Part shown: positions 1 through 64,000 of the stretch, in pieces
How positions within the stretch are numbered: position 1 is the first letter of the stretch
How the letters are laid out: every line of letters begins with the position of its first letter
Origin: Bacteroidota bacterium
GTDB taxonomy: Bacteria > Bacteroidota > Bacteroidia > UKL13-3
Assembly: GCA_030680835.1 (NCBI GenBank)
Contig: JAUXUD010000086.1
Span: 1-64,000, forward strand
DNA length: 64,000 nt
Direction: 5' to 3'
Translations under genes and position numbers: made by a program
Notes under the pieces: model-generated
The model's input: the letters and a program-made list of their open reading frames with translations, nothing else
Databases searched by the model: none
Told to the model about the DNA's origin: nothing

Positions 1-6
1 GGTTGT

Positions 7-42
7 TTTTTCTTTCAGAGGGCATGCCCTCTGAAAGAAAAA
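7..42. terminator. Perfect 36-bp palindrome, probable bidirectional terminator
   Basis: Positions 7-24 are the exact reverse complement of 25-42. The left arm starts with a T run and the right arm ends with an A run, so either strand would form a GC-capped hairpin (core GGGCATGCCC) bordered by A/T tracts. That is the shape of a bidirectional rho-independent terminator closing a gene left of the window. An insertion-sequence end is the alternative. The palindrome is plainly visible; the role is inferred. Confidence 0.55.
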
Positions 43-44
43 CT

Positions 45-139
45 ATGTATTCATTGTTACCGAATGTTGTGTAGTATTGTTACCAATTATTGTGTATTCC
101 TAATTACCGAAAGTTGTGTATTCTTATTTACCGTTCACA
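45..139. repeat. Degenerate ~24-bp tandem repeat, about four units
   Basis: Four consecutive imperfect units of 22-24 bp share the pattern TGTGTATTC-n-TTACCGAA (with TGTGTAGTA and TTACCAAT variants). They lie between the palindrome and the first gene and stop right at its start codon. They could be binding sites for a regulator or a decayed minisatellite. No known motif is recognised. Confidence 0.5.
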
Positions 140-140
140 A

Positions 141-488
141 ATGCTTACAGAGATAGAAAAGAAAGTATTGGAGGAGTACATTTCTGAAATTAAAAATACT
201 AACCCAATTATCAATTGTAGTAGTTTTTATCACCAGTTGGATTACGATTTAGAAAATGGTGAATGGGCTTCTTTTAAGCTCTTAAAATCTAACATAGAAT
301 TTGTACTAACGAATGGAAATTTCAATTCTCTTGAGTTGAAGGTATTTAAAAATTTAATCTCTAAAAAGTATGGCCAGGTTAAAATTGTAAAAAGCATAGA
401 TGAGATTAATCGGGATAAAATAGCCAACGATGAACAAGATTATGTATTAATGGATGATGGTTTGAAGATTGTAATTGATGAAAGTTAA
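141..488 (+). CDS. Hypothetical protein, 115 aa
   Basis: Acidic soluble protein with no recognised domain, beginning MLTEIEKKVLEEYIS. An in-frame ATG exists upstream at 90, but that stretch lies inside the tandem repeat and encodes an odd Cys/Tyr/Arg-rich leader, so the ATG at 141 is preferred. Predicted structure is mostly helix at the N-terminus with alternating strands later. It is followed 11 bp downstream by a small membrane protein on the same strand, suggesting a two-gene unit. Immunity-type or regulatory small proteins in islands look like this, but nothing here proves a role. Confidence 0.55.
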   Translation: MLTEIEKKVLEEYISEIKNTNPIINCSSFYHQLDYDLENGEWASFKLLKSNIEFVLTNGNFNSLELKVFKNLISKKYGQVKIVKSIDEINRDKIANDEQDYVLMDDGLKIVIDES

Positions 489-499
489 ATTATAAAAAG

Positions 500-790
500 A
501 TGGAAAATAATCGCTCCTCAAATATTTTATACATTTCAGGAATTCTACTATTTGTATTTTTTTTCGTTAATAGAGCTTATCCTCCCAATTTTAGTAGTAC
601 TGAGTCTTCCTCATTGTTTGGTGTTATTTGGTCCGGCACTTATATTATTATCTCATTTATTTCTGCATATTACTGCTCAAAATTGGCCCAAAAGGATAAT
701 AGGAATGCGGCCTTTTGGTTTTTCTTTGGCTTGTTGCTTCCAATGTTTGCTATGATTGGACTCGGCTTTTTAATAAGAAAGTCTCGCTAA
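500..790 (+). CDS. Small membrane protein, 96 aa
   Basis: Three hydrophobic segments are visible: about residues 9-24, 40-58 and 70-90. The last is followed by a basic tail (IRKSR), predicting an inner-membrane protein. A KLAQKDNRNAAFWFFFGLLLP stretch resembles the loop-plus-helix of small phospholipase-D-N-like or superinfection-immunity-like membrane proteins, but the match is weak. The start lies 11 bp after the preceding gene, so the two are probably cotranscribed. Function unknown. Confidence 0.55.
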   Translation: MENNRSSNILYISGILLFVFFFVNRAYPPNFSSTESSSLFGVIWSGTYIIISFISAYYCSKLAQKDNRNAAFWFFFGLLLPMFAMIGLGFLIRKSR

Positions 791-867
791 AACAACATCA
801 ATGGCCGTACTGAAATTCTGTCAACATAAACGGCATATGGCCTCTTTTTAAACCAATAGTTTTTTTA

Positions 868-1080
868 TTACTTCTTTCCAAGTTCTTGCATTTGCCCTTT
901 GTCGTTTGGTTTGAATACCTGTCCAGTTTTTGTGTCTAGTATTAATGGATATTCCGTCGTAAATTGCTGATAGCGCCCATTTCCTGAATGTTCGACTATG
1001 GCAGTTAGAAGAAAAAGTAGATATGCAAATCCCGCAAGGATAATAACTTTAAAAATAATTTCGAAATTTATTCTTTTCAT
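868..1080 (-). CDS. Small single-pass membrane protein, 70 aa
   Basis: The ATG at 1080 is preferred over the upstream in-frame ATG (1152) because it gives a clean MKRINFEI start followed directly by one transmembrane helix (residues ~8-28). The rest is a short polar domain containing TEYPLILDTKTGQVF, a beta-rich segment common in small Bacteroidota membrane-anchored proteins. No partner is adjacent. A copy of the dispersed hairpin repeat (1191-1345) lies about 110 bp upstream. Function unknown. Confidence 0.45.
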   Translation of the reverse strand: MKRINFEIIFKVIILAGFAYLLFLLTAIVEHSGNGRYQQFTTEYPLILDTKTGQVFKPNDKGQMQELGKK

Positions 1081-1190
1081 AGTCCATGTAATTTCATTGA
1101 AGCGACATTTTTCTTTCCAATTATTTTGAGATTTTCCTGTGTCTTCAAGCACTTGTTAATACAATTGCCTTGCATATAACTACTTTCTGA

Positions 1191-1345
1191 AAGCCAAAAA
1201 ACCACAAGTAGCAATCAAACCCTTATTGGCTTGGCGTGGTTAATTGGCTCCTTTCCATTATCAAAACTATGGTAATTTTATAAGTTATCAAATTGAAGTT
1301 TAAAATTCTTATGATTTGTATGCGGTTTTCGAAAAGAACATGTTC
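1191..1345. repeat. Dispersed hairpin-plus-tail repeat, copy C1
   Basis: Left part: an imperfect hairpin whose outer arms are 1192-1205 and 1236-1249 (AACCAC pairs with GTGGTT, AGCCAA with TTGGCT). Right part: an AT-rich tail at 1258-1345 (TTATCAAAACTATGGTAATT, then TGCGGTTTTC and AAAGAACAT). The tail recurs at 6384-6475 and, shorter, at 12583-12637 and 13041-13080. The hairpin recurs with different bases at 12977-13033. This is the best-preserved complete copy. The family is not recognised. Confidence 0.6.
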
Positions 1346-1387
1346 GGCATTGCGATTAGTTGCTTATTTTTTTTAGTCAATAATAAT

Positions 1388-2245
1388 TTATCGTCTGCCG
1401 TTGCGTTTTGGTTTAAACTGATTTGAAAACTGTTTTTTGTCAATATAGTCAATGAGCGGACCTCTCCGTTGTCTGTATTTTACTTTGGATAATCTTGATT
1501 GCTGTTCCTGTTGGAGCACTATATATTTTTGTTGTTCTTGTTTTAGTCGAATTAAATCATTGAAATTTTGAACTCTTAATAACCAATTTCCGTCAATTGA
1601 ATTATTTATGAATGCTTTTCGTGGTATTTCGGCTAGTATTGCATATCGCCCAACTCGTTTGTTAAACAAGCAATATAGATAATGTCTAGCATCGTTAATA
1701 TCATCAATCGTTTCTAATCCTTTAAAATCAAAAATCACAGGAACGGAACTTTGAATCCAATTTGCAGGAAATATTTCATCAGGGAAATCAACTAAATAAA
1801 CGCCTTGTTTATCTGTCTTACGAAAATCTTTTTTCCCTTTTAGAAAACGAGGATAATCTCTTTTTAAGCGTGTACCATCAACAATCCAAACCATATCCCG
1901 GTAAAACTTTTCTCTTGTGGCTCGCTCTTCCGGGTCAATATGTGAATGTTGGAATTCTATCACAAGATTATGAGCCGTACGAATATCAGCAATATGTTTT
2001 TCGCCAGTATTTTCGTCAGTCAAAGACACTTCTTGCCATTCATTAGGATAATTATTTTTCCAAGAACGATGCCATTCGGTTTCTGGTTCCCACCAAGGGT
2101 CACAAGTTCGAGTACCTTTATGTGCCCAATGGTTTATTTTAAACTCACCACATTTTGCAATTAATTCTGAACCGCAACTTGGACAAATACCCTTAATACT
2201 TTTAGCAGCTTCGGTTCTATTACCATTAACTATTGCAAACTTCAT
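1388..2245 (-). CDS. CoiA-like nuclease-fold protein, 285 aa
   Basis: The N-terminus has a zinc-ribbon-like pair (C21-P-S-C24) followed by KINHWAHK (H39, H42) and an ETEWH motif (55-59), the layout of competence CoiA-like proteins. A nuclease core follows, D87 plus E97-x-Q99-H-S in the segment LVIEFQHSHI, matching the PD-(D/E)XK-type active site of that family. The remainder includes a Gln/Lys-rich C-terminal stretch. The CoiA family is linked to DNA processing in competence; in islands such nucleases are often accessory and their role is unclear. The start overlaps by one base the stop of the upstream membrane-protein gene (TAATG), indicating translational coupling. Confidence 0.7.
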   Translation of the reverse strand: MKFAIVNGNRTEAAKSIKGICPSCGSELIAKCGEFKINHWAHKGTRTCDPWWEPETEWHRSWKNNYPNEWQEVSLTDENTGEKHIADIRTAHNLVIEFQHSHIDPEERATREKFYRDMVWIVDGTRLKRDYPRFLKGKKDFRKTDKQGVYLVDFPDEIFPANWIQSSVPVIFDFKGLETIDDINDARHYLYCLFNKRVGRYAILAEIPRKAFINNSIDGNWLLRVQNFNDLIRLKQEQQKYIVLQQEQQSRLSKVKYRQRRGPLIDYIDKKQFSNQFKPKRNGRR

Positions 2246-2439
2246 TATTTCTTTTTAATTGGAGCCAGTAATAGGTAAAATATCCAAGCAAACCAGGATA
2301 TAAAAATCACAGCTAATACCCACGCTGATTTTTCACTTCCGCTGGTTCTATGAGAGCTGACAATCACTAATATTGGTAACAGCCAGAAAAATCCAATTAT
2401 GGCTAATAATATTAACATATCAAAACCTGTAGTTTCCAT
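2245..2439 (-). CDS. Small two-helix membrane protein, 64 aa
   Basis: Start at 2439 (METTGFDMLILL) is preferred because the longer in-frame form adds a polar leader with no features. Two transmembrane helices are visible, about residues 8-28 and 39-58, separated by SSHRTSGSEKSAW. That resembles the PLDc_N / superinfection-immunity type of small membrane protein. Its stop codon shares a base with the start of the CoiA-like gene, so the pair is an operon. Function is not established. Confidence 0.5.
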   Translation of the reverse strand: METTGFDMLILLAIIGFFWLLPILVIVSSHRTSGSEKSAWVLAVIFISWFAWIFYLLLAPIKKK

Positions 2440-2703
2440 TTTATGCAATTTTAAATCTATGGTTCTAAAACGTATTGACCATCCCTTTTCACAGGGAGTT
2501 TGGTTATGCTGATGCAAATCGTGTTGCGTAGGAAGCTACACGCAGGTGTGGATTGCTGGCTATTTCCTGTCAAGCTGAAAAGCAACCTTGGCGGAAAAAT
2601 TCATGCCGGAAACAACTGCTGCCGTACTTGCGATTAGCTGATGTTGAAATAAAGCAGCAATCCATTTATCAATTAACCATTTAAATATTTTCTTCATAGA
2701 ATT

Positions 2704-3609
2704 CTATATTTCTTCATAATACTTGACTAAACCTTTGCAGAATTCTTTGCCTACGGTATCGCCAAATCCTCCCAGTTTCTTTTTCAATATAATTGCTCTT
2801 TCGCTTTGATGAATATCCTTTCTTATGCTTTCAAATAACCTATGATAAAAAGAAATTGCTTGAAATTCACCTATGTGATTATTTAAAAGATCAACATCAA
2901 TAGATTTTGCCGTTAACCAAATTAGTTTTTGATACTTCTTAAGTTTAGCATCACTAAGTGACTCAATTGTAAGTATCTCTTTAACCTCATGATTTCTTGA
3001 ACCGTCGATATCTCGACCAAATGCATGTCCAACTTTATTTCTTAAGTTTCTTATCTTTTCTAAATCGCCAATTTTAAAATTATTTACTGACGTCGTGTCG
3101 CCAAATGTTTTTCTATAAGCATTTACTCTGGAATTCCAATCACCTTTTGTAATTGATGTAATAATGTTTTGGTTAAAGTCACTTTTTTTTGCTCCTTTTT
3201 TTAATAAAACAACACCGTCAATTGATTTGGGTGAGTCAAATAATATTCCTGGATTCGATTCTAGTGCCAACGAAACTACAGTCGCAATATATGTCTCTAG
3301 GTTTGATGAAATAGCCATTAAACTATTTAAATTAACCCAATTATGAAAATTGTTGAATGAATTTGACCAAGATTGTAAATCTAAAAATGCCTCTTCCCCT
3401 TTTGGTACATCAAATTCAAAATATTTAGATGCAGGGTCTGTCCATTTTGCACCAAATAAACCTAGATTTTTATAGATGGATTTGCTAGCACCAGTTTGAG
3501 CCCATGTCATATCATTGAGTTCATCATTATATTTATTAAAAACCTGAAAAGACCAAGTCGATTTGGTTATCGAATTCCAACGATTGAATGTAACTGAGCT
3601 TTTACTCAT
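2704..3609 (-). CDS. HEPN-domain protein, 301 aa (probable RNase)
   Basis: The central segment IRNLRNKVGHAFGRD contains R190-N-x3-H195, the Rx4-6H catalytic signature of HEPN endoribonucleases, set in an all-helical context (residues ~90-240). The Trp/Phe-rich N-terminal ~90 residues and the basic C-terminus have no recognised domain. HEPN proteins act as toxins or as effectors in abortive-infection, CRISPR and restriction systems. The next gene upstream on this strand is the exonuclease-RT fusion, whose stop is 436 bp away across an IS remnant. A shared function is possible but unproven. The same ~150-bp sequence lies immediately upstream of both genes. Confidence 0.65.
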   Translation of the reverse strand: MSKSSVTFNRWNSITKSTWSFQVFNKYNDELNDMTWAQTGASKSIYKNLGLFGAKWTDPASKYFEFDVPKGEEAFLDLQSWSNSFNNFHNWVNLNSLMAISSNLETYIATVVSLALESNPGILFDSPKSIDGVVLLKKGAKKSDFNQNIITSITKGDWNSRVNAYRKTFGDTTSVNNFKIGDLEKIRNLRNKVGHAFGRDIDGSRNHEVKEILTIESLSDAKLKKYQKLIWLTAKSIDVDLLNNHIGEFQAISFYHRLFESIRKDIHQSERAIILKKKLGGFGDTVGKEFCKGLVKYYEEI

Positions 3610-3624
3610 TTTAAAATGGCTTAT

Positions 3625-3900
3625 AATGGCAGACTGTGAAAAGACCTACCTACAATCCGCTTGGTAAATCTTGTGATAATAACTGTTAAAAGCAAATTGT
3701 TTTTGTTTTATTTTTGTAAGACAAAAAACAAAAGACGGAACATATCTCTACTGCTAACCGCAACCAGCTTGAGTTTGACTGCCTTTAAGATTTGATAGAA
3801 AAAGATAACGCTGTTAGATTTATTGAGGTATTGGTAGATAAGCTCGATTTAACAACCAGGGGGTCATTTATTTTTCATAGAATTTATTGAACATGACTTA
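3625..3900 (+). mobile_element. IS1182-like transposase 5'-end remnant (copy A)
   Basis: Reading from 3741 on the plus strand gives ISTANRNQLEFDCL, a stop at 3786, then DLIEKDNAVRFIEVLVDKLDL. This is the N-terminal region of IS1182-type transposases (R-x-Q...D...ED-x-(A/P)-V-R...F-V-D-x-LDL). The coding frame dies after about 45 codons, so this is a relic. Positions 3629-3770 are also about 75% identical, by eye, to 6237-6383 upstream of the RT gene. The rest of this 436-bp gap (3900-4045) holds a GGCTTGGCG...GCGGTTTTCC stretch that may be a very decayed copy of the C repeat. Confidence 0.55.
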
Positions 3901-4045
3901 CTCTTAATGGTTTATGGCTTGGCGACAGTGGCGGTTTTCCGAGCGTAAATTATGGGCCACCGAAAATTTAAATAAAATACTATTACTTGCGGCTACTAAG
4001 TTACACGCTAATGTTTAAATCTGCTGTAGCTAATGTTTTTATTCC

Positions 4046-6220
4046 TTAATTCATCATATTATTAATTTCTGAACAAATCATTTTTAATGGATAGTAAGTA
4101 GTTTTTGAGTATATGCCTTTTACTTCTTCCAAGATTTTACCTTTAAACGGAATTTTATTTGCCAAACCTATATCATCAAAAAAATTATAGTGAACTTCCT
4201 TTACCTCATACTCCGCCAAATCCAATGATATATCATTTTTCTTTTTAAAAAGACAGCGCAATAAAATATATTTCTGATATTCGTGCAAGTCATTTGATCT
4301 AAGCAAATCGATTATTGTTAAGTTTGACGCGATACAAGTCTCGTGCATATTTAAGTGTATACCTTCTAATTGGGAATTATCAATATCCATTCGATCTGTC
4401 ACATGAATTGAATTTTTAGCTAAAAATGATAATAATTGTATTGCCATTGCAGTGTAATATTCACTTTTTGGGTAATAAAGAATGACTTTTTTCAGTTTTT
4501 CCACATTCTCTTTTGAGAAAATGGAAATATCAGTGATAAAAAAATCATTTCTAAAATCAGTAGGTTGAGAAAATACTATATTGTACAAATATTTATATTT
4601 AGGATGTTTATTTTGATATTTCTCAACAGAAATTTGAGAGAGCAACAGCTCCTTCAAAAATGATAATGCAGAATCATATGATTCAATTGCATTGCTAAAT
4701 TTCGTTTGGACATTTGAGGCCGAATTATCTTTGGAAATATTGCTTACGGTTGAATCTATATCCGATAACCTAAATACTAAATATGGGTCGGTTGCGCCAG
4801 CCATTACAAGTCTGAAATCCATCTGATTTTGTAAGACATTTTCTCTATGATCCGTAATTATGGTTTTTGAATTGTTTATTTCAAGATTATAACTTTCAAT
4901 TATTTCACGAATTGTTTTAAACTTCTTTCTAGCAGAATTAAATGAATTAGAAAAATATATGAATTCATCAGCAACTCTAATCAAGGAAATCCCGTTTTCT
5001 TCAATCTTATCTGCAATCTTCTCAAGAAAATATTCAGCAAGATATTCATCAGGTTTACTGCCTATTAACAAGCCTTTATCTTTACGTTTAACATTACCAT
5101 TTATGTCCTCAAAAACAACTTTAAGGGAATTGTATAGAACACTTACGAACAAGGATGCTTCATTTAGATTAAGATCATTGCATATTTCAGTAATCAATTT
5201 ATTGTGTTCAATTGATTCATAGCAATTATTAATATCAATTTTCACTACAATTCGATCCCCTTTATTAAAATGGCTTTCACTGAGTTTAACTACTGTATGT
5301 TCATCAAATTTTTCTGTACTTGTAATGAAATTAGTTTTATTCTTTAAATAGTTTACAAGGATATAACGTATTAATACATCCTTAGTCTTTAATGCGGTAA
5401 CAATTCTATTGATTACTTGGTTGTAAGGAATCTCAAAGGCTTTAGCTTTTTCTGATTGATAAAATTTGTTGAAATTATTTTGTATCTGATCCATTACTGA
5501 ATCATCTGAAATTGAGCGAATTTCATTAATATCATAAAATATTGGGTATCTATTTAAATCGGAAATATATGAGGTTACCGCTTTCTTAATTTCTTTGCTC
5601 GTAGGATTTTCAATGTCTGATAGTATGATTGTCCTACATTGATCTATCTGAATAATGCCTAAATCAATAAGTTTAAAGAATGATCTAGAAGTTGTTTTTA
5701 CGTCTTCTAATGCACGATGCGAAATATTTGGGGGAGTTTCAAATAGTATTTCGTATAATTCAGAAAGCTTTGGATATTTTTGATTAGGCAAATCACAATA
5801 AGATGTTGATTCTTTCATAGTACAGATTTGCGCAAACTTTTCTAGTTGAACAGAATAACTATTATTTATTAAATGCGCTTGAATCACACTAGTGTCAAAT
5901 TCACAATTATGAGCTACAACTACAGGATTAAATTTTAGTAAAACAGCAGTAAATTCTTGCAATACAGTTAAAATGGAAACACCATCCTCACTTGCCACCT
6001 CCATTGAAATACCTGTGAGATTTTTAATTTTATCTGATATTTCATATCCAACTGGACTTATCAAAAAGGATTTTTCATTAACAAGATTCTTCCTATCATT
6101 ATATAATTGCCAAGCAATTTCAAGTATTCCTGGCCAATTATCAAAATCCTCCACAGGAGCGTCCCAATCTTTGGGAAAGCCAGTGGTTTCAATATCCAAT
6201 ATCAAATAGTATTGTGTCAT
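4046..6220 (-). CDS. DEDDh exonuclease-reverse transcriptase fusion, 724 aa
   Basis: Residues 1-190 form a DnaQ-type 3'-5' exonuclease with every DEDDh residue present: D9 and E11 (LILDIETTGF), D109 (AHNCEFDTS), H168 and D173 (SHRALEDVK). Residues ~270-470 form a reverse transcriptase: motif A KIDINNCYESI (D329), motif B GLLIGSKPDEYLAEYFL (383-399), motif C RVADEFIYF (415-423) and motif D NLEINNSKTII. Motif C has V-A-D418-E419 where RTs have Y-x-D-D, so the second catalytic Asp is Glu. The C-terminal ~250 residues look helical with no recognised domain, as in defence-associated (UG/Abi/DRT) RTs. Retron, group II and DGR RTs lack a fused DEDDh domain. Antiphage function is inferred from family and context. 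No retron msr/msd-like RNA was seen. Confidence 0.8.
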   Translation of the reverse strand: MTQYYLILDIETTGFPKDWDAPVEDFDNWPGILEIAWQLYNDRKNLVNEKSFLISPVGYEISDKIKNLTGISMEVASEDGVSILTVLQEFTAVLLKFNPVVVAHNCEFDTSVIQAHLINNSYSVQLEKFAQICTMKESTSYCDLPNQKYPKLSELYEILFETPPNISHRALEDVKTTSRSFFKLIDLGIIQIDQCRTIILSDIENPTSKEIKKAVTSYISDLNRYPIFYDINEIRSISDDSVMDQIQNNFNKFYQSEKAKAFEIPYNQVINRIVTALKTKDVLIRYILVNYLKNKTNFITSTEKFDEHTVVKLSESHFNKGDRIVVKIDINNCYESIEHNKLITEICNDLNLNEASLFVSVLYNSLKVVFEDINGNVKRKDKGLLIGSKPDEYLAEYFLEKIADKIEENGISLIRVADEFIYFSNSFNSARKKFKTIREIIESYNLEINNSKTIITDHRENVLQNQMDFRLVMAGATDPYLVFRLSDIDSTVSNISKDNSASNVQTKFSNAIESYDSALSFLKELLLSQISVEKYQNKHPKYKYLYNIVFSQPTDFRNDFFITDISIFSKENVEKLKKVILYYPKSEYYTAMAIQLLSFLAKNSIHVTDRMDIDNSQLEGIHLNMHETCIASNLTIIDLLRSNDLHEYQKYILLRCLFKKKNDISLDLAEYEVKEVHYNFFDDIGLANKIPFKGKILEEVKGIYSKTTYYPLKMICSEINNMMN

Positions 6221-6235
6221 TTAAAGTGTTTACTA

Positions 6236-6383
6236 ATGTCAGCTGGTGAAAAACCTGTCCACAATCCGCTTGGTAAAACTTGCTATAATAATTGATAAAA
6301 GCAAATTTAACAAGATGTATTTTTCTAGAACAAAAAGCAACAGATGGAGTACATTTCCATCGCCAGCCGCACACAGCTTGTGT
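6236..6383 (+). mobile_element. IS1182-like 5'-end remnant (copy B), fused to C repeat
   Basis: Matches copy A almost throughout (shared blocks include ACAATCCGCTTGGTAAA and GATAAAAGCAAATT). Ends in a translated stretch YISIASRTQLVF that parallels HISTANRNQLEF of copy A. At 6384 it switches abruptly to the AT-rich tail of the C repeat. It begins within 20 bp of the start codon of the RT gene, just as copy A begins right upstream of the HEPN gene. Either a degraded IS or a promoter/leader region carried with both genes. Confidence 0.5.
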
Positions 6384-6475
6384 TCCTTTATCAAAACTAT
6401 GGTAATTTTATAAGTTATCAAATGAACGTTTGAAATTCTTGCGATTTGTATGCGGTTTTCCTAAAAAGAACATAC
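6384..6475. repeat. Dispersed repeat, copy C2 (tail only)
   Basis: The AT-rich tail TTATCAAAACTATGGTAATT through TGCGGTTTTCC matches copy C1 with only a few differences, but the preceding hairpin is replaced by the IS1182-like 5' end. From 6476 to 6768 no gene, repeat or RNA-like structure was recognised. Confidence 0.6.
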
Positions 6476-6768
6476 ATCACAAAATTCATTATTCAATCTA
6501 AATGCAAAGCTTGTAATAAACAGAAATGTGCTGATAATTTGCCAGGACATTGCCACTAAAATGCCAAAAATTTTCCCTGAGCCTTTGGTGTGCAGTATTC
6601 TCCAAACAAGGCCAGTTAACTATGTTGCTTTTTATTTCGCAAAAATTTCATCTCGTTTCTATTTCGACGCTAAAAGTTTCAACTGTTATCAGTAGAAACC
6701 AGTTACATATCAATCACAAGTAGTTATAATTCGCGCCTGGCTGATACTTGGCGAGGCTGGTAACCATG

Positions 6769-7054
6769 CCGGCATCAATCCAGCACTAATCCATCACCAA
6801 TCTGGCATCAATCCGGCACCAATCCAGCACTAATCCAGCACTAATCTGGTACCAATCCAGCTCAAATCCAACACAAATCCAGCTCAAATCCGGCACTAAT
6901 CCAGGATCAATCCAGCACCAATCTGGCATCAACCCGGCATTAATCCGGCACCAATCCACCACCAATCCACCACCAACCCAGCACCAATCCGGAATCAATC
7001 AGGAACCAATCCAGCACCAATCCGGGATCAATCAGGGATCAATCAGGGATCAAT
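6769..7054. repeat. 11-bp tandem array, 26 in-phase units
   Basis: Exactly 26 contiguous units of 11 bp with consensus CCRGCACCAAT. Variation is confined mainly to positions 3-8 and the CAAT ending is almost invariant. No insertion or deletion disturbs the phase over 286 bp. The last units become CAGGGATCAAT repeated three times in a row, evidence of recent local duplication. Open frames through it exist only because 33 bp is three units. This is non-coding minisatellite DNA. Confidence 0.9.
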
Positions 7055-7254
7055 CAGGCACAAAAGTTATTAATATGTATAAATCTAAGGATGGGAATGC
7101 GTAAAAAATGTCGCTTTTACTGTGCGTTGATGCAGCTTGCATGAATTTGTCCGGTATAATATTAGGGCATACCAGTAATTTACCCTTGATTAGGAACAAA
7201 AAGCGTCAAATTATTCCAGGTGCCAACAATACGCCGCTTATTTGCAAGCATTAA

Positions 7255-7850
7255 CGCCATCTTTGTTCCACCGCTGCAATAATAGTATAGGTAAACCACT
7301 TATTTTGGTTTATGCCGCTTATAAACCGCCGCCGGTAACACCCAAATAAACCGCCATTTTTGTTTTATGCCGCTGAGTGCCGCTTTCAGTATCACCCAAA
7401 AAAGCCGCCAATTTTGCTTTGTGCCGGGTGGCGCTGATTAACGCCGTCAGAAACACCCAAAAAAACCGCCATTTTTGCTTTATACCGCCAAGTACCGCTG
7501 CATCCCGTCGCCAATAACACCCCAAAAAAACGCCAATTTTGATTTATTACGCCAAGTGCCGCTGCATCCCGCCGCCACTAGCACCACAAAAAACCACCAT
7601 TTTTGGTTTATGCCACTGAGTGCCGCCGCCGGTAGCAGCCCAAAATACGCCAATTTTGTTTTGTGCCGGGTGGCGCTGATTAACGCCGTCAAAAACACCC
7701 AAAAAAACCGCCAATTTTAATTTATTCCCCCAAGTGCCGCTGCATCCCGCCGCCAGTTACACACCAAAAAACCACCATTTTTGTTTTATTACGCCGCCAG
7801 TAACACCCTAAAAAACGCTAGTTTTGTATTACGCCGCCGAATGACAGTAC
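7255..7850. repeat. Composite minisatellite, ~53-64-bp units, 242-bp higher-order period
   Basis: A motif CACCCAAAAAACCGCCATTT followed by TTGTTTTATGCCGC recurs at spacings of about 54, 61, 64, 64, 53, 61, 64 and 43 bp. A higher-order repeat is visible: GTGCCGGGTGGCGCTGATTA at 7421 recurs at 7663, exactly 242 bp away, with matching flanks. GCC-rich blocks alternate with A6-7 and T5 tracts. Translated frames (65-80 aa) in both strands are repeat artefacts. Confidence 0.85.
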
Positions 7851-8293
7851 CTTTATACTAAATTTTGGTTGGTTCGCTGGGCTATTAGCGTTAATTGAGG
7901 CATTTCTTCTACAACATTTGAGCTTTTATTGTCTTTTTGAAAAATATTTGCCCGCCATGCAAACGTGTATGCCGGGCATGTAAGCCACAATTTTGGTGCC
8001 CTGTCAAATATTCTTATTTCCCATCCGTTGCCCACTGCCCACCCATGGTTCACCCAAGGCCCACCCAAGTCCACCCATTGTCCGCCCACAGCTTGTCCGG
8101 TCATGCCCTGACCACGAATTTTGTCATATATTTCCCATATTCCGACGCCTGTAAACTGCAAATAACTTCTCACCATAGTATCTATTGCAATCGGTATAAA
8201 TGCAGAGTATGCAAGCCAATACACCAAGAAAAGCCTAAATAAACCTAAATTTTAGGAAGGTGCAATGTCCATTTGCTTACTGGAGGGGGAAGA
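7851..8293. other. Gene-poor spacer between arrays
   Basis: A 124-codon minus-strand frame (7853-8227) and a 101-codon plus-strand frame overlap here. Neither has a recognisable domain, a Bacteroidota-like composition, or a start context. Between 8036 and 8095 a degenerate CCCACCCA(T/A)G-type repeat runs on the plus strand, apparently another decaying minisatellite. A short stretch around 8110-8240 translates on the minus strand as a membrane-like segment (LAYSAFIPIAIDTMV) that could be a gene scrap. Confidence 0.4.
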
Positions 8294-8576
8294 GTGGGTG
8301 GGGTGGGTTTACTTGGTGGGCGGGGTGGGTTTACTTGGTGGGCGGGGTGGGTTTAATTGGTGGGCGGGGTGGGTTTTAATTAGTAGGCTCGGTGGGTTTA
8401 CTTAGTGGGCGGGGTGGCTTTAATTGGTGGGCGGGGTGGGTTTACTTAGTGGGCGGGGTGGGTTAAATTGGTGGGCTGGGTGGGTTTAATTGGTGGGCGG
8501 GGTGGGTTTAATTGGTGGGCTGGGTGGGTTTAGTTGGTGGGCGGGGTGGGTTTAATTGGTGGGCGGGGTGGGTTTT
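8294..8576 (+). repeat. 22-bp G-rich tandem array, 13 units, G-quadruplex-type
   Basis: Units of consensus GGTGGGTTTAATTGGTGGGCGG repeat with starts at 8302, 8324, 8346, 8368, 8391, 8413, 8435, 8457, 8479, 8501, 8523, 8545 and 8567: twelve intervals, eleven of 22 bp and one of 23. Each unit joint contains GGTGGG-C-GGGG-T-GGG, so the plus strand has G-run spacing suited to intramolecular G-quadruplexes throughout. The TTTAATT/TTTACTT spacer varies while the G blocks are conserved. Confidence 0.9.
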
Positions 8577-8789
8577 GGCAGTGGGTTGGTGTTATTTAGG
8601 CAAAACAGCTTGAACCAGCGACTATTTTAGTCAGGTTACCACTGATTTGAAGAGGTGAAACAGTACTTGATGTGGAGATGTTATGTCAGAATAAAGATTT
8701 TGTTTAAGTCTCTCATAATTATTTTTTATTTCCTCATATATAGCAATTCCTAAAATTGCATTTCATAAAAAGTATAGTTGTTGGTTTAA

Positions 8790-9650
8790 TTATGTTATTC
8801 CTGTGGTATTAAGATTTCCAAGAGTAATTAGAAAATTATTGTATAGGTTAGTCCTTGTACTAAGTCTAATTAACGCTTGAACATGAAGACTATAAACATC
8901 CAAATCAGATTCTTTAATTTTTATACTTCCAATTTTAAGTAAATCAACCGTTTTTATTGCACCTTTTAAATGAAATAAAGTAGACTGAAGTTCCAAATCA
9001 GCCGATTCCTTATATTCTGGAATATGAGATATTGACTTCAAATCAATATCCATAAGGTTTTCAACTGAATTTATGTTATTCGTAAACCATTTTATTGTAT
9101 TATAGTCTACAAGCAAACGGTTTAAAGAATCCTTGGAAAGTATACGAGCGTTAGAAATAATTCCGGGCCCGTAGTAGTTACCTTCATATAAGTATACCAT
9201 TCCTGAGGTTATTGCATACCTGAGGTCAATAAAATCAATTATTCCATGTAGTTTCAAAAAATAGGCTGATAAATTATTACCTGAAATAAACTTCTTTACG
9301 TTAGCTTGAAAATAAATAGAAAATATTATGGCTTGAATAGGCGTTTCAAAAATTTGAAAACCACCGTCTCCGGTGCTTACGAATTTAGCCTTAAAGTCCT
9401 TAGAATTTTTGCCATATGAAATGAAAAAATAGTTTTCAAATTTTAAAACACTATTAACTGTTAGAGAATAAAGACGATTAAAGATAACAGGAATAAATAT
9501 TTGTTCAAATGGTTCATATTGACTATACCTATAAATATCAATTCCCAGTATAACTTTTTTCGGGAAGATATCACTAGGAAGATTTTTGCCTTTAATGTTG
9601 TTTCTATCATTTATAAAAGTCTCGGGGTTAAACGGTTCAATTGTATTCAT
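8790..9650 (-). CDS. Class III nucleotidyl cyclase-like protein, 286 aa
   Basis: Residues 31-180 show the class III adenylate/guanylate cyclase core: ILGIDIYRYS (metal Asp D38), STGDGGFQIF (second metal Asp D95), LRYAITSGMVY (144-153) and NYYGPGIISNARI (158-170, N167/R169). The N-terminal 30 residues and the C-terminal ~110 are not recognised; no membrane or sensor domain is visible. Stand-alone soluble cyclases of this type in islands are typical of Pycsar, where PycC makes cCMP or cUMP for a TM or TIR effector. No effector is adjacent downstream. The divergent 45-aa membrane peptide and the TIR gene 5 kb upstream are the only candidates. Cyclase assignment fairly firm; Pycsar assignment is inference. 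Confidence 0.65.
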   Translation of the reverse strand: MNTIEPFNPETFINDRNNIKGKNLPSDIFPKKVILGIDIYRYSQYEPFEQIFIPVIFNRLYSLTVNSVLKFENYFFISYGKNSKDFKAKFVSTGDGGFQIFETPIQAIIFSIYFQANVKKFISGNNLSAYFLKLHGIIDFIDLRYAITSGMVYLYEGNYYGPGIISNARILSKDSLNRLLVDYNTIKWFTNNINSVENLMDIDLKSISHIPEYKESADLELQSTLFHLKGAIKTVDLLKIGSIKIKESDLDVYSLHVQALIRLSTRTNLYNNFLITLGNLNTTGIT

Positions 9651-9678
9651 ATATCAAATATATAAAAAAAACTATGTT

Positions 9679-9816
9679 ATGGAAACCCTCTTATTTCCTA
9701 ATAGCGATAAAATTACTATACTCTCTTTCTCAATAGTTGTATTAACTTTTATCATGTATCATTGGATTTATAAAGCCGTCGACAGATTAAAAATGGCAAT
9801 GGATTATTACATCTAA
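9679..9816 (+). CDS. Possible 45-aa single-pass membrane peptide
   Basis: ATG at 9679 gives METLLFPNSDKITILSFSIV, then one hydrophobic helix (about residues 14-31) and a polar C-terminus. It is divergent from the cyclase gene, with 28 bp between the two starts. An upstream in-frame ATG at 9586 lies inside the cyclase gene and is unlikely. Small membrane peptides can be effectors in cyclic-nucleotide systems, but this reading rests only on location. Confidence 0.3.
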   Translation: METLLFPNSDKITILSFSIVVLTFIMYHWIYKAVDRLKMAMDYYI

Positions 9817-9933
9817 ACCTGGAATCGTGAGCACATCTTTATTGCCTAAAATCAGGTTTAATGTCTGGCTATCAATCATAAGTGGTTCGACTTTCATACC
9901 ATTAGGTACAGTTTAGAAATCTAGAGAAGAAAA

Positions 9934-10782
9934 CTATACCCATAAAATTGAATTTTCATGCTGATTTACTGATAAACATTCTTTGGCTTCGATTTCCGTG
10001 AAATCTTTTAGTCCAGTTTTCCCAGCATGAACTATAAAAGTATTACGCATCACGTTTGTTAGCGTTAGATTGTTCTCTGTAATCAAGTGTTTTCTTATAG
10101 CTAGGTTTGCCCCGATCTCTCTTGATGGAACGCTTGGAAATGCAATAGCATCAATACTCTCTTCATCATTGGCTAAACAAAGGTTGTAATAAGCAGATGT
10201 TATTATATAGACATTGGAATTTTCTTCTTTAGGAGCTCGGAACTTACCGAACATATATGAATAGAACTCTTTGGTAGCATTTATTGACTCTCCTTCTAGT
10301 AAATTAAGGTATGCATCTAAAAAAGCACCATAGTATTTATCGTATTCGCTATGTCGATCTGCAGGGTTAGGAGTAGTGACGATTAAAGTGTTTAAGGGTA
10401 TATTGATTACCCAACGCCCAACCGTGACATAAATAAGGTCACCAATGGCCTTCTTACCAGTCCAATAAGTAACCAGTTCTAAAAATGATATTGGCCTGTC
10501 ATTTGAGCAATAGAACATTTGTTGGTATGGTTTATTGCACCGAGCAAAATCTGTAATGCAATGAACAGGGGGCATTGAAATTTCATTAATTGTTGGAATT
10601 AAACCTTCAGAATCCATCGGTCGAGATCTGTAAAAGATTCCTCCAGGTTCAATCACCTCAGTAATTCTCGGCAAAAACCGCATTGAGTTAAGATTCAAAA
10701 TGGCCTTTTCATAGGCATTTTCGTCATTAGGATTGATGGCTTCAAGAAGCCGTATCGTGTTCCTAACTAATTCAGTGGTCAT
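9934..10782 (-). CDS. RES-domain protein, 282 aa (possible NAD-degrading toxin)
   Basis: RES-type residues appear in order: IFYRSRPMD (R52, R54), FARCNKPYQQMFYCSN (R81), ISFLELVTYW (E102) and AIAFPSVPSREIGANLAI (S218, N-L-A block). RES toxins such as MbcT and ParT consume or modify NAD and normally have a DUF2384/Xre antitoxin next to them. None is adjacent here. This protein is longer than the usual 150-230 aa because of a ~45-residue N-terminal helical extension and a ~50-residue tail. The orphan status and extra length suggest either a different regulatory mode or loss of the partner. Confidence 0.6.
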   Translation of the reverse strand: MTTELVRNTIRLLEAINPNDENAYEKAILNLNSMRFLPRITEVIEPGGIFYRSRPMDSEGLIPTINEISMPPVHCITDFARCNKPYQQMFYCSNDRPISFLELVTYWTGKKAIGDLIYVTVGRWVINIPLNTLIVTTPNPADRHSEYDKYYGAFLDAYLNLLEGESINATKEFYSYMFGKFRAPKEENSNVYIITSAYYNLCLANDEESIDAIAFPSVPSREIGANLAIRKHLITENNLTLTNVMRNTFIVHAGKTGLKDFTEIEAKECLSVNQHENSILWV

Positions 10783-10893
10783 AATATAATGGGTTTGCTA
10801 ATACTGCAAGATAATTAAATTACGAGTAGAAATACATTTTACAGATTGTTTTTTGGAGACACAATCAAAAATTGGAATCCGGATTATAAGGGA

Positions 10894-11139
10894 ATGATTC
10901 GCGCAAACTTAAAACAGACCTTTTTTAATGCCCTTAAAGCAATTATTTTCCAGGAACAAAAGTTAGCAGCTTAAAATTTTGCCCTTCGCATATTCCAACG
11001 GATCGGTTCCCATACAATTCTACAGATCAATTTTTATAATGCTAAAGTGAAAAACGTAGTTTTTTCACAACCCGAAGGTTTGCAGCTACAAGAAGTTGGT
11101 TATTTCGGAGACAAAAACGGTCTGCCACCACTGAACTAG
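10894..11139 (+). pseudogene. Broken reading frame, unidentified
   Basis: One frame runs from ATG 10894 to TAG 11139 with a single internal TAA at 10972, giving a 26-residue peptide (MIRANLKQTFF...) and then a 55-residue one ending GYFGDKNGLPPLN. The composition is protein-like on both sides of the stop and extends upstream of the ATG (FFGDTIKNWNPDYKG), so this looks like an internal piece of a dead gene. The rest of the 520-bp gap (11140-11302) has only a small GGTC-GAAAA-GACC hairpin near 11208 and nothing else recognised. Confidence 0.35.
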
Positions 11140-11302
11140 TTACGAAGCACAAATCTTCAATTAACTTCTGAGCCGCCAATTTCTAGTAGCTACTGTTGAA
11201 CTAAAAAGGTCGAAAAGACCCATACGATAATGTGGTTCCGTTCAACACAGGGCTCAAGGCTGGTCCTTCTGACGCCACTTACCCTAGCAGTTAGGTGATG
11301 GT

Positions 11303-12475
11303 TTATTCCGTGCTTATCATTAATTTTATGTACGCCATCATCATTGGGTTAACAAAACGATACCTTGTATTTAATCCTGTATCGAGCTTCTCAAGTATAT
11401 CTCCCCTTTCTTTAAGACAGAGTTGATTCAAATTGTAAGAAATACTACCTCCTTTTACATCTTTTCCCGTTCTGTTTTTATACGCTAATAATATTTCTGG
11501 TATACTAAAACAGTTGTATTCGTCAATTTTAGCTTCAGCACATGAAAATAAAACATCTTTCCATTTGTTCGTTGTGCTTAATCCAATTGATGCTTTTCGG
11601 TAAGCGGATTTTAACTGTTCATTTGTGTTGTCTATTCCTTGTGATATTGCAAATTTTAAGTCGTTTTCAGTAATTTTAATTCTCTCTTCCCTCGTTACCT
11701 CTTCACAAGCATATTTACAAAGTAGGTGAACATAATGAGGGAATCCAGATGCAAATTCAATGATTTTTAATTTCAACGATTCGCCAGCAGTAATTTCTAA
11801 CTTACTCAGCCCTTGCTCAATTATTTCTAGAGATTCAGCGTCCGACATTCTTGGCATTCGAATTTGCTTTAAACATCTTTCTAAAGATTGATGACTTCCA
11901 ATAAGTTTGTCAACATCATTAGCTATTCCAACTAAAACTATTGTTGTGTTTGTATTGTTATCAGAAAAGGACTTAATTAGGTCTGCGAAGAGTTTTCTAA
12001 CTTCCCTGTCTGTTATATTATCGAACTCGTCAAAAATGAACAAAAACTTTGTTCCATTAAGCTGAGTGAGTAAGCGAATTAAATCAAATGAAAATGTTGT
12101 CGAATCAAGGTTCAATGAATTTGTGAGGTTTGAAACCCCAATCTTGTCAGCGGCATTAAAGCCAAGTCCAGCGGTCGTGGTTGAATATTGCACTTGTTCT
12201 AAGGCTTGCTTCCATATAGTCCGGAAATTATCGGTCCTACTGCATGTAACTTTTGTAGGATAAATGTTTGTAATAGATTCTGCCATAATATTGGCCAGTG
12301 AAGTCTTTCCTACACCTCTTTCACCAAAGACAATTGCATGTTGGCCTTCTGTATTAATTGCTTCACAAACCTTTCGAAGTTGCACAATTCGTCCTTTAAA
12401 AAATTCTTCTTTTTTGATTGGAGTCGTCGGGGAAAAGGCCCACTTCAATATTTGTTCTCTTTGTGTTTTATCCAT
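11303..12475 (-). CDS. ORC/Cdc6-like AAA ATPase, 390 aa
   Basis: Walker A GERGVGKTS (51-59) and Walker B FLFIFDEFD (144-152) are intact, with a sensor-type VLVGIA further on. The N-terminus begins with the FFKGRIVQLRKV segment typical of AAA_16/ORC-like ATPases. After the ~250-residue ATPase region, the C-terminus (FSIPEILLAYKNRTGK...RYRFVNPMMMAYIKL) looks like a winged-helix domain. Such proteins occur as stand-alone NTPases in defence islands and as accessory sensors. The gene stands alone: the RES gene is over 500 bp downstream and a C-type repeat starts 59 bp upstream. Specific role unknown. Confidence 0.65.
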   Translation of the reverse strand: MDKTQREQILKWAFSPTTPIKKEEFFKGRIVQLRKVCEAINTEGQHAIVFGERGVGKTSLANIMAESITNIYPTKVTCSRTDNFRTIWKQALEQVQYSTTTAGLGFNAADKIGVSNLTNSLNLDSTTFSFDLIRLLTQLNGTKFLFIFDEFDNITDREVRKLFADLIKSFSDNNTNTTIVLVGIANDVDKLIGSHQSLERCLKQIRMPRMSDAESLEIIEQGLSKLEITAGESLKLKIIEFASGFPHYVHLLCKYACEEVTREERIKITENDLKFAISQGIDNTNEQLKSAYRKASIGLSTTNKWKDVLFSCAEAKIDEYNCFSIPEILLAYKNRTGKDVKGGSISYNLNQLCLKERGDILEKLDTGLNTRYRFVNPMMMAYIKLMISTE

Positions 12476-12533
12476 ATTTAATGTTGATTTAAACTATCAC
12501 CTAGCTTTTTTATTAAAATAAAAAATCCTTAAG

Positions 12534-12637
12534 CAGTAAACAAAAGCTTGTTGGCTTGAGGTGGCTAAGTGGCTCTCTTTCGTTATCAAAACTATGATTA
12601 TTTTATAAGTTACCAAATGGAAGTTTAAAATTCTTGT
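12534..12637. repeat. Dispersed repeat, copy C3
   Basis: Contains TTGGCTTGAGGTGGCTAAGT, then the tail TTATCAAAACTATGATTATT and GGAAGTTTAAAATTCTTG, matching C1 but ending before the TGCGGTTTTC block. The tail overlaps the 3' end of the truncated T9SS gene (12603-12905), where it supplies the final residues KNFKLPFGNL. Confidence 0.55.
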
Positions 12638-12905
12638 TAAATTCTATAAAAAAGTTATCTGTCACCGGGTTAGGATAAATACTAAATGAAGTATCATTAA
12701 TAAGTGTATTTATACCTACAGTCGAAGAAAGAAATAATGTGTCGCTTCCACTTATAGTTGTATTTGTACACTGTGACAAGTTTTCAACCTTTACGGAGTC
12801 GACAGTCAAACTTGCTCCAGTTCCTACAAAACTGATTTGATAACTCTGTCCATTGACTTTTGTCTGTGCAAAAATCACTAAAAATAAAAGAGTAAATTTT
12901 CTCAT
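12603..12905 (-). CDS. Truncated T9SS-sorted secreted protein, 100 aa
   Basis: Signal peptide MRKFTLLFLVIFAQTKVNGQ, then a short beta domain (YQISFVGTGASLTVDSVKVE) found at the start of many Bacteroidota cell-surface proteins, then FSIYPNPVTDNFFIEFN. That last stretch is the beginning of a type A T9SS C-terminal sorting domain, which is normally ~80 residues. Here it breaks after about 17 residues, and the last 10 are encoded by the C3 repeat. The product would probably not be sorted, so this is best read as a gene truncated by the repeat. Intact relatives carry long beta-rich regions before the sorting domain. Confidence 0.6.
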   Translation of the reverse strand: MRKFTLLFLVIFAQTKVNGQSYQISFVGTGASLTVDSVKVENLSQCTNTTISGSDTLFLSSTVGINTLINDTSFSIYPNPVTDNFFIEFNKNFKLPFGNL

Positions 12906-12976
12906 TTTTTTAAAATTTAAATGTTAATATTTTATTTGCTGTCTTTTTTCCCAATGAACGCTAACTTCTTTACCCC

Positions 12977-13080
12977 AGCCAAATGTCACAAGTAGCAAAC
13001 AACTGTTTTTTGGCTTCAGGTGATAAAGTGGCTGCCTTCTATATTTAAAACTATAATATATTTACAAATTAGCAAATGGC
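12977..13080. repeat. Dispersed repeat, copy C4
   Basis: Hairpin arms AGCCAAATGTCAC (12977-12989) and GTGATAAAGTGGCT (13020-13033) correspond to those of C1, with base changes on both sides that keep pairing (AACCAC/GTGGTT in C1, GTCAC/GTGA(T) here). The internal CACAAGTAGCAA block is shared with C1. The tail is more divergent (TTTAAAACTATAATATATTT). It lies about 70 bp upstream of the truncated T9SS gene. Confidence 0.55.
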
Positions 13081-13110
13081 ATTAATATATTTTGTAGACT
13101 GTTTGTAATA

Positions 13111-13145
13111 ACAAAAAGCCCCCGAATTTCTCCGGGGGCTTATTT
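13111..13145 (-). terminator. Strong GC-rich terminator hairpin
   Basis: Stem 13116-13124 (AAGCCCCCG) pairs with 13133-13141 around an 8-nt loop. On the minus strand it is followed by TTTTTGTT, a textbook rho-independent terminator for transcription coming from the right. It would stop minus-strand transcripts before the truncated T9SS gene. Confidence 0.75.
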
Positions 13146-13159
13146 AGCCTATGAAACAA

Positions 13160-13193
13160 GCCTGGCATTCTACCCCTAGTTGCCAAGCCAGGC
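13160..13193. other. Hairpin next to the terminator, possible small structured RNA
   Basis: GCCTGGC (13160-13166) pairs perfectly with GCCAGGC (13187-13193), with a further TGGC/GCCA-type pairing inside. With the terminator at 13111-13145 this would form a compact minus-strand structured 3' end of roughly 90 nt. No known RNA family is recognised. Confidence 0.35.
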
Positions 13194-13234
13194 CAAAATT
13201 ATTGAGCTTTTGTTAAAACTCCAAGCTTTCGGGC

Positions 13235-13266
13235 AAACAAAAATCCCAGAAATGGGATTTTTGTTT
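13235..13266. terminator. Bidirectional terminator, 14-bp stem with GAAA loop
   Basis: AAACAAAAATCCCA at 13235-13248 and its exact reverse complement at 13253-13266 flank a GAAA tetraloop. T-rich on both strands, so it can terminate in both directions. On the minus strand it directly follows the end of the decayed frame at 13285-13442. Confidence 0.7.
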
Positions 13267-13284
13267 TGTGCAAAATGCAAATTT

Positions 13285-13442
13285 TTAATTATTCAAACTG
13301 TTCTGTTCATTTAGACCTTTGTCCAGAGCCTCACCGGTAAAATCGTAATCTCCATCTTCTGCAAACTAATTTTGCACAATTCATACTTACCGGCAAATTC
13401 CTTATACAGGGATTCATTGATTTTAAGGCATCCTGAAATTAT
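13285..13442 (-). pseudogene. Decayed 3' end of a gene
   Basis: Minus-strand reading gives DIISGCLKINESLYKEFAGK in one frame, then in the +1 frame AEDGDYDFTGEALDKG ending in a stop at 13285. The frame change falls near 13345. The first part weakly resembles the start of ECF sigma factors (xxxGCLK-x-n-LYKEFAGK), but the second part does not clearly continue that family. A terminator follows 19 bp later, as expected of a former gene end. Confidence 0.3.
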
Positions 13443-13461
13443 GTCCCAAATTAACATTATG

Positions 13462-13490
13462 TGTAACACTTTTTTGCCAGCAGTGTTACA
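13462..13490. repeat. Inverted repeat TGTAACACT / AGTGTTACA
   Basis: Perfect 9-bp arms at 13462-13470 and 13482-13490 around an 11-nt spacer, with a related AGTGTCACA just to the right. It could be an operator or a weak hairpin downstream of the HTH gene. No regulator can be assigned. Confidence 0.4.
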
Positions 13491-13601
13491 TTAAAGTGTC
13501 ACAATTATTGGTTAATATTTGGTGGGAACGTATTACCAATTGAAATGTAAATTTGATCTAATATTGCAATTTTTTTTACAGAAAAACCTTTCATGCGTAT
13601 T

Positions 13602-14246
13602 TTAAAGGTTTCGGTTATAGTTAATCAACTTCTCTTCAAATTCGTATTCGTGATCCAAACCAATTAATTCACCAAATGAGATTTGCCTGTGTATATATGC
13701 CTTTTCTTTCAAAAGTTTCAAATAAGTGTTCGGATAATCAGAAGTAAGTGATAGCATAATAGAATGGCCGGTATCTGACATATCGTGAAAGATCTTATCT
13801 ACATGAAAACACCTACTTCCAATACGAGGTTTTATAAAATAGAAATCAATTTGTTCATCAACCCTTGGCAAAACATCAAATCCCACGCTAAATGAGGCAT
13901 AAGCTCCCAAATAAAAGAACCTTAGGTCGCATAGTATTTGCCCTTCCTTGCAAAAAAGCCGGGGCTCATTTTCATTAAGCTCATGGATTTCATAATAAAT
14001 TATCTTAAGATACTTTGTCACCCTAGATGCATCCAAATTCAGGGTTTTCGACAATTCTTTTATTGATGGAAGCCTTTCATAGGATTCGTATTTAATAATA
14101 CGTTTATCAATAAGCCAATCCAATAAACCTTTATATGGTTTATCATTTGAATGAAGAAGTTTCAAATATTTTGGAAATGAACTAAGGGCAACCAGGTATT
14201 CCCTGGTTGAAGCTTTATGTTCGTAAGGTATTCTTTGCTTTTTCAT
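13602..14246 (-). CDS. Putative HTH DNA-binding protein, 214 aa
   Basis: The segment LPSIKELSKTLNLDASRVTKYLKIIYYEI (about residues 59-87) has the spacing of a helix-turn-helix, consistent with a DNA-binding regulator. The N-terminus is basic (MKKQRIPYEHKASTREYLV). The C-terminal ~110 residues, including VGFDVLPRVDEQIDFYFIKP and a Cys/His pair (RCFHVDKIFHD), belong to no domain recognised here. It is a single gene with terminator-like and operator-like sequences downstream. It could control the TIR/restriction operon that follows on the same strand further upstream, but that is conjecture. Confidence 0.5.
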   Translation of the reverse strand: MKKQRIPYEHKASTREYLVALSSFPKYLKLLHSNDKPYKGLLDWLIDKRIIKYESYERLPSIKELSKTLNLDASRVTKYLKIIYYEIHELNENEPRLFCKEGQILCDLRFFYLGAYASFSVGFDVLPRVDEQIDFYFIKPRIGSRCFHVDKIFHDMSDTGHSIMLSLTSDYPNTYLKLLKEKAYIHRQISFGELIGLDHEYEFEEKLINYNRNL

Positions 14247-14581
14247 AAATCTTGAATTAAGGGTTAGTAAGGTGATTCTATATTTGTGGTTAGTTCCGCA
14301 AATTATAATCAGGGAATTTCAATAGCAACACCAATACTCAATAGTTGAGCCGAAAACCGAAGTGTTAAGAAAGGCGTTTTCAGGCAAAATCAATAGTGAT
14401 AAGTGATTGTATATTTTCAAATAATATTAAATTAATAAACAAAGTCAAAAGCCAGCCACACTGAGGAGCTATTTTATTGAGTCCAGTTTGAAAAAGCTCT
14501 AACGGAGACGAAAATGTCAGATTGGTAATCTTAAAGAATGGTACACTGGGAAATTTTTAAAATCTATATATAATTTTCAGA
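14247..14581. other. 335-bp intergenic region, nothing recognised
   Basis: AT-rich spacer between the end of the TIR gene and the start of the HTH gene, both minus strand. No gene, strong hairpin or repeat family member was found. The HTH gene promoter is expected just to the right of 14246. Confidence 0.4.
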
Positions 14582-16447
14582 TTAATCACTAAGAGTAAAT
14601 AAAACATCGATATCGTCAAATGGAGTTCTCAAATAAATGCCGGATTTTAAATTTATTTGATACGATTCGTAGCCGTTTTTAGCAAGAATTGATTCGTCAG
14701 TCAATAATGAGACCTTATTAATTGATCGAACACCCCAACTTCCTCCGCCCCCCATTCCTTCCGGTATCAGGACGACAAAATATTTGCCTTTTACCTTGTC
14801 AAAACACACCGCAGGGCCGGCAAAACAATACCCAATTTTATAAGTATTGTTTTCCACAATTTGGTCGTACTCAAATTCAGCCGAAAACATGTCATCATTG
14901 TAATACAAAAAATTAATCGAACCTTCCTCATTTGTATAAAAGGAGCGATTTTCTATAATCCATTTTTCTATATAATTTTCAAACGCATCGATATTATAGT
15001 TTATTGGGGTTTGATAAATATTTTTTGATGATGATGCATGTGTCTCTATTATGCCAAGGTATTCTGCGTTACCCGTTTTAGCGAATTCCTTAAAGTCAAA
15101 TTCACCTTCTATTTTATTTCCCCGGTATTTACCAAAATAAGTAAGTTTGATATATTCGTTAATTGAAAAATCAAAAATTCCAAATTCTAAACATCCAAGA
15201 CTTTCAGTAGCATTTCCCACACTATGAATTACCCGTTCAATATAAAACATCGTTTTTTTATGATGGGTTACGATTTGACTTTCACTAACATCAGCAAAAC
15301 ATCCAAATTCATCCAAAGTCTTATCAAATTCCAATTGCCACCTTTTTGCAAACATTTTAAGAATACACAAATGTTGCTCTGGAAGATAATCTTCTTCACT
15401 TTTATTGCATATACCAACGATATATTCAGTGCTGCCAATTCTGGCATAATGGGCCACTACAGGTTTGAATTTTATGGTATCAATAAAGTAACTTTCAATT
15501 TCATTTTTAGATGGTTGTGATAATTCATATACTGGTTCTTTTGTGGTTGTATCATCTGATGTTTCATAATTTGATTTAGCCATAATTAAATTTTCCAATG
15601 ATTTAAGAAATTCGTCAATTTGCCTGGTCAATTCCGAATAATAAATATTTGCTATAAATAAAGAATCCTTATAATGGTCATGAAGTTTCATTAGATCAGA
15701 TTTGGTATTGATCCTAAGTTGTTGAGTATTTGTATGAATGAAACCTACATCATAACGCATTGGCGGTATAATAATAGGAATAACATTGCTGTTCAAAACC
15801 CAAGAAGCGCCCATTTCATTTAGACAGATTTCGCTTTCTTTATAGTTTTGTGAAATCAACTGAATAACAGCCTTGCAATTACATAATTCGAATTTTATTT
15901 TGCTTTTAAAGTCATCGCCAGACTTAATTCCCATCCCATCAACACTTGTACAAAAGATATCTTCATTTTTAACTTTTAAACCAAGAACTAAGATTCTATC
16001 AATAAACAGTTTAACAATTTCAGCATCTTTACTTGAGTGGCTAATAAATATTTTACCAGATTCTATCCCACATGGAATCGTTTCAGCAATAAATTCTTCT
16101 TTCATACTTCCCCAATCCTTCCCTTTCAAAAAATTATCGGTCACATTAGCACCTAAATCACGTAATAATTCTTCGCTTAATCGGCCATTCTTACCATATA
16201 ATCTTATGTACTTTACAATATTGAACTCAATTTCTGCCTGTTCTATCCCGAGCGATTCTATTCTACTTATATCATAGATATTAAAACAGAGAGGATTTTC
16301 AATATTAACTGTACCCCCTTTAATTCGTGCCGTTTTCTTTCCTTTCAAAAAAGATTCAACCAATCTTTTAATTTGCTCCTCACTTAATGCAATTTTATAA
16401 ATTGGATGGCCTGCATTGTCTTTTATGTATAGATTATAAAAAGTCAT
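14582..16447 (-). CDS. TIR-domain protein with unknown flanking domains, 621 aa
   Basis: Residues ~131-290 are a TIR domain: KIFISHSSKDAEIVKLFI (132-149) is strand A plus helix A, and KAVIQLISQNYKESEICLNE contains the C-x-x-E motif with probable catalytic Glu211, followed by MGASWVL and VIPIIIPP. Bacterial TIRs of this class hydrolyse NAD or make cyclic ADP-ribose signals. The N-terminal 120 residues (YNLYIKDNAGHPIYKIALSE) and the C-terminal ~310 residues (beta-rich, ending FDDIDVLFTLSD) are unrecognised and could be sensor domains. It is the last gene of the minus-strand restriction operon, 21 bp after the GIY-YIG gene. Confidence 0.75.
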   Translation of the reverse strand: MTFYNLYIKDNAGHPIYKIALSEEQIKRLVESFLKGKKTARIKGGTVNIENPLCFNIYDISRIESLGIEQAEIEFNIVKYIRLYGKNGRLSEELLRDLGANVTDNFLKGKDWGSMKEEFIAETIPCGIESGKIFISHSSKDAEIVKLFIDRILVLGLKVKNEDIFCTSVDGMGIKSGDDFKSKIKFELCNCKAVIQLISQNYKESEICLNEMGASWVLNSNVIPIIIPPMRYDVGFIHTNTQQLRINTKSDLMKLHDHYKDSLFIANIYYSELTRQIDEFLKSLENLIMAKSNYETSDDTTTKEPVYELSQPSKNEIESYFIDTIKFKPVVAHYARIGSTEYIVGICNKSEEDYLPEQHLCILKMFAKRWQLEFDKTLDEFGCFADVSESQIVTHHKKTMFYIERVIHSVGNATESLGCLEFGIFDFSINEYIKLTYFGKYRGNKIEGEFDFKEFAKTGNAEYLGIIETHASSSKNIYQTPINYNIDAFENYIEKWIIENRSFYTNEEGSINFLYYNDDMFSAEFEYDQIVENNTYKIGYCFAGPAVCFDKVKGKYFVVLIPEGMGGGGSWGVRSINKVSLLTDESILAKNGYESYQINLKSGIYLRTPFDDIDVLFTLSD

Positions 16448-16468
16448 CTAAATGTACATCATTAGTCT

Positions 16469-16897
16469 TTAAATCTCCTTATTCCACCTGGGCAAAGTGC
16501 CATGAATACTTTGGTATTTTTTCAATAATTCAATCTCAATATCCCTGGGAAAATCATTATTTGATTTTCCATGTGTCACAAACCAATAAATATCCAGGCC
16601 ATCAATATTTTCAAATTTCATTTGAGCTGGCCAGGTTTTTTGCCTAAGGTCACCAAATTGCTTACCGGTTAAAAACCTGCCTCGTAAACCATCTTTTCTG
16701 TGCTGGATATTCCCATCAGGATTTTTTCTGCCGGAAATACCAATATAAATCAAGTTCACTTTCCCTTTTTCTAAGGCATAAATAACATAAACTCCGCTTG
16801 AGTCTTTAGGAGCATTGCAGACTTCTGATAAGCGGTCTGTTGGCTTAAAGAAGAAGTGGTCGTTTTGCTTGTATTTTTTAGTTAATAAATTAATCAT
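16469..16897 (-). CDS. GIY-YIG nuclease-fold protein, 142 aa
   Basis: GVYVIYA (35-41) and LIYIGISG (49-56) are the GIY and YIG elements, followed by HRKDGLRGRFLTG (catalytic-type Arg74) and IEIELLKKY with E121/E123 in the metal-binding position. Stand-alone GIY-YIG proteins of this size occur in restriction and anti-invader loci and may cut DNA. The gene overlaps the preceding 233-aa gene by 8 bp, indicating coupling with it, and is 21 bp from the TIR gene. Confidence 0.65.
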   Translation of the reverse strand: MINLLTKKYKQNDHFFFKPTDRLSEVCNAPKDSSGVYVIYALEKGKVNLIYIGISGRKNPDGNIQHRKDGLRGRFLTGKQFGDLRQKTWPAQMKFENIDGLDIYWFVTHGKSNNDFPRDIEIELLKKYQSIHGTLPRWNKEI

Positions 16898-17591
16898 TGC
16901 TTTTATTTTGTATCAATAGCGTTTTATTTCCAAAATGTAATTTGGATTCATTTACATGAAATTGCTTTCCAGTTTTAAAAATTCTTATTGGAATATTATT
17001 CAACTCGCTAAAGTCAATGAAATAGGTATTTTCCCATTTTGTACCCGAACCTGGTATTGGTATTGTTTTATTTCCGCACTTGAAAACCACAAATTCACCG
17101 TTAAATGTAAAACTAATTAGTTCATTTTGCTTAATTTCATCTCTCCATTCTTTTAGAAGTAGAACTAGTACCCGCAACCAGGAAATTTCTATTGATGCCT
17201 TTGGAAGCTTTTCCCACTCTTCCTGTCTTTTTCTTTTTTCAACTTCCCATGGTAAAAGATTTTGAAATGATTTGCCAAGATTGTGCCAATGATTTTCATC
17301 AGAAGAAAGTTTTCCAACATCACTTCCTATTCCAAATACTATATATGCAAGGGCTTGTTCATAAGAATCTGCACTATCGGGTATAAAATCTGGCTCCATT
17401 TGTAAAATTCTATTACTCGCATAATTTACTTTTACTGAGAAGCCAGGCCCATAACTAAATGAAGGTATCACTGATAAATGAGTAATTTTAATTCTAACCC
17501 AATCTGTATTAAGGGAAAATACTCTTTCTCCCAAAAATGGAGGCAATTCATTAAAACCAATTTGCAAAAAAACGTCTTCTAACTTAACCAC
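16890..17591 (-). CDS. Unknown protein, 233 aa, in restriction operon
   Basis: No domain recognised. The first ~80 residues look beta-rich (RVFSLNTDWVRIKITHLSVI). A charged linker follows (EVEKRKRQEEWEKL, near 120). The last third is again beta-rich (FTFNGEFVVFKCGNKTIPIP). It has no signal peptide or membrane segment. It starts 18 bp after the hsdR stop and overlaps the GIY-YIG start by 8 bp, so it is likely a partner of the GIY-YIG protein. Confidence 0.55.
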   Translation of the reverse strand: MVKLEDVFLQIGFNELPPFLGERVFSLNTDWVRIKITHLSVIPSFSYGPGFSVKVNYASNRILQMEPDFIPDSADSYEQALAYIVFGIGSDVGKLSSDENHWHNLGKSFQNLLPWEVEKRKRQEEWEKLPKASIEISWLRVLVLLLKEWRDEIKQNELISFTFNGEFVVFKCGNKTIPIPGSGTKWENTYFIDFSELNNIPIRIFKTGKQFHVNESKLHFGNKTLLIQNKSND

Positions 17592-17609
17592 TGTTTATTG
17601 AATTATCAA

Positions 17610-20600
17610 TTAACTATTATACTTCTTAAAATTCTCCGCCTGTTCAAAAATTTCTTTATAAACCTCATCCCGATCAACAGGTGGGTAATCGTTTTCGGCC
17701 AGAAGGATGATGAGGTCAGCTTTGAGTTCTGCTTTCAGGTCGTCTCGTTTGCTCCAGTCTGTGTAACGGGCTTTGTCATCAACTACTGTTTTAACTTTTT
17801 GGGCCAGTGTTACCAATTTATCTTCCGGGTAAATGAAATCGTACTTGATTGTTAGGGCTTTCAGGATATCATAAAAAGCCTTTTCTTCAAAGTCTATTCC
17901 CAGGTCTTTAAAAGAGTCCTTCTCTTTCTTTAATGAATAAAACAAATCAATAATCTCGTCTGTAAAGTCTTCTAAAACCTCACTTCTCAGGGTGTCGGCT
18001 TCATCTCTTTCATTGTATTTTTCAACGAGTTGTTGCATGCGTTTCGAAAAATCAACACCCATCATCCGGTTAACTTTTTTAATTTCATCTATTGCTCTGG
18101 ACAGCAACTTTTGCAAGAGTTTTATTTTAGTATGCGGTAATTTAATTTTGTCAATCTTGGCCAGGTAATCTTCGTTAAAGAGATCAATTTGCACAGCACT
18201 TTCTTCACCCAATTTATAAATCTCTTCTACGCCTTCACTTTCAATGGCTTCTTCAATCATTTTCCTTACTCTGGCGTTCATTTGAGAAATATCGGGGGCA
18301 TTCCCTTTCGTTAATTTAAAAACAATGGACCGGATTGCAAGATAGAAATGGATATAATCCCTTTCTAACGGTTCAAAGGAGTCGCCTCCTACGCAAATAT
18401 CATAGGCCGCTTTCATGCGTTTGGCAATATACATAAACCGCTTTTCGAGTTCCTGTGTGAGTTGAACAAATTCAGCACCCATATTCAAGGTATGCAGTTG
18501 TTCTAGTGGGGCCCCTTTAAAGTATTTGGATGAATCAAATTTGTGAAAAATCTTGTGGAGCAAATCCAATTGGTCTTTTACCACTACCACCGATTGTTCA
18601 ATTTCTTCAAAATTTTGGCTATCGGTTTTATTAAATTGTGCAAGTGCCAGATTCATTTGTTTTTTGATACCAATATAATCTACTACCAGGCCTTTTTCCT
18701 TGGTTTCAAACTTGCGGTTAACCCTTGATATGGTCTGAATCAGATTATGTCTTTGCAGGGGTTTGTCAATATACATGGTATCCAAAAAAGGAATATCAAA
18801 TCCGGTAAGCCACATATCTACTAAAATGGCAATCTTAAAATTAGATTTTTCAGTTTTAAACTGCCGGTCCAGTTCCTTTCTGTCGGCACTGGTACCAAGC
18901 ATTTTGTGTAAGTCGTCCGGGTCATCTTTGTCACGTGTCATTACCATTTTAATACGTTGCATGGGTTTCACTTCCTGCATCTCACGTTCAGTTAACTCCG
19001 CACCCTCTTCACAAACTTTTATTTCGGCCCATTGCGGACGCAGTTCAATAATGTTTTTATAAAGGTCCCAGGCAATGGTTCGGCTGCTGCAAACAAACAT
19101 GGCCTTGCCTTTTATGCTAGCTCCTTCTGAAACGCGCTTTTCATAGTGTTCAACAAAATCTTTTGCAACATCTTTTAACCGGGCCGGATCACCAATAATG
19201 GCATTCATTTGTGCCATGGCTTTTTTGCTTTCCTCAATCTGATGTTCGTTGCTGCCTGCGTCTGCACAAAGATTATAATAGGCTTCTATTTCTTGAAGTT
19301 TGGCATGATTCAATAACACCCTGGCAGCCCTGCCTTCATATACAATGCGTACTGTTATATCGTCCTTCACCGACTCTGTCATGGTATAAGAGTCGATTAC
19401 CCCCCCAAATACATCAATGGTAGCATCAATGGGTGTACCTGAAAAACCCACGTAAGTGGCATTGGGCAATGAATCGTGAAGGTATTTGGCAAAGCCATAG
19501 GTTTTTGTTACCCCACCCACACCCGTGCTTATTTTCTGATCCAGGTTGGTCTGACTCCGGTGTGCTTCATCCGAAATGCAAATAATATTGCTCCGGTCAC
19601 TGAGCAATTGTATGTCTTCGTTAAATTTATGGATGGTGGTTAAAAATACACCTCCGCTTTTTCGTTCTTTTAACAATTCACGCAAATTATTCCTGCTTTC
19701 AACACTTACCACGGTATTATCGCCAATAAAGGCTTTGGCATTGGTAAACTGTGCCGAAAGCTGATCATCCAGATCATTCCTGTCAGTAATTAAAATAATG
19801 GTGGGACTTGAGAAATAAGTGCTTCTCATAAGCAGACGGGTAAGGTACAGCATAGTAAAACTTTTACCACAACCCGTGGCACCAAAATAAGTGCCTCCTT
19901 TACCATCTCCATCAGGACGTTGATGCAAACGAATATTATCAAAGAGCTTTTTAGCTGCATAATACTGCGGATAGCGGCAAACTATTTTTTCGTTCTTTTT
20001 AGAACTGTCCGGTAAAAAAATAAAGTTCTGAATAATATCCCGCAAGCGACCGCGGTCAAACATTCCCTGAACCAATGTATAGAGCGATTCAATGCCGTCA
20101 ACATCCTTTGCAAGCCCTTCCACCCGGCGCCAGGCGTAATAAAATTCGTATGGTGCAAAGTACGGCCCCGCCTTATTATTGGCGCCATCACTAATCACGC
20201 AAAAGGCATTGTATTTAAACAGCTCCGGAATATCGCGCCTGTAACGAACGGTTAATTGAATATAAGCATTGTGAATGGTGGCTTCTTCGCGGATGGCAGA
20301 TTTAAACTCAATAACTACCAAAGGGAGTCCATTAATGTAAACAATAACATCCGGTATCCGGGTACTATAACCGCTAATTTCAAGTTGGTTTACAACCTTA
20401 ATAATATTGTTATCCGAAATACTTTTCTCCTGATCTTCTATAAGGATGCTGCTCAAAAATTGTTCGTCCGGCTGCTTATTGCTGGATATATCACTGTAAT
20501 CAATCAGTTGTATGTATAAGTCCTTTTGTGTTCTATCTTCACGTTTAAGCAAAAATCCATCCGAAACCAATTTCATGATCGCCTTATTGCTTTCATACAA

Positions 20601-20822
20601 ATCGGAAGAAGGAAAACTTTCGAGTTTTCTGATGATGCTGTTGATTTCAACATCCGTAATATTTTCAAGCGCATATCTGTAATAAAGAAAGTCCCGGAGA
20701 TCTTGTTTAATCAGAACTTCGTCAGAAGTGCGTGCAATATCCTGACCAAATACATGGGGCATTCCTTCTTTGCCCAGCAAATCAATAAAAGCCTGCTCTA
20801 ACTGTGATTCGGTAAACTTCAT
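17610..20822 (-). CDS. hsdR: Type I restriction enzyme R subunit HsdR, 1070 aa
   Basis: Residues ~150-180 carry the nuclease motif: PDVIVYINGLPLVVIEFK with D158, E172 and K174. The SF2 translocase follows: Walker A FGATGCGKS (313-321), ISDEAHRS (417-424) and GFSGTPI. Late motifs MWLTGFDIP and QTISRVNRKF are clear. The C-terminal ~250 residues are the helical domain that docks to the methyltransferase. Length is normal for HsdR. It cuts unmethylated DNA at a distance after ATP-driven translocation. Its start codon overlaps the stop region of the AlbA_2 gene at 20822, so it is cotranscribed although five kilobases from hsdM/hsdS. Confidence 0.95.
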   Translation of the reverse strand: MKFTESQLEQAFIDLLGKEGMPHVFGQDIARTSDEVLIKQDLRDFLYYRYALENITDVEINSIIRKLESFPSSDLYESNKAIMKLVSDGFLLKREDRTQKDLYIQLIDYSDISSNKQPDEQFLSSILIEDQEKSISDNNIIKVVNQLEISGYSTRIPDVIVYINGLPLVVIEFKSAIREEATIHNAYIQLTVRYRRDIPELFKYNAFCVISDGANNKAGPYFAPYEFYYAWRRVEGLAKDVDGIESLYTLVQGMFDRGRLRDIIQNFIFLPDSSKKNEKIVCRYPQYYAAKKLFDNIRLHQRPDGDGKGGTYFGATGCGKSFTMLYLTRLLMRSTYFSSPTIILITDRNDLDDQLSAQFTNAKAFIGDNTVVSVESRNNLRELLKERKSGGVFLTTIHKFNEDIQLLSDRSNIICISDEAHRSQTNLDQKISTGVGGVTKTYGFAKYLHDSLPNATYVGFSGTPIDATIDVFGGVIDSYTMTESVKDDITVRIVYEGRAARVLLNHAKLQEIEAYYNLCADAGSNEHQIEESKKAMAQMNAIIGDPARLKDVAKDFVEHYEKRVSEGASIKGKAMFVCSSRTIAWDLYKNIIELRPQWAEIKVCEEGAELTEREMQEVKPMQRIKMVMTRDKDDPDDLHKMLGTSADRKELDRQFKTEKSNFKIAILVDMWLTGFDIPFLDTMYIDKPLQRHNLIQTISRVNRKFETKEKGLVVDYIGIKKQMNLALAQFNKTDSQNFEEIEQSVVVVKDQLDLLHKIFHKFDSSKYFKGAPLEQLHTLNMGAEFVQLTQELEKRFMYIAKRMKAAYDICVGGDSFEPLERDYIHFYLAIRSIVFKLTKGNAPDISQMNARVRKMIEEAIESEGVEEIYKLGEESAVQIDLFNEDYLAKIDKIKLPHTKIKLLQKLLSRAIDEIKKVNRMMGVDFSKRMQQLVEKYNERDEADTLRSEVLEDFTDEIIDLFYSLKKEKDSFKDLGIDFEEKAFYDILKALTIKYDFIYPEDKLVTLAQKVKTVVDDKARYTDWSKRDDLKAELKADLIILLAENDYPPVDRDEVYKEIFEQAENFKKYNS

Positions 20823-22237
20823 TACTTTTTCTTTTTACGAATTTTCCAATAGCCTCTGGTACCCCCAATTCTTACCAAATACCCTTTTTCTTTCAGTTGT
20901 TCAATGTGCTTTAATATGGCAGATTCGTTAATACCTAATGTATCTGAAAGACCCTTTCTGGAAATTTTATTATTCTCTTGTAATATTCTTAATATTTCAA
21001 TTTGCCGCTTTGGTAAACCATCTATTGCACCACCTATTGCATCCTCGATTGCACCACCTATTTGACCACCTATTTGACCACCCATTTGACCACCTATTTG
21101 ACCACCTATTTGACCACCTGATAAATTTTTCTCATTTCCCTTCAAACCCGCTACCGGAGCGGTACTTGGAAAACTCATTCTTACAAAGTTATCTGTAAAC
21201 TTAAAACAATCTCTGGAATAGCTTTCCAATATGCGTGGTACGCCTGAACCTAAATGTTCTACTAAATCCAGGTCCTTAAAAATGCGCATGATTTCTTTGT
21301 TGCGCGGCACCGAAAATCCTACAAAAAACTCTTCCTGGTTCATGCCTTCCGGTAAACCACCGGCAGAGGTGATTTCTATTCTATCTGCAAAAAATTCAAA
21401 CTTGGGCGGCACTTCATTGGAATAATCATTATGTACAAGTGCATTAATTACTGCCTCGCGCAAAGCGATGGGGTCCCAAAGGCGTGTGGTTTTTCTTTCT
21501 CTGGAAGTGATTTTAGTAAGTGTTTTATTTTCCAGGTCCATCTTGTCCAAAACTTGTTTGGTTGCTTTTACCAAAGAGCAATGGCCAAATTCATTGCTTT
21601 CAATCAGATCAACCCGGTTCAGGCCTTTGTATTTGGCCACTTTAATGGAGGTATTGTTTATATCAGCCAACAGGTAAGCAGCATAATTATACTTTTTATC
21701 TTCGGTTAGCAATTCGAGGTTAGCGGCGAATTTGCTGTTTAATTTAACTCCGGTTCCCTCGTAATAAATTTTGAGTTGGTTAAATTTTAAATCCTGCCGG
21801 GCCGATTGTATTTTACCAATAGAGTTCCGGGTTCTTTTGGAAAACAGGCGCTCAATCATTTTATTGGGCATGGGTTCTGCGGCAGTGCCTATGCGGATAT
21901 AACAACCCCGTTCACTCATTCCCTGTTTTTTAATATAGTAAGGCTTCTCCGGACCGCTGGCAATATTTACCTTAATGATATCCTTCCCCTTTTTGGTTTC
22001 AAGCACCACCTCAAACAAACCCATACAGGAAGGTGAAATATTATTCTTGAGCCTATCCTTAATCTTAAGCATATCTCCATCCGCATCCTTCACACCAATG
22101 GCCTTACCGGTTTTATCTATACCAATATACAAAACCCCACCCTCATGGTAATTTAAAAAGGCAATCACTTCCTTTTCCAAACCCTCGGTGAGTTCCTGTT
22201 TGTATTCTATACGGTTGGTTTCGGTCATTGTTTTCAA
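20822..22237 (-). CDS. AlbA_2 / RecG-like (Schlafen-type) protein with GGQI repeats, 471 aa
   Basis: N-terminal AlbA_2 domain: RIEYKQEL..., EVIAFLNYHEGGVLYIGID and the GCYIRIG element. The middle matches the HATPase_c_4 region seen in COG2865 proteins: LREAVINALVHNDYS and HLGSGVPRIL. Then a linker of repeated G-G-Q-(I/M) units, about five GGQ units then GGAI, from a 12-bp DNA repeat. A C-terminal winged helix follows (ISRKGLSDTLGINESAILKHI). Such proteins are frequent companions of type I RM loci and are thought to regulate or assist them. An alternative start at 22228 is equally plausible. Confidence 0.75.
   Translation of the reverse strand: MKTMTETNRIEYKQELTEGLEKEVIAFLNYHEGGVLYIGIDKTGKAIGVKDADGDMLKIKDRLKNNISPSCMGLFEVVLETKKGKDIIKVNIASGPEKPYYIKKQGMSERGCYIRIGTAAEPMPNKMIERLFSKRTRNSIGKIQSARQDLKFNQLKIYYEGTGVKLNSKFAANLELLTEDKKYNYAAYLLADINNTSIKVAKYKGLNRVDLIESNEFGHCSLVKATKQVLDKMDLENKTLTKITSRERKTTRLWDPIALREAVINALVHNDYSNEVPPKFEFFADRIEITSAGGLPEGMNQEEFFVGFSVPRNKEIMRIFKDLDLVEHLGSGVPRILESYSRDCFKFTDNFVRMSFPSTAPVAGLKGNEKNLSGGQIGGQIGGQMGGQIGGQIGGAIEDAIGGAIDGLPKRQIEILRILQENNKISRKGLSDTLGINESAILKHIEQLKEKGYLVRIGGTRGYWKIRKKKK
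21053..21119. repeat. In-frame 12-bp tandem repeat (GGQI codons)
   Basis: ACCACCTATTTG is repeated five times plus a partial unit, with one unit differing by a single base (CCCATTTG). Because it is 12 bp, copy-number change would alter the interdomain linker length without a frameshift. Confidence 0.9.
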
Positions 22238-22280
22238 ATATAGTCAAGTTTAAAGATTCGTATTTAATTGTCAGTTCAGC

Positions 22281-23906
22281 TCATTCTATTGCTACTTTAT
22301 CTGCGATATTCGACAAAAATCCTATCAAATCTCGATTTACTCTGTGCGGAAATACCGTCATGAAAAATGGGATGAAATGAGGAAAGCGTTTAAGAGACTG
22401 AGGTAATGACTCACCATTAAAGCAATTGGCATCATTCACAAGTTCACTCCATATCTTTTGTTTAGGAAGTTGTGTTGTCTTATTAATTCCAATTTTGTTG
22501 TTCCACAATAAATATTCATACGGCAGGTCAGGAACAAATTCTTCTAAACTCATAAAGGAAATCTCTCTCCAATTTTCTATCAGAAACTCTTTGTCATTTG
22601 AGCGAACCAAGAAATCAATGAGGGGTCCAAGATAGTATGATCTCATATTGAAACTCTCATCAAAGGGCTTATCATCAATGCCCATAATTTTATTTAAAAC
22701 TTGCGAAAGTTGATAATATGGGCTCGGTAGGCCAAAAACAACTTTTGAATTACGACCATTAAATGCCAATATATTTTGTATTGCTACCTCAGCTAATTTT
22801 TGGGCCAATTCGGTGCAATTCGGAATTGATTTCAAGATATTTGCGATACAAAGACTTGAGGCAAATGAGGATTCAGACCAAACTATTAAAGCACCCGTAT
22901 AATTATTTATTACTTCTTCTTTTAGCATATTTTCCCAGTTAGGATCCTTCAAAATAAATTCACTAAACTTCAATGGATATATCACTGTAATAGCAGCATG
23001 CTTCCTGAAACTAAACAGTTCATTTTCAAAAGGTGAATTTATGTTTATTTCAAAGCCTTTATCAAGAATATCGCTTTCAAGTCGTTTAGCAGAAGTGATA
23101 ATGTCATCCCAAATAATATCAAAAGAATCTTTCCAGTAGTTATCTTCTAATCTATTTTTCTCAGCTAAATGCAGAATTGAGGTTGCAAGCACAGTCATAA
23201 CCTGAACAATAGCTACATAATTTTCAGCCTTTCGATTTGCGCTAACAATCATATTAGCATATAGGACGCAAGCAGCAATGTTTCTTTTGCATTGTACCTT
23301 ATTAATTTTTGAGCCTTTTAGGTCTAAAATATCGTACAAAAACTTACTAACCTTGTCAATATCTGGTAAACCATGTCCTTTTTCGAAGATAAAGTCAATT
23401 AGTTGTTTGTATGAATTGGCACTTTGAGGCAAGACTCCAAAGGACAAATTCTGAAATCCAATAAGCAAATCCCCTCTCGTTATTATATGTAACGGAGACG
23501 CCTTCCATTTATGTAAATTAAGATCGTTGATTTCAATTCTAACAGAGTCTTCAATTTGCCCATTAGTTACTAAATAAGAAATGTGGCCTTTATTCGCATC
23601 AATTTCTGGATGCTTAACCGGTATATCGATTAATACTTCAATTTCAGGCCTTACCTCACTCCGCCATCTTGTTAAATTAATATCACCCCCCTTAAGTTGA
23701 TATGCATGCACAATGCCCTTTTTATCTATTCCAACAACATCCTTCCCTTGTTCAAAAGAGTTGTTTTTTATTGCAAATTTGATACTATATCCCTGAGTAG
23801 TTAACCAAAAGCAAAAAATTGGCTGATATGTTAGTTCATTAACAGCATCTAGCCAATGTTCAATTGCTCTAAGTAAAAATGGATCGGCTATTTTTGAGGC
23901 CTTCAT
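22281..23906 (-). CDS. Restriction-endonuclease-fold protein, 541 aa
   Basis: The N-terminal ~170 residues look like an Mrr/RE-like nuclease: helix with conserved Glu (LLRAIEHWLD), then GKDVVGIDKKGIVHAYQLKG with D56 and Q70-x-K72, a D...QxK active site, and ISYLVTNGQIED. The remaining ~370 residues are helical with no recognised domain and contain many paired hydrophobic helices, suggesting a scaffold or sensing region. It lies between the 202-aa gene and the AlbA_2 gene in the same operon. Could be a second effector nuclease hitching on the type I system; alternatively an anti-restriction or DNA repair enzyme. Confidence 0.55.
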   Translation of the reverse strand: MKASKIADPFLLRAIEHWLDAVNELTYQPIFCFWLTTQGYSIKFAIKNNSFEQGKDVVGIDKKGIVHAYQLKGGDINLTRWRSEVRPEIEVLIDIPVKHPEIDANKGHISYLVTNGQIEDSVRIEINDLNLHKWKASPLHIITRGDLLIGFQNLSFGVLPQSANSYKQLIDFIFEKGHGLPDIDKVSKFLYDILDLKGSKINKVQCKRNIAACVLYANMIVSANRKAENYVAIVQVMTVLATSILHLAEKNRLEDNYWKDSFDIIWDDIITSAKRLESDILDKGFEININSPFENELFSFRKHAAITVIYPLKFSEFILKDPNWENMLKEEVINNYTGALIVWSESSFASSLCIANILKSIPNCTELAQKLAEVAIQNILAFNGRNSKVVFGLPSPYYQLSQVLNKIMGIDDKPFDESFNMRSYYLGPLIDFLVRSNDKEFLIENWREISFMSLEEFVPDLPYEYLLWNNKIGINKTTQLPKQKIWSELVNDANCFNGESLPQSLKRFPHFIPFFMTVFPHRVNRDLIGFLSNIADKVAIE

Positions 23907-23911
23907 AAGTT

Positions 23912-24520
23912 TTAGGTTTCAATTAATCTCCTACTATTCAAATCAGTTAGGTAATCTTGGTATTTAATGTCCAAAATTTCCTGGTATTCTTTTTGAAATC
24001 GTTCTGTTTCTTTAGGTGTTAATTGCTGTTCATATTTTTCAAATCTTTCAAGAACATCAGGTCCGACATAAATTGTCATTAATTTGGGGTTGTTTCTATC
24101 ATCATCAACAAAGCTAATTGTCATTTTTTTGAGTGCCTCGTGTATCCATTTATGAGTTAATCCGTCAGGACATGATATTTCATTGCCTGTTTCTGCAATA
24201 GCATTTTCTATGGATTCAAAAATCATTTGACTCATTTGCAAAGCCATATCTTGTGCTAATCCTCCAAGTTTAATTTGAATTTGTTCCTCTGTGAGTCCCA
24301 TTATTTCATTTTTATCCAAAACGAGTTCAGTTTGAATTTTTTTCATCTCACTTACTTCAAACTTTCCATTTTCTCTTAAAATGCCCATCTTATTACCTTC
24401 AAAGAACATTTTCTTGTAGGCATTTCTCGTCATAGGAGATTCATCAGTTATTTTATCCTTAAGATCGAGCATCATACGCTGATTAAGACATTGTTTTATT
24501 TCTGGAAAATCCGGTATCAT
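23912..24520 (-). CDS. Unknown helical protein, 202 aa, in restriction operon
   Basis: No recognised domain. Strongly charged and predicted helical, with KIQTELVLDKNEIMGLTEEQ and a Glu/Lys-rich C-terminus (TPKETERFQKEYQEILDIKY). No signal or membrane segment. Five bp upstream of the 541-aa nuclease-like gene and 16 bp after hsdS, so it is translated with both. Possibly a small partner of the nuclease-like protein. Confidence 0.55.
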   Translation of the reverse strand: MIPDFPEIKQCLNQRMMLDLKDKITDESPMTRNAYKKMFFEGNKMGILRENGKFEVSEMKKIQTELVLDKNEIMGLTEEQIQIKLGGLAQDMALQMSQMIFESIENAIAETGNEISCPDGLTHKWIHEALKKMTISFVDDDRNNPKLMTIYVGPDVLERFEKYEQQLTPKETERFQKEYQEILDIKYQDYLTDLNSRRLIET

Positions 24521-24536
24521 AAAGGTTATTAATTAA

Positions 24537-25754
24537 TCAGTTTTCTATGGTTGCAAGTTTTGAGAGTAATAAATCTTTCATTGACGATAAACAAGCATTT
24601 TCTTTTTCAGTATTTAAAATTGAACTATACAAACCTTTTGTAGTGACGTCAAACTTCAAGATTAAATTTTCAATTGGTTCAATAATTTTTTGTCCATCAA
24701 AGTCACGGGTCACTAAAGCACTGAATACAGCACCTGTTGCTTCATTTTTCAATCTGCTTATTGTGTCAATAGTTAATTGATGAGCAAAGAATTTTGAATT
24801 TCTTTTTGTGTCATTAATTGCATAACAACTTTGATTCATTGCCATTGCACGACCTGCGATTGCTATTGCTCCAACAGTCCCCCTGGCTGTTACAAAAATT
24901 GTATCCTTCGGATATAATTTACTGCTGCAATTTTTCAAACCTTTTTCGGTTATTGTTTTTTCAGTCGTGATTGAATAGTAGCTTTCAGAAACATCAGGTG
25001 GAGCAAAAAAAGGAATTTCACCACCCCAATATTTTTCATTGGTTGTATCAGGTGTTCCACCACCTCCAAGATTTAAAACTTGTGTAAACGATTTAACTTC
25101 CCAACCAACTGGAATTTCTTTTTCCAATTCATCACTCATTTCCATCTCCCCACCACTACTCTTATAAGGCTTCCCATTCTCATCCGGAAATTCAAAATCC
25201 ACAAACCACTGCTTATAAATTGCCTGGGCGGTTTCTTCTAATTTTTGAATGAGTTTGTTGTTGAGTTCAATGCGGTTTACAATGGTATTGTATTCTTTAA
25301 CTATTTCCTTTTGTTTGAAAATGGAAGGCACTGGAATTAACGTTTCACAAAGTGCTTCCCAGTCATACCCACCTCGAATTGCGGCATCACACTTAAAAGT
25401 TGCATATCTATCAAACTCTGGTCTGCGAAACCACATCATTAAATATTCCGGATCAAGGGTTTCCTTGTTAACTACTTCAAATACTGGATATGCAGGCGAG
25501 ACTATATTTGGTTCATCATCCATTTTTAAAACAACCGGCAATTTATTTACACGAATGGGCGACATAAAGTCACAGGCAAATTGCCATTTTTTCATAACCC
25601 TATAAACTGACATATCTGTGCCAACAATATTTGAAGTTGTTTCCCTAAATTCTTTGGTCATGCTTAACCCTAAAAGTTTTGTTACTTTCAGGTCGGAGTT
25701 TCTTTTTTCAACTCTTGTAATATAGCTTCCAATTGGTTTATAATTTGATTTCAT
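24537..25754 (-). CDS. hsdS: Type I restriction specificity subunit HsdS, 405 aa
   Basis: Two target-recognition halves are visible. The C-terminal one starts IPVGWEVKSFTQVLNLGGGG with TPDTTNEKYWGGEIPFFAPP, the standard HsdS TRD opening. A conserved helical spacer (NRIELNNKLIQKLEETAQAI, then YKQWFVDFEF) separates them, and the C-terminus ends in a second helix. The start overlaps hsdM by 17 bp. HsdS sets the DNA sequence recognised by the methyltransferase and nuclease. The first half starts without the usual TRD opening and is somewhat divergent. Confidence 0.9.
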   Translation of the reverse strand: MKSNYKPIGSYITRVEKRNSDLKVTKLLGLSMTKEFRETTSNIVGTDMSVYRVMKKWQFACDFMSPIRVNKLPVVLKMDDEPNIVSPAYPVFEVVNKETLDPEYLMMWFRRPEFDRYATFKCDAAIRGGYDWEALCETLIPVPSIFKQKEIVKEYNTIVNRIELNNKLIQKLEETAQAIYKQWFVDFEFPDENGKPYKSSGGEMEMSDELEKEIPVGWEVKSFTQVLNLGGGGTPDTTNEKYWGGEIPFFAPPDVSESYYSITTEKTITEKGLKNCSSKLYPKDTIFVTARGTVGAIAIAGRAMAMNQSCYAINDTKRNSKFFAHQLTIDTISRLKNEATGAVFSALVTRDFDGQKIIEPIENLILKFDVTTKGLYSSILNTEKENACLSSMKDLLLSKLATIEN

Positions 25755-27318
25755 ACCCCAATTCTTTAAACACAGTTAACAATTCCTTTTTAGATTTATC
25801 TTCGGCCTTTAACAAATCTGAAAATTCCATTTGCAGGTTTTTCATTTTCTCATCAAAATCAATATTCTCATCACGGTTTATAAACTCAATGTATTTGCTC
25901 GGTACGAGCGAAAAATCTTTTTTGGAAACTTCTTCGAACGAAGCAGAGTAGCAAAATTCGGATGTATTTGCATAAGAATTTTCAAAATTATCTTGCTGCC
26001 AGTTGTGGTAGTTTTCAGTTATCTTTTTAATATCATAAGCCGAGAATTGAGTGTATTTTTTTTCAAATGGTTCTCCTAATTGGCGTAAATCCATAAACAA
26101 TACTTCGCGTTCCCGGTTACGGTATTTCTTAATGATATCATTTATTTCAATGGTTCTGGCCTTCTTATTTTTATTTAAAATCCAAAGGGTAACACTAATG
26201 TCAGTAGTATAGAACAAGTTTCTTGGCATCACTAAAATTGCCTCCACCAAATTATTTTCAATGAGCTTTCTGCGTATTTTATATTCTTCACCTCCGCCAC
26301 TCAAAGCGCCATTGGCCAGAATAAAACCCGCTACACCGTTTTCCGATAATTTACTGGCTATATTTAAAATCCATGCATAGTTGGCATTGCCAGTTGGTGG
26401 CACTTCATAACCCCGCCAACGTGGATCATCTTTTAATTCATTTGCAGCTCTCCAGTCCTTTTGGTTAAAGGGCGGATTGGCCATTATAAAATCAGCTTTT
26501 AAATCGGGGTGTTGGTCGCGGCCAAAAGTATCTGCCGGAACCTCTCCCAGGTTGGCTGCAATACCCCTTATGGCCAGGTTCATTTTTGCCAGTTTGTAGG
26601 TAGTTGCTGTGTATTCTTGTCCGTATATCGAAATTTCTTTTTTGTTTCCATGATGACTTTCAATAAACTTTACCGATTGCACAAACATACCACCCGAACC
26701 ACAAGCAGGATCGTAAATAATTCCCTTATAAGGTTCAATCATTTCAGCTATTAAGTTTACGATACTTTTGGGCGTATAAAACTCTCCCTTACCCTTTCCT
26801 TCAGCCAATGCAAACTTGCTCAGGAAATATTCATATACCCGGCCTACAATATCCTGCTGCTTGTCTTTTATTGTATCAATATTGTTAATGGTATCCAATA
26901 AGGCTGCCAGCTTACTCACATCCATATTGAGCCTGGAAAAGTAATTATCCGGTAAAGCACCTTTAAGGGACGGATTGTTTTTTTCGACAGTATGAAGGGC
27001 CGTATCAATTTTAAGGGCAATATCATTTTGTTTGGAGTTCTGAATAATATATGTCCAGCGGGCTTCTTCTGGCAGAAAGAACACATTATTCATATTATAA
27101 AATTCTTTCATCTCCAGATATTTTTCCTTCTTTTCGGCTATTAGCTCCTTCCTGCGTTCTTCAAATTTATCGCTGGCAAATTTTAAAAATATCAAACTAA
27201 GTACTACATGCTTATACTCAGATGATTCAACTGTACCACGAAGTTTATTAGCGGAATCCCAAAGGGTTTCTTCGATGCTGGATTGTTTTTTCGGTTTTGC
27301 TTGTTTGCTGATAGACAT
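25738..27318 (-). CDS. hsdM: Type I restriction DNA methyltransferase HsdM, 526 aa
   Basis: N-terminal HsdM_N region (SIEETLWDSANKLRG, VVLSLIFLKFASDKFEER), then GEFYTPKSIVNLIAEMI, SAM motif DPACGSGG (203-210) and catalytic NPPF (281-284), marking an N6-adenine methyltransferase of the gamma class. Length is normal. First gene of a nine-gene minus-strand run through the TIR gene; its promoter should lie in 27319-27400, where TGTAAACTTG on the minus strand is close to the Bacteroidota -7 box. Confidence 0.95.
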   Translation of the reverse strand: MSISKQAKPKKQSSIEETLWDSANKLRGTVESSEYKHVVLSLIFLKFASDKFEERRKELIAEKKEKYLEMKEFYNMNNVFFLPEEARWTYIIQNSKQNDIALKIDTALHTVEKNNPSLKGALPDNYFSRLNMDVSKLAALLDTINNIDTIKDKQQDIVGRVYEYFLSKFALAEGKGKGEFYTPKSIVNLIAEMIEPYKGIIYDPACGSGGMFVQSVKFIESHHGNKKEISIYGQEYTATTYKLAKMNLAIRGIAANLGEVPADTFGRDQHPDLKADFIMANPPFNQKDWRAANELKDDPRWRGYEVPPTGNANYAWILNIASKLSENGVAGFILANGALSGGGEEYKIRRKLIENNLVEAILVMPRNLFYTTDISVTLWILNKNKKARTIEINDIIKKYRNREREVLFMDLRQLGEPFEKKYTQFSAYDIKKITENYHNWQQDNFENSYANTSEFCYSASFEEVSKKDFSLVPSKYIEFINRDENIDFDEKMKNLQMEFSDLLKAEDKSKKELLTVFKELGYEIKL

Positions 27319-27734
27319 GAATATTTATTGGAATATTTTAATTCAAGTTTACACAGTTTTATTGTTTTTATACTGATTTTGTTAAAATTTCATGAATATT
27401 TGGGTAGTTTGAACAACCAAAATTAAATTTACATACAAGTACAATTAGTAATTTACGCCATATTTAATTTGTTTGCAGGTATGGAATTTTCAATCCAATA
27501 CTAATAAATCTACTTGATTAATGAATTAGAAGTATTTAATTTGAATAGAAAAACAGAAAGTTAAAAATATTGCATCAAGTTTAAGCTCCTACTGTAAAAC
27601 CGCGAATTTTAAACCACAGGAGAATGAACAGTTGATGCGTCCCAAGGGGCGTGTCGCTGTCATTCGTTGTGGTGGGGCTTCGCGGTTCCTTCAGTAGCGG
27701 TGATAGTGTTCACGCCCTAATTGTTTTAACCACA
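27319..27734. other. Divergent intergenic region, 416 bp
   Basis: Holds the presumed hsdM promoter (minus strand) and the promoter of the small plus-strand gene. Around 27630-27720 the sequence turns GC-rich (GGGGCGTGTCGCTGTCATTC) compared with its flanks and looks like a scrap of unrelated origin. No tRNA, IS or named RNA was recognised. Confidence 0.35.
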
Positions 27735-28070
27735 ATGGAAAGAAAAAATTTAACAAGCACTGAAAAATTACTTAAGAAGGAATTTGGGATCACCTCTGAA
27801 ATTGAATTGTATAATTTAATAAATTCAAAGAATCAGGCATTTTTTGAAACCAATTTATTTATAGATAAGGCATCCTATTTAGCCAAATTAAAATCATTAA
27901 TTAATAGTATCAATGATGATGGAGACAGTTATTCGGAATATGTTTCTATGGCAAAATCTGGTTCAGTAATCGCAAGTGCTTTTACTTCAGTTGGGGTTGG
28001 TGAAATAATGAAAAATTATCAGGCAAATAGAAAAACATTGGTAAATCATATGCGGTTTTTTATGAAATAG
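27735..28070 (+). CDS. Hypothetical protein, 111 aa
   Basis: ATG 27735 (MERKNLTSTEKLLKKEFG) is chosen over the in-frame ATG at 27651, whose leader lies in the GC-rich scrap and has no protein-like features. Mostly helical, with a hydrophobic patch (SGSVIASAFTSVGVGEIM) that could be one membrane-associated helix. It stands upstream of a lipoprotein gene on the same strand. Function unknown. Confidence 0.5.
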   Translation: MERKNLTSTEKLLKKEFGITSEIELYNLINSKNQAFFETNLFIDKASYLAKLKSLINSINDDGDSYSEYVSMAKSGSVIASAFTSVGVGEIMKNYQANRKTLVNHMRFFMK

Positions 28071-28108
28071 GAATTTTTAAATAAAAATTAAAAATTCATT
28101 AAAATTAA

Positions 28109-28116
28109 TATATTTG
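28109..28116 (+). promoter_or_regulatory. Candidate Bacteroidota -7 box TATATTTG
   Basis: TATATTTG matches the TAnnTTTG consensus of Bacteroidota sigma-ABfr promoters and lies about 83 bp upstream of the lipoprotein ATG. No clear TTTG at -33 is visible, so this is tentative. Confidence 0.4.
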
Positions 28117-28198
28117 TCTTTAAAATTGCCGCTAACTTCATAAAAATATGAAGTTTTTCCAATTCCTTGTAAAAAATCACTTGCATAAATTTAAAAAA

Positions 28199-29431
28199 AT
28201 GAAAACAAAAAAAATAATCAAAATTGGAATGCTCATTCTAATTGTTTTTTCAACGTTTTTGGCATGTAAGAAAAAAATTGATGATCAAAAAATTGAAAAT
28301 CAGAATAAACCACCTGAAGTCACCACTTTAGCAATATCAGACTATGATTCTATCCAAAAAACAGTTCAATTAAATGGGAGGTTAGTTAGCATTGGCTCAT
28401 CACCTGTAACAAAACAAGGATTTTGTTATGCCTTAAAATCAAATACTTCACTAATGGATTCAGTATTGATTATAAACTCAGGGATTGGAGCTTATAGTAG
28501 TACTCTTAATAAATTGATTGTGGGCGCAACTTATTATATAAAAGCATTTGCACAAAATTCTACAGGAGTTGCTTATGGAGCAGAGGTAGTTTTTAATGTA
28601 AACGACAAAACACCATTTGCTAATACAGGATTAGCATCTCTTATAACAGATTCTACTGCAAAAGTTGAAGGTGATTGTTCATTGAATTTAGGAAGTAATA
28701 TAAAAGAAAGAGGCTTTTTATGGGGTTTGGCAATTACAGTTTCATTCAGCAAATCAAATAAAAAAACTGCAGGGAATTTAACAGGTGATGGCTCCGGTAA
28801 TTTTTCAGCAGTTATTTCAGGTCTTCAGGGTGGAACCAAATATTATTACAGAGCTTATGCAATAAATTCGAGAGATACTGGTTATGGGCTGGTAAGAGAA
28901 TTTACAACAAATACTTTATCACCAATGGTTATATCTCCAACAATATCTTTAGGGGGACCAAACAATTTTACTAATGAATATCATTTCTTTGGGGTATCTG
29001 ATAATTTTCAGTCGTATCGCAGCGGTTCAACCGGTCTTGACCTGGCAAGGAATCACTCTGAGGTCATTGATTTTGTTTATACTTACAGTTCATCAGGTGC
29101 TGTGGGAAACGCATTGTATTCTCCTGACTTTGATTTTTCAAGTGGTGGTTGGTCAATTGAAATTGCAACATGGGCAACTAAAAATAAAACACTTTATAAA
29201 GGGACATCGGTAACATCAAGTGAATTTGATGCTTATGATGTCAGTCAGTTTTTAACCGCGATTAATGCAATTAACTTTTCATCAGGCTCCTTTGATAAAA
29301 TGCCAAATATGTTTAATAACCAGGTATTTGCTTTCAAGAGATCTAATGGAAAAAGAGGTTTTATTAAAGTAGTAAGTACTACAACTAGTCCTACCGGAAT
29401 TATAAAATTTCTATTAAAGGCAGAACAATAA
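28199..29431 (+). CDS. Lipoprotein with two fibronectin-like repeats, 410 aa
   Basis: ATG 28199 starts MKTKKIIKIGMLILIVFSTF followed by LAC, a lipobox with the lipidated Cys at residue 23 and positive charges after it. Two ~95-residue repeats follow, each with the G-x-x...KQGFCY and TYYIKAFAQNSTGVAYG / KYYYRAYAINSRDTGYG signatures of Bacteroidota surface FN3-like domains. The C-terminal ~150 residues are unrecognised. Likely cell-surface or periplasmic. As cargo of the island it may act in surface binding. Confidence 0.7.
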   Translation: MKTKKIIKIGMLILIVFSTFLACKKKIDDQKIENQNKPPEVTTLAISDYDSIQKTVQLNGRLVSIGSSPVTKQGFCYALKSNTSLMDSVLIINSGIGAYSSTLNKLIVGATYYIKAFAQNSTGVAYGAEVVFNVNDKTPFANTGLASLITDSTAKVEGDCSLNLGSNIKERGFLWGLAITVSFSKSNKKTAGNLTGDGSGNFSAVISGLQGGTKYYYRAYAINSRDTGYGLVREFTTNTLSPMVISPTISLGGPNNFTNEYHFFGVSDNFQSYRSGSTGLDLARNHSEVIDFVYTYSSSGAVGNALYSPDFDFSSGGWSIEIATWATKNKTLYKGTSVTSSEFDAYDVSQFLTAINAINFSSGSFDKMPNMFNNQVFAFKRSNGKRGFIKVVSTTTSPTGIIKFLLKAEQ

Positions 29432-29471
29432 ATTGCTTTAAATAAAATACAATTTAACTTTCCGAATCATC

Positions 29472-29570
29472 TTGTAAAACTGTAAAACCCATATTCCTAT
29501 TAGGTTTTACAGCAAAACCTTTTGTAAAACTGTAAAGCCTTTATAAACACTGAGTTTTACAGTTTTACAA
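29472..29570. repeat. 17-bp inverted repeats beside the primase gene, possible replication origin
   Basis: TTGTAAAACTGTAAAAC at 29472-29488 reappears exactly inverted at 29554-29570, the latter overlapping the primase stop codon. A third, direct copy at 29522-29537 matches 15 bases, and a palindromic half (AGGTTTTACAGCAAAACCT) sits between. Iteron-like sites next to a primase-helicase are the usual arrangement of element origins. The arms may also act as a convergent terminator. Confidence 0.5.
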
Positions 29571-32024
29571 TCGTGGACCATTAGCTCCCACATACTTTTG
29601 CCATCGTTCTGTTATGATTGGATCAAGGTAAATGATTTTGTTGCTTTTAGTGTTTTCAAGCTCGCCTATATGATCTTTAAAGGCTTTATTAATATATATT
29701 TCGTGGCATTCTTCAGATGTTAACCAGTCTTCAAAATAAAAGTCATAATACCTACCGGCAGATAAAATTAACCAATTTGCATTTTCAATTCCGTCATTGT
29801 CAACGATTGTATAGGATAGCCGGCTAACTGCATTTTTGCCTGTTTTATATGCTTTACCGCTTAGTACATGATCATCCATTAATTTCTTTACCAAAATCTG
29901 CTCTTTGCTGAATTTGTACTCCGGTGCATCCAGATTATTTTGTAAATCACTAATATTAAATGAAAGCAAGTTTGTTTTTGTTTTTAGAAATTCATCTTTT
30001 AAAAACTCGTTTATGCCCTTCAGATAAGCCGGTACAGACCGATCCTTTAATTTCTGTGATGCACTTGTATGATATAAATTGTAGGCAAACCAATGCCTTG
30101 TAGTCTTTTGATATTTTAATTTGTGTTTGTACCGGATATAATTTAAAAAGCCAGGAAGCTCAGTTTTTAATTTTTTTATCATGTCCGGATCTATTGAATC
30201 GAGCGGCGATACCTTTCTGATCCAAAATCTTGTTTCGTCCGAATCAATACGAATAAAATCGAATTCCTTGTTTGATGTAATTATAAATTTACCGAAAAAG
30301 GAACCCTCGGTTCTGTCCCTAAATTTTGAATGTATACTTGTGGAACTGCATGTTGCCAAGCTTTTTATTTTCTCTATTACCGCTTGCTTTTCTAAAATGG
30401 CCTCATCAATGGCTATGATGAGTTTATCAATAAAATCAGCATTAAAGGAATCATTCATTTCATGGTTTCCAATCAGGCGAACATTGCCCTGAAAAATCAA
30501 ATGCATGAACTTTAAAAAAGTTGATTTGCCGGTATTCCTATCCTGGCTGACCAGGCATATAATAGGCAGTTGTTCTATGGGTTTATGGTAAAGTAAGTAT
30601 ATATAATCTAGAATGACATCATATTGTTCGCGGAATAAATGCCTCAAAAACGCTTCAATTGCATCCCAACTTCCAGATTCATAATCGTGTTCCAATTGAA
30701 TATATCTGTTATAGAATTTTGTGCCACTGGGGTGTATCGAAACTGGCTTGAATTTATCCGGGTCATTTTCTGGAATATTGCAAAAGTTATCAAAGCACTG
30801 TATTTGTGCCCAAAATTCGGGATAATCTCTTTTAGGGTAGTCCTCCAAAATAGTTTCCCGGCTCCATTCAATGATACACTTCTCAAAGCTGCCATCCGCA
30901 TTAACCTTATGACTTATTTTATAATACCTCGTTCCAATTCTTAAAAACAATTTTTCATTACCGGTAAGCAATCTTGCCAATTTACCATTAGCAAACTGGT
31001 ATTGTTGGAATTGCCATGTAAAAGTGTCTTCCTTCAAAATAAATTTAAATCGTTCGTAAAATGTACCAATGTCAGATAGGTAAAAGTATTCCTTCACCTT
31101 TTTTACAGAGGTGTTATCAAGGCGTATACCATCAAAGTAACTGGTTGCCTGGGATAATTGGCCTAAATCTTTAAACAACTCAGTATGCAATTTATTTTCA
31201 TACATAAATAAATCATCAATACCTTTAACCGTTTGTTGATTTATTTTTTTATCCAAATATCTTTCCTTAGGATGCACCATGTATACCTGTTTAACGAAAG
31301 GGGATAAACACGAATTAAAGTTATTTACAGCAGCAAAAAAACTGTTGAATCGTTGGGCAAGGTCCTTTTGATTCCAAGCCTCCGTTTTGTTAACAGGGAA
31401 ATCACGGAGGTCAGCATCCAAAATCAATACCGCTTTATCAGGCATGCAAACATTTATTAATTCTACTATATCCTCCTTTAGGTAAATCGGTTTATAGCTA
31501 TCATGTGAATATTTATCTTTATGCCCGAACTGATGTATACCGCTTATTCCAATTATCGGCAAATCAATTCCAATACGTTTGGCAAATACCCATAATGCAA
31601 AAGCTTTAATAGGCCCTTCAACCAAATAAATGCGTTCAAGTTTCTGTTTTGCAAGGTAAGCGTCAATAATACATTGTGAAAAAAACGGGATAACCGGGCT
31701 TCCAAATGATTGAAAATATTTAGCCCCGCCGATTACATTGTCAGGGTGGAGCCGGTAAAGAAAATAATCCTTACTCCATCCTTCGCCATTGGCCTTATAC
31801 CGGTATTGATGGTTTTCCAGATTTTTATGTAAAATGGCAATGGCGCCATCAAGCAAACCTTTATCTGGCAAATCCGATTTTGATGGGTCGTAAGTTTGAA
31901 GCCACTGGCAATCTTTTTGTAGTTCGGTCTCCGAATCGGCATCAAAATATTTTATCAGGGTGGTATTTTCGGCATCCGATATACCCAGTTCGAGCAGACG
32001 CTTATTTAAATATGAGTTACTCAT
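29565..32024 (-). CDS. TOPRIM-type primase / SF3-like helicase, 819 aa
   Basis: An N-terminal TOPRIM-like region (RIYLVEGPIKAFALWVFAKR, VLILDADLRD near residue 200) is followed by a long linker and an SF3-type helicase: IICLVSQDRNTGKSTF is Walker A, LIIAIDEAILEK is Walker B, and FFGKFIITSNKEFDF is the conserved Asn/sensor motif. A basic C-terminal region follows. This is the domain order of the primase-helicases of phage satellites, prophages and ICEs of Bacteroidota. It probably starts element DNA replication. It is 51 bp downstream of the small HTH gene and part of the integration module. Confidence 0.75.
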   Translation of the reverse strand: MSNSYLNKRLLELGISDAENTTLIKYFDADSETELQKDCQWLQTYDPSKSDLPDKGLLDGAIAILHKNLENHQYRYKANGEGWSKDYFLYRLHPDNVIGGAKYFQSFGSPVIPFFSQCIIDAYLAKQKLERIYLVEGPIKAFALWVFAKRIGIDLPIIGISGIHQFGHKDKYSHDSYKPIYLKEDIVELINVCMPDKAVLILDADLRDFPVNKTEAWNQKDLAQRFNSFFAAVNNFNSCLSPFVKQVYMVHPKERYLDKKINQQTVKGIDDLFMYENKLHTELFKDLGQLSQATSYFDGIRLDNTSVKKVKEYFYLSDIGTFYERFKFILKEDTFTWQFQQYQFANGKLARLLTGNEKLFLRIGTRYYKISHKVNADGSFEKCIIEWSRETILEDYPKRDYPEFWAQIQCFDNFCNIPENDPDKFKPVSIHPSGTKFYNRYIQLEHDYESGSWDAIEAFLRHLFREQYDVILDYIYLLYHKPIEQLPIICLVSQDRNTGKSTFLKFMHLIFQGNVRLIGNHEMNDSFNADFIDKLIIAIDEAILEKQAVIEKIKSLATCSSTSIHSKFRDRTEGSFFGKFIITSNKEFDFIRIDSDETRFWIRKVSPLDSIDPDMIKKLKTELPGFLNYIRYKHKLKYQKTTRHWFAYNLYHTSASQKLKDRSVPAYLKGINEFLKDEFLKTKTNLLSFNISDLQNNLDAPEYKFSKEQILVKKLMDDHVLSGKAYKTGKNAVSRLSYTIVDNDGIENANWLILSAGRYYDFYFEDWLTSEECHEIYINKAFKDHIGELENTKSNKIIYLDPIITERWQKYVGANGPRL

Positions 32025-32075
32025 AATTTACTTTCTCCTTAAAATTTATTGGATTGGGTAATTGTTTCCCTCAAA

Positions 32076-32306
32076 TTAGCTTCTTGAAATCACTTCCGTT
32101 TTAATATCGTCCAAGTGCTTTTCAAAACTGGGATTCTTTAGTAAACCACTTAATACCCAATCGGGATAAAGTATCTTCCGCTCCCCTATTTTTACGAAGT
32201 CAATTTTACCGGAATCCCTCATTTTCTTTAATGTAGACCGGGCAGGTATTCGAAGCGCCTTCAGAACCTCGTTACCAGTTTTCCATTTAATAATGTTAGT
32301 TTTCAT
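32076..32306 (-). CDS. Excisionase-like small HTH protein, 76 aa
   Basis: ATG at 32306 gives MKTNIIKWKTGNEVLKALRI, where a winged helix-turn-helix of the HTH_17/MerR-like type is visible: PARSTLKKMRDSGKIDFVKI plus a wing ending ERKILYPDWV. The longer frame from 32348 adds only a polar leader. Its size and position between the 254-aa gene and the primase fit an excisionase or element regulator. Confidence 0.65.
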   Translation of the reverse strand: MKTNIIKWKTGNEVLKALRIPARSTLKKMRDSGKIDFVKIGERKILYPDWVLSGLLKNPSFEKHLDDIKTEVISRS

Positions 32307-32393
32307 CGTGTTTAATGTTGCTTTTGTGCATTCAAAATTATTAAACACAGTTAGGTTAAATTAAGAGCGTAACCTTAATTGCTTATTTTCAAT

Positions 32394-33158
32394 TTAAGTT
32401 AACGTTATTGGGAATTCTCCTAAAAATATTTCAGAAAAATATTCATGCCATTTTTTTCGGGCAACAATCTTATATTTGTCATTCAAAACTTCTTTTAATA
32501 TAATGCGGTGCATTGATTTGACAAATTTTTCAAAATCCTCATCGTATATTTTTCTTTTTGGTTTCAACCCAATAATTTGAATCCTAATAGAATTTAGGAT
32601 AAACCTATTAACAAGGGCATTTATTGTTTCAGGTTTATTGACAATCTTTTGGGCCTCAAAATGATTATTATTGCCATGAATGGGAGCATCGGATTTTTTG
32701 ATTTTGACATAATTGGGTGGAATAATTATAGACATTTGTTGGCCAATGAACCTCATGAACTCCAATTTCATAGTTATGCTCTTAAATTCAAAAGGGTGGC
32801 TGTTACCAATTTGTATTCCAATCTTAATATTCCTCAAATTTGACTCGATTTGAACTTTTGTCGACACACCTAAAAATGTTAAATAGGCACTTTCCTCTTC
32901 GTTTTTATCAGTTAAATAGCGTTGAAAAATATTGGCTGGATTATTTTCCCTTAATTGCTTTGTACCACAAAATAATTTGCCCAACGCCAAAATATCATTA
33001 TTGAGCAATTGTTTGTCGACAATATTTTTGGTTCCATCCTCCAAGTCATCTCTTACAATTTCTACAATTGATTGCGATACCCTTTTCAACTTAGATTTAT
33101 CCTCAAGTATTTCATCAATGAAAATTGAATTTAACATATCGAAAATTTTGGTTTCCAT
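32394..33158 (-). CDS. Unknown protein, 254 aa, in integration module
   Basis: No domain recognised. Basic C-terminal half (LKPKRKIYDEDFEKFVKSMH) suggests nucleic-acid contact. Its start lies one base from the integrase stop, so it is translationally linked to the integrase and is followed by the small HTH gene. It may be an accessory factor of recombination, but this is inferred from position alone. Confidence 0.5.
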   Translation of the reverse strand: METKIFDMLNSIFIDEILEDKSKLKRVSQSIVEIVRDDLEDGTKNIVDKQLLNNDILALGKLFCGTKQLRENNPANIFQRYLTDKNEEESAYLTFLGVSTKVQIESNLRNIKIGIQIGNSHPFEFKSITMKLEFMRFIGQQMSIIIPPNYVKIKKSDAPIHGNNNHFEAQKIVNKPETINALVNRFILNSIRIQIIGLKPKRKIYDEDFEKFVKSMHRIILKEVLNDKYKIVARKKWHEYFSEIFLGEFPITLT

Positions 33159-33159
33159 A

Positions 33160-34437
33160 TTACTTTTTATTAAGCCCTTTTAAAACAGCATTCATATCAA
33201 CTTTTACATACCGCATTGTGGTTCCAGGTTTTATTTGGCCTGCCATACTCATAACCCCTACAAATGGAATATCCGGGTTATTGGCGTGCTTGGTAATGAA
33301 TGATTGTCTTAGTCTTCGTGAAGACATAAACATCCATTTAGGTCCGGAAAGTACCACATTTCCCTTATCCATGGAAGAAAGGTCATTGTTTTTTCTTATC
33401 TGAACCTCCGCATCAATCCCAGCTAATTTACAGAGCATTTTGAAATTCTCATTAAAATTTTGGGAATGCATGATAGGTGTGCTAAAATTATATGATTTTA
33501 AAAGTTTATAGAGTTTTGCTGAGCAGGGCGGGCCAGAGGAAATTCCGGTTTTCTCTCTATTTATGTCAAAATACATTCCCTCTTTTTCTTCAACCAAATT
33601 TGTTTTATTTATTTTTTTTAAATCAATATAACTTACTCCGGTCTGTATTAAAATAAAGGCTATATCCTGCGTAGTTTTTAGGTGACGGCTTTTGGGTTTA
33701 TAATTGAACAATTTCTTTTCTTCTTCGTCAGTTAAAGAAACGATATCAGTTTTATTTGATTCGGGAGCATATTTAATTTTCCGGTAATCCCCATTGGTAT
33801 GTAATCTTTTTTCCTCAGCCCATGACATCAGGGTTTTTAGAATTTGCAAATTTTTTGATATGGTGTTTCTTAGCATCGGCGTTGCTTCCCCATCAATAAG
33901 ATACTTTCCCTTTTGTCCCATCATCCATTGTATCCAATTCCTGCCAAATTCAAGGTTAATATCTGAAAACCGCAATTTAATACCCCGATCCGCCTCATAC
34001 CGTTTAATTAAGCTACAACAAGTTTCGTATTTTTTTAGTGTATTGCTGGCGTACTCATGTTTCATTTCTTCTTTAAATAAATCGAAGAATTGTTCAAAAT
34101 CTATAATTTCTGATTTGGGTTTTCTTTTCTCTAAAACCCTGTTTTGCTGATTATTTAAAATATCCACCATAGAAAACCTTGCTTTCAATGTTTCTATGGA
34201 AAAAAGCTTTTCTTTGATAAGTTCTTCATATATTTCAGTTACAACTGATTCTGCGTTTTTCAGAAATTCATTTCCGGCAATATCATTTTTTATCTTTTGC
34301 CTTTTTTTATCCCAATTTTTCGGGTTTATAGCATAATTTAATAAAATCCGGCACCGGTCACCGGGAAAGGAAAATACCATCTGAATCTTTGTTTTTTCAA
34401 TGGCTCTGGGCTGATTTAAGAAAAAGGAACAACTCAT
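33160..34437 (-). CDS. int: Tyrosine recombinase (integrase), CTnDOT-like, 425 aa
   Basis: The ATG at 34437 (MSCSFFLNQPRAIEKTK) is preferred since it begins with the usual arm-binding domain. A SAM-like core-binding domain follows (SNTLKKYETCCSLIKRYEADRG). In the catalytic domain, IQTGVSYIDLKKI has Ser where most tyrosine recombinases have the first catalytic Arg, as reported for IntDOT. MSSRRLRQSFITKHA and MRYVKVD (nucleophile Tyr) are present; the GH pair is MAGQ. It sits 222 bp from the tRNA 3' fragment, which defines the right end of the element. Confidence 0.85.
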   Translation of the reverse strand: MSCSFFLNQPRAIEKTKIQMVFSFPGDRCRILLNYAINPKNWDKKRQKIKNDIAGNEFLKNAESVVTEIYEELIKEKLFSIETLKARFSMVDILNNQQNRVLEKRKPKSEIIDFEQFFDLFKEEMKHEYASNTLKKYETCCSLIKRYEADRGIKLRFSDINLEFGRNWIQWMMGQKGKYLIDGEATPMLRNTISKNLQILKTLMSWAEEKRLHTNGDYRKIKYAPESNKTDIVSLTDEEEKKLFNYKPKSRHLKTTQDIAFILIQTGVSYIDLKKINKTNLVEEKEGMYFDINREKTGISSGPPCSAKLYKLLKSYNFSTPIMHSQNFNENFKMLCKLAGIDAEVQIRKNNDLSSMDKGNVVLSGPKWMFMSSRRLRQSFITKHANNPDIPFVGVMSMAGQIKPGTTMRYVKVDMNAVLKGLNKK

Positions 34438-34658
34438 AAAAATAGGATTTATAATTTGCGAACATACTGCGAACAAAATTTAATGTTCATTTTATAAAAG
34501 GGTTGAATCCTTTTATAAACGCGAACATTTATGCGAACAAAGATATGTTTTTTATGGATATCTTGGTATTTTTTTGTTTTTTACGTACATTAAGGCATCC
34601 TTCCTAACAGCTTGAAAATTAACATAATAATTTGATTTATAATTGATTGCAAGTAATT

Positions 34659-34681
34659 AGGTTCAAGTCCTGCCCCGAGTA
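34659..34681 (+). other. tRNA 3'-end fragment, probable attachment site of the island
   Basis: GGTTCAAGTCCTGCCCCGAG carries the T-loop consensus GTTCAAGTC, the 3' T-stem CCTGC, and the acceptor 3' strand CCCGAGT plus discriminator A. The matching 5' half of a tRNA (acceptor, D arm, anticodon) is absent upstream, and the 5' side of the T stem no longer pairs. So only the 3' duplicated end is here. The intact tRNA should be at the other end of the element, left of position 1. Confidence 0.6.
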
Positions 34682-34683
34682 CG

Positions 34684-34711
34684 AAAAGACTGCAATTGCG
34701 GTCTTTTTTTT
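34684..34711 (+). terminator. tRNA terminator hairpin with T run
   Basis: AAAAGACTGC pairs with GCGGTCTTTT (one G-U) around AATT, followed by eight T. It fits the terminator of the tRNA whose 3' end precedes it, and marks resumed host sequence. Confidence 0.7.
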
Positions 34712-34819
34712 GCATTTCCACTACCCCTATTCCTCACTCCTTTTTTACTTTTACCATCTATCAAAATTTGGATATTGATATCTTTTTTATAATTTAGTTT
34801 CTTAAAACAAAACATAATT

Positions 34820-35260
34820 ATGGAAAACATTCACATTAACATGATGGCAGTAATTGTTGCTGTTGTTGTAAATTTTGTACTGGGTTATATCTGGTACACC
34901 CCTCTGTTTGGGAAAGCCTGGGGTACGGAAATGGGTTATAAAATGGATGAAAAACCACCCGGATCTGAATTGGCCAAAGGGATGATTTTTATGGTAATCG
35001 GCAATTTTTTGATGGCTTATGTGTTTGCACATAACATCGCTGTTTGGGACCCAACCACATGGGGACAGCCTGCATCTACCGAATCTCCTGCCATGAATGC
35101 TTGTATGGCGGCTTTTTTTACCTGGCTGGGTTTTTATTTTCCCGGTGACTTGGGTTCAACAGCATGGGAACGCAAATCCTGGAAATTATTTGGGATCAAT
35201 ACCGGTTACCATTTTGCTTCGCTCCTGGTAGTTGCCATGATTCTGGTTTATATGAAATAA
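34820..35260 (+). CDS. DUF1761 membrane protein, 146 aa
   Basis: Four transmembrane helices (about residues 8-28, 52-73, 93-112, 122-143), with the family markers GYIWYTPLFGKAWG near the N-terminus and GINTGYHF near the C-terminus. The N-terminal NFVLGYIWYTPLFGKAW motif is characteristic of DUF1761. Function of the family is unknown. First gene of the host chromosome side, separated from the tRNA fragment by 140 bp. Confidence 0.8.
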   Translation: MENIHINMMAVIVAVVVNFVLGYIWYTPLFGKAWGTEMGYKMDEKPPGSELAKGMIFMVIGNFLMAYVFAHNIAVWDPTTWGQPASTESPAMNACMAAFFTWLGFYFPGDLGSTAWERKSWKLFGINTGYHFASLLVVAMILVYMK

Positions 35261-35328
35261 TAATTTGAATAATTGTAAAGATCCGATGCATTGGGATACG
35301 TGATTAAACGAAAACCGCGATTCATATG

Positions 35329-35354
35329 GAGACGCGATGAATCGCGTCTCTACA
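35329..35354. repeat. REP-like hairpin (GAGACGCGAT family)
   Basis: GAGACGCGAT (35329-35338) and ATCGCGTCTC (35341-35350) are exact inverse copies, followed by TACA. The same design (GC stem, short loop with AT, CTAC tail) recurs at 56103 and 63905. Confidence 0.7.
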
Positions 35355-35392
35355 AGCGTTTCCGTCCGCGTTTGTGAATTGGGTCTTTACAA

Positions 35393-37996
35393 TTATTTTT
35401 TCAACATTTGTTTGATTTCATTCAATTTCAATAAAGCTTCAATCGGAGATAGGGTATTTAAATCCAGATGCTCCAATTGTTCCCGGATGGTTTGCATTAA
35501 TGGGTCGTCCATTTGAAACATGCTTAACTGAATCGGACTCACCTTAACTTTTCCAACATCAGTACCGGCCATATTTTCACGGTTTTTTTCCAGCTCTTTT
35601 AACAGTTCATCTGAACGCAATAAAACAGTTTTGGGAATGCCTGCCATTCTTGCAACATGAATTCCAAAACTATGCTCGCTCCCACCCTCTTTTAACTTAC
35701 GCAAAAAGATTACTTTTTTATCCTGCTCTTTTACGTTTACATGAAAATTTTTAATGCCGTTTCCGGGTTGTTCGAGTTCATTTAACTCATGGTAATGCGT
35801 GGCAAATAATGTTTTGGGTTTATACGGATGCTTGTTTAAATATTCGCTGATGGCCCATGCTAAAGAGATGCCATCATAGGTGGAAGTTCCCCTTCCGATT
35901 TCATCCAGTAAAATCAGACTGTTGGGCGAAAGGTTATTGAGAATACTGGCAGTTTCAGTCATCTCCACCATAAAAGTACTTTCGCCGGATGATAGGTTAT
36001 CACTGGCTCCTACCCTTGTGAATATTTTATCAACCAGTGCTAATTTGGCATAGGATGCAGGTACAAAACTACCTATTTGAGCCATCAAAACACATAAAGC
36101 CGTTTGCCTTAATACAGCAGACTTACCCGACATATTCGGACCTGTTAAAATAATCATTTGCTGTGTGTCGCGGTCCAGGTAAATATCATTGGCAATATAG
36201 GGTTCACCCAATGGCAGTTGTTTTTCAATTACCGGGTGACGTGCATCTTTTAAAATGAGTTCCACCCCTTCATGCAATTCGGGTTTGCAGTAATGGTTGT
36301 TTTCTGCTAACTGTGCAAAGGAAAATAAACAATCAATCCGGGCTATAATTTGCGCATTGGTTTGGATAGGAATCACATAATCAACCAGGGCAGTTACCAG
36401 TTCATTATAAAGCCGTTCTTCGATGACCGAAATTTTTTCCTCGGCTCCCAATATCTGGTCTTCATAGTGTTTTAATTCTTCAGTTATATAGCGTTCGGCA
36501 TTGGTTAAAGTTTGCTTGCGCATCCAGTCGGCAGGCACTTTTTCTTTATGAACATGGGTTACTTCCAGATAATAACCAAACACATTGTTATAGGCAATTT
36601 TTAAACTGGGAATTCCGGTGCGCTCCTGCTCTTTTTTTTGCAGTTCAAGTAAATAGTCCTTGCCGCCGTAAGCAATTTTTCTGAGCGCATCCAAAGGGGC
36701 ATCTACACCATCTTTTATCACGTTTCCCCTGTTGGCTGTGAGGGGTGGATCTGTTGTTAATTCTTTGTCTAATTTTTCGGTAACCCAATTGCAGGGATTG
36801 AGCTGATCCGATAATTTATGAAGCAAATCATTCGGTGATTGGTTCAGCAATAACTTTATCGGCTCAATGAGTTTCAAAGAACGGTTGAGTTGCTGCAATT
36901 CCCTGGGACCAATTCTGCGCATGGCCAGTTTGGATATGAGTCGCTCCAAATCACCTACCTGTTTAAGCACATCAATCATGCTTTTGCGTAATACACTTGC
37001 ATGTTTGGCTTCATCCACAATGGTCAGACGTTCGTTAATTAAAACCAAATCTTTAAGTGGCATCACCAACCAGCGCTTGAGTAAACGGGCACCCATGGGA
37101 GTAACCGTACAATCAATTACCTGAATAAGTGAAACCCCATTTTCATTGCCGGATTGTAACAATTCCAGATTGCGTATGGTAAAGCGGTCGAGCCATACGT
37201 ATTTTTCTTCATTGATGCGTGAAATTGCCTGTATATGCCCTACCTGATTGTGGTGCGTTTCGCTCAGGTAATGCATGCAAACGCCCGCTGCAGTAATTGC
37301 CATGGGCATTTCCTGTATGCCAAAACCTTTTAAGGTTTGGGTATTAAAATGCTGTAATAATTTATCATAGGCAAAGTTGTGCTGAAAAATCCATTCGTCT
37401 AAAGTATAGGTATAAAATTTATCTCCAAACTGTTGCTTAAATGCATGCAATTGTTTTTTTGAAACAAGTGTTTCAGAAGGTTTGAAACTTTGCAGAAGTT
37501 TATCAATATAATTTATCGGACCTTCAGTGGTCATAAACTCCCCGGTTGAGATATCCAGAAAAGCAATACCTCCGCGTTCATTATCCAGGAAAACAGCAGC
37601 CAGGTAATTATTACTCCGGTGATCCAGGATTTTATCATTATAACTCACGCCCGGGGTAATCAATTCGGTTACGCCACGCTTTACAATTTTTTTGGTAAGC
37701 TTAGGGTCTTCAAGTTGATCACAAATGGCAACCCTTTGTCCGGCACGTACCAGTTTGGGCAAATAGGTATCGAGTGAATGATGCGGAAAGCCAGCCAGTT
37801 CGATATGAGATGCTGAACCATTGGCGCGCCGGGTAAGAACAATCCCCAGAATCTGAGATGTTTTGATGGCATCCTCTCCAAAGGTTTCGTAAAAATCACC
37901 TACCCGAAACAACAAAATAGCACCTGGATATTTGGTTTTAATATCCAGGTATTGTTTCATCAAAGGGGTTTCGCTGCCATCCACTTTCTTAGCCAT
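35393..37996 (-). CDS. mutS: DNA mismatch repair protein MutS, 867 aa
   Basis: N-terminal mismatch-binding motif GDFYETFGEDA (Phe in GDFYE) and TPLMKQYLDIK. Middle lever/clamp regions follow, then ATPase motifs LTGPNMSGKSAVLRQ, SLILLDEIGRGTSTYDG and FATHYHELNELE. The length is the usual one for MutS. It recognises mispairs and recruits MutL. Alone on this strand, convergent with the DUF1761 gene. The start is preceded by a spacer containing no extra gene. Confidence 0.97.
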   Translation of the reverse strand: MAKKVDGSETPLMKQYLDIKTKYPGAILLFRVGDFYETFGEDAIKTSQILGIVLTRRANGSASHIELAGFPHHSLDTYLPKLVRAGQRVAICDQLEDPKLTKKIVKRGVTELITPGVSYNDKILDHRSNNYLAAVFLDNERGGIAFLDISTGEFMTTEGPINYIDKLLQSFKPSETLVSKKQLHAFKQQFGDKFYTYTLDEWIFQHNFAYDKLLQHFNTQTLKGFGIQEMPMAITAAGVCMHYLSETHHNQVGHIQAISRINEEKYVWLDRFTIRNLELLQSGNENGVSLIQVIDCTVTPMGARLLKRWLVMPLKDLVLINERLTIVDEAKHASVLRKSMIDVLKQVGDLERLISKLAMRRIGPRELQQLNRSLKLIEPIKLLLNQSPNDLLHKLSDQLNPCNWVTEKLDKELTTDPPLTANRGNVIKDGVDAPLDALRKIAYGGKDYLLELQKKEQERTGIPSLKIAYNNVFGYYLEVTHVHKEKVPADWMRKQTLTNAERYITEELKHYEDQILGAEEKISVIEERLYNELVTALVDYVIPIQTNAQIIARIDCLFSFAQLAENNHYCKPELHEGVELILKDARHPVIEKQLPLGEPYIANDIYLDRDTQQMIILTGPNMSGKSAVLRQTALCVLMAQIGSFVPASYAKLALVDKIFTRVGASDNLSSGESTFMVEMTETASILNNLSPNSLILLDEIGRGTSTYDGISLAWAISEYLNKHPYKPKTLFATHYHELNELEQPGNGIKNFHVNVKEQDKKVIFLRKLKEGGSEHSFGIHVARMAGIPKTVLLRSDELLKELEKNRENMAGTDVGKVKVSPIQLSMFQMDDPLMQTIREQLEHLDLNTLSPIEALLKLNEIKQMLKK

Positions 37997-38143
37997 AGCC
38001 GCAAAATATAACTTTTGGCGGAGGATTGTGTTTGTGTTTATAAAATGTGGGAATGTTGGAGCTAGAAATGGGGGTTGAGAGTTGAGAAATGAGATTTTAT
38101 TTTTTCATTCCCATTTCCCATCTCACCTTTCTCAAATCTAGCC

Positions 38144-39055
38144 CTAAGGCCGGGCGTAAAATCCGGTTCCGTTGTATTCGCGTTTTCCCGGGTTATTCAT
38201 GCATGTTTCCGAACAACATCCTTCCATTTCTGTGGCGCATTTTTCGCACATTACAAACTGTTCGTTACAATTTACATTGGCACAATTTAAACTGCGTGGG
38301 GTGGGTTCAGCACACTTTATGCATTTCGAAATTACCGTTGGATTTACATGATTGATAGGTACCGTAACACGTCCGTCGAAAACATATAAAACGCCATCAA
38401 AATCTTTACCACCGGTTTCTTTTGCATAACCAATAATTCCATCATATAATTGATAAACATCTTTGAAGCCATGCTCCAATAAATACGCTGAGGCTTTTTC
38501 ACATTTGATGCCACCGGTGCAATAGGTCACTACTTTTTTGTTTTTATAAGGCTCCAGTTCCTGCAATTTTGAAGGAAATTCCCGGAAAGTTTCCATATCC
38601 AGAGTGATGGCATTTTTAAATTTACCCATGCGGGTTTCATAATTCGAACGCACATCAATCACAACAACATCTTCATGGTCTTTCATAGCCTCAAATTCAT
38701 TGCCATGCAAGTGTTTTCCGGTTCTGCGGATGGGATTTACATGCTTTAATCCCGAATACACTATTTCCTTCTTGAGGCGTACGTGCATGCGGTTAAATGC
38801 CTTTTCATCAAATATATCTATTTTAAAACTGATCTCTTCAAAACGCGGATCTGATTTCAAATCGTCCATATAAATATTGCACTGTTGCGGAGTGCCACAT
38901 ATCGTACCGTTAATACCTTCTCTTGCTATATAAATCCTGCCTGTTATACCCAATTGTTTACAATATTTTAAATGCTGAACCACAAAGTCTTCCGCATCGC
39001 AAACCGGTGTATAAAAGTAAAATGCCAGTACCCAAAATTTCGAATTCTTTTTCAT
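38144..39055 (-). CDS. trhO: tRNA uridine(34) hydroxylase TrhO (rhodanese-related), 303 aa
   Basis: ATG 39055 (MKKNSKFWVLAFYFYTPVCD) is preferred to the more upstream one. The protein has the UPF0176/YceA layout: an N-terminal acylphosphatase-like part (YIAREGINGTICGTPQQC), then a rhodanese domain with VVIDVRSNYET and the catalytic-type CTGGIKCEKAS, then a C-terminal zinc-ribbon region rich in Cys (CIKCAEPTPRSLNCANVNC). TrhO hydroxylates U34 of certain tRNAs using prephenate-independent chemistry. Confidence 0.9.
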   Translation of the reverse strand: MKKNSKFWVLAFYFYTPVCDAEDFVVQHLKYCKQLGITGRIYIAREGINGTICGTPQQCNIYMDDLKSDPRFEEISFKIDIFDEKAFNRMHVRLKKEIVYSGLKHVNPIRRTGKHLHGNEFEAMKDHEDVVVIDVRSNYETRMGKFKNAITLDMETFREFPSKLQELEPYKNKKVVTYCTGGIKCEKASAYLLEHGFKDVYQLYDGIIGYAKETGGKDFDGVLYVFDGRVTVPINHVNPTVISKCIKCAEPTPRSLNCANVNCNEQFVMCEKCATEMEGCCSETCMNNPGKREYNGTGFYARP

Positions 39056-39182
39056 ATAAGCCGCAAATTTAAGCAATCTGATTCGTTACGAATAATTTTT
39101 ACCGCTAAATATTCCTTATTTACCTCAATTTTATCGTTCATGTGAATCTTGTTATTACCTTTCCATCGAAATTTAAATCACC

Positions 39183-39785
39183 ATGAAAATGAAAATACGA
39201 TTATTTGCTTTATCCCTTTTTGTAAGCTCAATACTATTTGCCCAACAAAATACCGAGCTGGCTTTTTCAAAAAGTTATTCGTTTGAATATGAAACACAAT
39301 ATACCAAAGCCATTGCTGTTTTACTCGATCTCAATATCGATACCTATCAGATTAATTTAAGATTGGGTTGGCTCAATTACCTGAATAAGGATTATATAAA
39401 ATCAGAATCCTATTATAAAAAAGCAGTGGCCATTGAACCGGCATCGGTTGAAGCCCGTTTTGGTCATGTTTTACCTTTATCGGCTTTGGGTAACTGGAAT
39501 TCTGTTTTAAATGTTTATCTGGAAATTATAAAATATGACCCCAATAATTCGATTGCCAATTACAGGATCGCAAGCATTTATTATAGCCGCAAAGAATATG
39601 GCAACGCTTCCACTTACGTAAACCGGGTTTTAAGGTTATATCCCTTCGACTATGACAGCAATTTGTTGTATGGGAAAATATTACTGGCACAAGGAAAAAA
39701 TATGGATGCCAAAAAATATTTGGGAAAGGCACTTGAATACAATCCACAGTCGGATGAAGTAAAAGCTGAGTTAAAAAAATTATAA
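39183..39785 (+). CDS. TPR-repeat periplasmic protein, 200 aa
   Basis: Signal peptide MKMKIRLFALSLFVSSILFA followed by QQN. Then TPR units such as YTKAIAVLLDLN, YIKSESYYKKAVAIEPAS, SILNVYLEIIKYDPNNS-like and MDAKKYLGKALEYNPQS. TPR repeats serve protein-protein contact. It directly abuts the hybrid kinase gene (0-bp gap), so it is likely a periplasmic partner or sensor of that kinase. Confidence 0.7.
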   Translation: MKMKIRLFALSLFVSSILFAQQNTELAFSKSYSFEYETQYTKAIAVLLDLNIDTYQINLRLGWLNYLNKDYIKSESYYKKAVAIEPASVEARFGHVLPLSALGNWNSVLNVYLEIIKYDPNNSIANYRIASIYYSRKEYGNASTYVNRVLRLYPFDYDSNLLYGKILLAQGKNMDAKKYLGKALEYNPQSDEVKAELKKL

Positions 39786-42020
39786 ATGAATTTTAAAATA
39801 AATACCAAATTTATTATTCTGATTAGTTCAATAATCAGTATTTTATTGGTTTCATTTATTGCCCTGAATGCCAACCGGTATATCATGCGTATGTCTGAAA
39901 ACAATTCGGAGATATACAGTGCATACCGCATTTCAGAGCTGATGAAATCGTTTAAAAACAATATTGGTATTTTAGAAAGTAAACAAAGAGGATACATCGT
40001 AACAGGAAATGCCAAGTTTTTAGAAGAATACCGCCTGTGTGAATCTGAAACAAAAACCTATCTGAAAAGTATGGAAAAATATTTTTCAGGGAAACCCGAA
40101 GAAGAAGCATTTTACAAGTTAAAAGAACTTACCTATAAAAAACTTACTGAAGGAAAGAACCTCAATACCGGAAGCGGTTTATTTTCCACAGAAAATGCTT
40201 CAGGAGGCAGCGGCTTGAACATCATGACTGAAATTTTTGAAACCGTTGATGAAATTAATCTGAGTCTGAGTAAAACAACAAAAGTACTGTTAGACAACAG
40301 CATTGGTTATGTAAGCGTTACCCGGTACTGGAGTTTTCTTGCGGTTGCATTTGGAATACTTGTGGTATTAACTGCATTGATTGTTTTGTTAAGAGATTTA
40401 AGGATCAGAAACAAACTTGCAGACGAATTACACCTTGCCAAATTACATGCAGAAGACAATGCCATGATGAAGGAACAGTTTATGGCAAACATGAGTCATG
40501 AAATACGCACCCCTATGAATGCGATACTGGGTTTTTCGAACCTGCTCCAGAAAACCAACTTAAATCCTGCTCAGGCAGAATATCTGACCGCAATTAAAAC
40601 CAGTGGGTTCAACTTACTAAACATTATCAACGATATTCTTGATTTCTCAAAAATTGAAGCCGGTAAATTAAATATCGAAAAAATCTCTTTCAATATTCTC
40701 AGTCTGCTGGATTCATTGAAATTTATGTTTATGGAAAGGGCCCGGGAAAAGCAAATTGATTTTGAAATTGTGATTGACAAAAACATGCCTGCTTTTATTT
40801 TTGGTGATCCTACCCGCCTTACCCAGATATTGGTAAACCTGATCAGTAATGCAATAAAATTTACAAAAAAAGGATCTGTAAAAGTTTGCTGTGAAGTGAA
40901 AAACATTGAGCACGATACCGTTCAGTTGGTGTTCAGGGTAAAAGATACCGGAATCGGAATTCCTGCTGATAAAATAGGCCCTGTTTTTGAACGGTTCAAT
41001 CAGGGCAATGCAGAAACAACACGCTTGTTTGGGGGTACAGGCCTGGGACTTTCCATTGTTAAAAGTCTTGTTGAAATTTTGAATGGTGACATTGCAGTTC
41101 ATAGCAAAAAGGATATTGGGTCTGAATTTATCGTTACCCTGAGTTTCCCGATTTCCTATGATGACAAATACGGGGTAGTTTCTCCATCAGAAACACGGCT
41201 CGTTCCATTTACCCACAAATCATTTCGCGTTTTAATTGCCGAAGACAATACATTAAACCAGAAACTGACGGGCAATTATTGTAAAGCCTTCGGGCTTGAA
41301 CCGGATATTGCAGAAAATGGTCTGGTAGCCCTGGATATGCTTAAAAATACACATTACGATCTGGTGCTCATGGATATTCAAATGCCGGTTATGGATGGGT
41401 ATACTGCATCAAAAAAAATAAGGGGAGAGCTGGGCTTAAGCATTCCGGTTATTGCCATGACGGCACATACCATGAAAGAGGAACGGGAAAAATGCCTGAA
41501 CCATGGAATGAACGATTACATATCAAAACCTTTTAAAGAAGCTGAGTTATATAAAATAATTCATAAATATTTGGGAGAACAAGATGTTCAAAATATTAAA
41601 AATAAAAATGCAGAATTTGCTGAACCGGAAGCATCTGAAAAAATAATGCTGACTAAAAATAAAACCGGGGTGGTTGACCTGAATGAATTGTATACCATGG
41701 CCAGGGGCAGAAATATTTTTATTAAAGAAATCATTGATATTTTTTTAGGACAAACCCCAAAGGATCTTTCCGAAATGGAGAATGCCATGCTTACGGAGGA
41801 TTATAAAACAATACAGATTTTGGCACACAGAATGCGTACATCGGTTGGATTTATTGGAATGAAACAACTGTTGCCGGCATTGGGCAAAATAGAAGAACTG
41901 GCTGCTGAACATGTAAATATGGACAATATAACACAACTGTTTTACCCGGTAAAAATTGATTGCCTGCTGGCAATTATTGAATTAAAAGAATTGGCCTCTA
42001 AAATAGAAATTGAAAAATGA
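39786..42020 (+). CDS. Hybrid histidine kinase (CHASE3-like, HK, REC, HPt), 744 aa
   Basis: Transmembrane helix at about residues 9-27, a CHASE3-like periplasmic helical domain (to ~180), second TM (~183-203), HisKA with H238 in MSHEIRTPMNAILGFSNLL, HATPase with NLISNAIKFTKKG and GGTGLGLSIV, then a REC domain with D530 (LVLMDIQMPVMDG) and an HPt domain with the phospho-His in ILAHRMRTSVGFIG. A complete phosphorelay on one chain. Ends by overlapping the PqqD-like gene by 4 bp (ATGA), so it is in the same operon. Confidence 0.9.
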   Translation: MNFKINTKFIILISSIISILLVSFIALNANRYIMRMSENNSEIYSAYRISELMKSFKNNIGILESKQRGYIVTGNAKFLEEYRLCESETKTYLKSMEKYFSGKPEEEAFYKLKELTYKKLTEGKNLNTGSGLFSTENASGGSGLNIMTEIFETVDEINLSLSKTTKVLLDNSIGYVSVTRYWSFLAVAFGILVVLTALIVLLRDLRIRNKLADELHLAKLHAEDNAMMKEQFMANMSHEIRTPMNAILGFSNLLQKTNLNPAQAEYLTAIKTSGFNLLNIINDILDFSKIEAGKLNIEKISFNILSLLDSLKFMFMERAREKQIDFEIVIDKNMPAFIFGDPTRLTQILVNLISNAIKFTKKGSVKVCCEVKNIEHDTVQLVFRVKDTGIGIPADKIGPVFERFNQGNAETTRLFGGTGLGLSIVKSLVEILNGDIAVHSKKDIGSEFIVTLSFPISYDDKYGVVSPSETRLVPFTHKSFRVLIAEDNTLNQKLTGNYCKAFGLEPDIAENGLVALDMLKNTHYDLVLMDIQMPVMDGYTASKKIRGELGLSIPVIAMTAHTMKEEREKCLNHGMNDYISKPFKEAELYKIIHKYLGEQDVQNIKNKNAEFAEPEASEKIMLTKNKTGVVDLNELYTMARGRNIFIKEIIDIFLGQTPKDLSEMENAMLTEDYKTIQILAHRMRTSVGFIGMKQLLPALGKIEELAAEHVNMDNITQLFYPVKIDCLLAIIELKELASKIEIEK

Positions 42021-42277
42021 AAATTAAAAAAAACATAGCATTAAATGATTCCGGATTCATATTCGACCCTTCAACCGGAGATTCATTTAATACAAATCCG
42101 GTGGGACTGGAGATTGTACAGATGTTAAAGCAGGGGAAAAGCCAAAAAGAAATCGGGGCCTTTTTTTTAAAAGAATATTCGGTTGACGAAGCAACTTTTG
42201 AAAAGGATTTTTATGATTTTGTTAATATGCTGAGTAAGCTCAAATTAACAGAAAGAGATGAAAATGAAAAGATATAA
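42017..42277 (+). CDS. PqqD-like protein, 86 aa
   Basis: The layout IKKNIALNDSGFIFDPSTGD, VGLEIVQMLKQGKSQKEIGA and YSVDEATFEKDFYDFVNML is that of PqqD/RRE-type domains (beta strands then winged helix), which bind leader peptides in RiPP pathways. Size is exactly that of stand-alone PqqD. Overlaps the kinase gene by 4 bp and the ATP-grasp gene by 20 bp. No leader/precursor peptide gene is seen around it, so its partner may be a non-ribosomal substrate or a protein elsewhere. Confidence 0.75.
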   Translation: MKIKKNIALNDSGFIFDPSTGDSFNTNPVGLEIVQMLKQGKSQKEIGAFFLKEYSVDEATFEKDFYDFVNMLSKLKLTERDENEKI

Positions 42278-43307
42278 TATTGCGGTAAGCGGGTTAAATG
42301 CCATTGACAGCCCGGGGCCTGGTATATCTGTAATAAGGGCTTTACGGGATAGTAAAAAGTTTGACGTGCGGATTATCGGACTTTCATACGAAACCCTGGA
42401 ACCCGGAATATATATGCATGAACTGGTTGATAAAACCTACCAGATTCCTTTACCTTCAGCCGGAATGGAGGTGTTGCTGATGCGGCTGAAATATATACAT
42501 GCCGAAGAAAAATTAGATCTGATTATACCGAATTTTGATGCCGAATTGTTTAACTTTATCAAACTCACTGAAAAATTAAAAACAGATTTTGGCATTCAAA
42601 CTTTTCTTCCGACACTCGAACAGTTTGAAGCCCGGCATAAAGTGAATCTTTTTGAATTTGGAGAAACGCATCAAATAAAAGTACCCAAAAGCAAAACAAT
42701 ATTCACAAGCAAAGAAATTTCATCCCTGCATTATCATTTTTCGTATCCCCTGGTAGTGAAGGGCAAATTTTATGATGCTTCGATAGTATATACCATTGAA
42801 CAGGCCTATGCCGCATTTAACAAGATCAGTGCCAAATGGGGCCTACCCATCATTATCCAGGAATTTGTAAGCGGACAGGAGGTAAATGTAACCGCCATTG
42901 GGGATGGAAAAGGGAATACCATCGGAGCGGTTCCCATGCGTAAGCAGTATATTACCGATAAGGGTAAAGCCTGGTCGGGCATTTCGATTGACGATGACAA
43001 GCTCTTAAAAATGACCTCCAAACTCATTCGCTCAACAAAATGGAGAGGGGGTATGGAACTGGAAATTGTTAAAACCGATGAAGGGGAATATTATCTCCTG
43101 GAAATAAATCCGCGTTTTCCGGCCTGGGTATATCTCGCTGTAGGATGCGGACAAAATCATCCGGAAGCACTGGTAAGAATGGCTATGGGTGAAGAGCTCA
43201 AGCCTTTTAAAAAATATGATTCAGGAAAATTATTTATAAGGTACTCATATGATATGATTGTGAATCTTAAAGAATTTGAAACCATTTCGACATTAGGAGA
43301 ACTATAA
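42258..43307 (+). CDS. ATP-grasp enzyme, 349 aa
   Basis: An N-terminal Rossmann-like half (YNIAVSGLNAIDSPGPGISV) is followed by the ATP-grasp fold: PLVVKGKFYDASIVY (nucleotide-binding Lys), IIIQEFVSGQEVNVTAIG and YYLLEINPRFPAWVYLAVGC (metal-binding E-x-N). ATP-grasp enzymes join a carboxylate to an amine or thiol. Starts in the C-terminal codons of the PqqD-like gene; the second ATG two codons later is an alternative start. It is the likely ligase of the cluster; the substrate is unknown. Confidence 0.85.
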   Translation: MKMKRYNIAVSGLNAIDSPGPGISVIRALRDSKKFDVRIIGLSYETLEPGIYMHELVDKTYQIPLPSAGMEVLLMRLKYIHAEEKLDLIIPNFDAELFNFIKLTEKLKTDFGIQTFLPTLEQFEARHKVNLFEFGETHQIKVPKSKTIFTSKEISSLHYHFSYPLVVKGKFYDASIVYTIEQAYAAFNKISAKWGLPIIIQEFVSGQEVNVTAIGDGKGNTIGAVPMRKQYITDKGKAWSGISIDDDKLLKMTSKLIRSTKWRGGMELEIVKTDEGEYYLLEINPRFPAWVYLAVGCGQNHPEALVRMAMGEELKPFKKYDSGKLFIRYSYDMIVNLKEFETISTLGEL

Positions 43308-43322
43308 AAAAATATTTACTCA

Positions 43323-44681
43323 ATGAAAAGATTAGTATATGAAAGACCGGTTATTCAAAGATTGAATGCAGGACTGATGAATAAATACGGTACAAAAACA
43401 GAATTTGTACCTTTTACCCATATTGACGGAAATGCAGTAACAGATTTGATTAGTACATACGGCTCACCCCTGTTTGTTATCTCAGAAAAAAAAATCCGTG
43501 AAACTTATAAAGATGCGTTGCGTGCTTTTAAAACCCGTTATCCCAAAGTTCAGTTTGCCTGGTCGTATAAAACCAATTACAACAATGCGGTATGCAATGT
43601 CTTTCATCAGGAAGGCTCCTGGGCTGAAGTGGTTTCGGGATTTGAGTATCAGAAAGCGATACATAACGGAGTGCCGGGAAATAAAATAATATTTAACGGA
43701 CCTGAAAAATCAGACGAAGACCTGAAACTTGCCATCCACAACGGATCATTAATTCATATCGATCATTTGGATGAACTCTATATGATAAAAGAGATAGCCG
43801 AGGCCACTAAAAAACGTCCTAAGGTTGCCATTCGTGTGAATATGGATACCGGAATTTATCCGATGTGGGACCGTTTTGGATTCAATTATGAAAACGGTCA
43901 GGCCTGGGATGCTATCAATAAAATTATGTTAAATGACAAGATGGACCTGGTTGGTTTGCATTGTCATATCGGAACCTTTATGTTAACTCCCGGTGCTTAC
44001 GGAATTGCAGCAGCCAAGCTTTCGGAACTGGCCACATCCACGATGAAAAAGTATAAAAATAAAATCGAATATATTGATCTGGGCGGAGGCTTCGCTTCAA
44101 GGAATACACTGAAAGGTTCATACCTGCAAGGAGCCGATGCATCTCCTTCCTTTAATCAATATGCGGAAGCCATCACTACCGCTATTTTAAATGCAGGTTT
44201 CACAGAATCTGAACTTCCTTTGCTCATATTGGAAACCGGAAGGGCATTGATTGATGAAGCCGGTTATTTACTGGGTACGGTAATTTCCAATAAACGATTG
44301 TCGGATGGAAGAAGAGCAACCATTATGAATTTTGGTGTGAACATTCTGTTTACTTCATTTTGGTATGATCATAAAATAAGTCCGGCGCAGCATTTCGGAC
44401 AATACTTTGAAGACACTGTTTTATACGGACCTTTATGCATGAATATTGATGTGGTGCGTGAAAATATTTCATTTCCGCCATTAAAAAAAGATGACCATGT
44501 GGTGGTACATACGGTGGGTGCCTATAACATGACTCAGTGGATGCAGTTTATTGCTATGCGCCCAGCCATTGTGATGATTGATACAAATAATAAGCCGCAT
44601 CTTATCAGAAAAAAAGAAACCATTAACAGCATTCAGGATGAAGAAGTAATGCCCTCTTATCTCAAAAGTTTTAAGTTGTAA
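43323..44681 (+). CDS. PLP-dependent decarboxylase (ODC/DAPDC fold), 452 aa
   Basis: PLP-binding Lys in FAWSYKTNYNNAV, HCHIGTFMLTPGAY, IDLGGGFAS, LILETGRALIDEAG and VLYGPLCMNIDVVREN are the motifs of group IV decarboxylases (diaminopimelate, ornithine, carboxynorspermidine decarboxylases). All PLP-contact positions that can be judged are present. The protein is longer than LysA by about 30 residues at the N-terminus. It lies 15 bp after the ATP-grasp gene. Substrate probably a basic or dicarboxylic amino acid, or the ligase product. Confidence 0.85.
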   Translation: MKRLVYERPVIQRLNAGLMNKYGTKTEFVPFTHIDGNAVTDLISTYGSPLFVISEKKIRETYKDALRAFKTRYPKVQFAWSYKTNYNNAVCNVFHQEGSWAEVVSGFEYQKAIHNGVPGNKIIFNGPEKSDEDLKLAIHNGSLIHIDHLDELYMIKEIAEATKKRPKVAIRVNMDTGIYPMWDRFGFNYENGQAWDAINKIMLNDKMDLVGLHCHIGTFMLTPGAYGIAAAKLSELATSTMKKYKNKIEYIDLGGGFASRNTLKGSYLQGADASPSFNQYAEAITTAILNAGFTESELPLLILETGRALIDEAGYLLGTVISNKRLSDGRRATIMNFGVNILFTSFWYDHKISPAQHFGQYFEDTVLYGPLCMNIDVVRENISFPPLKKDDHVVVHTVGAYNMTQWMQFIAMRPAIVMIDTNNKPHLIRKKETINSIQDEEVMPSYLKSFKL

Positions 44682-44688
44682 ATAACCT

Positions 44689-46869
44689 GTGAAAGAGGCG
44701 TTCAAAAATTTAAAAGACAGCATTGCAAACAGCTATAGCCAGGTATTGTTTTCAAACAACCACTGGATGGCACTTCTGCTTTTTACTGCAACTTTTATAA
44801 ATCCTGCCATTGGCTTAAGCGGCTTTATCAGCGTGGTTTTCGGACTGTTGCTTCTCAGACTATCGGGGTTTAATCCGGCAACTGTTAAAAGCGGATTGTA
44901 CACCTATAACCTACTTTTTACCGGTCTGGGAATGGGTGCCACGTATCCGTTTAATTTCACATTTGTAATCGTATTACTCATTGCTGCTTTAATTACCCTT
45001 TTAATCACAATCTGGATGGCTTCACTGGCATCCCGTTATAAACTTCCCTTTTTAAGTTTACCTTTTGTATTTGGTTTTTGGATTGTATTATTAAATGCAC
45101 AAAATTTTGATATACTCCTCCTGAAAAATGTAAATGATTCTTCTTACCTGAACATTCAAGGTTTTTTTACATATTCAGGTCTGGATTCTCTTAGAGATTT
45201 CCTGTTAAGCCGCTTCCCAAAAATTGTAATCCTTTATTTCAAGTCTCTCGCATATATATTTTTTCAAACAGATATACTCGCAGGATTACTCATATCTGCC
45301 GGGCTTTTAATCTTTTCAAGAATTGCATTTACCTTATCATGGCTTGGCTTTATTTGCGGATATATTTTTTTCAGATTTGAATACCCGAACATGACAGACG
45401 CGGATTATATCATTCCGGGTTTTAACTATATATTTTCGGCAATTGCCCTCGGAGGATTTTTTCTCATACCTTCAACAGGATCATATTTGCTGGTAATACT
45501 GTCAACCCCGGTTACCGGATTTCTAATGGCTGCTGCGGGAAGGATTATTGAACCTTATAATTTGCCTCTGTATTCATTGCCTTTTAGTTTAAGTACTATC
45601 CTTTTTTTAACAGCGCTTCTGAACCGCTATACGTTTAAATATTTTCATCTGGTTCAATACCAGTTATACTCACCCGAAAAAAATCTGTATACTTTTCATA
45701 ACCATATGGAGCGGTTTAAAAACGACCGGTTTACACATATACATCTCCCATTTTATGGAGAATGGTTTATTTCTCAGGGGCATGAAGGAAGCAAAACCCA
45801 TAAAGAAGACTGGCGTTTTGCCTGGGATTTTGTGGTTACGGATGATCAAAATAAAACCTACAGTTTTCCCGGTGACAAAACCTCAGATTTTTATTGTTAT
45901 TCACTACCGGTTATTGCTCCCTGTGAAGGTATTGTTGTTAAAATACAGGATGGTATTGATGATAATAAAATAGGTGATGTAAACCTTGCGGCAAATTGGG
46001 GAAATACCATTATCGTAAAACACAATGAGTATTTATTCAGTAAAATAAGTCACCTGAAAAAAGAAAGTTTTATTGTTAAAGAAGGCGACCATGTGAAGAA
46101 GGGAGATATGCTCGCATTATGCGGAAATTCAGGACGTTCGCCCGAACCGCATATTCATTTTCAGCTTCAGGCAACTGCATTTATCGGGGCCAAAACATTA
46201 AAGTATCCAATCAGTTATTATCTGAGCAAAAAAGATGATGTGTATGATTTGCATTCATTTGAATTCCCCGATGAAGGGGAAACTGTTTTAAGGCCGGTTC
46301 CCTCCCACTTAATACAGCAGGCATTTTATTTTACACCCGGAATGAAACTTGATTTTAATGTTATCAAAGATTCGGGCAACACCGTTGAAAGTTGGGAAGT
46401 ATTTACTGATATTTCTAATAACTCGTATCTGTATTGCAGCAAAACCAAATCTACAGCCTATTTTACCAATAACGAAACCCTCTTTTATTTTACAAGTTTC
46501 AGTGGTGATAAAACGTCGCTACTTTATTATTTTTATCTGGGAGCCTATAAAGTTTTATTAAGTTATTATCCTGGAATGGAAATAAGAGACCAGCTTTCAA
46601 TAGAGACCTATTATAATGGGGTATCAAAATTATTTCAGGATTTGATTGCACCCTTTTATATTTTTATGAAACCGGCATACAAGGCAACATTTGCGGATGC
46701 CGACAATGAACATACTCCCAATAAACTAAAATTAATTTCCAGTGCATTTTCTCAGGGAAATGCCAAATATGAAATTAAATTTGAATTCGAACTTTCAGGA
46801 AATAAAATTCAGAAAATTATCGTGAACCAAAATGGCTTATGTACTACTGCAGAAATTATAGCATCTTAA
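44689..46869 (+). CDS. Urea-transporter-like domain fused to M23 peptidase, 726 aa
   Basis: GTG start 7 bp after the decarboxylase. Residues ~1-330 are polytopic (about ten helices) with urea-transporter features: GLYTYNLLFTGLGMGATYPF and YKLPFLSLPFVFGFWIVL. The C-terminal part (from ~380) has a lysostaphin/M23 peptidase: VIAPCEGIVVKIQDGIDD, NWGNTIIVKHNEYLFSKISH and PEPHIHFQLQAT with the H-x-H zinc motif. Residues ~520-726 are unrecognised. The fusion implies a substrate channel and a peptidoglycan-cleaving or -binding domain on the periplasmic side. Confidence 0.8.
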   Translation: MKEAFKNLKDSIANSYSQVLFSNNHWMALLLFTATFINPAIGLSGFISVVFGLLLLRLSGFNPATVKSGLYTYNLLFTGLGMGATYPFNFTFVIVLLIAALITLLITIWMASLASRYKLPFLSLPFVFGFWIVLLNAQNFDILLLKNVNDSSYLNIQGFFTYSGLDSLRDFLLSRFPKIVILYFKSLAYIFFQTDILAGLLISAGLLIFSRIAFTLSWLGFICGYIFFRFEYPNMTDADYIIPGFNYIFSAIALGGFFLIPSTGSYLLVILSTPVTGFLMAAAGRIIEPYNLPLYSLPFSLSTILFLTALLNRYTFKYFHLVQYQLYSPEKNLYTFHNHMERFKNDRFTHIHLPFYGEWFISQGHEGSKTHKEDWRFAWDFVVTDDQNKTYSFPGDKTSDFYCYSLPVIAPCEGIVVKIQDGIDDNKIGDVNLAANWGNTIIVKHNEYLFSKISHLKKESFIVKEGDHVKKGDMLALCGNSGRSPEPHIHFQLQATAFIGAKTLKYPISYYLSKKDDVYDLHSFEFPDEGETVLRPVPSHLIQQAFYFTPGMKLDFNVIKDSGNTVESWEVFTDISNNSYLYCSKTKSTAYFTNNETLFYFTSFSGDKTSLLYYFYLGAYKVLLSYYPGMEIRDQLSIETYYNGVSKLFQDLIAPFYIFMKPAYKATFADADNEHTPNKLKLISSAFSQGNAKYEIKFEFELSGNKIQKIIVNQNGLCTTAEIIAS

Positions 46870-48062
46870 TTATTCTTTATGTTTGTATGTTCAGCTTGCC
46901 CCTGAAAGCCACAGATACCCTAACATGGGTATCCGTTGAAAACACCTCTTATAACTATTATATGCAAGGCGACTGGAAAAATTTGGGATCATTTTGTGAC
47001 CATGCCATTGCAAATGGATTTGATTATTATTTAATCCGGGTTCGCGCCGGGATTGCCTGGTTTGAGCAAAAAGCCTACCGAAAAGCCACACTTCATTTTG
47101 AGAAAGCCATTGAATTTAATTCCACAGATTTTGCCAAAGAATATTTATATTATTGTTTTATTTATACCGAACGCTATGAAGATGCACGATATTTAAGCAA
47201 ATCATTCGATACATTATTTCTGGCATCCCTCATCATAAAACAAAAACCCATCGCCTTTGTCGGCATAGAAGGCGGACTTAAACTAAGCAGTGAAAGCAAG
47301 AGTTACAACAATGCCCTGTTTGGTCAAATAAACCTTTCTCATTATTTGTCGGGTGGCATGCCTTTGTTTCATGCTTTGTCTTATTATTCGCAGGATGAAT
47401 GGCGGTTTAGCGTAATGCAATACCAATATTATTTACAAATAAAACCAACTCTCAAAAAGAATTTACAGCTTTCGGCGGCAGGGCATTTTGTTTATTCTGA
47501 TGTAAGCATTTATGATACGGTTTATGTTGAACCGCCACCTGTAAAAAAGGAACCCTATCTTACAAAAACACAAACATTGGGATTTATTGGGTCCATCCGG
47601 TTAAACCGTCATACTCCACTATTTGATTATTCGATAGGAAGTACAGGCATGCTTTTGGATACCGCAACGCAATACCAGTTAAACAGTGGGATTAGCTGGT
47701 TTCCTTTTAAAAATAATCGGCTCGCTATTGGCGGGAATTTTTATCTGCATGCCCTGAATGACCTTACGGATATATCAATTGCCTACGCACCTTCTGTTTC
47801 GGCATATCTTTCAAACCGTTTTCAATTATCTGCTTCGTACTTTACAAATAATGGGTATAATATAACCGAACACAACGGGTATTTTGTAAATAATTCGGTA
47901 GACAGAACCTCCTCCAGATGGCTAATTACAGGTACTTTGGCCGTATCAAACAAAATACATTTGTATGGCTCTTATGTTTTTGAAAATAAAATTGCCACCT
48001 CTATCAATACCCTTTATAACTATCAGGTATTAATGATAGGCATCCGCTTGATTCCCAGATAA
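46839..48062 (+). CDS. TPR-containing outer-membrane beta-barrel protein, 407 aa
   Basis: Signal peptide of ~23 residues (ends SLPLKATD), then TPR-like helices (MQGDWKNLGSFCDHAIANGF, RAGIAWFEQKAYRKATLHFE) and a C-terminal beta-rich part with alternating aromatic strands (LSHYLSGG, FSVMQYQYYLQIKP, QLSAAGHFVYSD) typical of barrels, ending MIGIRLIPR. Overlaps the UT-M23 gene by 31 bp, so it belongs to the same operon. Possibly the outer-membrane route of the cluster product. Confidence 0.6.
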   Translation: MYYCRNYSILIILYVCMFSLPLKATDTLTWVSVENTSYNYYMQGDWKNLGSFCDHAIANGFDYYLIRVRAGIAWFEQKAYRKATLHFEKAIEFNSTDFAKEYLYYCFIYTERYEDARYLSKSFDTLFLASLIIKQKPIAFVGIEGGLKLSSESKSYNNALFGQINLSHYLSGGMPLFHALSYYSQDEWRFSVMQYQYYLQIKPTLKKNLQLSAAGHFVYSDVSIYDTVYVEPPPVKKEPYLTKTQTLGFIGSIRLNRHTPLFDYSIGSTGMLLDTATQYQLNSGISWFPFKNNRLAIGGNFYLHALNDLTDISIAYAPSVSAYLSNRFQLSASYFTNNGYNITEHNGYFVNNSVDRTSSRWLITGTLAVSNKIHLYGSYVFENKIATSINTLYNYQVLMIGIRLIPR

Positions 48063-48159
48063 AATAAATCAACTCCCTTACGGATTTTAAACCCTTATCC
48101 TGTTTTTTTATCAAAACAAAACATAAAAAAACAAAGGAATGTATTTAATTTGAAGCCCT

Positions 48160-48849
48160 ATGATAAGAGCGATTGCTATTGACGATGATCCGATAGCCAC
48201 CAAAGTAATTGAATTGCTTTGCGATGAACTGGATTATTTAACATTGGAAAAAACATTTAACCAGTCAACCAGCGCATTAAACTACCTGGACCAATATCCG
48301 GCTGACTTGTTGTTTCTCGATATCCGCATGCCGGATCTTAATGGGATTGAGCTTTACAAAAGAATCCAACAGGATACAATGGTTATATTTACAACTGTTC
48401 ACCTTGAATATGCCATTGAAGGATTTAATTTAAATGCAGTTGATTATTTATTAAAACCCTATACCGAAGAACGTTTTTTGCAGGCCGTAAACAAAGCCCG
48501 CGAATACTATGCTTTCAGAAACTCCCTGCCGGAAGAAAACAAATATCTTTTTGTGAGAGCCGATTATAGCCTGATAAAAATAAACATGGCACATATCCTG
48601 TTTATCGAAGGTCTGGATGATTATCTGAAAATACATATCCAGAATCAGAAGCCGGTTGTAACCCGAATGACAATGAAGGGCATCATGGAAAAACTGCCAT
48701 CCAAAGAATTCATCAGAATCCACCGGTCATATATTGTACCGTTAAAGCGCATAGAACAGTTAAGAAATAAAGTAGTGCATATAGCAGGCCATGAACTTGC
48801 CTTAGGAACAAGTTATGAAATGGAATTTTTGAAAGTGTTTGGGAAGTAA
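48160..48849 (+). CDS. LytTR-family response regulator, 229 aa
   Basis: REC domain with acidic pocket DDDP and phospho-Asp in LLFLDIRMPDLNGIEL, Lys in NAVDYLLKPYTEE. A LytTR DNA-binding domain from about residue 130: RADYSLIKINMAHILFIEG, DYLKIHIQN, FIRIHRSYIVPLKRIEQL. Located 98 bp after the outer-membrane gene, it is the probable regulator of the cluster. The hybrid kinase (39786) has its own HPt and could pass phosphate to it, but this is inferred. Confidence 0.85.
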   Translation: MIRAIAIDDDPIATKVIELLCDELDYLTLEKTFNQSTSALNYLDQYPADLLFLDIRMPDLNGIELYKRIQQDTMVIFTTVHLEYAIEGFNLNAVDYLLKPYTEERFLQAVNKAREYYAFRNSLPEENKYLFVRADYSLIKINMAHILFIEGLDDYLKIHIQNQKPVVTRMTMKGIMEKLPSKEFIRIHRSYIVPLKRIEQLRNKVVHIAGHELALGTSYEMEFLKVFGK

Positions 48850-48859
48850 AAGTGAAAAA

Positions 48860-51800
48860 TTACAACCCCTTCAGCGCTTCCAGCTTGCTCCAATGCTCCT
48901 TAATGCCATCTTCTGCCATATGTAAAAGGGTTTCTGCCTTTTCCGGGTCTTGCCTTTTTATAGAGCTGAAACGCGTTTCCTTGTACAAAAAATCTTTAAA
49001 TTCCTGGGTGGCTTCTTTGCTGTCAATTACAAAACGCTCGCCTCTGGGCTTTGATGGGTTGTACCTGAACAATGGCCAGTATCCTGTTTTAACCGCACTC
49101 ATTTGATGGTTTGCACCCTGTGACATGTCAAACCCATGCGCGATGCAATGACTGTAGGCAATCACTATTGAAGTGCCTTCAAATGCTTCCGCTTCCTGCA
49201 AGGTTTTTACCGCATGCATATCATTGGCTCCCATGGCTATTTGTCCCACGTAAGCAGAACCATGTGCAATGGCCTGCATGGCCAGGTCTTTTTTATGCGT
49301 GGTTTTTCCGTTTACAGAAAACTTGGCACTTGCTCCAATCGGTGTTGATTTTGATTTTTGTCCGCCGGTGTTTGAATATACTTCGGTATCCAAAACCAAA
49401 ATATTTACATTTACCCCGGTTGATAAAACATGGTCTAAGCCACTAAAACCAATATCATAAGCCCAGCCATCTCCGCCAACAATCCAATGCGATTTTTGAA
49501 TAAAGTGTTCAGCCAATATGCTTAACTGCCTGGCTTCAAAAGTTGATAAGCCGCTCAATTGGCGGCGAAGTTCTCTGATATTCTCACGTTGTTGCTCCAA
49601 ATCAATTTCATTGCCTTGTATATTATCCAATATTTTTTGAACCAAAATGGGTTCCAGTTTGGGGGAAAGTCCGATGAGTAAATTAATGGCTATTTCCCTT
49701 TTTTTATCAAAAGCCAGTTTAATGCCCAGTCCAAATTCTGCATTGTCTTCAAACAATGAATTTGCCCATACCGGTCCGCAACCTTCGGGGTTCGCAGCCC
49801 AGGGTGTTGTAGGTAAATTTCCGCCAAATATCGAAGAACATCCGGTTGCGTTGGCTACCACCATTCTGTCTCCGTACAACTGGGTTAATAATTTGATATA
49901 GGGTGTTTCGCCGCAACCGGCGCAGGCTCCCGAAAATTCAAATAAGGGCTGTAAAAATTGTGTACCCTTAACGGTTTTTACATTTGCCCGGGATCTGTCG
50001 AGTTCAGGCAATGCTAAAAAGTAATCCCAGTTTTGCTTTTCTGCATCTCTTAATGGCAATTGTTCCTGCATGTGGATGGCTTTTTGTCCGGCATGTATTT
50101 TAGATTCAACCGGACAAAATTCCACACATAAATTACAACCAGTACAATCTTCAACGGCCACCTGTAATGTGTAAGCTTCTGTTTCTTTATTAAATTCTTT
50201 TCCGATTGGGTTTGTGTGTTTAAAACTCAATGGAGCATCTTTCAATAAATCCTTGTCGTATACTTTGCAACGTATAGCTGCATGCGGACAAATCAAAAAG
50301 CATTTTCCGCACTGCGAGCAACTTTCGGCATCCCATACCGGTACCTCTTCGGCCAGGTTTCTTTTTTCCCATTTGGTGGTTGCAACCGGGTAGGCACCAT
50401 CAATAGGAAAGGCACTCACCGGCAATTCATCACCTTCAAAAGCCAGTATTTTTGCCAGTACATCTTTTACAAAGTCAGGGGCATCGTCTGAAACCGTTTT
50501 TTCTAATGCGATTGAACCGATTTCCAAATATGTGGTATCAATTTTATGCAGATTTTCCAAAGCCTTGTCTACTGCATTATAATTTTTGGCAACCACCAAA
50601 TCTCCTTTTGATGCATAGGATTTTTTAATGGCGTCTTTAATTTTTCCAATGGCAATTTCGCTTTTTACAACCCCTGAAATGGCAAAGAAACAGGTTTGTA
50701 AAATGGTATTTACTCTTGACCCCATCTCGGTTTCGCGGGCAACTTTAGAAGCATTGATTACATAAAATTGCAGATTTTTATCTTTGATTTCATGCTGAAT
50801 AACAGCAGGCAGGTGTTGCCAAACCTGATCTGCTTCATATGGTGCATTTAATAAAAATACAGCATTGGGTTCAGCATATTTTAACAAATCGTATTTATGT
50901 ATAAACTGAAACTGATGGCAGGCAATAAAATTAGCCGACTGAACCAAATAATTGGAGCGTATGTGATGATTACTAAAACGCAAGTGAGATACAGTTAGTG
51001 AGCCCGATTTTTTTGAATCGTAAACAAAATAACCCTGCACTTCATTCTGAGTTGTTTCACCAATAATTTTGATGGAGTTTTTGTTTGCACTCACGGTTCC
51101 ATCAGCACCCAAACCAAAAAACAATCCCCTGAATAAATGCTGAGCTTCCAGTGAAAATGTTTTATCGTAAGGCAAACTCAGCTTGGTTACATCATCGTCA
51201 ATACCAATGCTGAATGAGCGTCTCAGTTTTCCGGAAGCCAGCATCTCAAAAATGCCTTTTACCATACCGGCATTAAATTCTTTTGAAGCCAGTCCGTATC
51301 TGCCACCCACAATCTCTACCTCTTGTTCTTCCCTGTATTCCCTTAAGGCATTTACTACGTCCATATACAATGGCTCGCCCAAACTACCGGGCTCTTTGCA
51401 ACGATCCAGTACTGCAATTTTCTTTACCGATTTTGGGATTGCATTTAAGAATGCTTCTGCATCAAGAGGCCGGTACATCCTCACATAAACATAACCCACC
51501 TGTTCTCCTTTTGCATTCAGGTAATCGGTAATTTCATGAACTGTACCTGCACCCGAACCCATGATTACAATTAAGCGATCCGGATTTTCGGCACCATAAT
51601 ATTCAAACAGGTGATATTTTCTTCCGGTTAATTCAGCAAACTGGTCCATCATTTTCTGAACAATTCCGGGTAAGTTTACATAATAAGGATTGCCTGCCTC
51701 ACGGCTTTGAAAAAACACATCCGGATTTTGTGCAGTACCCCTGATACTGGGTTTGTCGGTTGACATGGCTCTTAAACGATGCGTAATAATATCTTCCACA

Positions 51801-52381
51801 TCAATCATTTCATGAATTACAGAATCCTCAATCAATTCTACTTTCATTAATTCATGGGAGGTTCTGAACCCATCAAAAATATTTAAAAAAGGAATTTTTG
51901 ATTTTAGTGTTGAGGCCTGGCTAATCAGGGCCATATCCATGGCTTCCTGGGCATTTCTGCCAAACAGCATGGCCCATCCGGTTTGCCTTACAGCCATTAC
52001 ATCCGAATGATCGCCAAATATAGAAAGTGCATGCGTTGCCAATGAGCGGGCTGCTATTTGAAAAACAGCCGGAGTATGTTCCCCGGCTATTTTATACATA
52101 TTTGGTATCATCAGTAACAATCCCTGTGAGCAGGTAAAGGTTGATGACAGGGCGCCTCCCTGCAGTGCTCCATGCACCGCTCCGGCAGCCCCTGCCTCAC
52201 TCTGCATCTCAATAATCATGGGAATCTCACCAAATATATTTTTTTTACCTTCAGCCGACCATTCATCACAAAATTCACCCATGGCAGAAGAAGGCGTGAT
52301 TGGATAAATGGCACAAACTTCGTTGGTTTTATATGCAATATAAGCCGCAGCTTCATTGCCATCCATTATGCGTGTAATCAT
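48860..52381 (-). CDS. nifJ: Pyruvate:ferredoxin/flavodoxin oxidoreductase NifJ/PFOR, 1173 aa
   Basis: N-terminal PFOR region (MDGNEAAAYIAYKTNEVCAI, YPITPSSAMGE), then the gamma-type domain with IKIIGETTQNEVQGYFV, two 4Fe-4S ferredoxin motifs (CSQCGKCFLICPHAAIRC and CTGCNLCVEFCPVES), and the TPP-binding domain (PFFEFSGACAGCGETPY-like and GGDGWAYDIGFSGLDHVL, EVYSNTGGQKSKSTP). Full-length single-chain PFOR that links pyruvate to acetyl-CoA and reduced ferredoxin or flavodoxin, pointing to anaerobic or microaerobic metabolism. Convergent with the LytTR gene. Confidence 0.95.
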   Translation of the reverse strand: MITRIMDGNEAAAYIAYKTNEVCAIYPITPSSAMGEFCDEWSAEGKKNIFGEIPMIIEMQSEAGAAGAVHGALQGGALSSTFTCSQGLLLMIPNMYKIAGEHTPAVFQIAARSLATHALSIFGDHSDVMAVRQTGWAMLFGRNAQEAMDMALISQASTLKSKIPFLNIFDGFRTSHELMKVELIEDSVIHEMIDVEDIITHRLRAMSTDKPSIRGTAQNPDVFFQSREAGNPYYVNLPGIVQKMMDQFAELTGRKYHLFEYYGAENPDRLIVIMGSGAGTVHEITDYLNAKGEQVGYVYVRMYRPLDAEAFLNAIPKSVKKIAVLDRCKEPGSLGEPLYMDVVNALREYREEQEVEIVGGRYGLASKEFNAGMVKGIFEMLASGKLRRSFSIGIDDDVTKLSLPYDKTFSLEAQHLFRGLFFGLGADGTVSANKNSIKIIGETTQNEVQGYFVYDSKKSGSLTVSHLRFSNHHIRSNYLVQSANFIACHQFQFIHKYDLLKYAEPNAVFLLNAPYEADQVWQHLPAVIQHEIKDKNLQFYVINASKVARETEMGSRVNTILQTCFFAISGVVKSEIAIGKIKDAIKKSYASKGDLVVAKNYNAVDKALENLHKIDTTYLEIGSIALEKTVSDDAPDFVKDVLAKILAFEGDELPVSAFPIDGAYPVATTKWEKRNLAEEVPVWDAESCSQCGKCFLICPHAAIRCKVYDKDLLKDAPLSFKHTNPIGKEFNKETEAYTLQVAVEDCTGCNLCVEFCPVESKIHAGQKAIHMQEQLPLRDAEKQNWDYFLALPELDRSRANVKTVKGTQFLQPLFEFSGACAGCGETPYIKLLTQLYGDRMVVANATGCSSIFGGNLPTTPWAANPEGCGPVWANSLFEDNAEFGLGIKLAFDKKREIAINLLIGLSPKLEPILVQKILDNIQGNEIDLEQQRENIRELRRQLSGLSTFEARQLSILAEHFIQKSHWIVGGDGWAYDIGFSGLDHVLSTGVNVNILVLDTEVYSNTGGQKSKSTPIGASAKFSVNGKTTHKKDLAMQAIAHGSAYVGQIAMGANDMHAVKTLQEAEAFEGTSIVIAYSHCIAHGFDMSQGANHQMSAVKTGYWPLFRYNPSKPRGERFVIDSKEATQEFKDFLYKETRFSSIKRQDPEKAETLLHMAEDGIKEHWSKLEALKGL

Positions 52382-52634
52382 TGGTTAATCGCGTTGTTTA
52401 TTAATATAGTGTTTTTAAAAAAAATAAGCGGGTAAACTTAGTCCCGTATTAAAATTAAAAAAATGACTTCAATCAATTAGCAACCTGAATTTAGACAGGA
52501 TAGCAGGTGGAATTATTTTGGGTAAGTATTTGAATGCCAATTTCGTTTCATATTAAGTAAAAAAATTGAAAAAACAAATGCGAAAAATGAAAATTTTTCA
52601 TCATAAAAAACAATTTACTTCATTGAAAGAAATG

Positions 52635-52642
52635 TATTTTTG
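52635..52642 (+). promoter_or_regulatory. Candidate -7 box TATTTTTG
   Basis: TATTTTTG matches the TAnnTTTG consensus and lies 25 bp upstream of the next ATG. A weak TTTAC at about -33 precedes it. Confidence 0.5.
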
Positions 52643-52666
52643 AGTAGTTAAGTTAATGTTAAGATC

Positions 52667-53002
52667 ATGAATCATAAAAAACCTGATAGCTTACATAGGA
52701 ATTTGGAATTTCCAGGCTATCCATCGTATCCCGAAAATGAAGATATTTATAATACCGACAGAAGAGCGAGTGAATTAAATCCGGACGATAATTCAATTAT
52801 TATACCGGAAAAACCAGGCAAGTGGAATGAAAAAGATTTTGACGAAGTACTTAACGGAGATGATCTTGATTTACCCAATATAGAACTGGATATGCATGAC
52901 GGTCGCTTAGGGATTGAAGACGAAGAAAATGACTATTTCAGTCTGGGCGGAGATAACCACGACGACCTGGAAGAAGACCGGTTAGAATACCCCCGGTTTT
53001 GA
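52667..53002 (+). CDS. Acidic hypothetical protein, 111 aa
   Basis: Very Asp/Glu-rich and low-complexity after residue 40 (GDDLDLPNIELDMHDGRLGI, EDEENDYFSLGGDNHDDL); no domain recognised. Start (MNHKKPDSLHRNLEF) is directly preceded by a good promoter box. Single gene between PFOR and repeats. May be intrinsically disordered; function unknown. Confidence 0.55.
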   Translation: MNHKKPDSLHRNLEFPGYPSYPENEDIYNTDRRASELNPDDNSIIIPEKPGKWNEKDFDEVLNGDDLDLPNIELDMHDGRLGIEDEENDYFSLGGDNHDDLEEDRLEYPRF

Positions 53003-53121
53003 TGTATGATGTACAATGTACGATGTACGATGTACGATGTACAATGTACGATGTACGATGTACGATGTACGATGTACGATTTAAGAAGTACGATTTACGA
53101 AGTACGAATGACGAAGTACGA
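53001..53121. repeat. 7-bp tandem array (ACGATGT/ACAATGT)
   Basis: Begins at the stop codon of the acidic protein and consists of 7-bp units GATGTAC with variants GATGTAT, AATGTAC and later GATTTAC/GAAGTAC. The reverse-complement motif fills the end of the window (63957-64000), so the array type is present twice in opposite orientation. Confidence 0.8.
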
Positions 53122-53157
53122 TTTGGAAGCAGGTTGTAATTGATTAGATTAGGCTCA

Positions 53158-53226
53158 TTCCTCCTATCTTCCTATCTTCCTATCTTCCTACCATCCTATT
53201 TTCCTACCCTCCTACACTCCTACCCT
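53158..53226. repeat. 8-bp pyrimidine tandem repeat (CCTATCTT)
   Basis: Units CCTATCTT, CCTACCAT, CCTATTTT and CCTACCCT repeat in phase with 8-bp spacing in the gap between the acidic protein and the AsmA-like gene. It is nearly all pyrimidine on this strand. Confidence 0.7.
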
Positions 53227-53253
53227 CAACTCATACCTAATACCTAAAATTCG

Positions 53254-55983
53254 TTAAAACGGCCCGAGCAATCCGGGAATTTTCTTACGGGCTTTTTCCT
53301 TGGCTTCTTTTTTAAACTTTTCGTTTTCGGCATTTATTTTTCTTTCTGCTTCGCGTTTTAATTTATCGGCTTCGTATTTGGCTTTTTCCTCTGCTTCCTT
53401 TTTAATTTTTTCGGCCTGTAGTTTTGCTTTTTCAGTCTCTGCTTTTATTTTATCCTCAGCTTCTTTCTGAATCTTTGCCAATTCGGCTTTTGCCTTATCT
53501 TCAAGCTCTTGTTTCTTTTTATTCAATTCTTCAATCGCTTTATTTTTTAAAGAGCTTGCCTCACTTTTTGCAGCTTCATTCAGGTTGGTACTTACGGTAG
53601 GGTTACTAAAAGTTCCCCCTATGCTTAATTGAATCGGAATTACATCACTTAATTTAATATTTGAACCGGCTTGTTTATTTAACTGGGCCAAAGCTCCGTC
53701 AATTGCCGTGTTGGCAGCACCCAAATCTTTTCGTGGAATGGATATTTTACCCGTGTAATCAATGGTTTGATCGAGTCCGGTTGAACCGCTCAGACTCATG
53801 TTTTGTCCACCCAGTTTCAGGTTAAAAGGTTGTGTATAAACCCGGCCATTTTCGACCTTATAATTAATTTTTGCATTATTGATACGCACCTGTTTATATT
53901 CGGGTTTATTGATTAAATCGGCAACTTTATTGATGGCTTTTACATTCTTAATCTCGGCATTTGCAATGCTTAATAAACCTTCCGCAAATAGAGTTGCATA
54001 ATCAGGCTGCATCTTCTCGTTTAAGGAGGTTTGCATTTTTAGCTGAGTAGTAAAACTTCCCATAACATTTTCAGCAATAGGAGCCATTTTCTTTACCGTG
54101 TTAAAGGTTTTAAATGCTTTTTGAATATCCAGATTACTGATACCGAAATTCATTTCCAGGGTAGGTTTCTTCGGATTGGTGGTTTCATAAAAACCTGTGA
54201 TACTTATGGCTGAACCCAATGTATTTAATGCCACTTTATTAAAAGTTAATTTTTGATCCGCTACTTTTATATTACCCACAAAATTATTTATTTCCATATT
54301 GGTATAAAACAATTGCCCTATTTTACTGTTCATACTAAAATCAATTTGTGGAGGTATTTCAAATACAGTCATAGATGCCGTATCATCATTGGCTGCATTT
54401 GCGGCTGCAGACTGGTCTTTGGCCATAAACTCATTGGCATCAAAAAGTGAACTGCTAAAGTTTAAATCGCCTCTTAGTACTCCTTTACCCAAATAATATC
54501 CAAAGAAATTAGACAACTGACCGCTCATTTGCATATCACTCTTTCCTATTTTTGCATCAAAGGATTTCAGTTCAACAATTTTAGGAGTAAAAGTTAAATA
54601 TGCTTCTCTTAAATCAAAAGGTTTGGGAAGCGATTTCGTTTCGTAATGAAGCCCTTTTACTTCAATGGTTCCACCCGCATCAAACTCTTCATATTTTTCC
54701 TGCTCAATAGCACTTACCCTTCCCTTTGCATTAAAATCAGAATTGATCAAACCACTCACCTTTGTTCCCTCGGGCATGGGCGCAATTTTTACAATATTAT
54801 CAAGGTTTAATTTCCCTGTTATTGCCACATCAACATATGGGTCGCTTATTGGGTTACTGGCGAGTAAATGGGCATCAAACGGATCGCCTGCAAGTTCAAA
54901 ATGCAGTTTACTCAGATTTATTTTGGTATGGTCCAAATCGCCGTCGGCATTATTAATGCTCAGCTTTACTTCAACGTTTTCAACCGGCGAAGGCAATGCA
55001 GGATACTTAAACCAGCCTCCATTCACATTCAGGTTCAAACCAAATGCGGGTATTATTTTGTCATTATAGGTACCGGTAACAAAGCCATTAAACTCCATTT
55101 TGCCTTTTGATTGCAGTTCTTTAAAATCCTTTGTATATAAAGCAGGAATCAAAGACAGAAAATTCTTAAATTCATTTTGTTTGGCTTCGTAAGTAATGTC
55201 CATAATCATATCATCGGCAGGCATGGCAAAGCTTCCGTTAAATGCAAATGCCAGTTCATTAAGGGAACATTGATTTTGTTTAAACACAAATTTAAAATTG
55301 TTCATGTCCGCATCGATATCTGCTGTGGCACTGGCTGTAACATTTGACAGGTAATTCATTCCGCCCATTCCAAAAGTGAGCGACTGGATATCAATCTTAT
55401 TGTTCATGGTAAACAATTTCTCCGTAAAATCACCTTCCAGAATATAATTTAAATGTTCCAGTTTGCTGTACATGTTCCCTTCCCGGTCGTCATACACCAG
55501 GTAAGCATCATTGATCATCAGTTTTTTTAATTTGATATTGAATTTTGAAGGAGTCGCATCAGCGCTTGCTGCGGCAGCCCCTGAATCTGTTTTAACAATA
55601 TCCCAATTGGCTTTGCCATTGGCAAGTACAATGGCATAAATCCGCGGTTGATCAATAACCACACTCCGTACACGAATCTGGTTGCCACTGATAACACTTA
55701 ACAAATCAAGCGTAAGTGAAATTGAATTGGCCGAAAACAATGTATCCTGTTCAAATTCATTAATTCCTGATATGGAGAGTTTGTGAATGCCCAGACTAAA
55801 ATCGGGAAAGCTTTTAATCAGGCTTAAGTCAATGTTCTCATCAAAATTTAATACTGCATTGAGTTGCTTGTTGCCCTGTTCTTTAACCAGAGAAATAATT
55901 TTGCCTTTAAATAAAAATGGTGTTGCCAAAAGGGCAACTATTAAAAACAGAATAATAAATAATGTGATTTTTAATGCCTTCAT
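53254..55983 (-). CDS. AsmA-family periplasmic protein, 909 aa
   Basis: One N-terminal membrane helix (MKALKITLFIILFLIVALLA), then long beta-repeat regions of the AsmA type, with two markers: an AsmA_2-like C-terminal segment (IGGTFSNPTVSTNLNEAAKS) and a repeated GDFT/LDLL pattern. The last ~110 residues are a Lys/Glu/Ala coiled coil (KKEAEEKAKYEADKLKREAE). AsmA proteins in Bacteroidota relate to lipid transport between membranes. Single gene; upstream region contains a REP-like hairpin. Confidence 0.8.
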   Translation of the reverse strand: MKALKITLFIILFLIVALLATPFLFKGKIISLVKEQGNKQLNAVLNFDENIDLSLIKSFPDFSLGIHKLSISGINEFEQDTLFSANSISLTLDLLSVISGNQIRVRSVVIDQPRIYAIVLANGKANWDIVKTDSGAAAASADATPSKFNIKLKKLMINDAYLVYDDREGNMYSKLEHLNYILEGDFTEKLFTMNNKIDIQSLTFGMGGMNYLSNVTASATADIDADMNNFKFVFKQNQCSLNELAFAFNGSFAMPADDMIMDITYEAKQNEFKNFLSLIPALYTKDFKELQSKGKMEFNGFVTGTYNDKIIPAFGLNLNVNGGWFKYPALPSPVENVEVKLSINNADGDLDHTKINLSKLHFELAGDPFDAHLLASNPISDPYVDVAITGKLNLDNIVKIAPMPEGTKVSGLINSDFNAKGRVSAIEQEKYEEFDAGGTIEVKGLHYETKSLPKPFDLREAYLTFTPKIVELKSFDAKIGKSDMQMSGQLSNFFGYYLGKGVLRGDLNFSSSLFDANEFMAKDQSAAANAANDDTASMTVFEIPPQIDFSMNSKIGQLFYTNMEINNFVGNIKVADQKLTFNKVALNTLGSAISITGFYETTNPKKPTLEMNFGISNLDIQKAFKTFNTVKKMAPIAENVMGSFTTQLKMQTSLNEKMQPDYATLFAEGLLSIANAEIKNVKAINKVADLINKPEYKQVRINNAKINYKVENGRVYTQPFNLKLGGQNMSLSGSTGLDQTIDYTGKISIPRKDLGAANTAIDGALAQLNKQAGSNIKLSDVIPIQLSIGGTFSNPTVSTNLNEAAKSEASSLKNKAIEELNKKKQELEDKAKAELAKIQKEAEDKIKAETEKAKLQAEKIKKEAEEKAKYEADKLKREAERKINAENEKFKKEAKEKARKKIPGLLGPF

Positions 55984-56102
55984 ATAAAATAAATAATCTG
56001 CGAATTTAGGTTCTTATCGCAATGTATGGTAACTTTTATGATATTTATGTAAATCTTAACAAATAGATATAGAACCCATGAATGTAAGACGCTATGAATG
56101 AA

Positions 56103-56127
56103 AGACGCCATAAATGGCGTCTCTACC
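56103..56127. repeat. REP-like hairpin (AGACGCCAT family)
   Basis: AGACGCCAT (56103-56111) and ATGGCGTCT (56114-56122) form a 9-bp stem with AA loop, followed by CTACC. A half copy (GTAAGACGCTATGAATG) precedes it. Same family as 35329 and 63905. Confidence 0.65.
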
Positions 56128-57224
56128 TATTTACTGGGGATGATTAGTTCGAATAAGGTTCCTTCATTTACCACGGAGCTCGCTTTTATCTCGGCGCCAA
56201 TTTTATCCATTGCATTTTTGGCATTATACAGGCCAATCCCTGACCCGAATTCCTGGGAAGATGCCCTAAAAAACATTTCGTAAATCCGGTCTAAATAAAC
56301 ACTTTCAATACCAATACCATTGTCTTCAATTTTTATATTGGCAAAACAATCAAAAACCACCGCTTTAATTTTAATAAACTTTTTATCATTATCCTCGCGC
56401 TGGTATTTGATGGCATTTGAAATGATATTTTGAATGGCAATTGTTAATACCATGGGGTCAGATCTGAACTCTTCTCGCTGGTCCACATTCACTTCAATGC
56501 TTATACCTCTGCTTTTCAAATCGGCAGTGTAAATACCGATAATCTGCTCAAAAAGTGCATTAAAATCTACATTTTTAATACTCAATTCTCCTCTTTTTAC
56601 GCGGTAATATTCCAATAAATTTACAATAAATTCATCCAGCCTGTGAATGTTTTTCTGAACCAGTAAAACCAGACCGTCAATATCATCAATATTAGAATCC
56701 CTGTTTAATAAATTGGTAGTTGCCAATATTCCCATCAGGGGTGAACGCAAATCGTGTGAAACACTGTATACAAACCTGTCCAGATCCCGGTATGCTTCTA
56801 TTAATTCTTTGTTTTTTTGTTCAAGTGAATTTTTTGTGGTATAAAAGTCAAAGGCTTCTTTAACTGCAAAACGTATATCATCTTCAGCCCAGGGTTTTTT
56901 AATATACCTATATACCTGACCCCTGTTAATGGCATCCGACAAATTTTGTACATCTCCGTATGCCGTTAATAATATTCGCAGTGGACGCGGATATTCGTAC
57001 CTGATTTTCTCAAACAACTCAACGCCTGTCATTGTAGGCATTCTAAAGTCGGATATGATTACATGCACTTCTTCTTTCGATAATATATCAAGTGCTTCTT
57101 CCGGAGAATTTGCCATTAACACATTAAAATCCAGCCTGAATGCAGCTTTAAAAGACAATAAATTATTTCGTTCATCATCTACATATAGAACAATGGGTTT
57201 GTGTGTATTTTGTGCGTTTGTCAT
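56127..57224 (-). CDS. Response-regulator/histidine kinase (REC-HisKA-HATPase), 365 aa
   Basis: REC domain with VLYVDDERNNLLSFKAAFR and phospho-Asp in VHVIISDFRMPTMTGVELF. A kinase follows: VSHDLRSPLMGILATTNLL (His in HDLRSPL), QNIISNAIKYQRED, IKIEDNGIGIES and GSGIGLYNAKNAM. No membrane segment, so it is a soluble kinase driven by an upstream partner. Its receiver starts almost like the stand-alone response regulator at 62431. Located 10 bp after the 7TMR-DISM kinase, so both should be in one operon. Confidence 0.85.
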   Translation of the reverse strand: MTNAQNTHKPIVLYVDDERNNLLSFKAAFRLDFNVLMANSPEEALDILSKEEVHVIISDFRMPTMTGVELFEKIRYEYPRPLRILLTAYGDVQNLSDAINRGQVYRYIKKPWAEDDIRFAVKEAFDFYTTKNSLEQKNKELIEAYRDLDRFVYSVSHDLRSPLMGILATTNLLNRDSNIDDIDGLVLLVQKNIHRLDEFIVNLLEYYRVKRGELSIKNVDFNALFEQIIGIYTADLKSRGISIEVNVDQREEFRSDPMVLTIAIQNIISNAIKYQREDNDKKFIKIKAVVFDCFANIKIEDNGIGIESVYLDRIYEMFFRASSQEFGSGIGLYNAKNAMDKIGAEIKASSVVNEGTLFELIIPSK

Positions 57225-57233
57225 AACGTTATG

Positions 57234-59384
57234 TTAATGTACTTTTAATAGTTTTATTTCAAATATTGATCCTTCACCTTCTTTGGAATTGATGGTAATT
57301 GTTCCCTTATGAATTTCGATGGTTTTAAAAACAATCGACATTCCCAATCCGGTTCCATCTCCAACTGGTTTTGTAGTAAAAAAAGGTTCGAATATCTTTT
57401 TTTGGACCTCATCACTCATCCCACAACCATTATCGGCAATTTTAAGGTAAATATAATCATTATCAGAAAACGAAGAAATTATTATTTCACCTCCCGGAGC
57501 TTCACCAAATTTGGATTTAATTGCATATATCGCATTGCTCAACAAATTGAGGAAAACCTGGTTTAGTTTTCCCGGATAGCAGTCGATATTATTCGCGGTA
57601 TCAAATTCCTGTTTTACTACTATTTTGCCCAACTGGTTATTTAATATAATCAGGGCCGAGTTAATTCCATCTACCAAATCCACGCGTTGCATGGAATCTT
57701 CATCAGAGTGGGCAAATATGCGCAATCCTTTAACAATTTCAGCTGTCCGATGCGCGCCATCATCAATACCCTTTATTAAAAAACTCATTTCTTCCTGCAG
57801 ATAGCCATAATCAATTTCTTCCTTGAGTTGATGAATAATTTTCTGTTTTTCATCAGCATGTTTATCAGACAAACACAATTCTTCAACTTGTTCAAACAAC
57901 TCATTCAGAATATTCAGATCGCGTTTTAACGGATTTATATTAGAGGTTACAAAATTGATTGGGTTATTAATTTCGTGTGCTATTCCTGCGGTAAGCTGTC
58001 CCAAAGATGCCATTTTCTCCTGTTCCACCAATTGCGACTGGGTATCTTTTAAATCGGTTAAGGCTGTAGATAACTGATTATTTGAGTTCGCCAGATCCAG
58101 CGTACGTTCGGTTACTTTTTGTTCCAGGATAATATTTTGTTCCCTGATTAATCTTTCATTTTCCAGTGCAGCTTCCAAAAGTTCCTTGTCTTTTTCCCTC
58201 TTCTGTGTCTGAAGGGTATTTATTTTATCGGCAAGTGCAAATGACAGCAAGGCAACTTCAACAGCCGCACCAAAGGGCAAGGTATAACTGGTAAAATTAT
58301 TAAATGGCAATACGTTAAAGTTTCTTAAAATAAACAGGATGATACCTACAATAAAAATAGACCAGGCGAATAAAAAATAGATGGCTGATTTTAAACCTTT
58401 GTTGTAAATTCTGATTGCAGTTATATATACGAGAATACTTCCCGGAATACCTGTTAAATCCATCATTCTGGAACTTGAATGAAACCAACCAAATAATCTG
58501 AAAAAAGCTGCAAGGGAATACAAAATCAAAATGATCAAAAGACCTTTATCCAGAGTTGGTTCAGTTCGCTTTGTATGCAGAAAAATTCTTATAAAAACCA
58601 CAGCAAAAACACCTGAAAGAGCCGGAATAATCACAATGAAATATTTAAATATATGGGTATGATTTCCAAAAAACATAAGCAATGTATGGCCACTTAATGT
58701 TATCTGGGCGAACCCAATAAAAAAAATGTAGAGTACATAATAAAAATAACTTTTATCTCTTGTTGAAATGAAAACAAACAGGTTATAAAATATCATCACA
58801 AGAATAACCCCTATAAAAATTCCGTAAATTAAATCCCTTTTGTCATTATCTTCATTGGTTAATTCCTGCGTTGAAACAGTGATAGGCAACAACATCAGCT
58901 CAGTATTGTGTATTCTAAAGTATATTTCAACCTGCTTGTTTGGAGCAAGCGTAAATGGAAAGATAAAATTGGTACTTCTGAATTTTCTTTCTGTTACAGG
59001 TTCATTTAAGTATATATGCTGTGTTGAAATAATGTCATCATTCACAACAAAAAAATCTACTGAATCTATTAAGGGATTTTCGATATTCAAAGTTAATTCA
59101 GAGACATTCGAATGATTTACCAAAATACCCTTTATCCAGATTATATCATCGGTGTGATCTAAATTTAATTTGCCCGCTATTGTTTTTTTTGAAATGAAAT
59201 TTTTATGAATGGATTGAAACGATTCCAGGCCTGAGGGGTCAAAAACAAAGCTGCATTTTTCTACAATTAGTTGTTTATTACCATTAAATATTACAGGCGA
59301 CTGGGCGTTTGCTGAATATGCATTCACCAAAACGAAACACGTAAAAATTTTAAACTTATTAATTATTTTGGATATGCAAATCAT
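57234..59384 (-). CDS. 7TMR-DISM-type sensor histidine kinase, 716 aa
   Basis: Signal/N-region (ATG at 59384, [20 protein letters not shown]), an extracytoplasmic DISMED-like beta domain (about 40-170), and seven hydrophobic helices (about 185-400) of the 7TMR-DISM type. A coiled coil follows (about 400-460) with a HisKA-like segment [20 protein letters not shown] (phospho-His in AHEINNP), HATPase with [15 protein letters not shown] and [19 protein letters not shown] carbohydrate or ligand sensor. The chosen start overlaps the end of the GNAT gene by 26 bp. Confidence 0.85.
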
Positions 59385-60051
59385 ATATAAATTCCATTTG
59401 TCCCTTCGGACCTGTTTCAATTGTGATACCTGTTAAATTATTTCTGACATTAAAAATATTTTCACGTTCAAGCGGATTGGCAAAAGGGAGATTTTCCAAA
59501 TCTCTTATTATTAAAGCCGTGGCGGTTAAATCTTCTTTAGGATAATAAAAAGTTCCGTTATTTCCCAATTCCCTGAGAATGTCAAATCCGACTTTTAAAC
59601 AATTTTTAAGCGTTCCGGGTGAACACAAAGCTGTTAAATATTTAATATTTAACTGCGAGGCAATGGCAACGCCTACCCGCCCCATATAAATACTTCCGAT
59701 ACCGTATCCTGCCATTTCTTTTGAATTCCACAGACCACAAAATTCTGCCACTTTTAATATTCCTAAATTGTCTGCAAAGGCATAAATTCTATCGTCCAAT
59801 ACTGCAATTGCATCTTCCATGGGCATTCGAAGTGCAGTACTTTTTATCTGTATGCGTCCTCCTCCATAAACCCTTTTAGAATCTTCTGATTCAACTATGA
59901 TTGCATATGTACAGGGATCATCAATCCAATCAGCATTTAAAGAAGTTACTTTTGTAACCCCGTAAGATTCCAATACCTGATGATGCCCTTTGATATACCT
60001 CAAACAGGCTGAATGATCTTCAGTAACCTTAAATGCCCTTATTTTTATCAT
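59359..60051 (-). CDS. GNAT-like acyltransferase, 230 aa
   Basis: N-terminal RAFKVTEDHSACLRYIKGHH, then VYGGGRIQIKST and GIGSIYMGRVGVAIASQLNI, which read as the GNAT beta-strands and the acyl-CoA-binding loop region. Similar to long-chain N-acyl amino acid synthase/autoinducer-synthase type proteins, but assignment is by layout only. It sits between the ThiF-nitroreductase fusion (2 bp away) and the 7TMR-DISM kinase (overlap 26 bp). Confidence 0.55.
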   Translation of the reverse strand: MIKIRAFKVTEDHSACLRYIKGHHQVLESYGVTKVTSLNADWIDDPCTYAIIVESEDSKRVYGGGRIQIKSTALRMPMEDAIAVLDDRIYAFADNLGILKVAEFCGLWNSKEMAGYGIGSIYMGRVGVAIASQLNIKYLTALCSPGTLKNCLKVGFDILRELGNNGTFYYPKEDLTATALIIRDLENLPFANPLERENIFNVRNNLTGITIETGPKGQMEFIYDLHIQNN

Positions 60052-60053
60052 TA

Positions 60054-62315
60054 TTATTTCATCAATATCTTGTCAAGGGGTCGTCTTAATGATTTAATTG
60101 CCATTTCTTTTGCGTGGCCTAATCTAAAAATAAAAATAGCTTCTTCCCCATTTATGAGTGGCAAAACTTGCTTAAACCTAATGCTCAGTTCTTTAAGTTT
60201 TAATATATAATCTTCATTATAGCCTTCCCCTTTACCATGATTTAACCGGGCAAACAAAAAAAGTAATTGCGATACCGGTTGAAATGATATTCCCTGTTTA
60301 TTACATTCAATCCAAACCCGCTCCATTGCGCTACCTCCGTTTACATAGTGCTCGGCATTATAGCCGGGAATAGTAATAATGCCCAGCGCCGACGAAGAAG
60401 CTACTGCTTTTTTTGTCATTTTTTTAAAAGCCTCACCGCCTCCAATTTTATCAATCCACTCAATCGTCTTTCTGCTGGAAGCAATTTTTAAAGCCAATAT
60501 TTCACCTTTGGTTATATTCAATGTTCCGACATCCAAACCGTCTCTTGTTCTTAATACTTCTTCTTTTGTAAAGCGTAATTCCTTATTAAAAATATCATCA
60601 TGACCTTCGGGATGCATTAGTACCAGTTTTTCACCGCTTGCTAAAATATCTCCCATTAAATCCATTTTATCCGGATCTGTTATAAAGTGCAGTTTAATGG
60701 GGTCAAAATGCTTTACAACCATTTGTAAATCTTCAAAAAATTGAACAGGTAATTGTTCCCTTACTCCGTAATTTCTGTTTGTATATCTTATTTTCATGCC
60801 ATGAATCAAACCACTCAAATCTGGTACTGAGTTGCTTGATGTAAAACTGATAACTGCTACAATTTTGGGCTGTTTTTTTAAAGGAAATAATTTTATTTGT
60901 GTTTGATAACCCAGGGCATTGGTTTGGATGTTGATATTTTCAATCATGGCACCAAAACCAATATAAGAGCCAATATTATTGAAATCCAGCAGTGAATGAG
61001 AGAAATAGATATCATGAAATAAAATTAAATGTCCTTTTTCAAAATAGAGTTTCCAGGGTTGTGTATTACCTCCGGATGGAGCCATAATGGCAGCTTCGGC
61101 AATAAGTTGTTGTTCACTTTCCCTTAGCTGAAACTTTGAAGGGTTTAAATTGAGTTGCTTACTCAGGCTTTTAATAGTATCCAAACTTAACTCCTTTTCA
61201 AATAAATTGGCATCATTATTTTGGGTTACATTCTGAATGGGTTCTGAAATAATTTCATCGAGATCAATATAAAACCTACCGGAAACTGTGCATTGACCCA
61301 ATAGTATTTTCCTGCTCATTTCGGCAGTGGCACCTCCTCCCATAACCACTGCCGAAGCCAGCTGAGGCCAGCTGCTTATCGAATTGCTTACTTCAATCAT
61401 ACTGGCTTTTACCCGTTCCGAGAGACTATTCAACCCAACCATCGGAAGCAGTATCTCTATCCGTTCTTCCATGTTCAAATCCTTTAATTTCGAAACGTCT
61501 ATCTCCCCAACAAGGCCGTGAATGATATCTCTGTCCGGCTCCAGGTCAAAGCGTTCAATATCCAGCATACCCCGGTCGCTGGTGTCCATCAAAACAGGTA
61601 CCCGGTAATGTTTTGCCTTATATCTTGACAGTATTTTTATATCCAATCCATCACATTCTTCTATTAACAAATCCAGCATTCCCCCTTCATTAAAAAAGGC
61701 ATCTATATTGTTTTCATCAATGCCTTCATTAAAAAGTTTGACTTTTAAAAAAGGGTCTGTTTCTGCAATTTCCCGTGCACATATTATTGTTTTCGACAGC
61801 CCGATCTGATGTAGCCCAGCCCTCAAACGATTAAGATTGCTTAAATCAAGTGTATCAAAATCTGCCAGGCGCAATTCTCCGAATCCACGTTCCATGGCAA
61901 GTGTTAATGCAACAGATTGTCCAACACTTAATCCGATGATACCAATCTTTTTTAATGCAAGTATCTTTTGCTCTTCAGGTGTAATTTTATAACAATTCCT
62001 ATTGGTTCTTAAAAATACAAATTCTTCTTCATCCAATATATGAACCATCCTTTTAGTCCACGGATAAAATACCCATACTCCATATTCTTCTGCGCTTTGC
62101 CCGGCTAAATGAGTTTGCATCAAACGTTCAATTGTTGCCTCATCAAGTGACTTTTCAGGATTTCTTGTTTTCAAAAGTTCCCTGAGTTGCGAATGAATCG
62201 TATCAAAAACAAGAACTCCAGAGTCCGCGTTTTTGTAATTCATGTATTTTTCTCTATCTGCCGGATTAGACAGTCTCATTATTTCGGGAGAAATTGTTTT
62301 ATCCATACTAACCAT
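60054..62315 (-). CDS. ThiF/E1-like fused to nitroreductase (Rv1355c-type), 753 aa
   Basis: Residues ~130-330 are an E1/ThiF-type domain: GIIGLSVGQSVALTLAMERG nucleotide loop, ELRLADFDTLDLSNLNRLR and the acidic DGLDIKILSRYKAKH stretch. The C-terminal ~400 residues are a nitroreductase-like domain: AAIMAPSGGNTQPWKLYFEK (FMN-binding start), IKRYTNRNYGVREQL-like and SALGIITIPGYNAEHYVNGG. This fusion is the Rv1355c family of proteins in mycobacteria and others, of unknown reaction. Genes flanking it make it a likely biosynthetic member of the kinase cluster. Confidence 0.75.
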   Translation of the reverse strand: MVSMDKTISPEIMRLSNPADREKYMNYKNADSGVLVFDTIHSQLRELLKTRNPEKSLDEATIERLMQTHLAGQSAEEYGVWVFYPWTKRMVHILDEEEFVFLRTNRNCYKITPEEQKILALKKIGIIGLSVGQSVALTLAMERGFGELRLADFDTLDLSNLNRLRAGLHQIGLSKTIICAREIAETDPFLKVKLFNEGIDENNIDAFFNEGGMLDLLIEECDGLDIKILSRYKAKHYRVPVLMDTSDRGMLDIERFDLEPDRDIIHGLVGEIDVSKLKDLNMEERIEILLPMVGLNSLSERVKASMIEVSNSISSWPQLASAVVMGGGATAEMSRKILLGQCTVSGRFYIDLDEIISEPIQNVTQNNDANLFEKELSLDTIKSLSKQLNLNPSKFQLRESEQQLIAEAAIMAPSGGNTQPWKLYFEKGHLILFHDIYFSHSLLDFNNIGSYIGFGAMIENINIQTNALGYQTQIKLFPLKKQPKIVAVISFTSSNSVPDLSGLIHGMKIRYTNRNYGVREQLPVQFFEDLQMVVKHFDPIKLHFITDPDKMDLMGDILASGEKLVLMHPEGHDDIFNKELRFTKEEVLRTRDGLDVGTLNITKGEILALKIASSRKTIEWIDKIGGGEAFKKMTKKAVASSSALGIITIPGYNAEHYVNGGSAMERVWIECNKQGISFQPVSQLLFLFARLNHGKGEGYNEDYILKLKELSIRFKQVLPLINGEEAIFIFRLGHAKEMAIKSLRRPLDKILMK

Positions 62316-62430
62316 TTAAGTATTAAATTTTGCAATTTAAACTCTTTTTATGTTAAAATAAATAAGAAACTAAAAAAAATCCAAAAAAAACATCTTAAAT
62401 TGTACCTCGATTTTGAAGCTTAATAAAGCA

Positions 62431-62904
62431 ATGGAAGAAAAAGTAAAAGTACTTTATGTTGATGATGAGGAGAATAACTTATTATCATTTAAAGCCGTAT
62501 TTCGAATGAAATACAAAGTTTTTACCGCCATCAATGCTAGGATTGGCTTAGAACTATTAGATGAAAACCCCGATATTCAGGTTGTTATCACCGACCAGCG
62601 AATGCCGGATATTACGGGGGTAGAATTTTTAAAAATGATGATTGAAAAACATCCGAATCCGGTTCGGATTATGTTAACAGGTTTTTCAAACCATTCGGAT
62701 ACAATAGATGCTGTAAACCTTGGGAAAATATTCAGCTACCTTTCAAAGCCCTGGGAAGAAAAACACCTGGGTGAAACCATAGTAAAGGCAATTGAAAAAT
62801 ATAATGAAGAAGACTCCATACGTAAAAAAGCAGAAAAAACAGAAGCAGCAGAAAGAGTTTCTGACCAGATGGAATTCCTGCTCCGTCAAAAACTGTTGTC
62901 CTGA
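62431..62904 (+). CDS. Stand-alone response regulator, 157 aa
   Basis: ATG 62431 (MEEKVKVLYVDDEENNLLSF) is preferred to the upstream TTG at 62413. Receiver with phospho-Asp in VVITDQRMPDITGVEFLKM, Lys in YLSKPWEEKHL. The C-terminal 35 residues are a coil with Lys/Glu and no effector domain. Close paralogue of the REC domain of 56127-57224 (VLYVDDERNNLLSF). Divergent from the ThiF-nitroreductase gene with 115 bp between starts. Confidence 0.8.
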   Translation: MEEKVKVLYVDDEENNLLSFKAVFRMKYKVFTAINARIGLELLDENPDIQVVITDQRMPDITGVEFLKMMIEKHPNPVRIMLTGFSNHSDTIDAVNLGKIFSYLSKPWEEKHLGETIVKAIEKYNEEDSIRKKAEKTEAAERVSDQMEFLLRQKLLS

Positions 62905-62905
62905 T

Positions 62906-63850
62906 TTATTTCAAAAAAACCATAGTTGCACCACCGCCATACTTAATTATGTCGGCATCTTCAAAACCTTTTACGATATCAGTTTGTTTGCTTAAAAAAG
63001 TTCTGATTTTATTTTTCAGGTACATGTTTCCAACTCCATGAATATATACAATTTCATTCATTTTATGTACAAAAGCCGATTCAAGTGTTTGAGTAAAAAC
63101 TTCCATTTGCAATCCTGTGATATCCACACCGGATCCATATCCGGCTGCCACTAAAGCTTCATAATGCAGATCAATAATGTTGGCCGGCCTCGCTTTTAAA
63201 TCTATGGGCTGAACCGATTGCTTTTCAGAAAAATCTTTTTCTTTCAGTTTATTCAGATTCAAGGGTTCCAATTTTTCATCAATCCGGATTACATATGCTT
63301 GCTTGTTTAAAAAGAAGCAATGACGCCAGGTTTGATGAAATGCTTTGGGTTGAAAAGTTATTGAAAAAGAAATGGGTTCAATAAGACGGGTGCATGTATT
63401 CTCAATGCATAGGATATGAATATGCATCGGATTCCATTGTTCAAAATGATTTAAATCATATTCGTTCATACTTTTTGTTTCATCGCGCTCCAGTACAATT
63501 TTTTGAACCCGCTTAAAAACACCTGCTTCCTTTTGGTAGATTACCATCACCACCTCATCGGTAAAATTATTATGGAAATGCAATTGCAATTTGCTTTCAG
63601 CAAAACGTTCAAAAGCCATAAAGATTCCAAGTGGATTGTTATTACTAACTCTCTCTGGCTTTTTAGTTATTTCCTGCTCCGAATTTTCCGAATTATTATC
63701 AAAATCAATTTTCAATAACTCACTGATTAAAACCGGAATTTCAAAGTCGCTGTCAACCGTAACCCCAACCAAATTTTTGCCCTTAAGAGAAGTAATTATC
63801 CCTTCCATCTTCTCATTCACAAATCGAACCTTATCTCCTAATTTTAACAT
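62906..63850 (-). CDS. DUF2027/Smr-domain protein, 314 aa
   Basis: N-terminal beta domain LGDKVRFVNEKMEGIITSLK, the start of DUF2027, then a beta-sandwich middle, and a C-terminal Smr domain: IDLHYEALVAAGYG, ALESAFVHKMNEIVYIHGVG and YLKNKIRTFLSK, DIIKYGGGATMVFLK. Smr domains are nucleases or nucleic-acid-binding modules related to MutS2. Convergent with the response regulator, one base apart. Function in Bacteroidota unknown. Confidence 0.75.
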   Translation of the reverse strand: MLKLGDKVRFVNEKMEGIITSLKGKNLVGVTVDSDFEIPVLISELLKIDFDNNSENSEQEITKKPERVSNNNPLGIFMAFERFAESKLQLHFHNNFTDEVVMVIYQKEAGVFKRVQKIVLERDETKSMNEYDLNHFEQWNPMHIHILCIENTCTRLIEPISFSITFQPKAFHQTWRHCFFLNKQAYVIRIDEKLEPLNLNKLKEKDFSEKQSVQPIDLKARPANIIDLHYEALVAAGYGSGVDITGLQMEVFTQTLESAFVHKMNEIVYIHGVGNMYLKNKIRTFLSKQTDIVKGFEDADIIKYGGGATMVFLK

Positions 63851-63903
63851 GACTTGAATTTTTATAATTTATTATAATTGACAATGTTTGTGTAACACCA
63901 ATC

Positions 63904-63928
63904 AGGGCGGATGCAATCCGCCCCTACC
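63904..63928. repeat. REP-like hairpin (GGGCGGAT family)
   Basis: GGGCGGAT (63905-63912) and ATCCGCCC (63916-63923) flank GCA, then CTACC. Shares stem design and CTACC tail with 35329 and 56103. Confidence 0.65.
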
Positions 63929-63956
63929 ATCATCCCCCCAAATTAAATTGAATATT

Positions 63957-64000
63957 TACATTGTACATCGTACATCGTACATCGTACATTGTACATTGTA
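63957..64000. repeat. 7-bp tandem array at window end (GTACATC)
   Basis: Units GTACATC/GTACATT repeat with 7-bp spacing up to the last base. Reverse complement of the 53001-53121 array; the array continues past the window. Confidence 0.8.

What the first reader, a model, noticed from the sequence alone, without database searches (positions are those of the whole stretch)
4046..6220. DEDDh exonuclease fused to a reverse transcriptase with a VADE catalytic box
All five DEDDh residues are intact (D9, E11, D109, H168, D173), while the RT domain has motif A Asp329 but motif C reads V-A-D418-E419 instead of Y-x-D-D. That pairs an apparently active 3'-5' exonuclease with an altered polymerase. It may proofread or degrade its own product, make only short or untemplated products, or sense nucleic acid. 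From memory, the known DRT/Abi/UG, retron, DGR and group II RTs are not described with this domain order and this motif, so it may be a new class of defence RT.
Basis: partly seen in the sequence, partly recalled or inferred. Interest (0 to 1): 0.88.

Follow-up and report, generated by a model that had tools for sequence, protein, structure and literature searches.

The report
Exonuclease fused to UG34-like reverse transcriptase
A bacterium, probably of the Bacteroidota, carries one protein that joins an intact DNA-erasing enzyme to an odd, virus-defence-type DNA-writing enzyme; no other copy of this pairing turned up in the searches made, and it may make a DNA product and destroy it unless a virus interferes.

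Summary
ORF 4046-6220(-) is a 724-aa protein with an intact DEDDh exonuclease (D9, E11, D109, H168, D173) followed by an RT with motif A Asp329 and motif C V-A-D418-E419. The exonuclease is of the proofreading family fused to DnaE-like polymerases. The RT and C-terminal half is most likely a deep, very divergent sister of the putative defence-RT group UG34: in a 66-RT alignment an acidic residue replaces the motif-B serine here and in 6 of 6 UG34-type RTs but in 0 of 59 others. Plain score margins over group II and CRISPR RTs are small or reversed. UG34-type relatives have no exonuclease and read x-D-D; Glu419 is unique (1 of 66). The first motif C Asp is kept in all 66, so the polymerase is altered, not plainly dead. 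No second copy of the fusion was found in the searches made. Best reading: a single-protein 'writer-eraser' RT in an island with defence genes, whose own 3'-5' exonuclease removes its DNA product until infection blocks it, as host ExoI does in trans for DRT9. Function is inferred, not shown. New variant of a known kind.

The parts
4046..6220 (-). Exonuclease-RT gene, 724 aa; ATG about 10 nt after the upstream repeat element
5636..6220 (-). DEDDh 3'-5' exonuclease domain, residues 1-195 (catalytic D9, E11, D109, H168, D173)
   Evidence: invariant residues; model and Foldseek; PADLOC DEDDh 76 bits
4811..5569 (-). RT N-terminal region and palm/fingers, residues 218-470
   Evidence: RVT_1; alignment with UG34-type RTs
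5234..5236 (-). Motif A catalytic Asp329
   Evidence: D in 66 of 66 aligned RTs
5048..5050 (-). Motif B: acidic Asp391 at the usual Ser position, shared with UG34-type RTs
   Evidence: acidic here and in 6 of 6 UG34-type RTs, 0 of 59 others
4964..4975 (-). Motif C V-A-D418-E419
4049..4810 (-). C-terminal domain, residues 471-724, mostly helical in the models, aligned with the UG34-type C-terminal domain
   Evidence: low-confidence models; K543, Y648, Y651 invariant in 7 rows; profile match there weak
6231..6310 (-). Repeat element A immediately upstream of the start codon; found in front of other accessory genes of this genome
6383..6465 (-). Second upstream repeat (copies at 1253-1335, 89-100%, and 12578-12660, 67%)

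Best explanation
It is most likely a UG34-related, putative defence-type reverse transcriptase that has gained a proofreading-type DEDDh 3'-5' exonuclease at its N-terminus. Proposed working: the RT half extends a DNA 3' end (template and primer unknown) and the tethered exonuclease trims or erases that DNA, so little product accumulates in a healthy cell. Infection tips the balance, by a phage protein that caps or binds the 3' end, inhibits the exonuclease, or raises dNTP levels, and the accumulating DNA then stops the cell or the phage. This would put in cis the control that host ExoI exerts in trans on DRT9. Shown by sequence: intact DEDDh set, RT motifs with D329 and D418, landmarks shared with UG34-type RTs, other defence genes in the island. 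Inferred: both activities, their coupling, the trigger and the defence role.
For: Exonuclease residues invariant and DnaQ fold. Motif A Asp and first motif C Asp kept, 66 of 66. UG34 kinship: acidic motif-B residue shared only with 6 of 6 UG34-type RTs, 0 of 59 others, and sister place in the tree, 88.7/73; 28 invariant columns over residues 233-651; best RT model in PADLOC, 72 bits. In print, 3'-5' exonucleases or end-protecting phage proteins control DRT output: ExoI degrades DRT9 poly-dA and T5 gp58 protects it (PMC12483538, passages); ORF55 protects the DRT4 product (PMC13213688, passages); RecBCD restrains DRT3 (PMC13174585, passages). Island with type I R-M and a TIR/SpbK-like gene.
Against: One copy in one genome, so nothing shows that both domains are kept by selection. 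Glu419 may weaken or abolish synthesis. UG34 kinship rests mainly on one residue and a long-branch tree: a single-sequence search ranks a CRISPR-type RT above the UG34 member (48.5 against 32.2 bits); the best domain with my UG34 profile is 54.0 bits against 52.2 for group II and 49.8 for CRISPR RTs; the best RT model in NCBIfam is group_II_RT_mat, 69 bits of the 300 needed, and the best RT hits among solved structures are of group II or CRISPR type. The defence role of UG34 is itself a database label. The RT half could not be modelled. Upstream folding is ordinary (z -0.63). On re-checking the profile margins I lowered this confidence from 0.40 to 0.37.
Confidence: 0.37

Rival explanations
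1. The RT half is catalytically dead or nearly so (VADE) and acts as a nucleic-acid-binding sensor or scaffold; the DEDDh exonuclease is the effector that degrades phage or host nucleic acid.
For: Exonuclease fully intact while Glu419 is unique among 66 RTs. 3'-5' exonuclease domains are fused to other enzymes in bacteria, e.g. DinG (PMC12345164, listing and abstract start only).
Against: Motif A Asp, first motif C Asp, the motif B glycines and the L-x-x-N-x-x-K-T segment are kept; a long-dead polymerase would be expected to lose some of them.
Confidence: 0.22
2. A proofreading RT: the exonuclease corrects errors during templated cDNA synthesis, as in replicative polymerases.
For: The exonuclease is of the family fused to DnaE-like polymerases, 35-40% identical in the top rows. 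A PrimPol-RT hybrid with proofreading exonuclease activity is reported (Kim et al. 2025, title seen in a reference list).
Against: No template RNA was found: no Rfam match over threshold in the window and ordinary folding of the 250 nt upstream. Class 1 UG/Abi RTs are described as untemplated (PMC12632851 and PMC13174585, passages), but I could not check the class of UG34.
Confidence: 0.17
3. A recent chance fusion that is decaying: Glu419 is a degenerative mutation and the gene has little function.
For: No second copy in the searches made (with 72, 86, 103, 114); one-base change; long branch.
Against: 724 codons without a stop at 29% GC; all five exonuclease residues and the main RT residues intact.
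Confidence: 0.15

Closest known systems
UG34 reverse transcriptases (PADLOC RT_UG34, PDLC03773)
   Same: RT and C-terminal domain align with 28 invariant columns in 7 rows; acidic residue at the motif-B Ser position; same 32-residue motif B to motif C spacing as P0002 (counted by hand).
   Different: No exonuclease in any of 6 UG34-type RTs; motif C ends in D-D in all 6; only about 18-26% identity; 63 bits here against 504 for a clear member in the same search.
N-terminal 3'-5' exonuclease of DnaE-like polymerases and related stand-alone exonucleases
   Same: 35-40% identity in the top rows, same catalytic residues and N-W-P block.
   Different: Fused here to an RT, not to a family C polymerase; the own genome shows no such DnaE fusion at this similarity.
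DRT9 and DRT4 defence RTs
   Same: Proposed logic: RT product kept low by a 3'-5' exonuclease until a phage protein protects it.
   Different: There the exonuclease is a separate host enzyme; here it is in the same chain. DRT9 uses a ncRNA, none was detected here.
DRT7 (UG10) PrimPol-RT
   Same: Multidomain defence RT with a reported proofreading exonuclease activity (title in a reference list).
   Different: The partner is a PrimPol, not a DEDDh domain; no Drt7 model is among the 25 of 28 PADLOC matches shown.

Membership tests
DEDDh (DnaQ) exonucleases | D-x-E, D, H-x4-D catalytic set | tested here: met
   D9, E11, D109, H168, D173 invariant in 14 and 10 rows
DEDDh (DnaQ) exonucleases | DnaQ fold | tested here: met
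   pLDDT about 95; 8h2f first, TM 0.84 by target
UG34 RTs | Profile score in the range of members | tested here: not met
   63 bits against 504 for L065; 62.8 bits, best domain 54.0, with a 6-member profile
UG34 RTs | Nearest RT group in a tree | tested here: inconclusive
   Outside UG34 (99.6/99) but its sister, support 88.7/73, long branch, 40 sequences
UG34 RTs | Acidic residue at the motif-B Ser position (a marker found here, not a published definition) | tested here: met
   D391; 6 of 6 UG34-type, 0 of 59 others
UG34 RTs | Motif C ending D-D and no added N-terminal enzyme (as in the 6 seen) | tested here: not met
   VADE and an N-terminal exonuclease
UG/Abi (DRT) RTs | RT palm followed by a helical C-terminal domain (recalled) | tested here: inconclusive
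   Helices only in low-confidence models; C-terminal profile matches 11.1 and 4.5 bits
UG/Abi (DRT) RTs | Anti-phage activity | not testable with these tools
   needs phage challenge
Group II / CRISPR RTs | Maturase or Cas1 domain | tested here: not met
   Pfam shows only RVT_1 and an exonuclease; group_II_RT_mat covers residues 241-469 only, 69 of 300 bits needed; the RT-core similarity itself is close to that of UG34

The most novel reading that the evidence does not exclude
A self-contained writer-eraser immune enzyme: one chain both synthesises a toxic DNA and erases it with a tethered DEDDh exonuclease, so that the exonuclease is a built-in antitoxin and a phage sensor, with the VADE active site tuned to slow or untemplated synthesis.
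Probability: 0.26. Interest if true: 0.86.

Novelty: new variant of a known kind. Interest (0 to 1): 0.6.

Why it matters
Recent work shows that 3'-5' exonucleases of the host decide whether some defence RTs become toxic. A natural fusion of such an exonuclease to an RT would make that logic testable in one protein by separate point mutations, would be a ready example of an RT with an editing domain in cis, and would give a handle on the UG34 group, for which I saw no experimental paper.

Tried and rejected
UG34 membership: rejected as stated, kept as likely sister group. A first 'UG34' profile was contaminated by CRISPR-type RTs and discarded; it was rebuilt from 6 sequences. Integron: the upstream repeats recur in front of varied genes, but no integron-integrase match passes the cut-off of 265 bits; the best is one ORF on contig C71 with two pieces of 120 and 93 bits, which by inspection I took for an ordinary tyrosine recombinase. 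I could not define attC boxes; left open. Upstream ncRNA: no Rfam match over threshold in the window; 48 of 200 shuffles fold at least as well. RT structure: not obtained. RT-motif searches of contig collections: one hit and 78 hits, none an RT at the matched place; 52 hits, 2 of which hold an RT ORF by phmmer; none confirmed or none found. The first scans used rare exact 8-mers and say little.

Limits: genome contigs was scanned only for close copies and for a D-E motif C at exact spacing, so fusions with D-D there were not excluded. The genome search scored at most 2 candidates per genome, 4 and 3, and its genome sets overlap. The 66 RTs were collected with this protein and the UG34 model as queries, not drawn at random. 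The labels group II, CRISPR-RT and DGR are mine, by inspection and recall. The main UG/Abi survey (10.1093/nar/gkac467, recalled identifier) and the PrimPol-RT preprint are not held.

Full report
Observation. The 724-aa ORF at 4046-6220(-) is real: the longest open frame in 500 base shuffles of the region was 166 codons. Its start fits the conserved start of the exonuclease family. Pfam finds RVT_1 (E 9.7e-13); the exonuclease is weak in Pfam (DNA_pol_A_exo1, 0.023, below cut-off) but clear in PADLOC (DEDDh, 9.4e-22) and PHROGs (DNA polymerase exonuclease subunit, 2.4e-28).

Exonuclease half. Its best relatives in 395 phylum genomes are the N-termini of ORFs of about 1400-1600 aa and exonucleases in ORFs of about 190-290 aa, 35-40% identical in the top rows; 137 of 395 genomes, the own one included, have a match at E 1e-20 or better. 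The large ORFs read as DnaE-like polymerases by inspection. The own genome has only one other match, E 8e-4. Relatives also occur in 68 of 50,697 phage records; 13 of the 20 listed are annotated as a DNA polymerase or exonuclease. All five DEDDh residues are invariant in 14 and 10 aligned rows. AlphaFold2 models residues 1-195 at about pLDDT 95 and Foldseek ranks DnaQ first; by sequence profile the PolC-type exonuclease 2p1j is first.

RT half. It is the only RVT_1 match of this genome at E 0.01 or better. Among PADLOC models RT_UG34 is the best RT match, 72 bits. A clear UG34 member (P0002, locus L065) scores 504 bits with the same model in a genome search, this protein 63. Five more UG34-type RTs (L380-L384) came from 164 genomes of the order of that genome; they were assigned by similarity to P0002 (E 2e-98 or better), not by the PADLOC model. 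In an alignment of 66 RTs the motif A Asp and the first motif C Asp are present in 66 of 66; the fourth motif C residue is Asp in 64, Asn in 1 and Glu only here; the usual motif-B Ser is acidic only here and in the six UG34-type RTs, Ser in 58 and Ala in 1. In a tree of 40 of those sequences this protein is sister to UG34 (SH-aLRT 88.7, UFBoot 73; UG34 alone 99.6/99) on a very long branch; an earlier tree of 35 sequences with one UG34 member gave the same pairing at 89.5/93. Twenty-eight columns, from Glu233 to Tyr651, are invariant between this protein and the six.

Results against that placing. A profile of the six scores 62.8 bits on this protein, but its best domain is 54.0 bits, close to group II (52.8 in all, best domain 52.2) and CRISPR-type RTs (50.7, 49.8); another UG set gave 38.6 and two sets nothing. 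phmmer with the RT half alone ranks the CRISPR-type L091 (48.5 bits) above L065 (32.2), whereas pairwise BLASTP gives 50.4 bits for P0002 and 48.1 for the RT-Cas1-like L089. NCBIfam's best RT model is group_II_RT_mat, 69 bits against a cut-off of 300, and group II or CRISPR RTs lead among solved structures. The C-terminal part matches the UG34 profile only weakly. I therefore call it a likely, not a proven, sister of UG34. The RT half could not be folded (pLDDT under 50 over nearly all of it).

Is the fusion found elsewhere? No second copy was seen: own genome, 395 phylum genomes with the full protein and with the RT part (55 of 395, own included, have some RT match), 117 relatives, 385 class genomes, 164 genomes of another order, 64 genomes of its own order with a 7-row profile. 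tblastn of 72,556 plasmid and 50,697 phage records found no place covering 80% of the protein. Of 218 confirmed viral-contig relatives of the exonuclease the best 80 were kept, and none of their ORFs matches the RT half. Of 73 distinct RT ORFs in the genome-search loci that I tested, none carries the exonuclease. A DNA pattern for motif B plus a D-E motif C hit 78 stretches of the 84,980-genome collection; by phmmer with this RT half none is an RT at the matched place (one RT ORF lies elsewhere in L158). Limits are given under Tried and rejected.

Motif C. Tyr to Val and Asp to Glu leave one of the two neighbouring carboxylates as Asp and the other as Glu. From recall, family A DNA polymerases read x-H-D-E at the corresponding place, so an Asp-Glu pair can serve a polymerase. 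The likely relatives have D-D, so Glu looks derived; whether it is adaptive cannot be told from one sequence.

Surroundings. Bases 1 to about 34,500 look like an island: a phage-integrase-type gene (33160-34476) lies near its end, next to a small gene and a mutS-like gene (35393-37996, by inspection); inside are a type I R-M system (hsdR 17610-20822, hsdS 24537-25754, hsdM 25738-27318), a TIR gene with SpbK similarity (14582-16447) and a Schlafen/AlbA_2 gene (20822-22237). These lie 8 kb or more from the exonuclease-RT gene. That gene starts about 10 nt after an 80-bp repeat. In the stretches I fetched because they match it, the repeat has 18 copies at E below 1e-4, two of them in the window; in 16 of 18 an ORF starts 6-193 nt beyond it, and in two the mechanically longest ORF overlaps it. 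This looks cassette-like; no integron integrase passes its cut-off.

Mechanism. Papers read in passages show that 3'-5' exonucleases keep DRT products in check: for DRT9, ExoI degrades poly-dA, T5 gp58 protects it, and no transformants of a strain without ExoI were obtained with wild-type DRT9; ExoI was already known to be essential with UG17 (PMC12483538). ORF55 protects the DRT4 product (PMC13213688 and PMC13314766); RecBCD restrains DRT3 (PMC13174585). A DnaQ-type exonuclease joined to a UG-type RT fits that logic in cis. This is inference. The rivals (dead RT with exonuclease effector, proofreading RT, decaying fusion) are not excluded.

In print. In the titles and abstract starts listed by searches I saw no DEDDh/DnaQ-RT fusion and no relevant paper naming UG34. 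Subscription papers and most preprints are not held, among them the main UG/Abi survey, so this is weak evidence of novelty. myRT's table links UG9 RTs to PRK14975 in 94% (PMC8934634, passage); that PRK14975 is an exonuclease/polymerase is recall. That the host is one of the Bacteroidota is inferred from named records with similar exonucleases; the genome itself is unnamed.

Noticed in passing
window 6231-6310 and 3622-3701; loci L134-L144: An ~80-bp repeat (consensus about AAATTTGCTTTTACCAATTATTATCGCAAGTTTTACCAAGCGGAATGTGGATAGG) lies before unrelated accessory genes of this genome: 18 copies in the stretches fetched. Of the 16 genes outside the window five were scanned: rifampin ADP-ribosyltransferase (Arr), M28 peptidase, ParA-like, TMEM175, DUF2441. 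Cassette-like, but no integron integrase over cut-off; only 22-39-nt pieces in 5 of 97 other relatives; no plasmid match at E 1e-5.
   Followed up: partly
window 2704-3609 (-): 301-aa protein with an RNKVGH (RNxxxH) motif as in HEPN RNases (motif recalled); no Pfam, PADLOC, NCBIfam, PHROGs or PDB match. It has the same upstream repeat as the exonuclease-RT gene.
   Followed up: partly
window 6719-7088, 7326-7823, 8256-8608: Three different tandem-repeat arrays (11-, ~64- and 22-bp units) follow each other upstream of the exonuclease-RT gene.
   Followed up: no
L065, L380-L384: UG34-type RTs have Asp/Glu in place of the motif-B serine, 6 of 6, absent in 59 other RTs; I saw no test of its effect.
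   Followed up: partly
L233 and L234/L236: Viral-contig open frames of 732 and 744 codons that start with the same exonuclease domain and have a further unidentified C-terminal part; no match to this RT half by phmmer.
   Followed up: no
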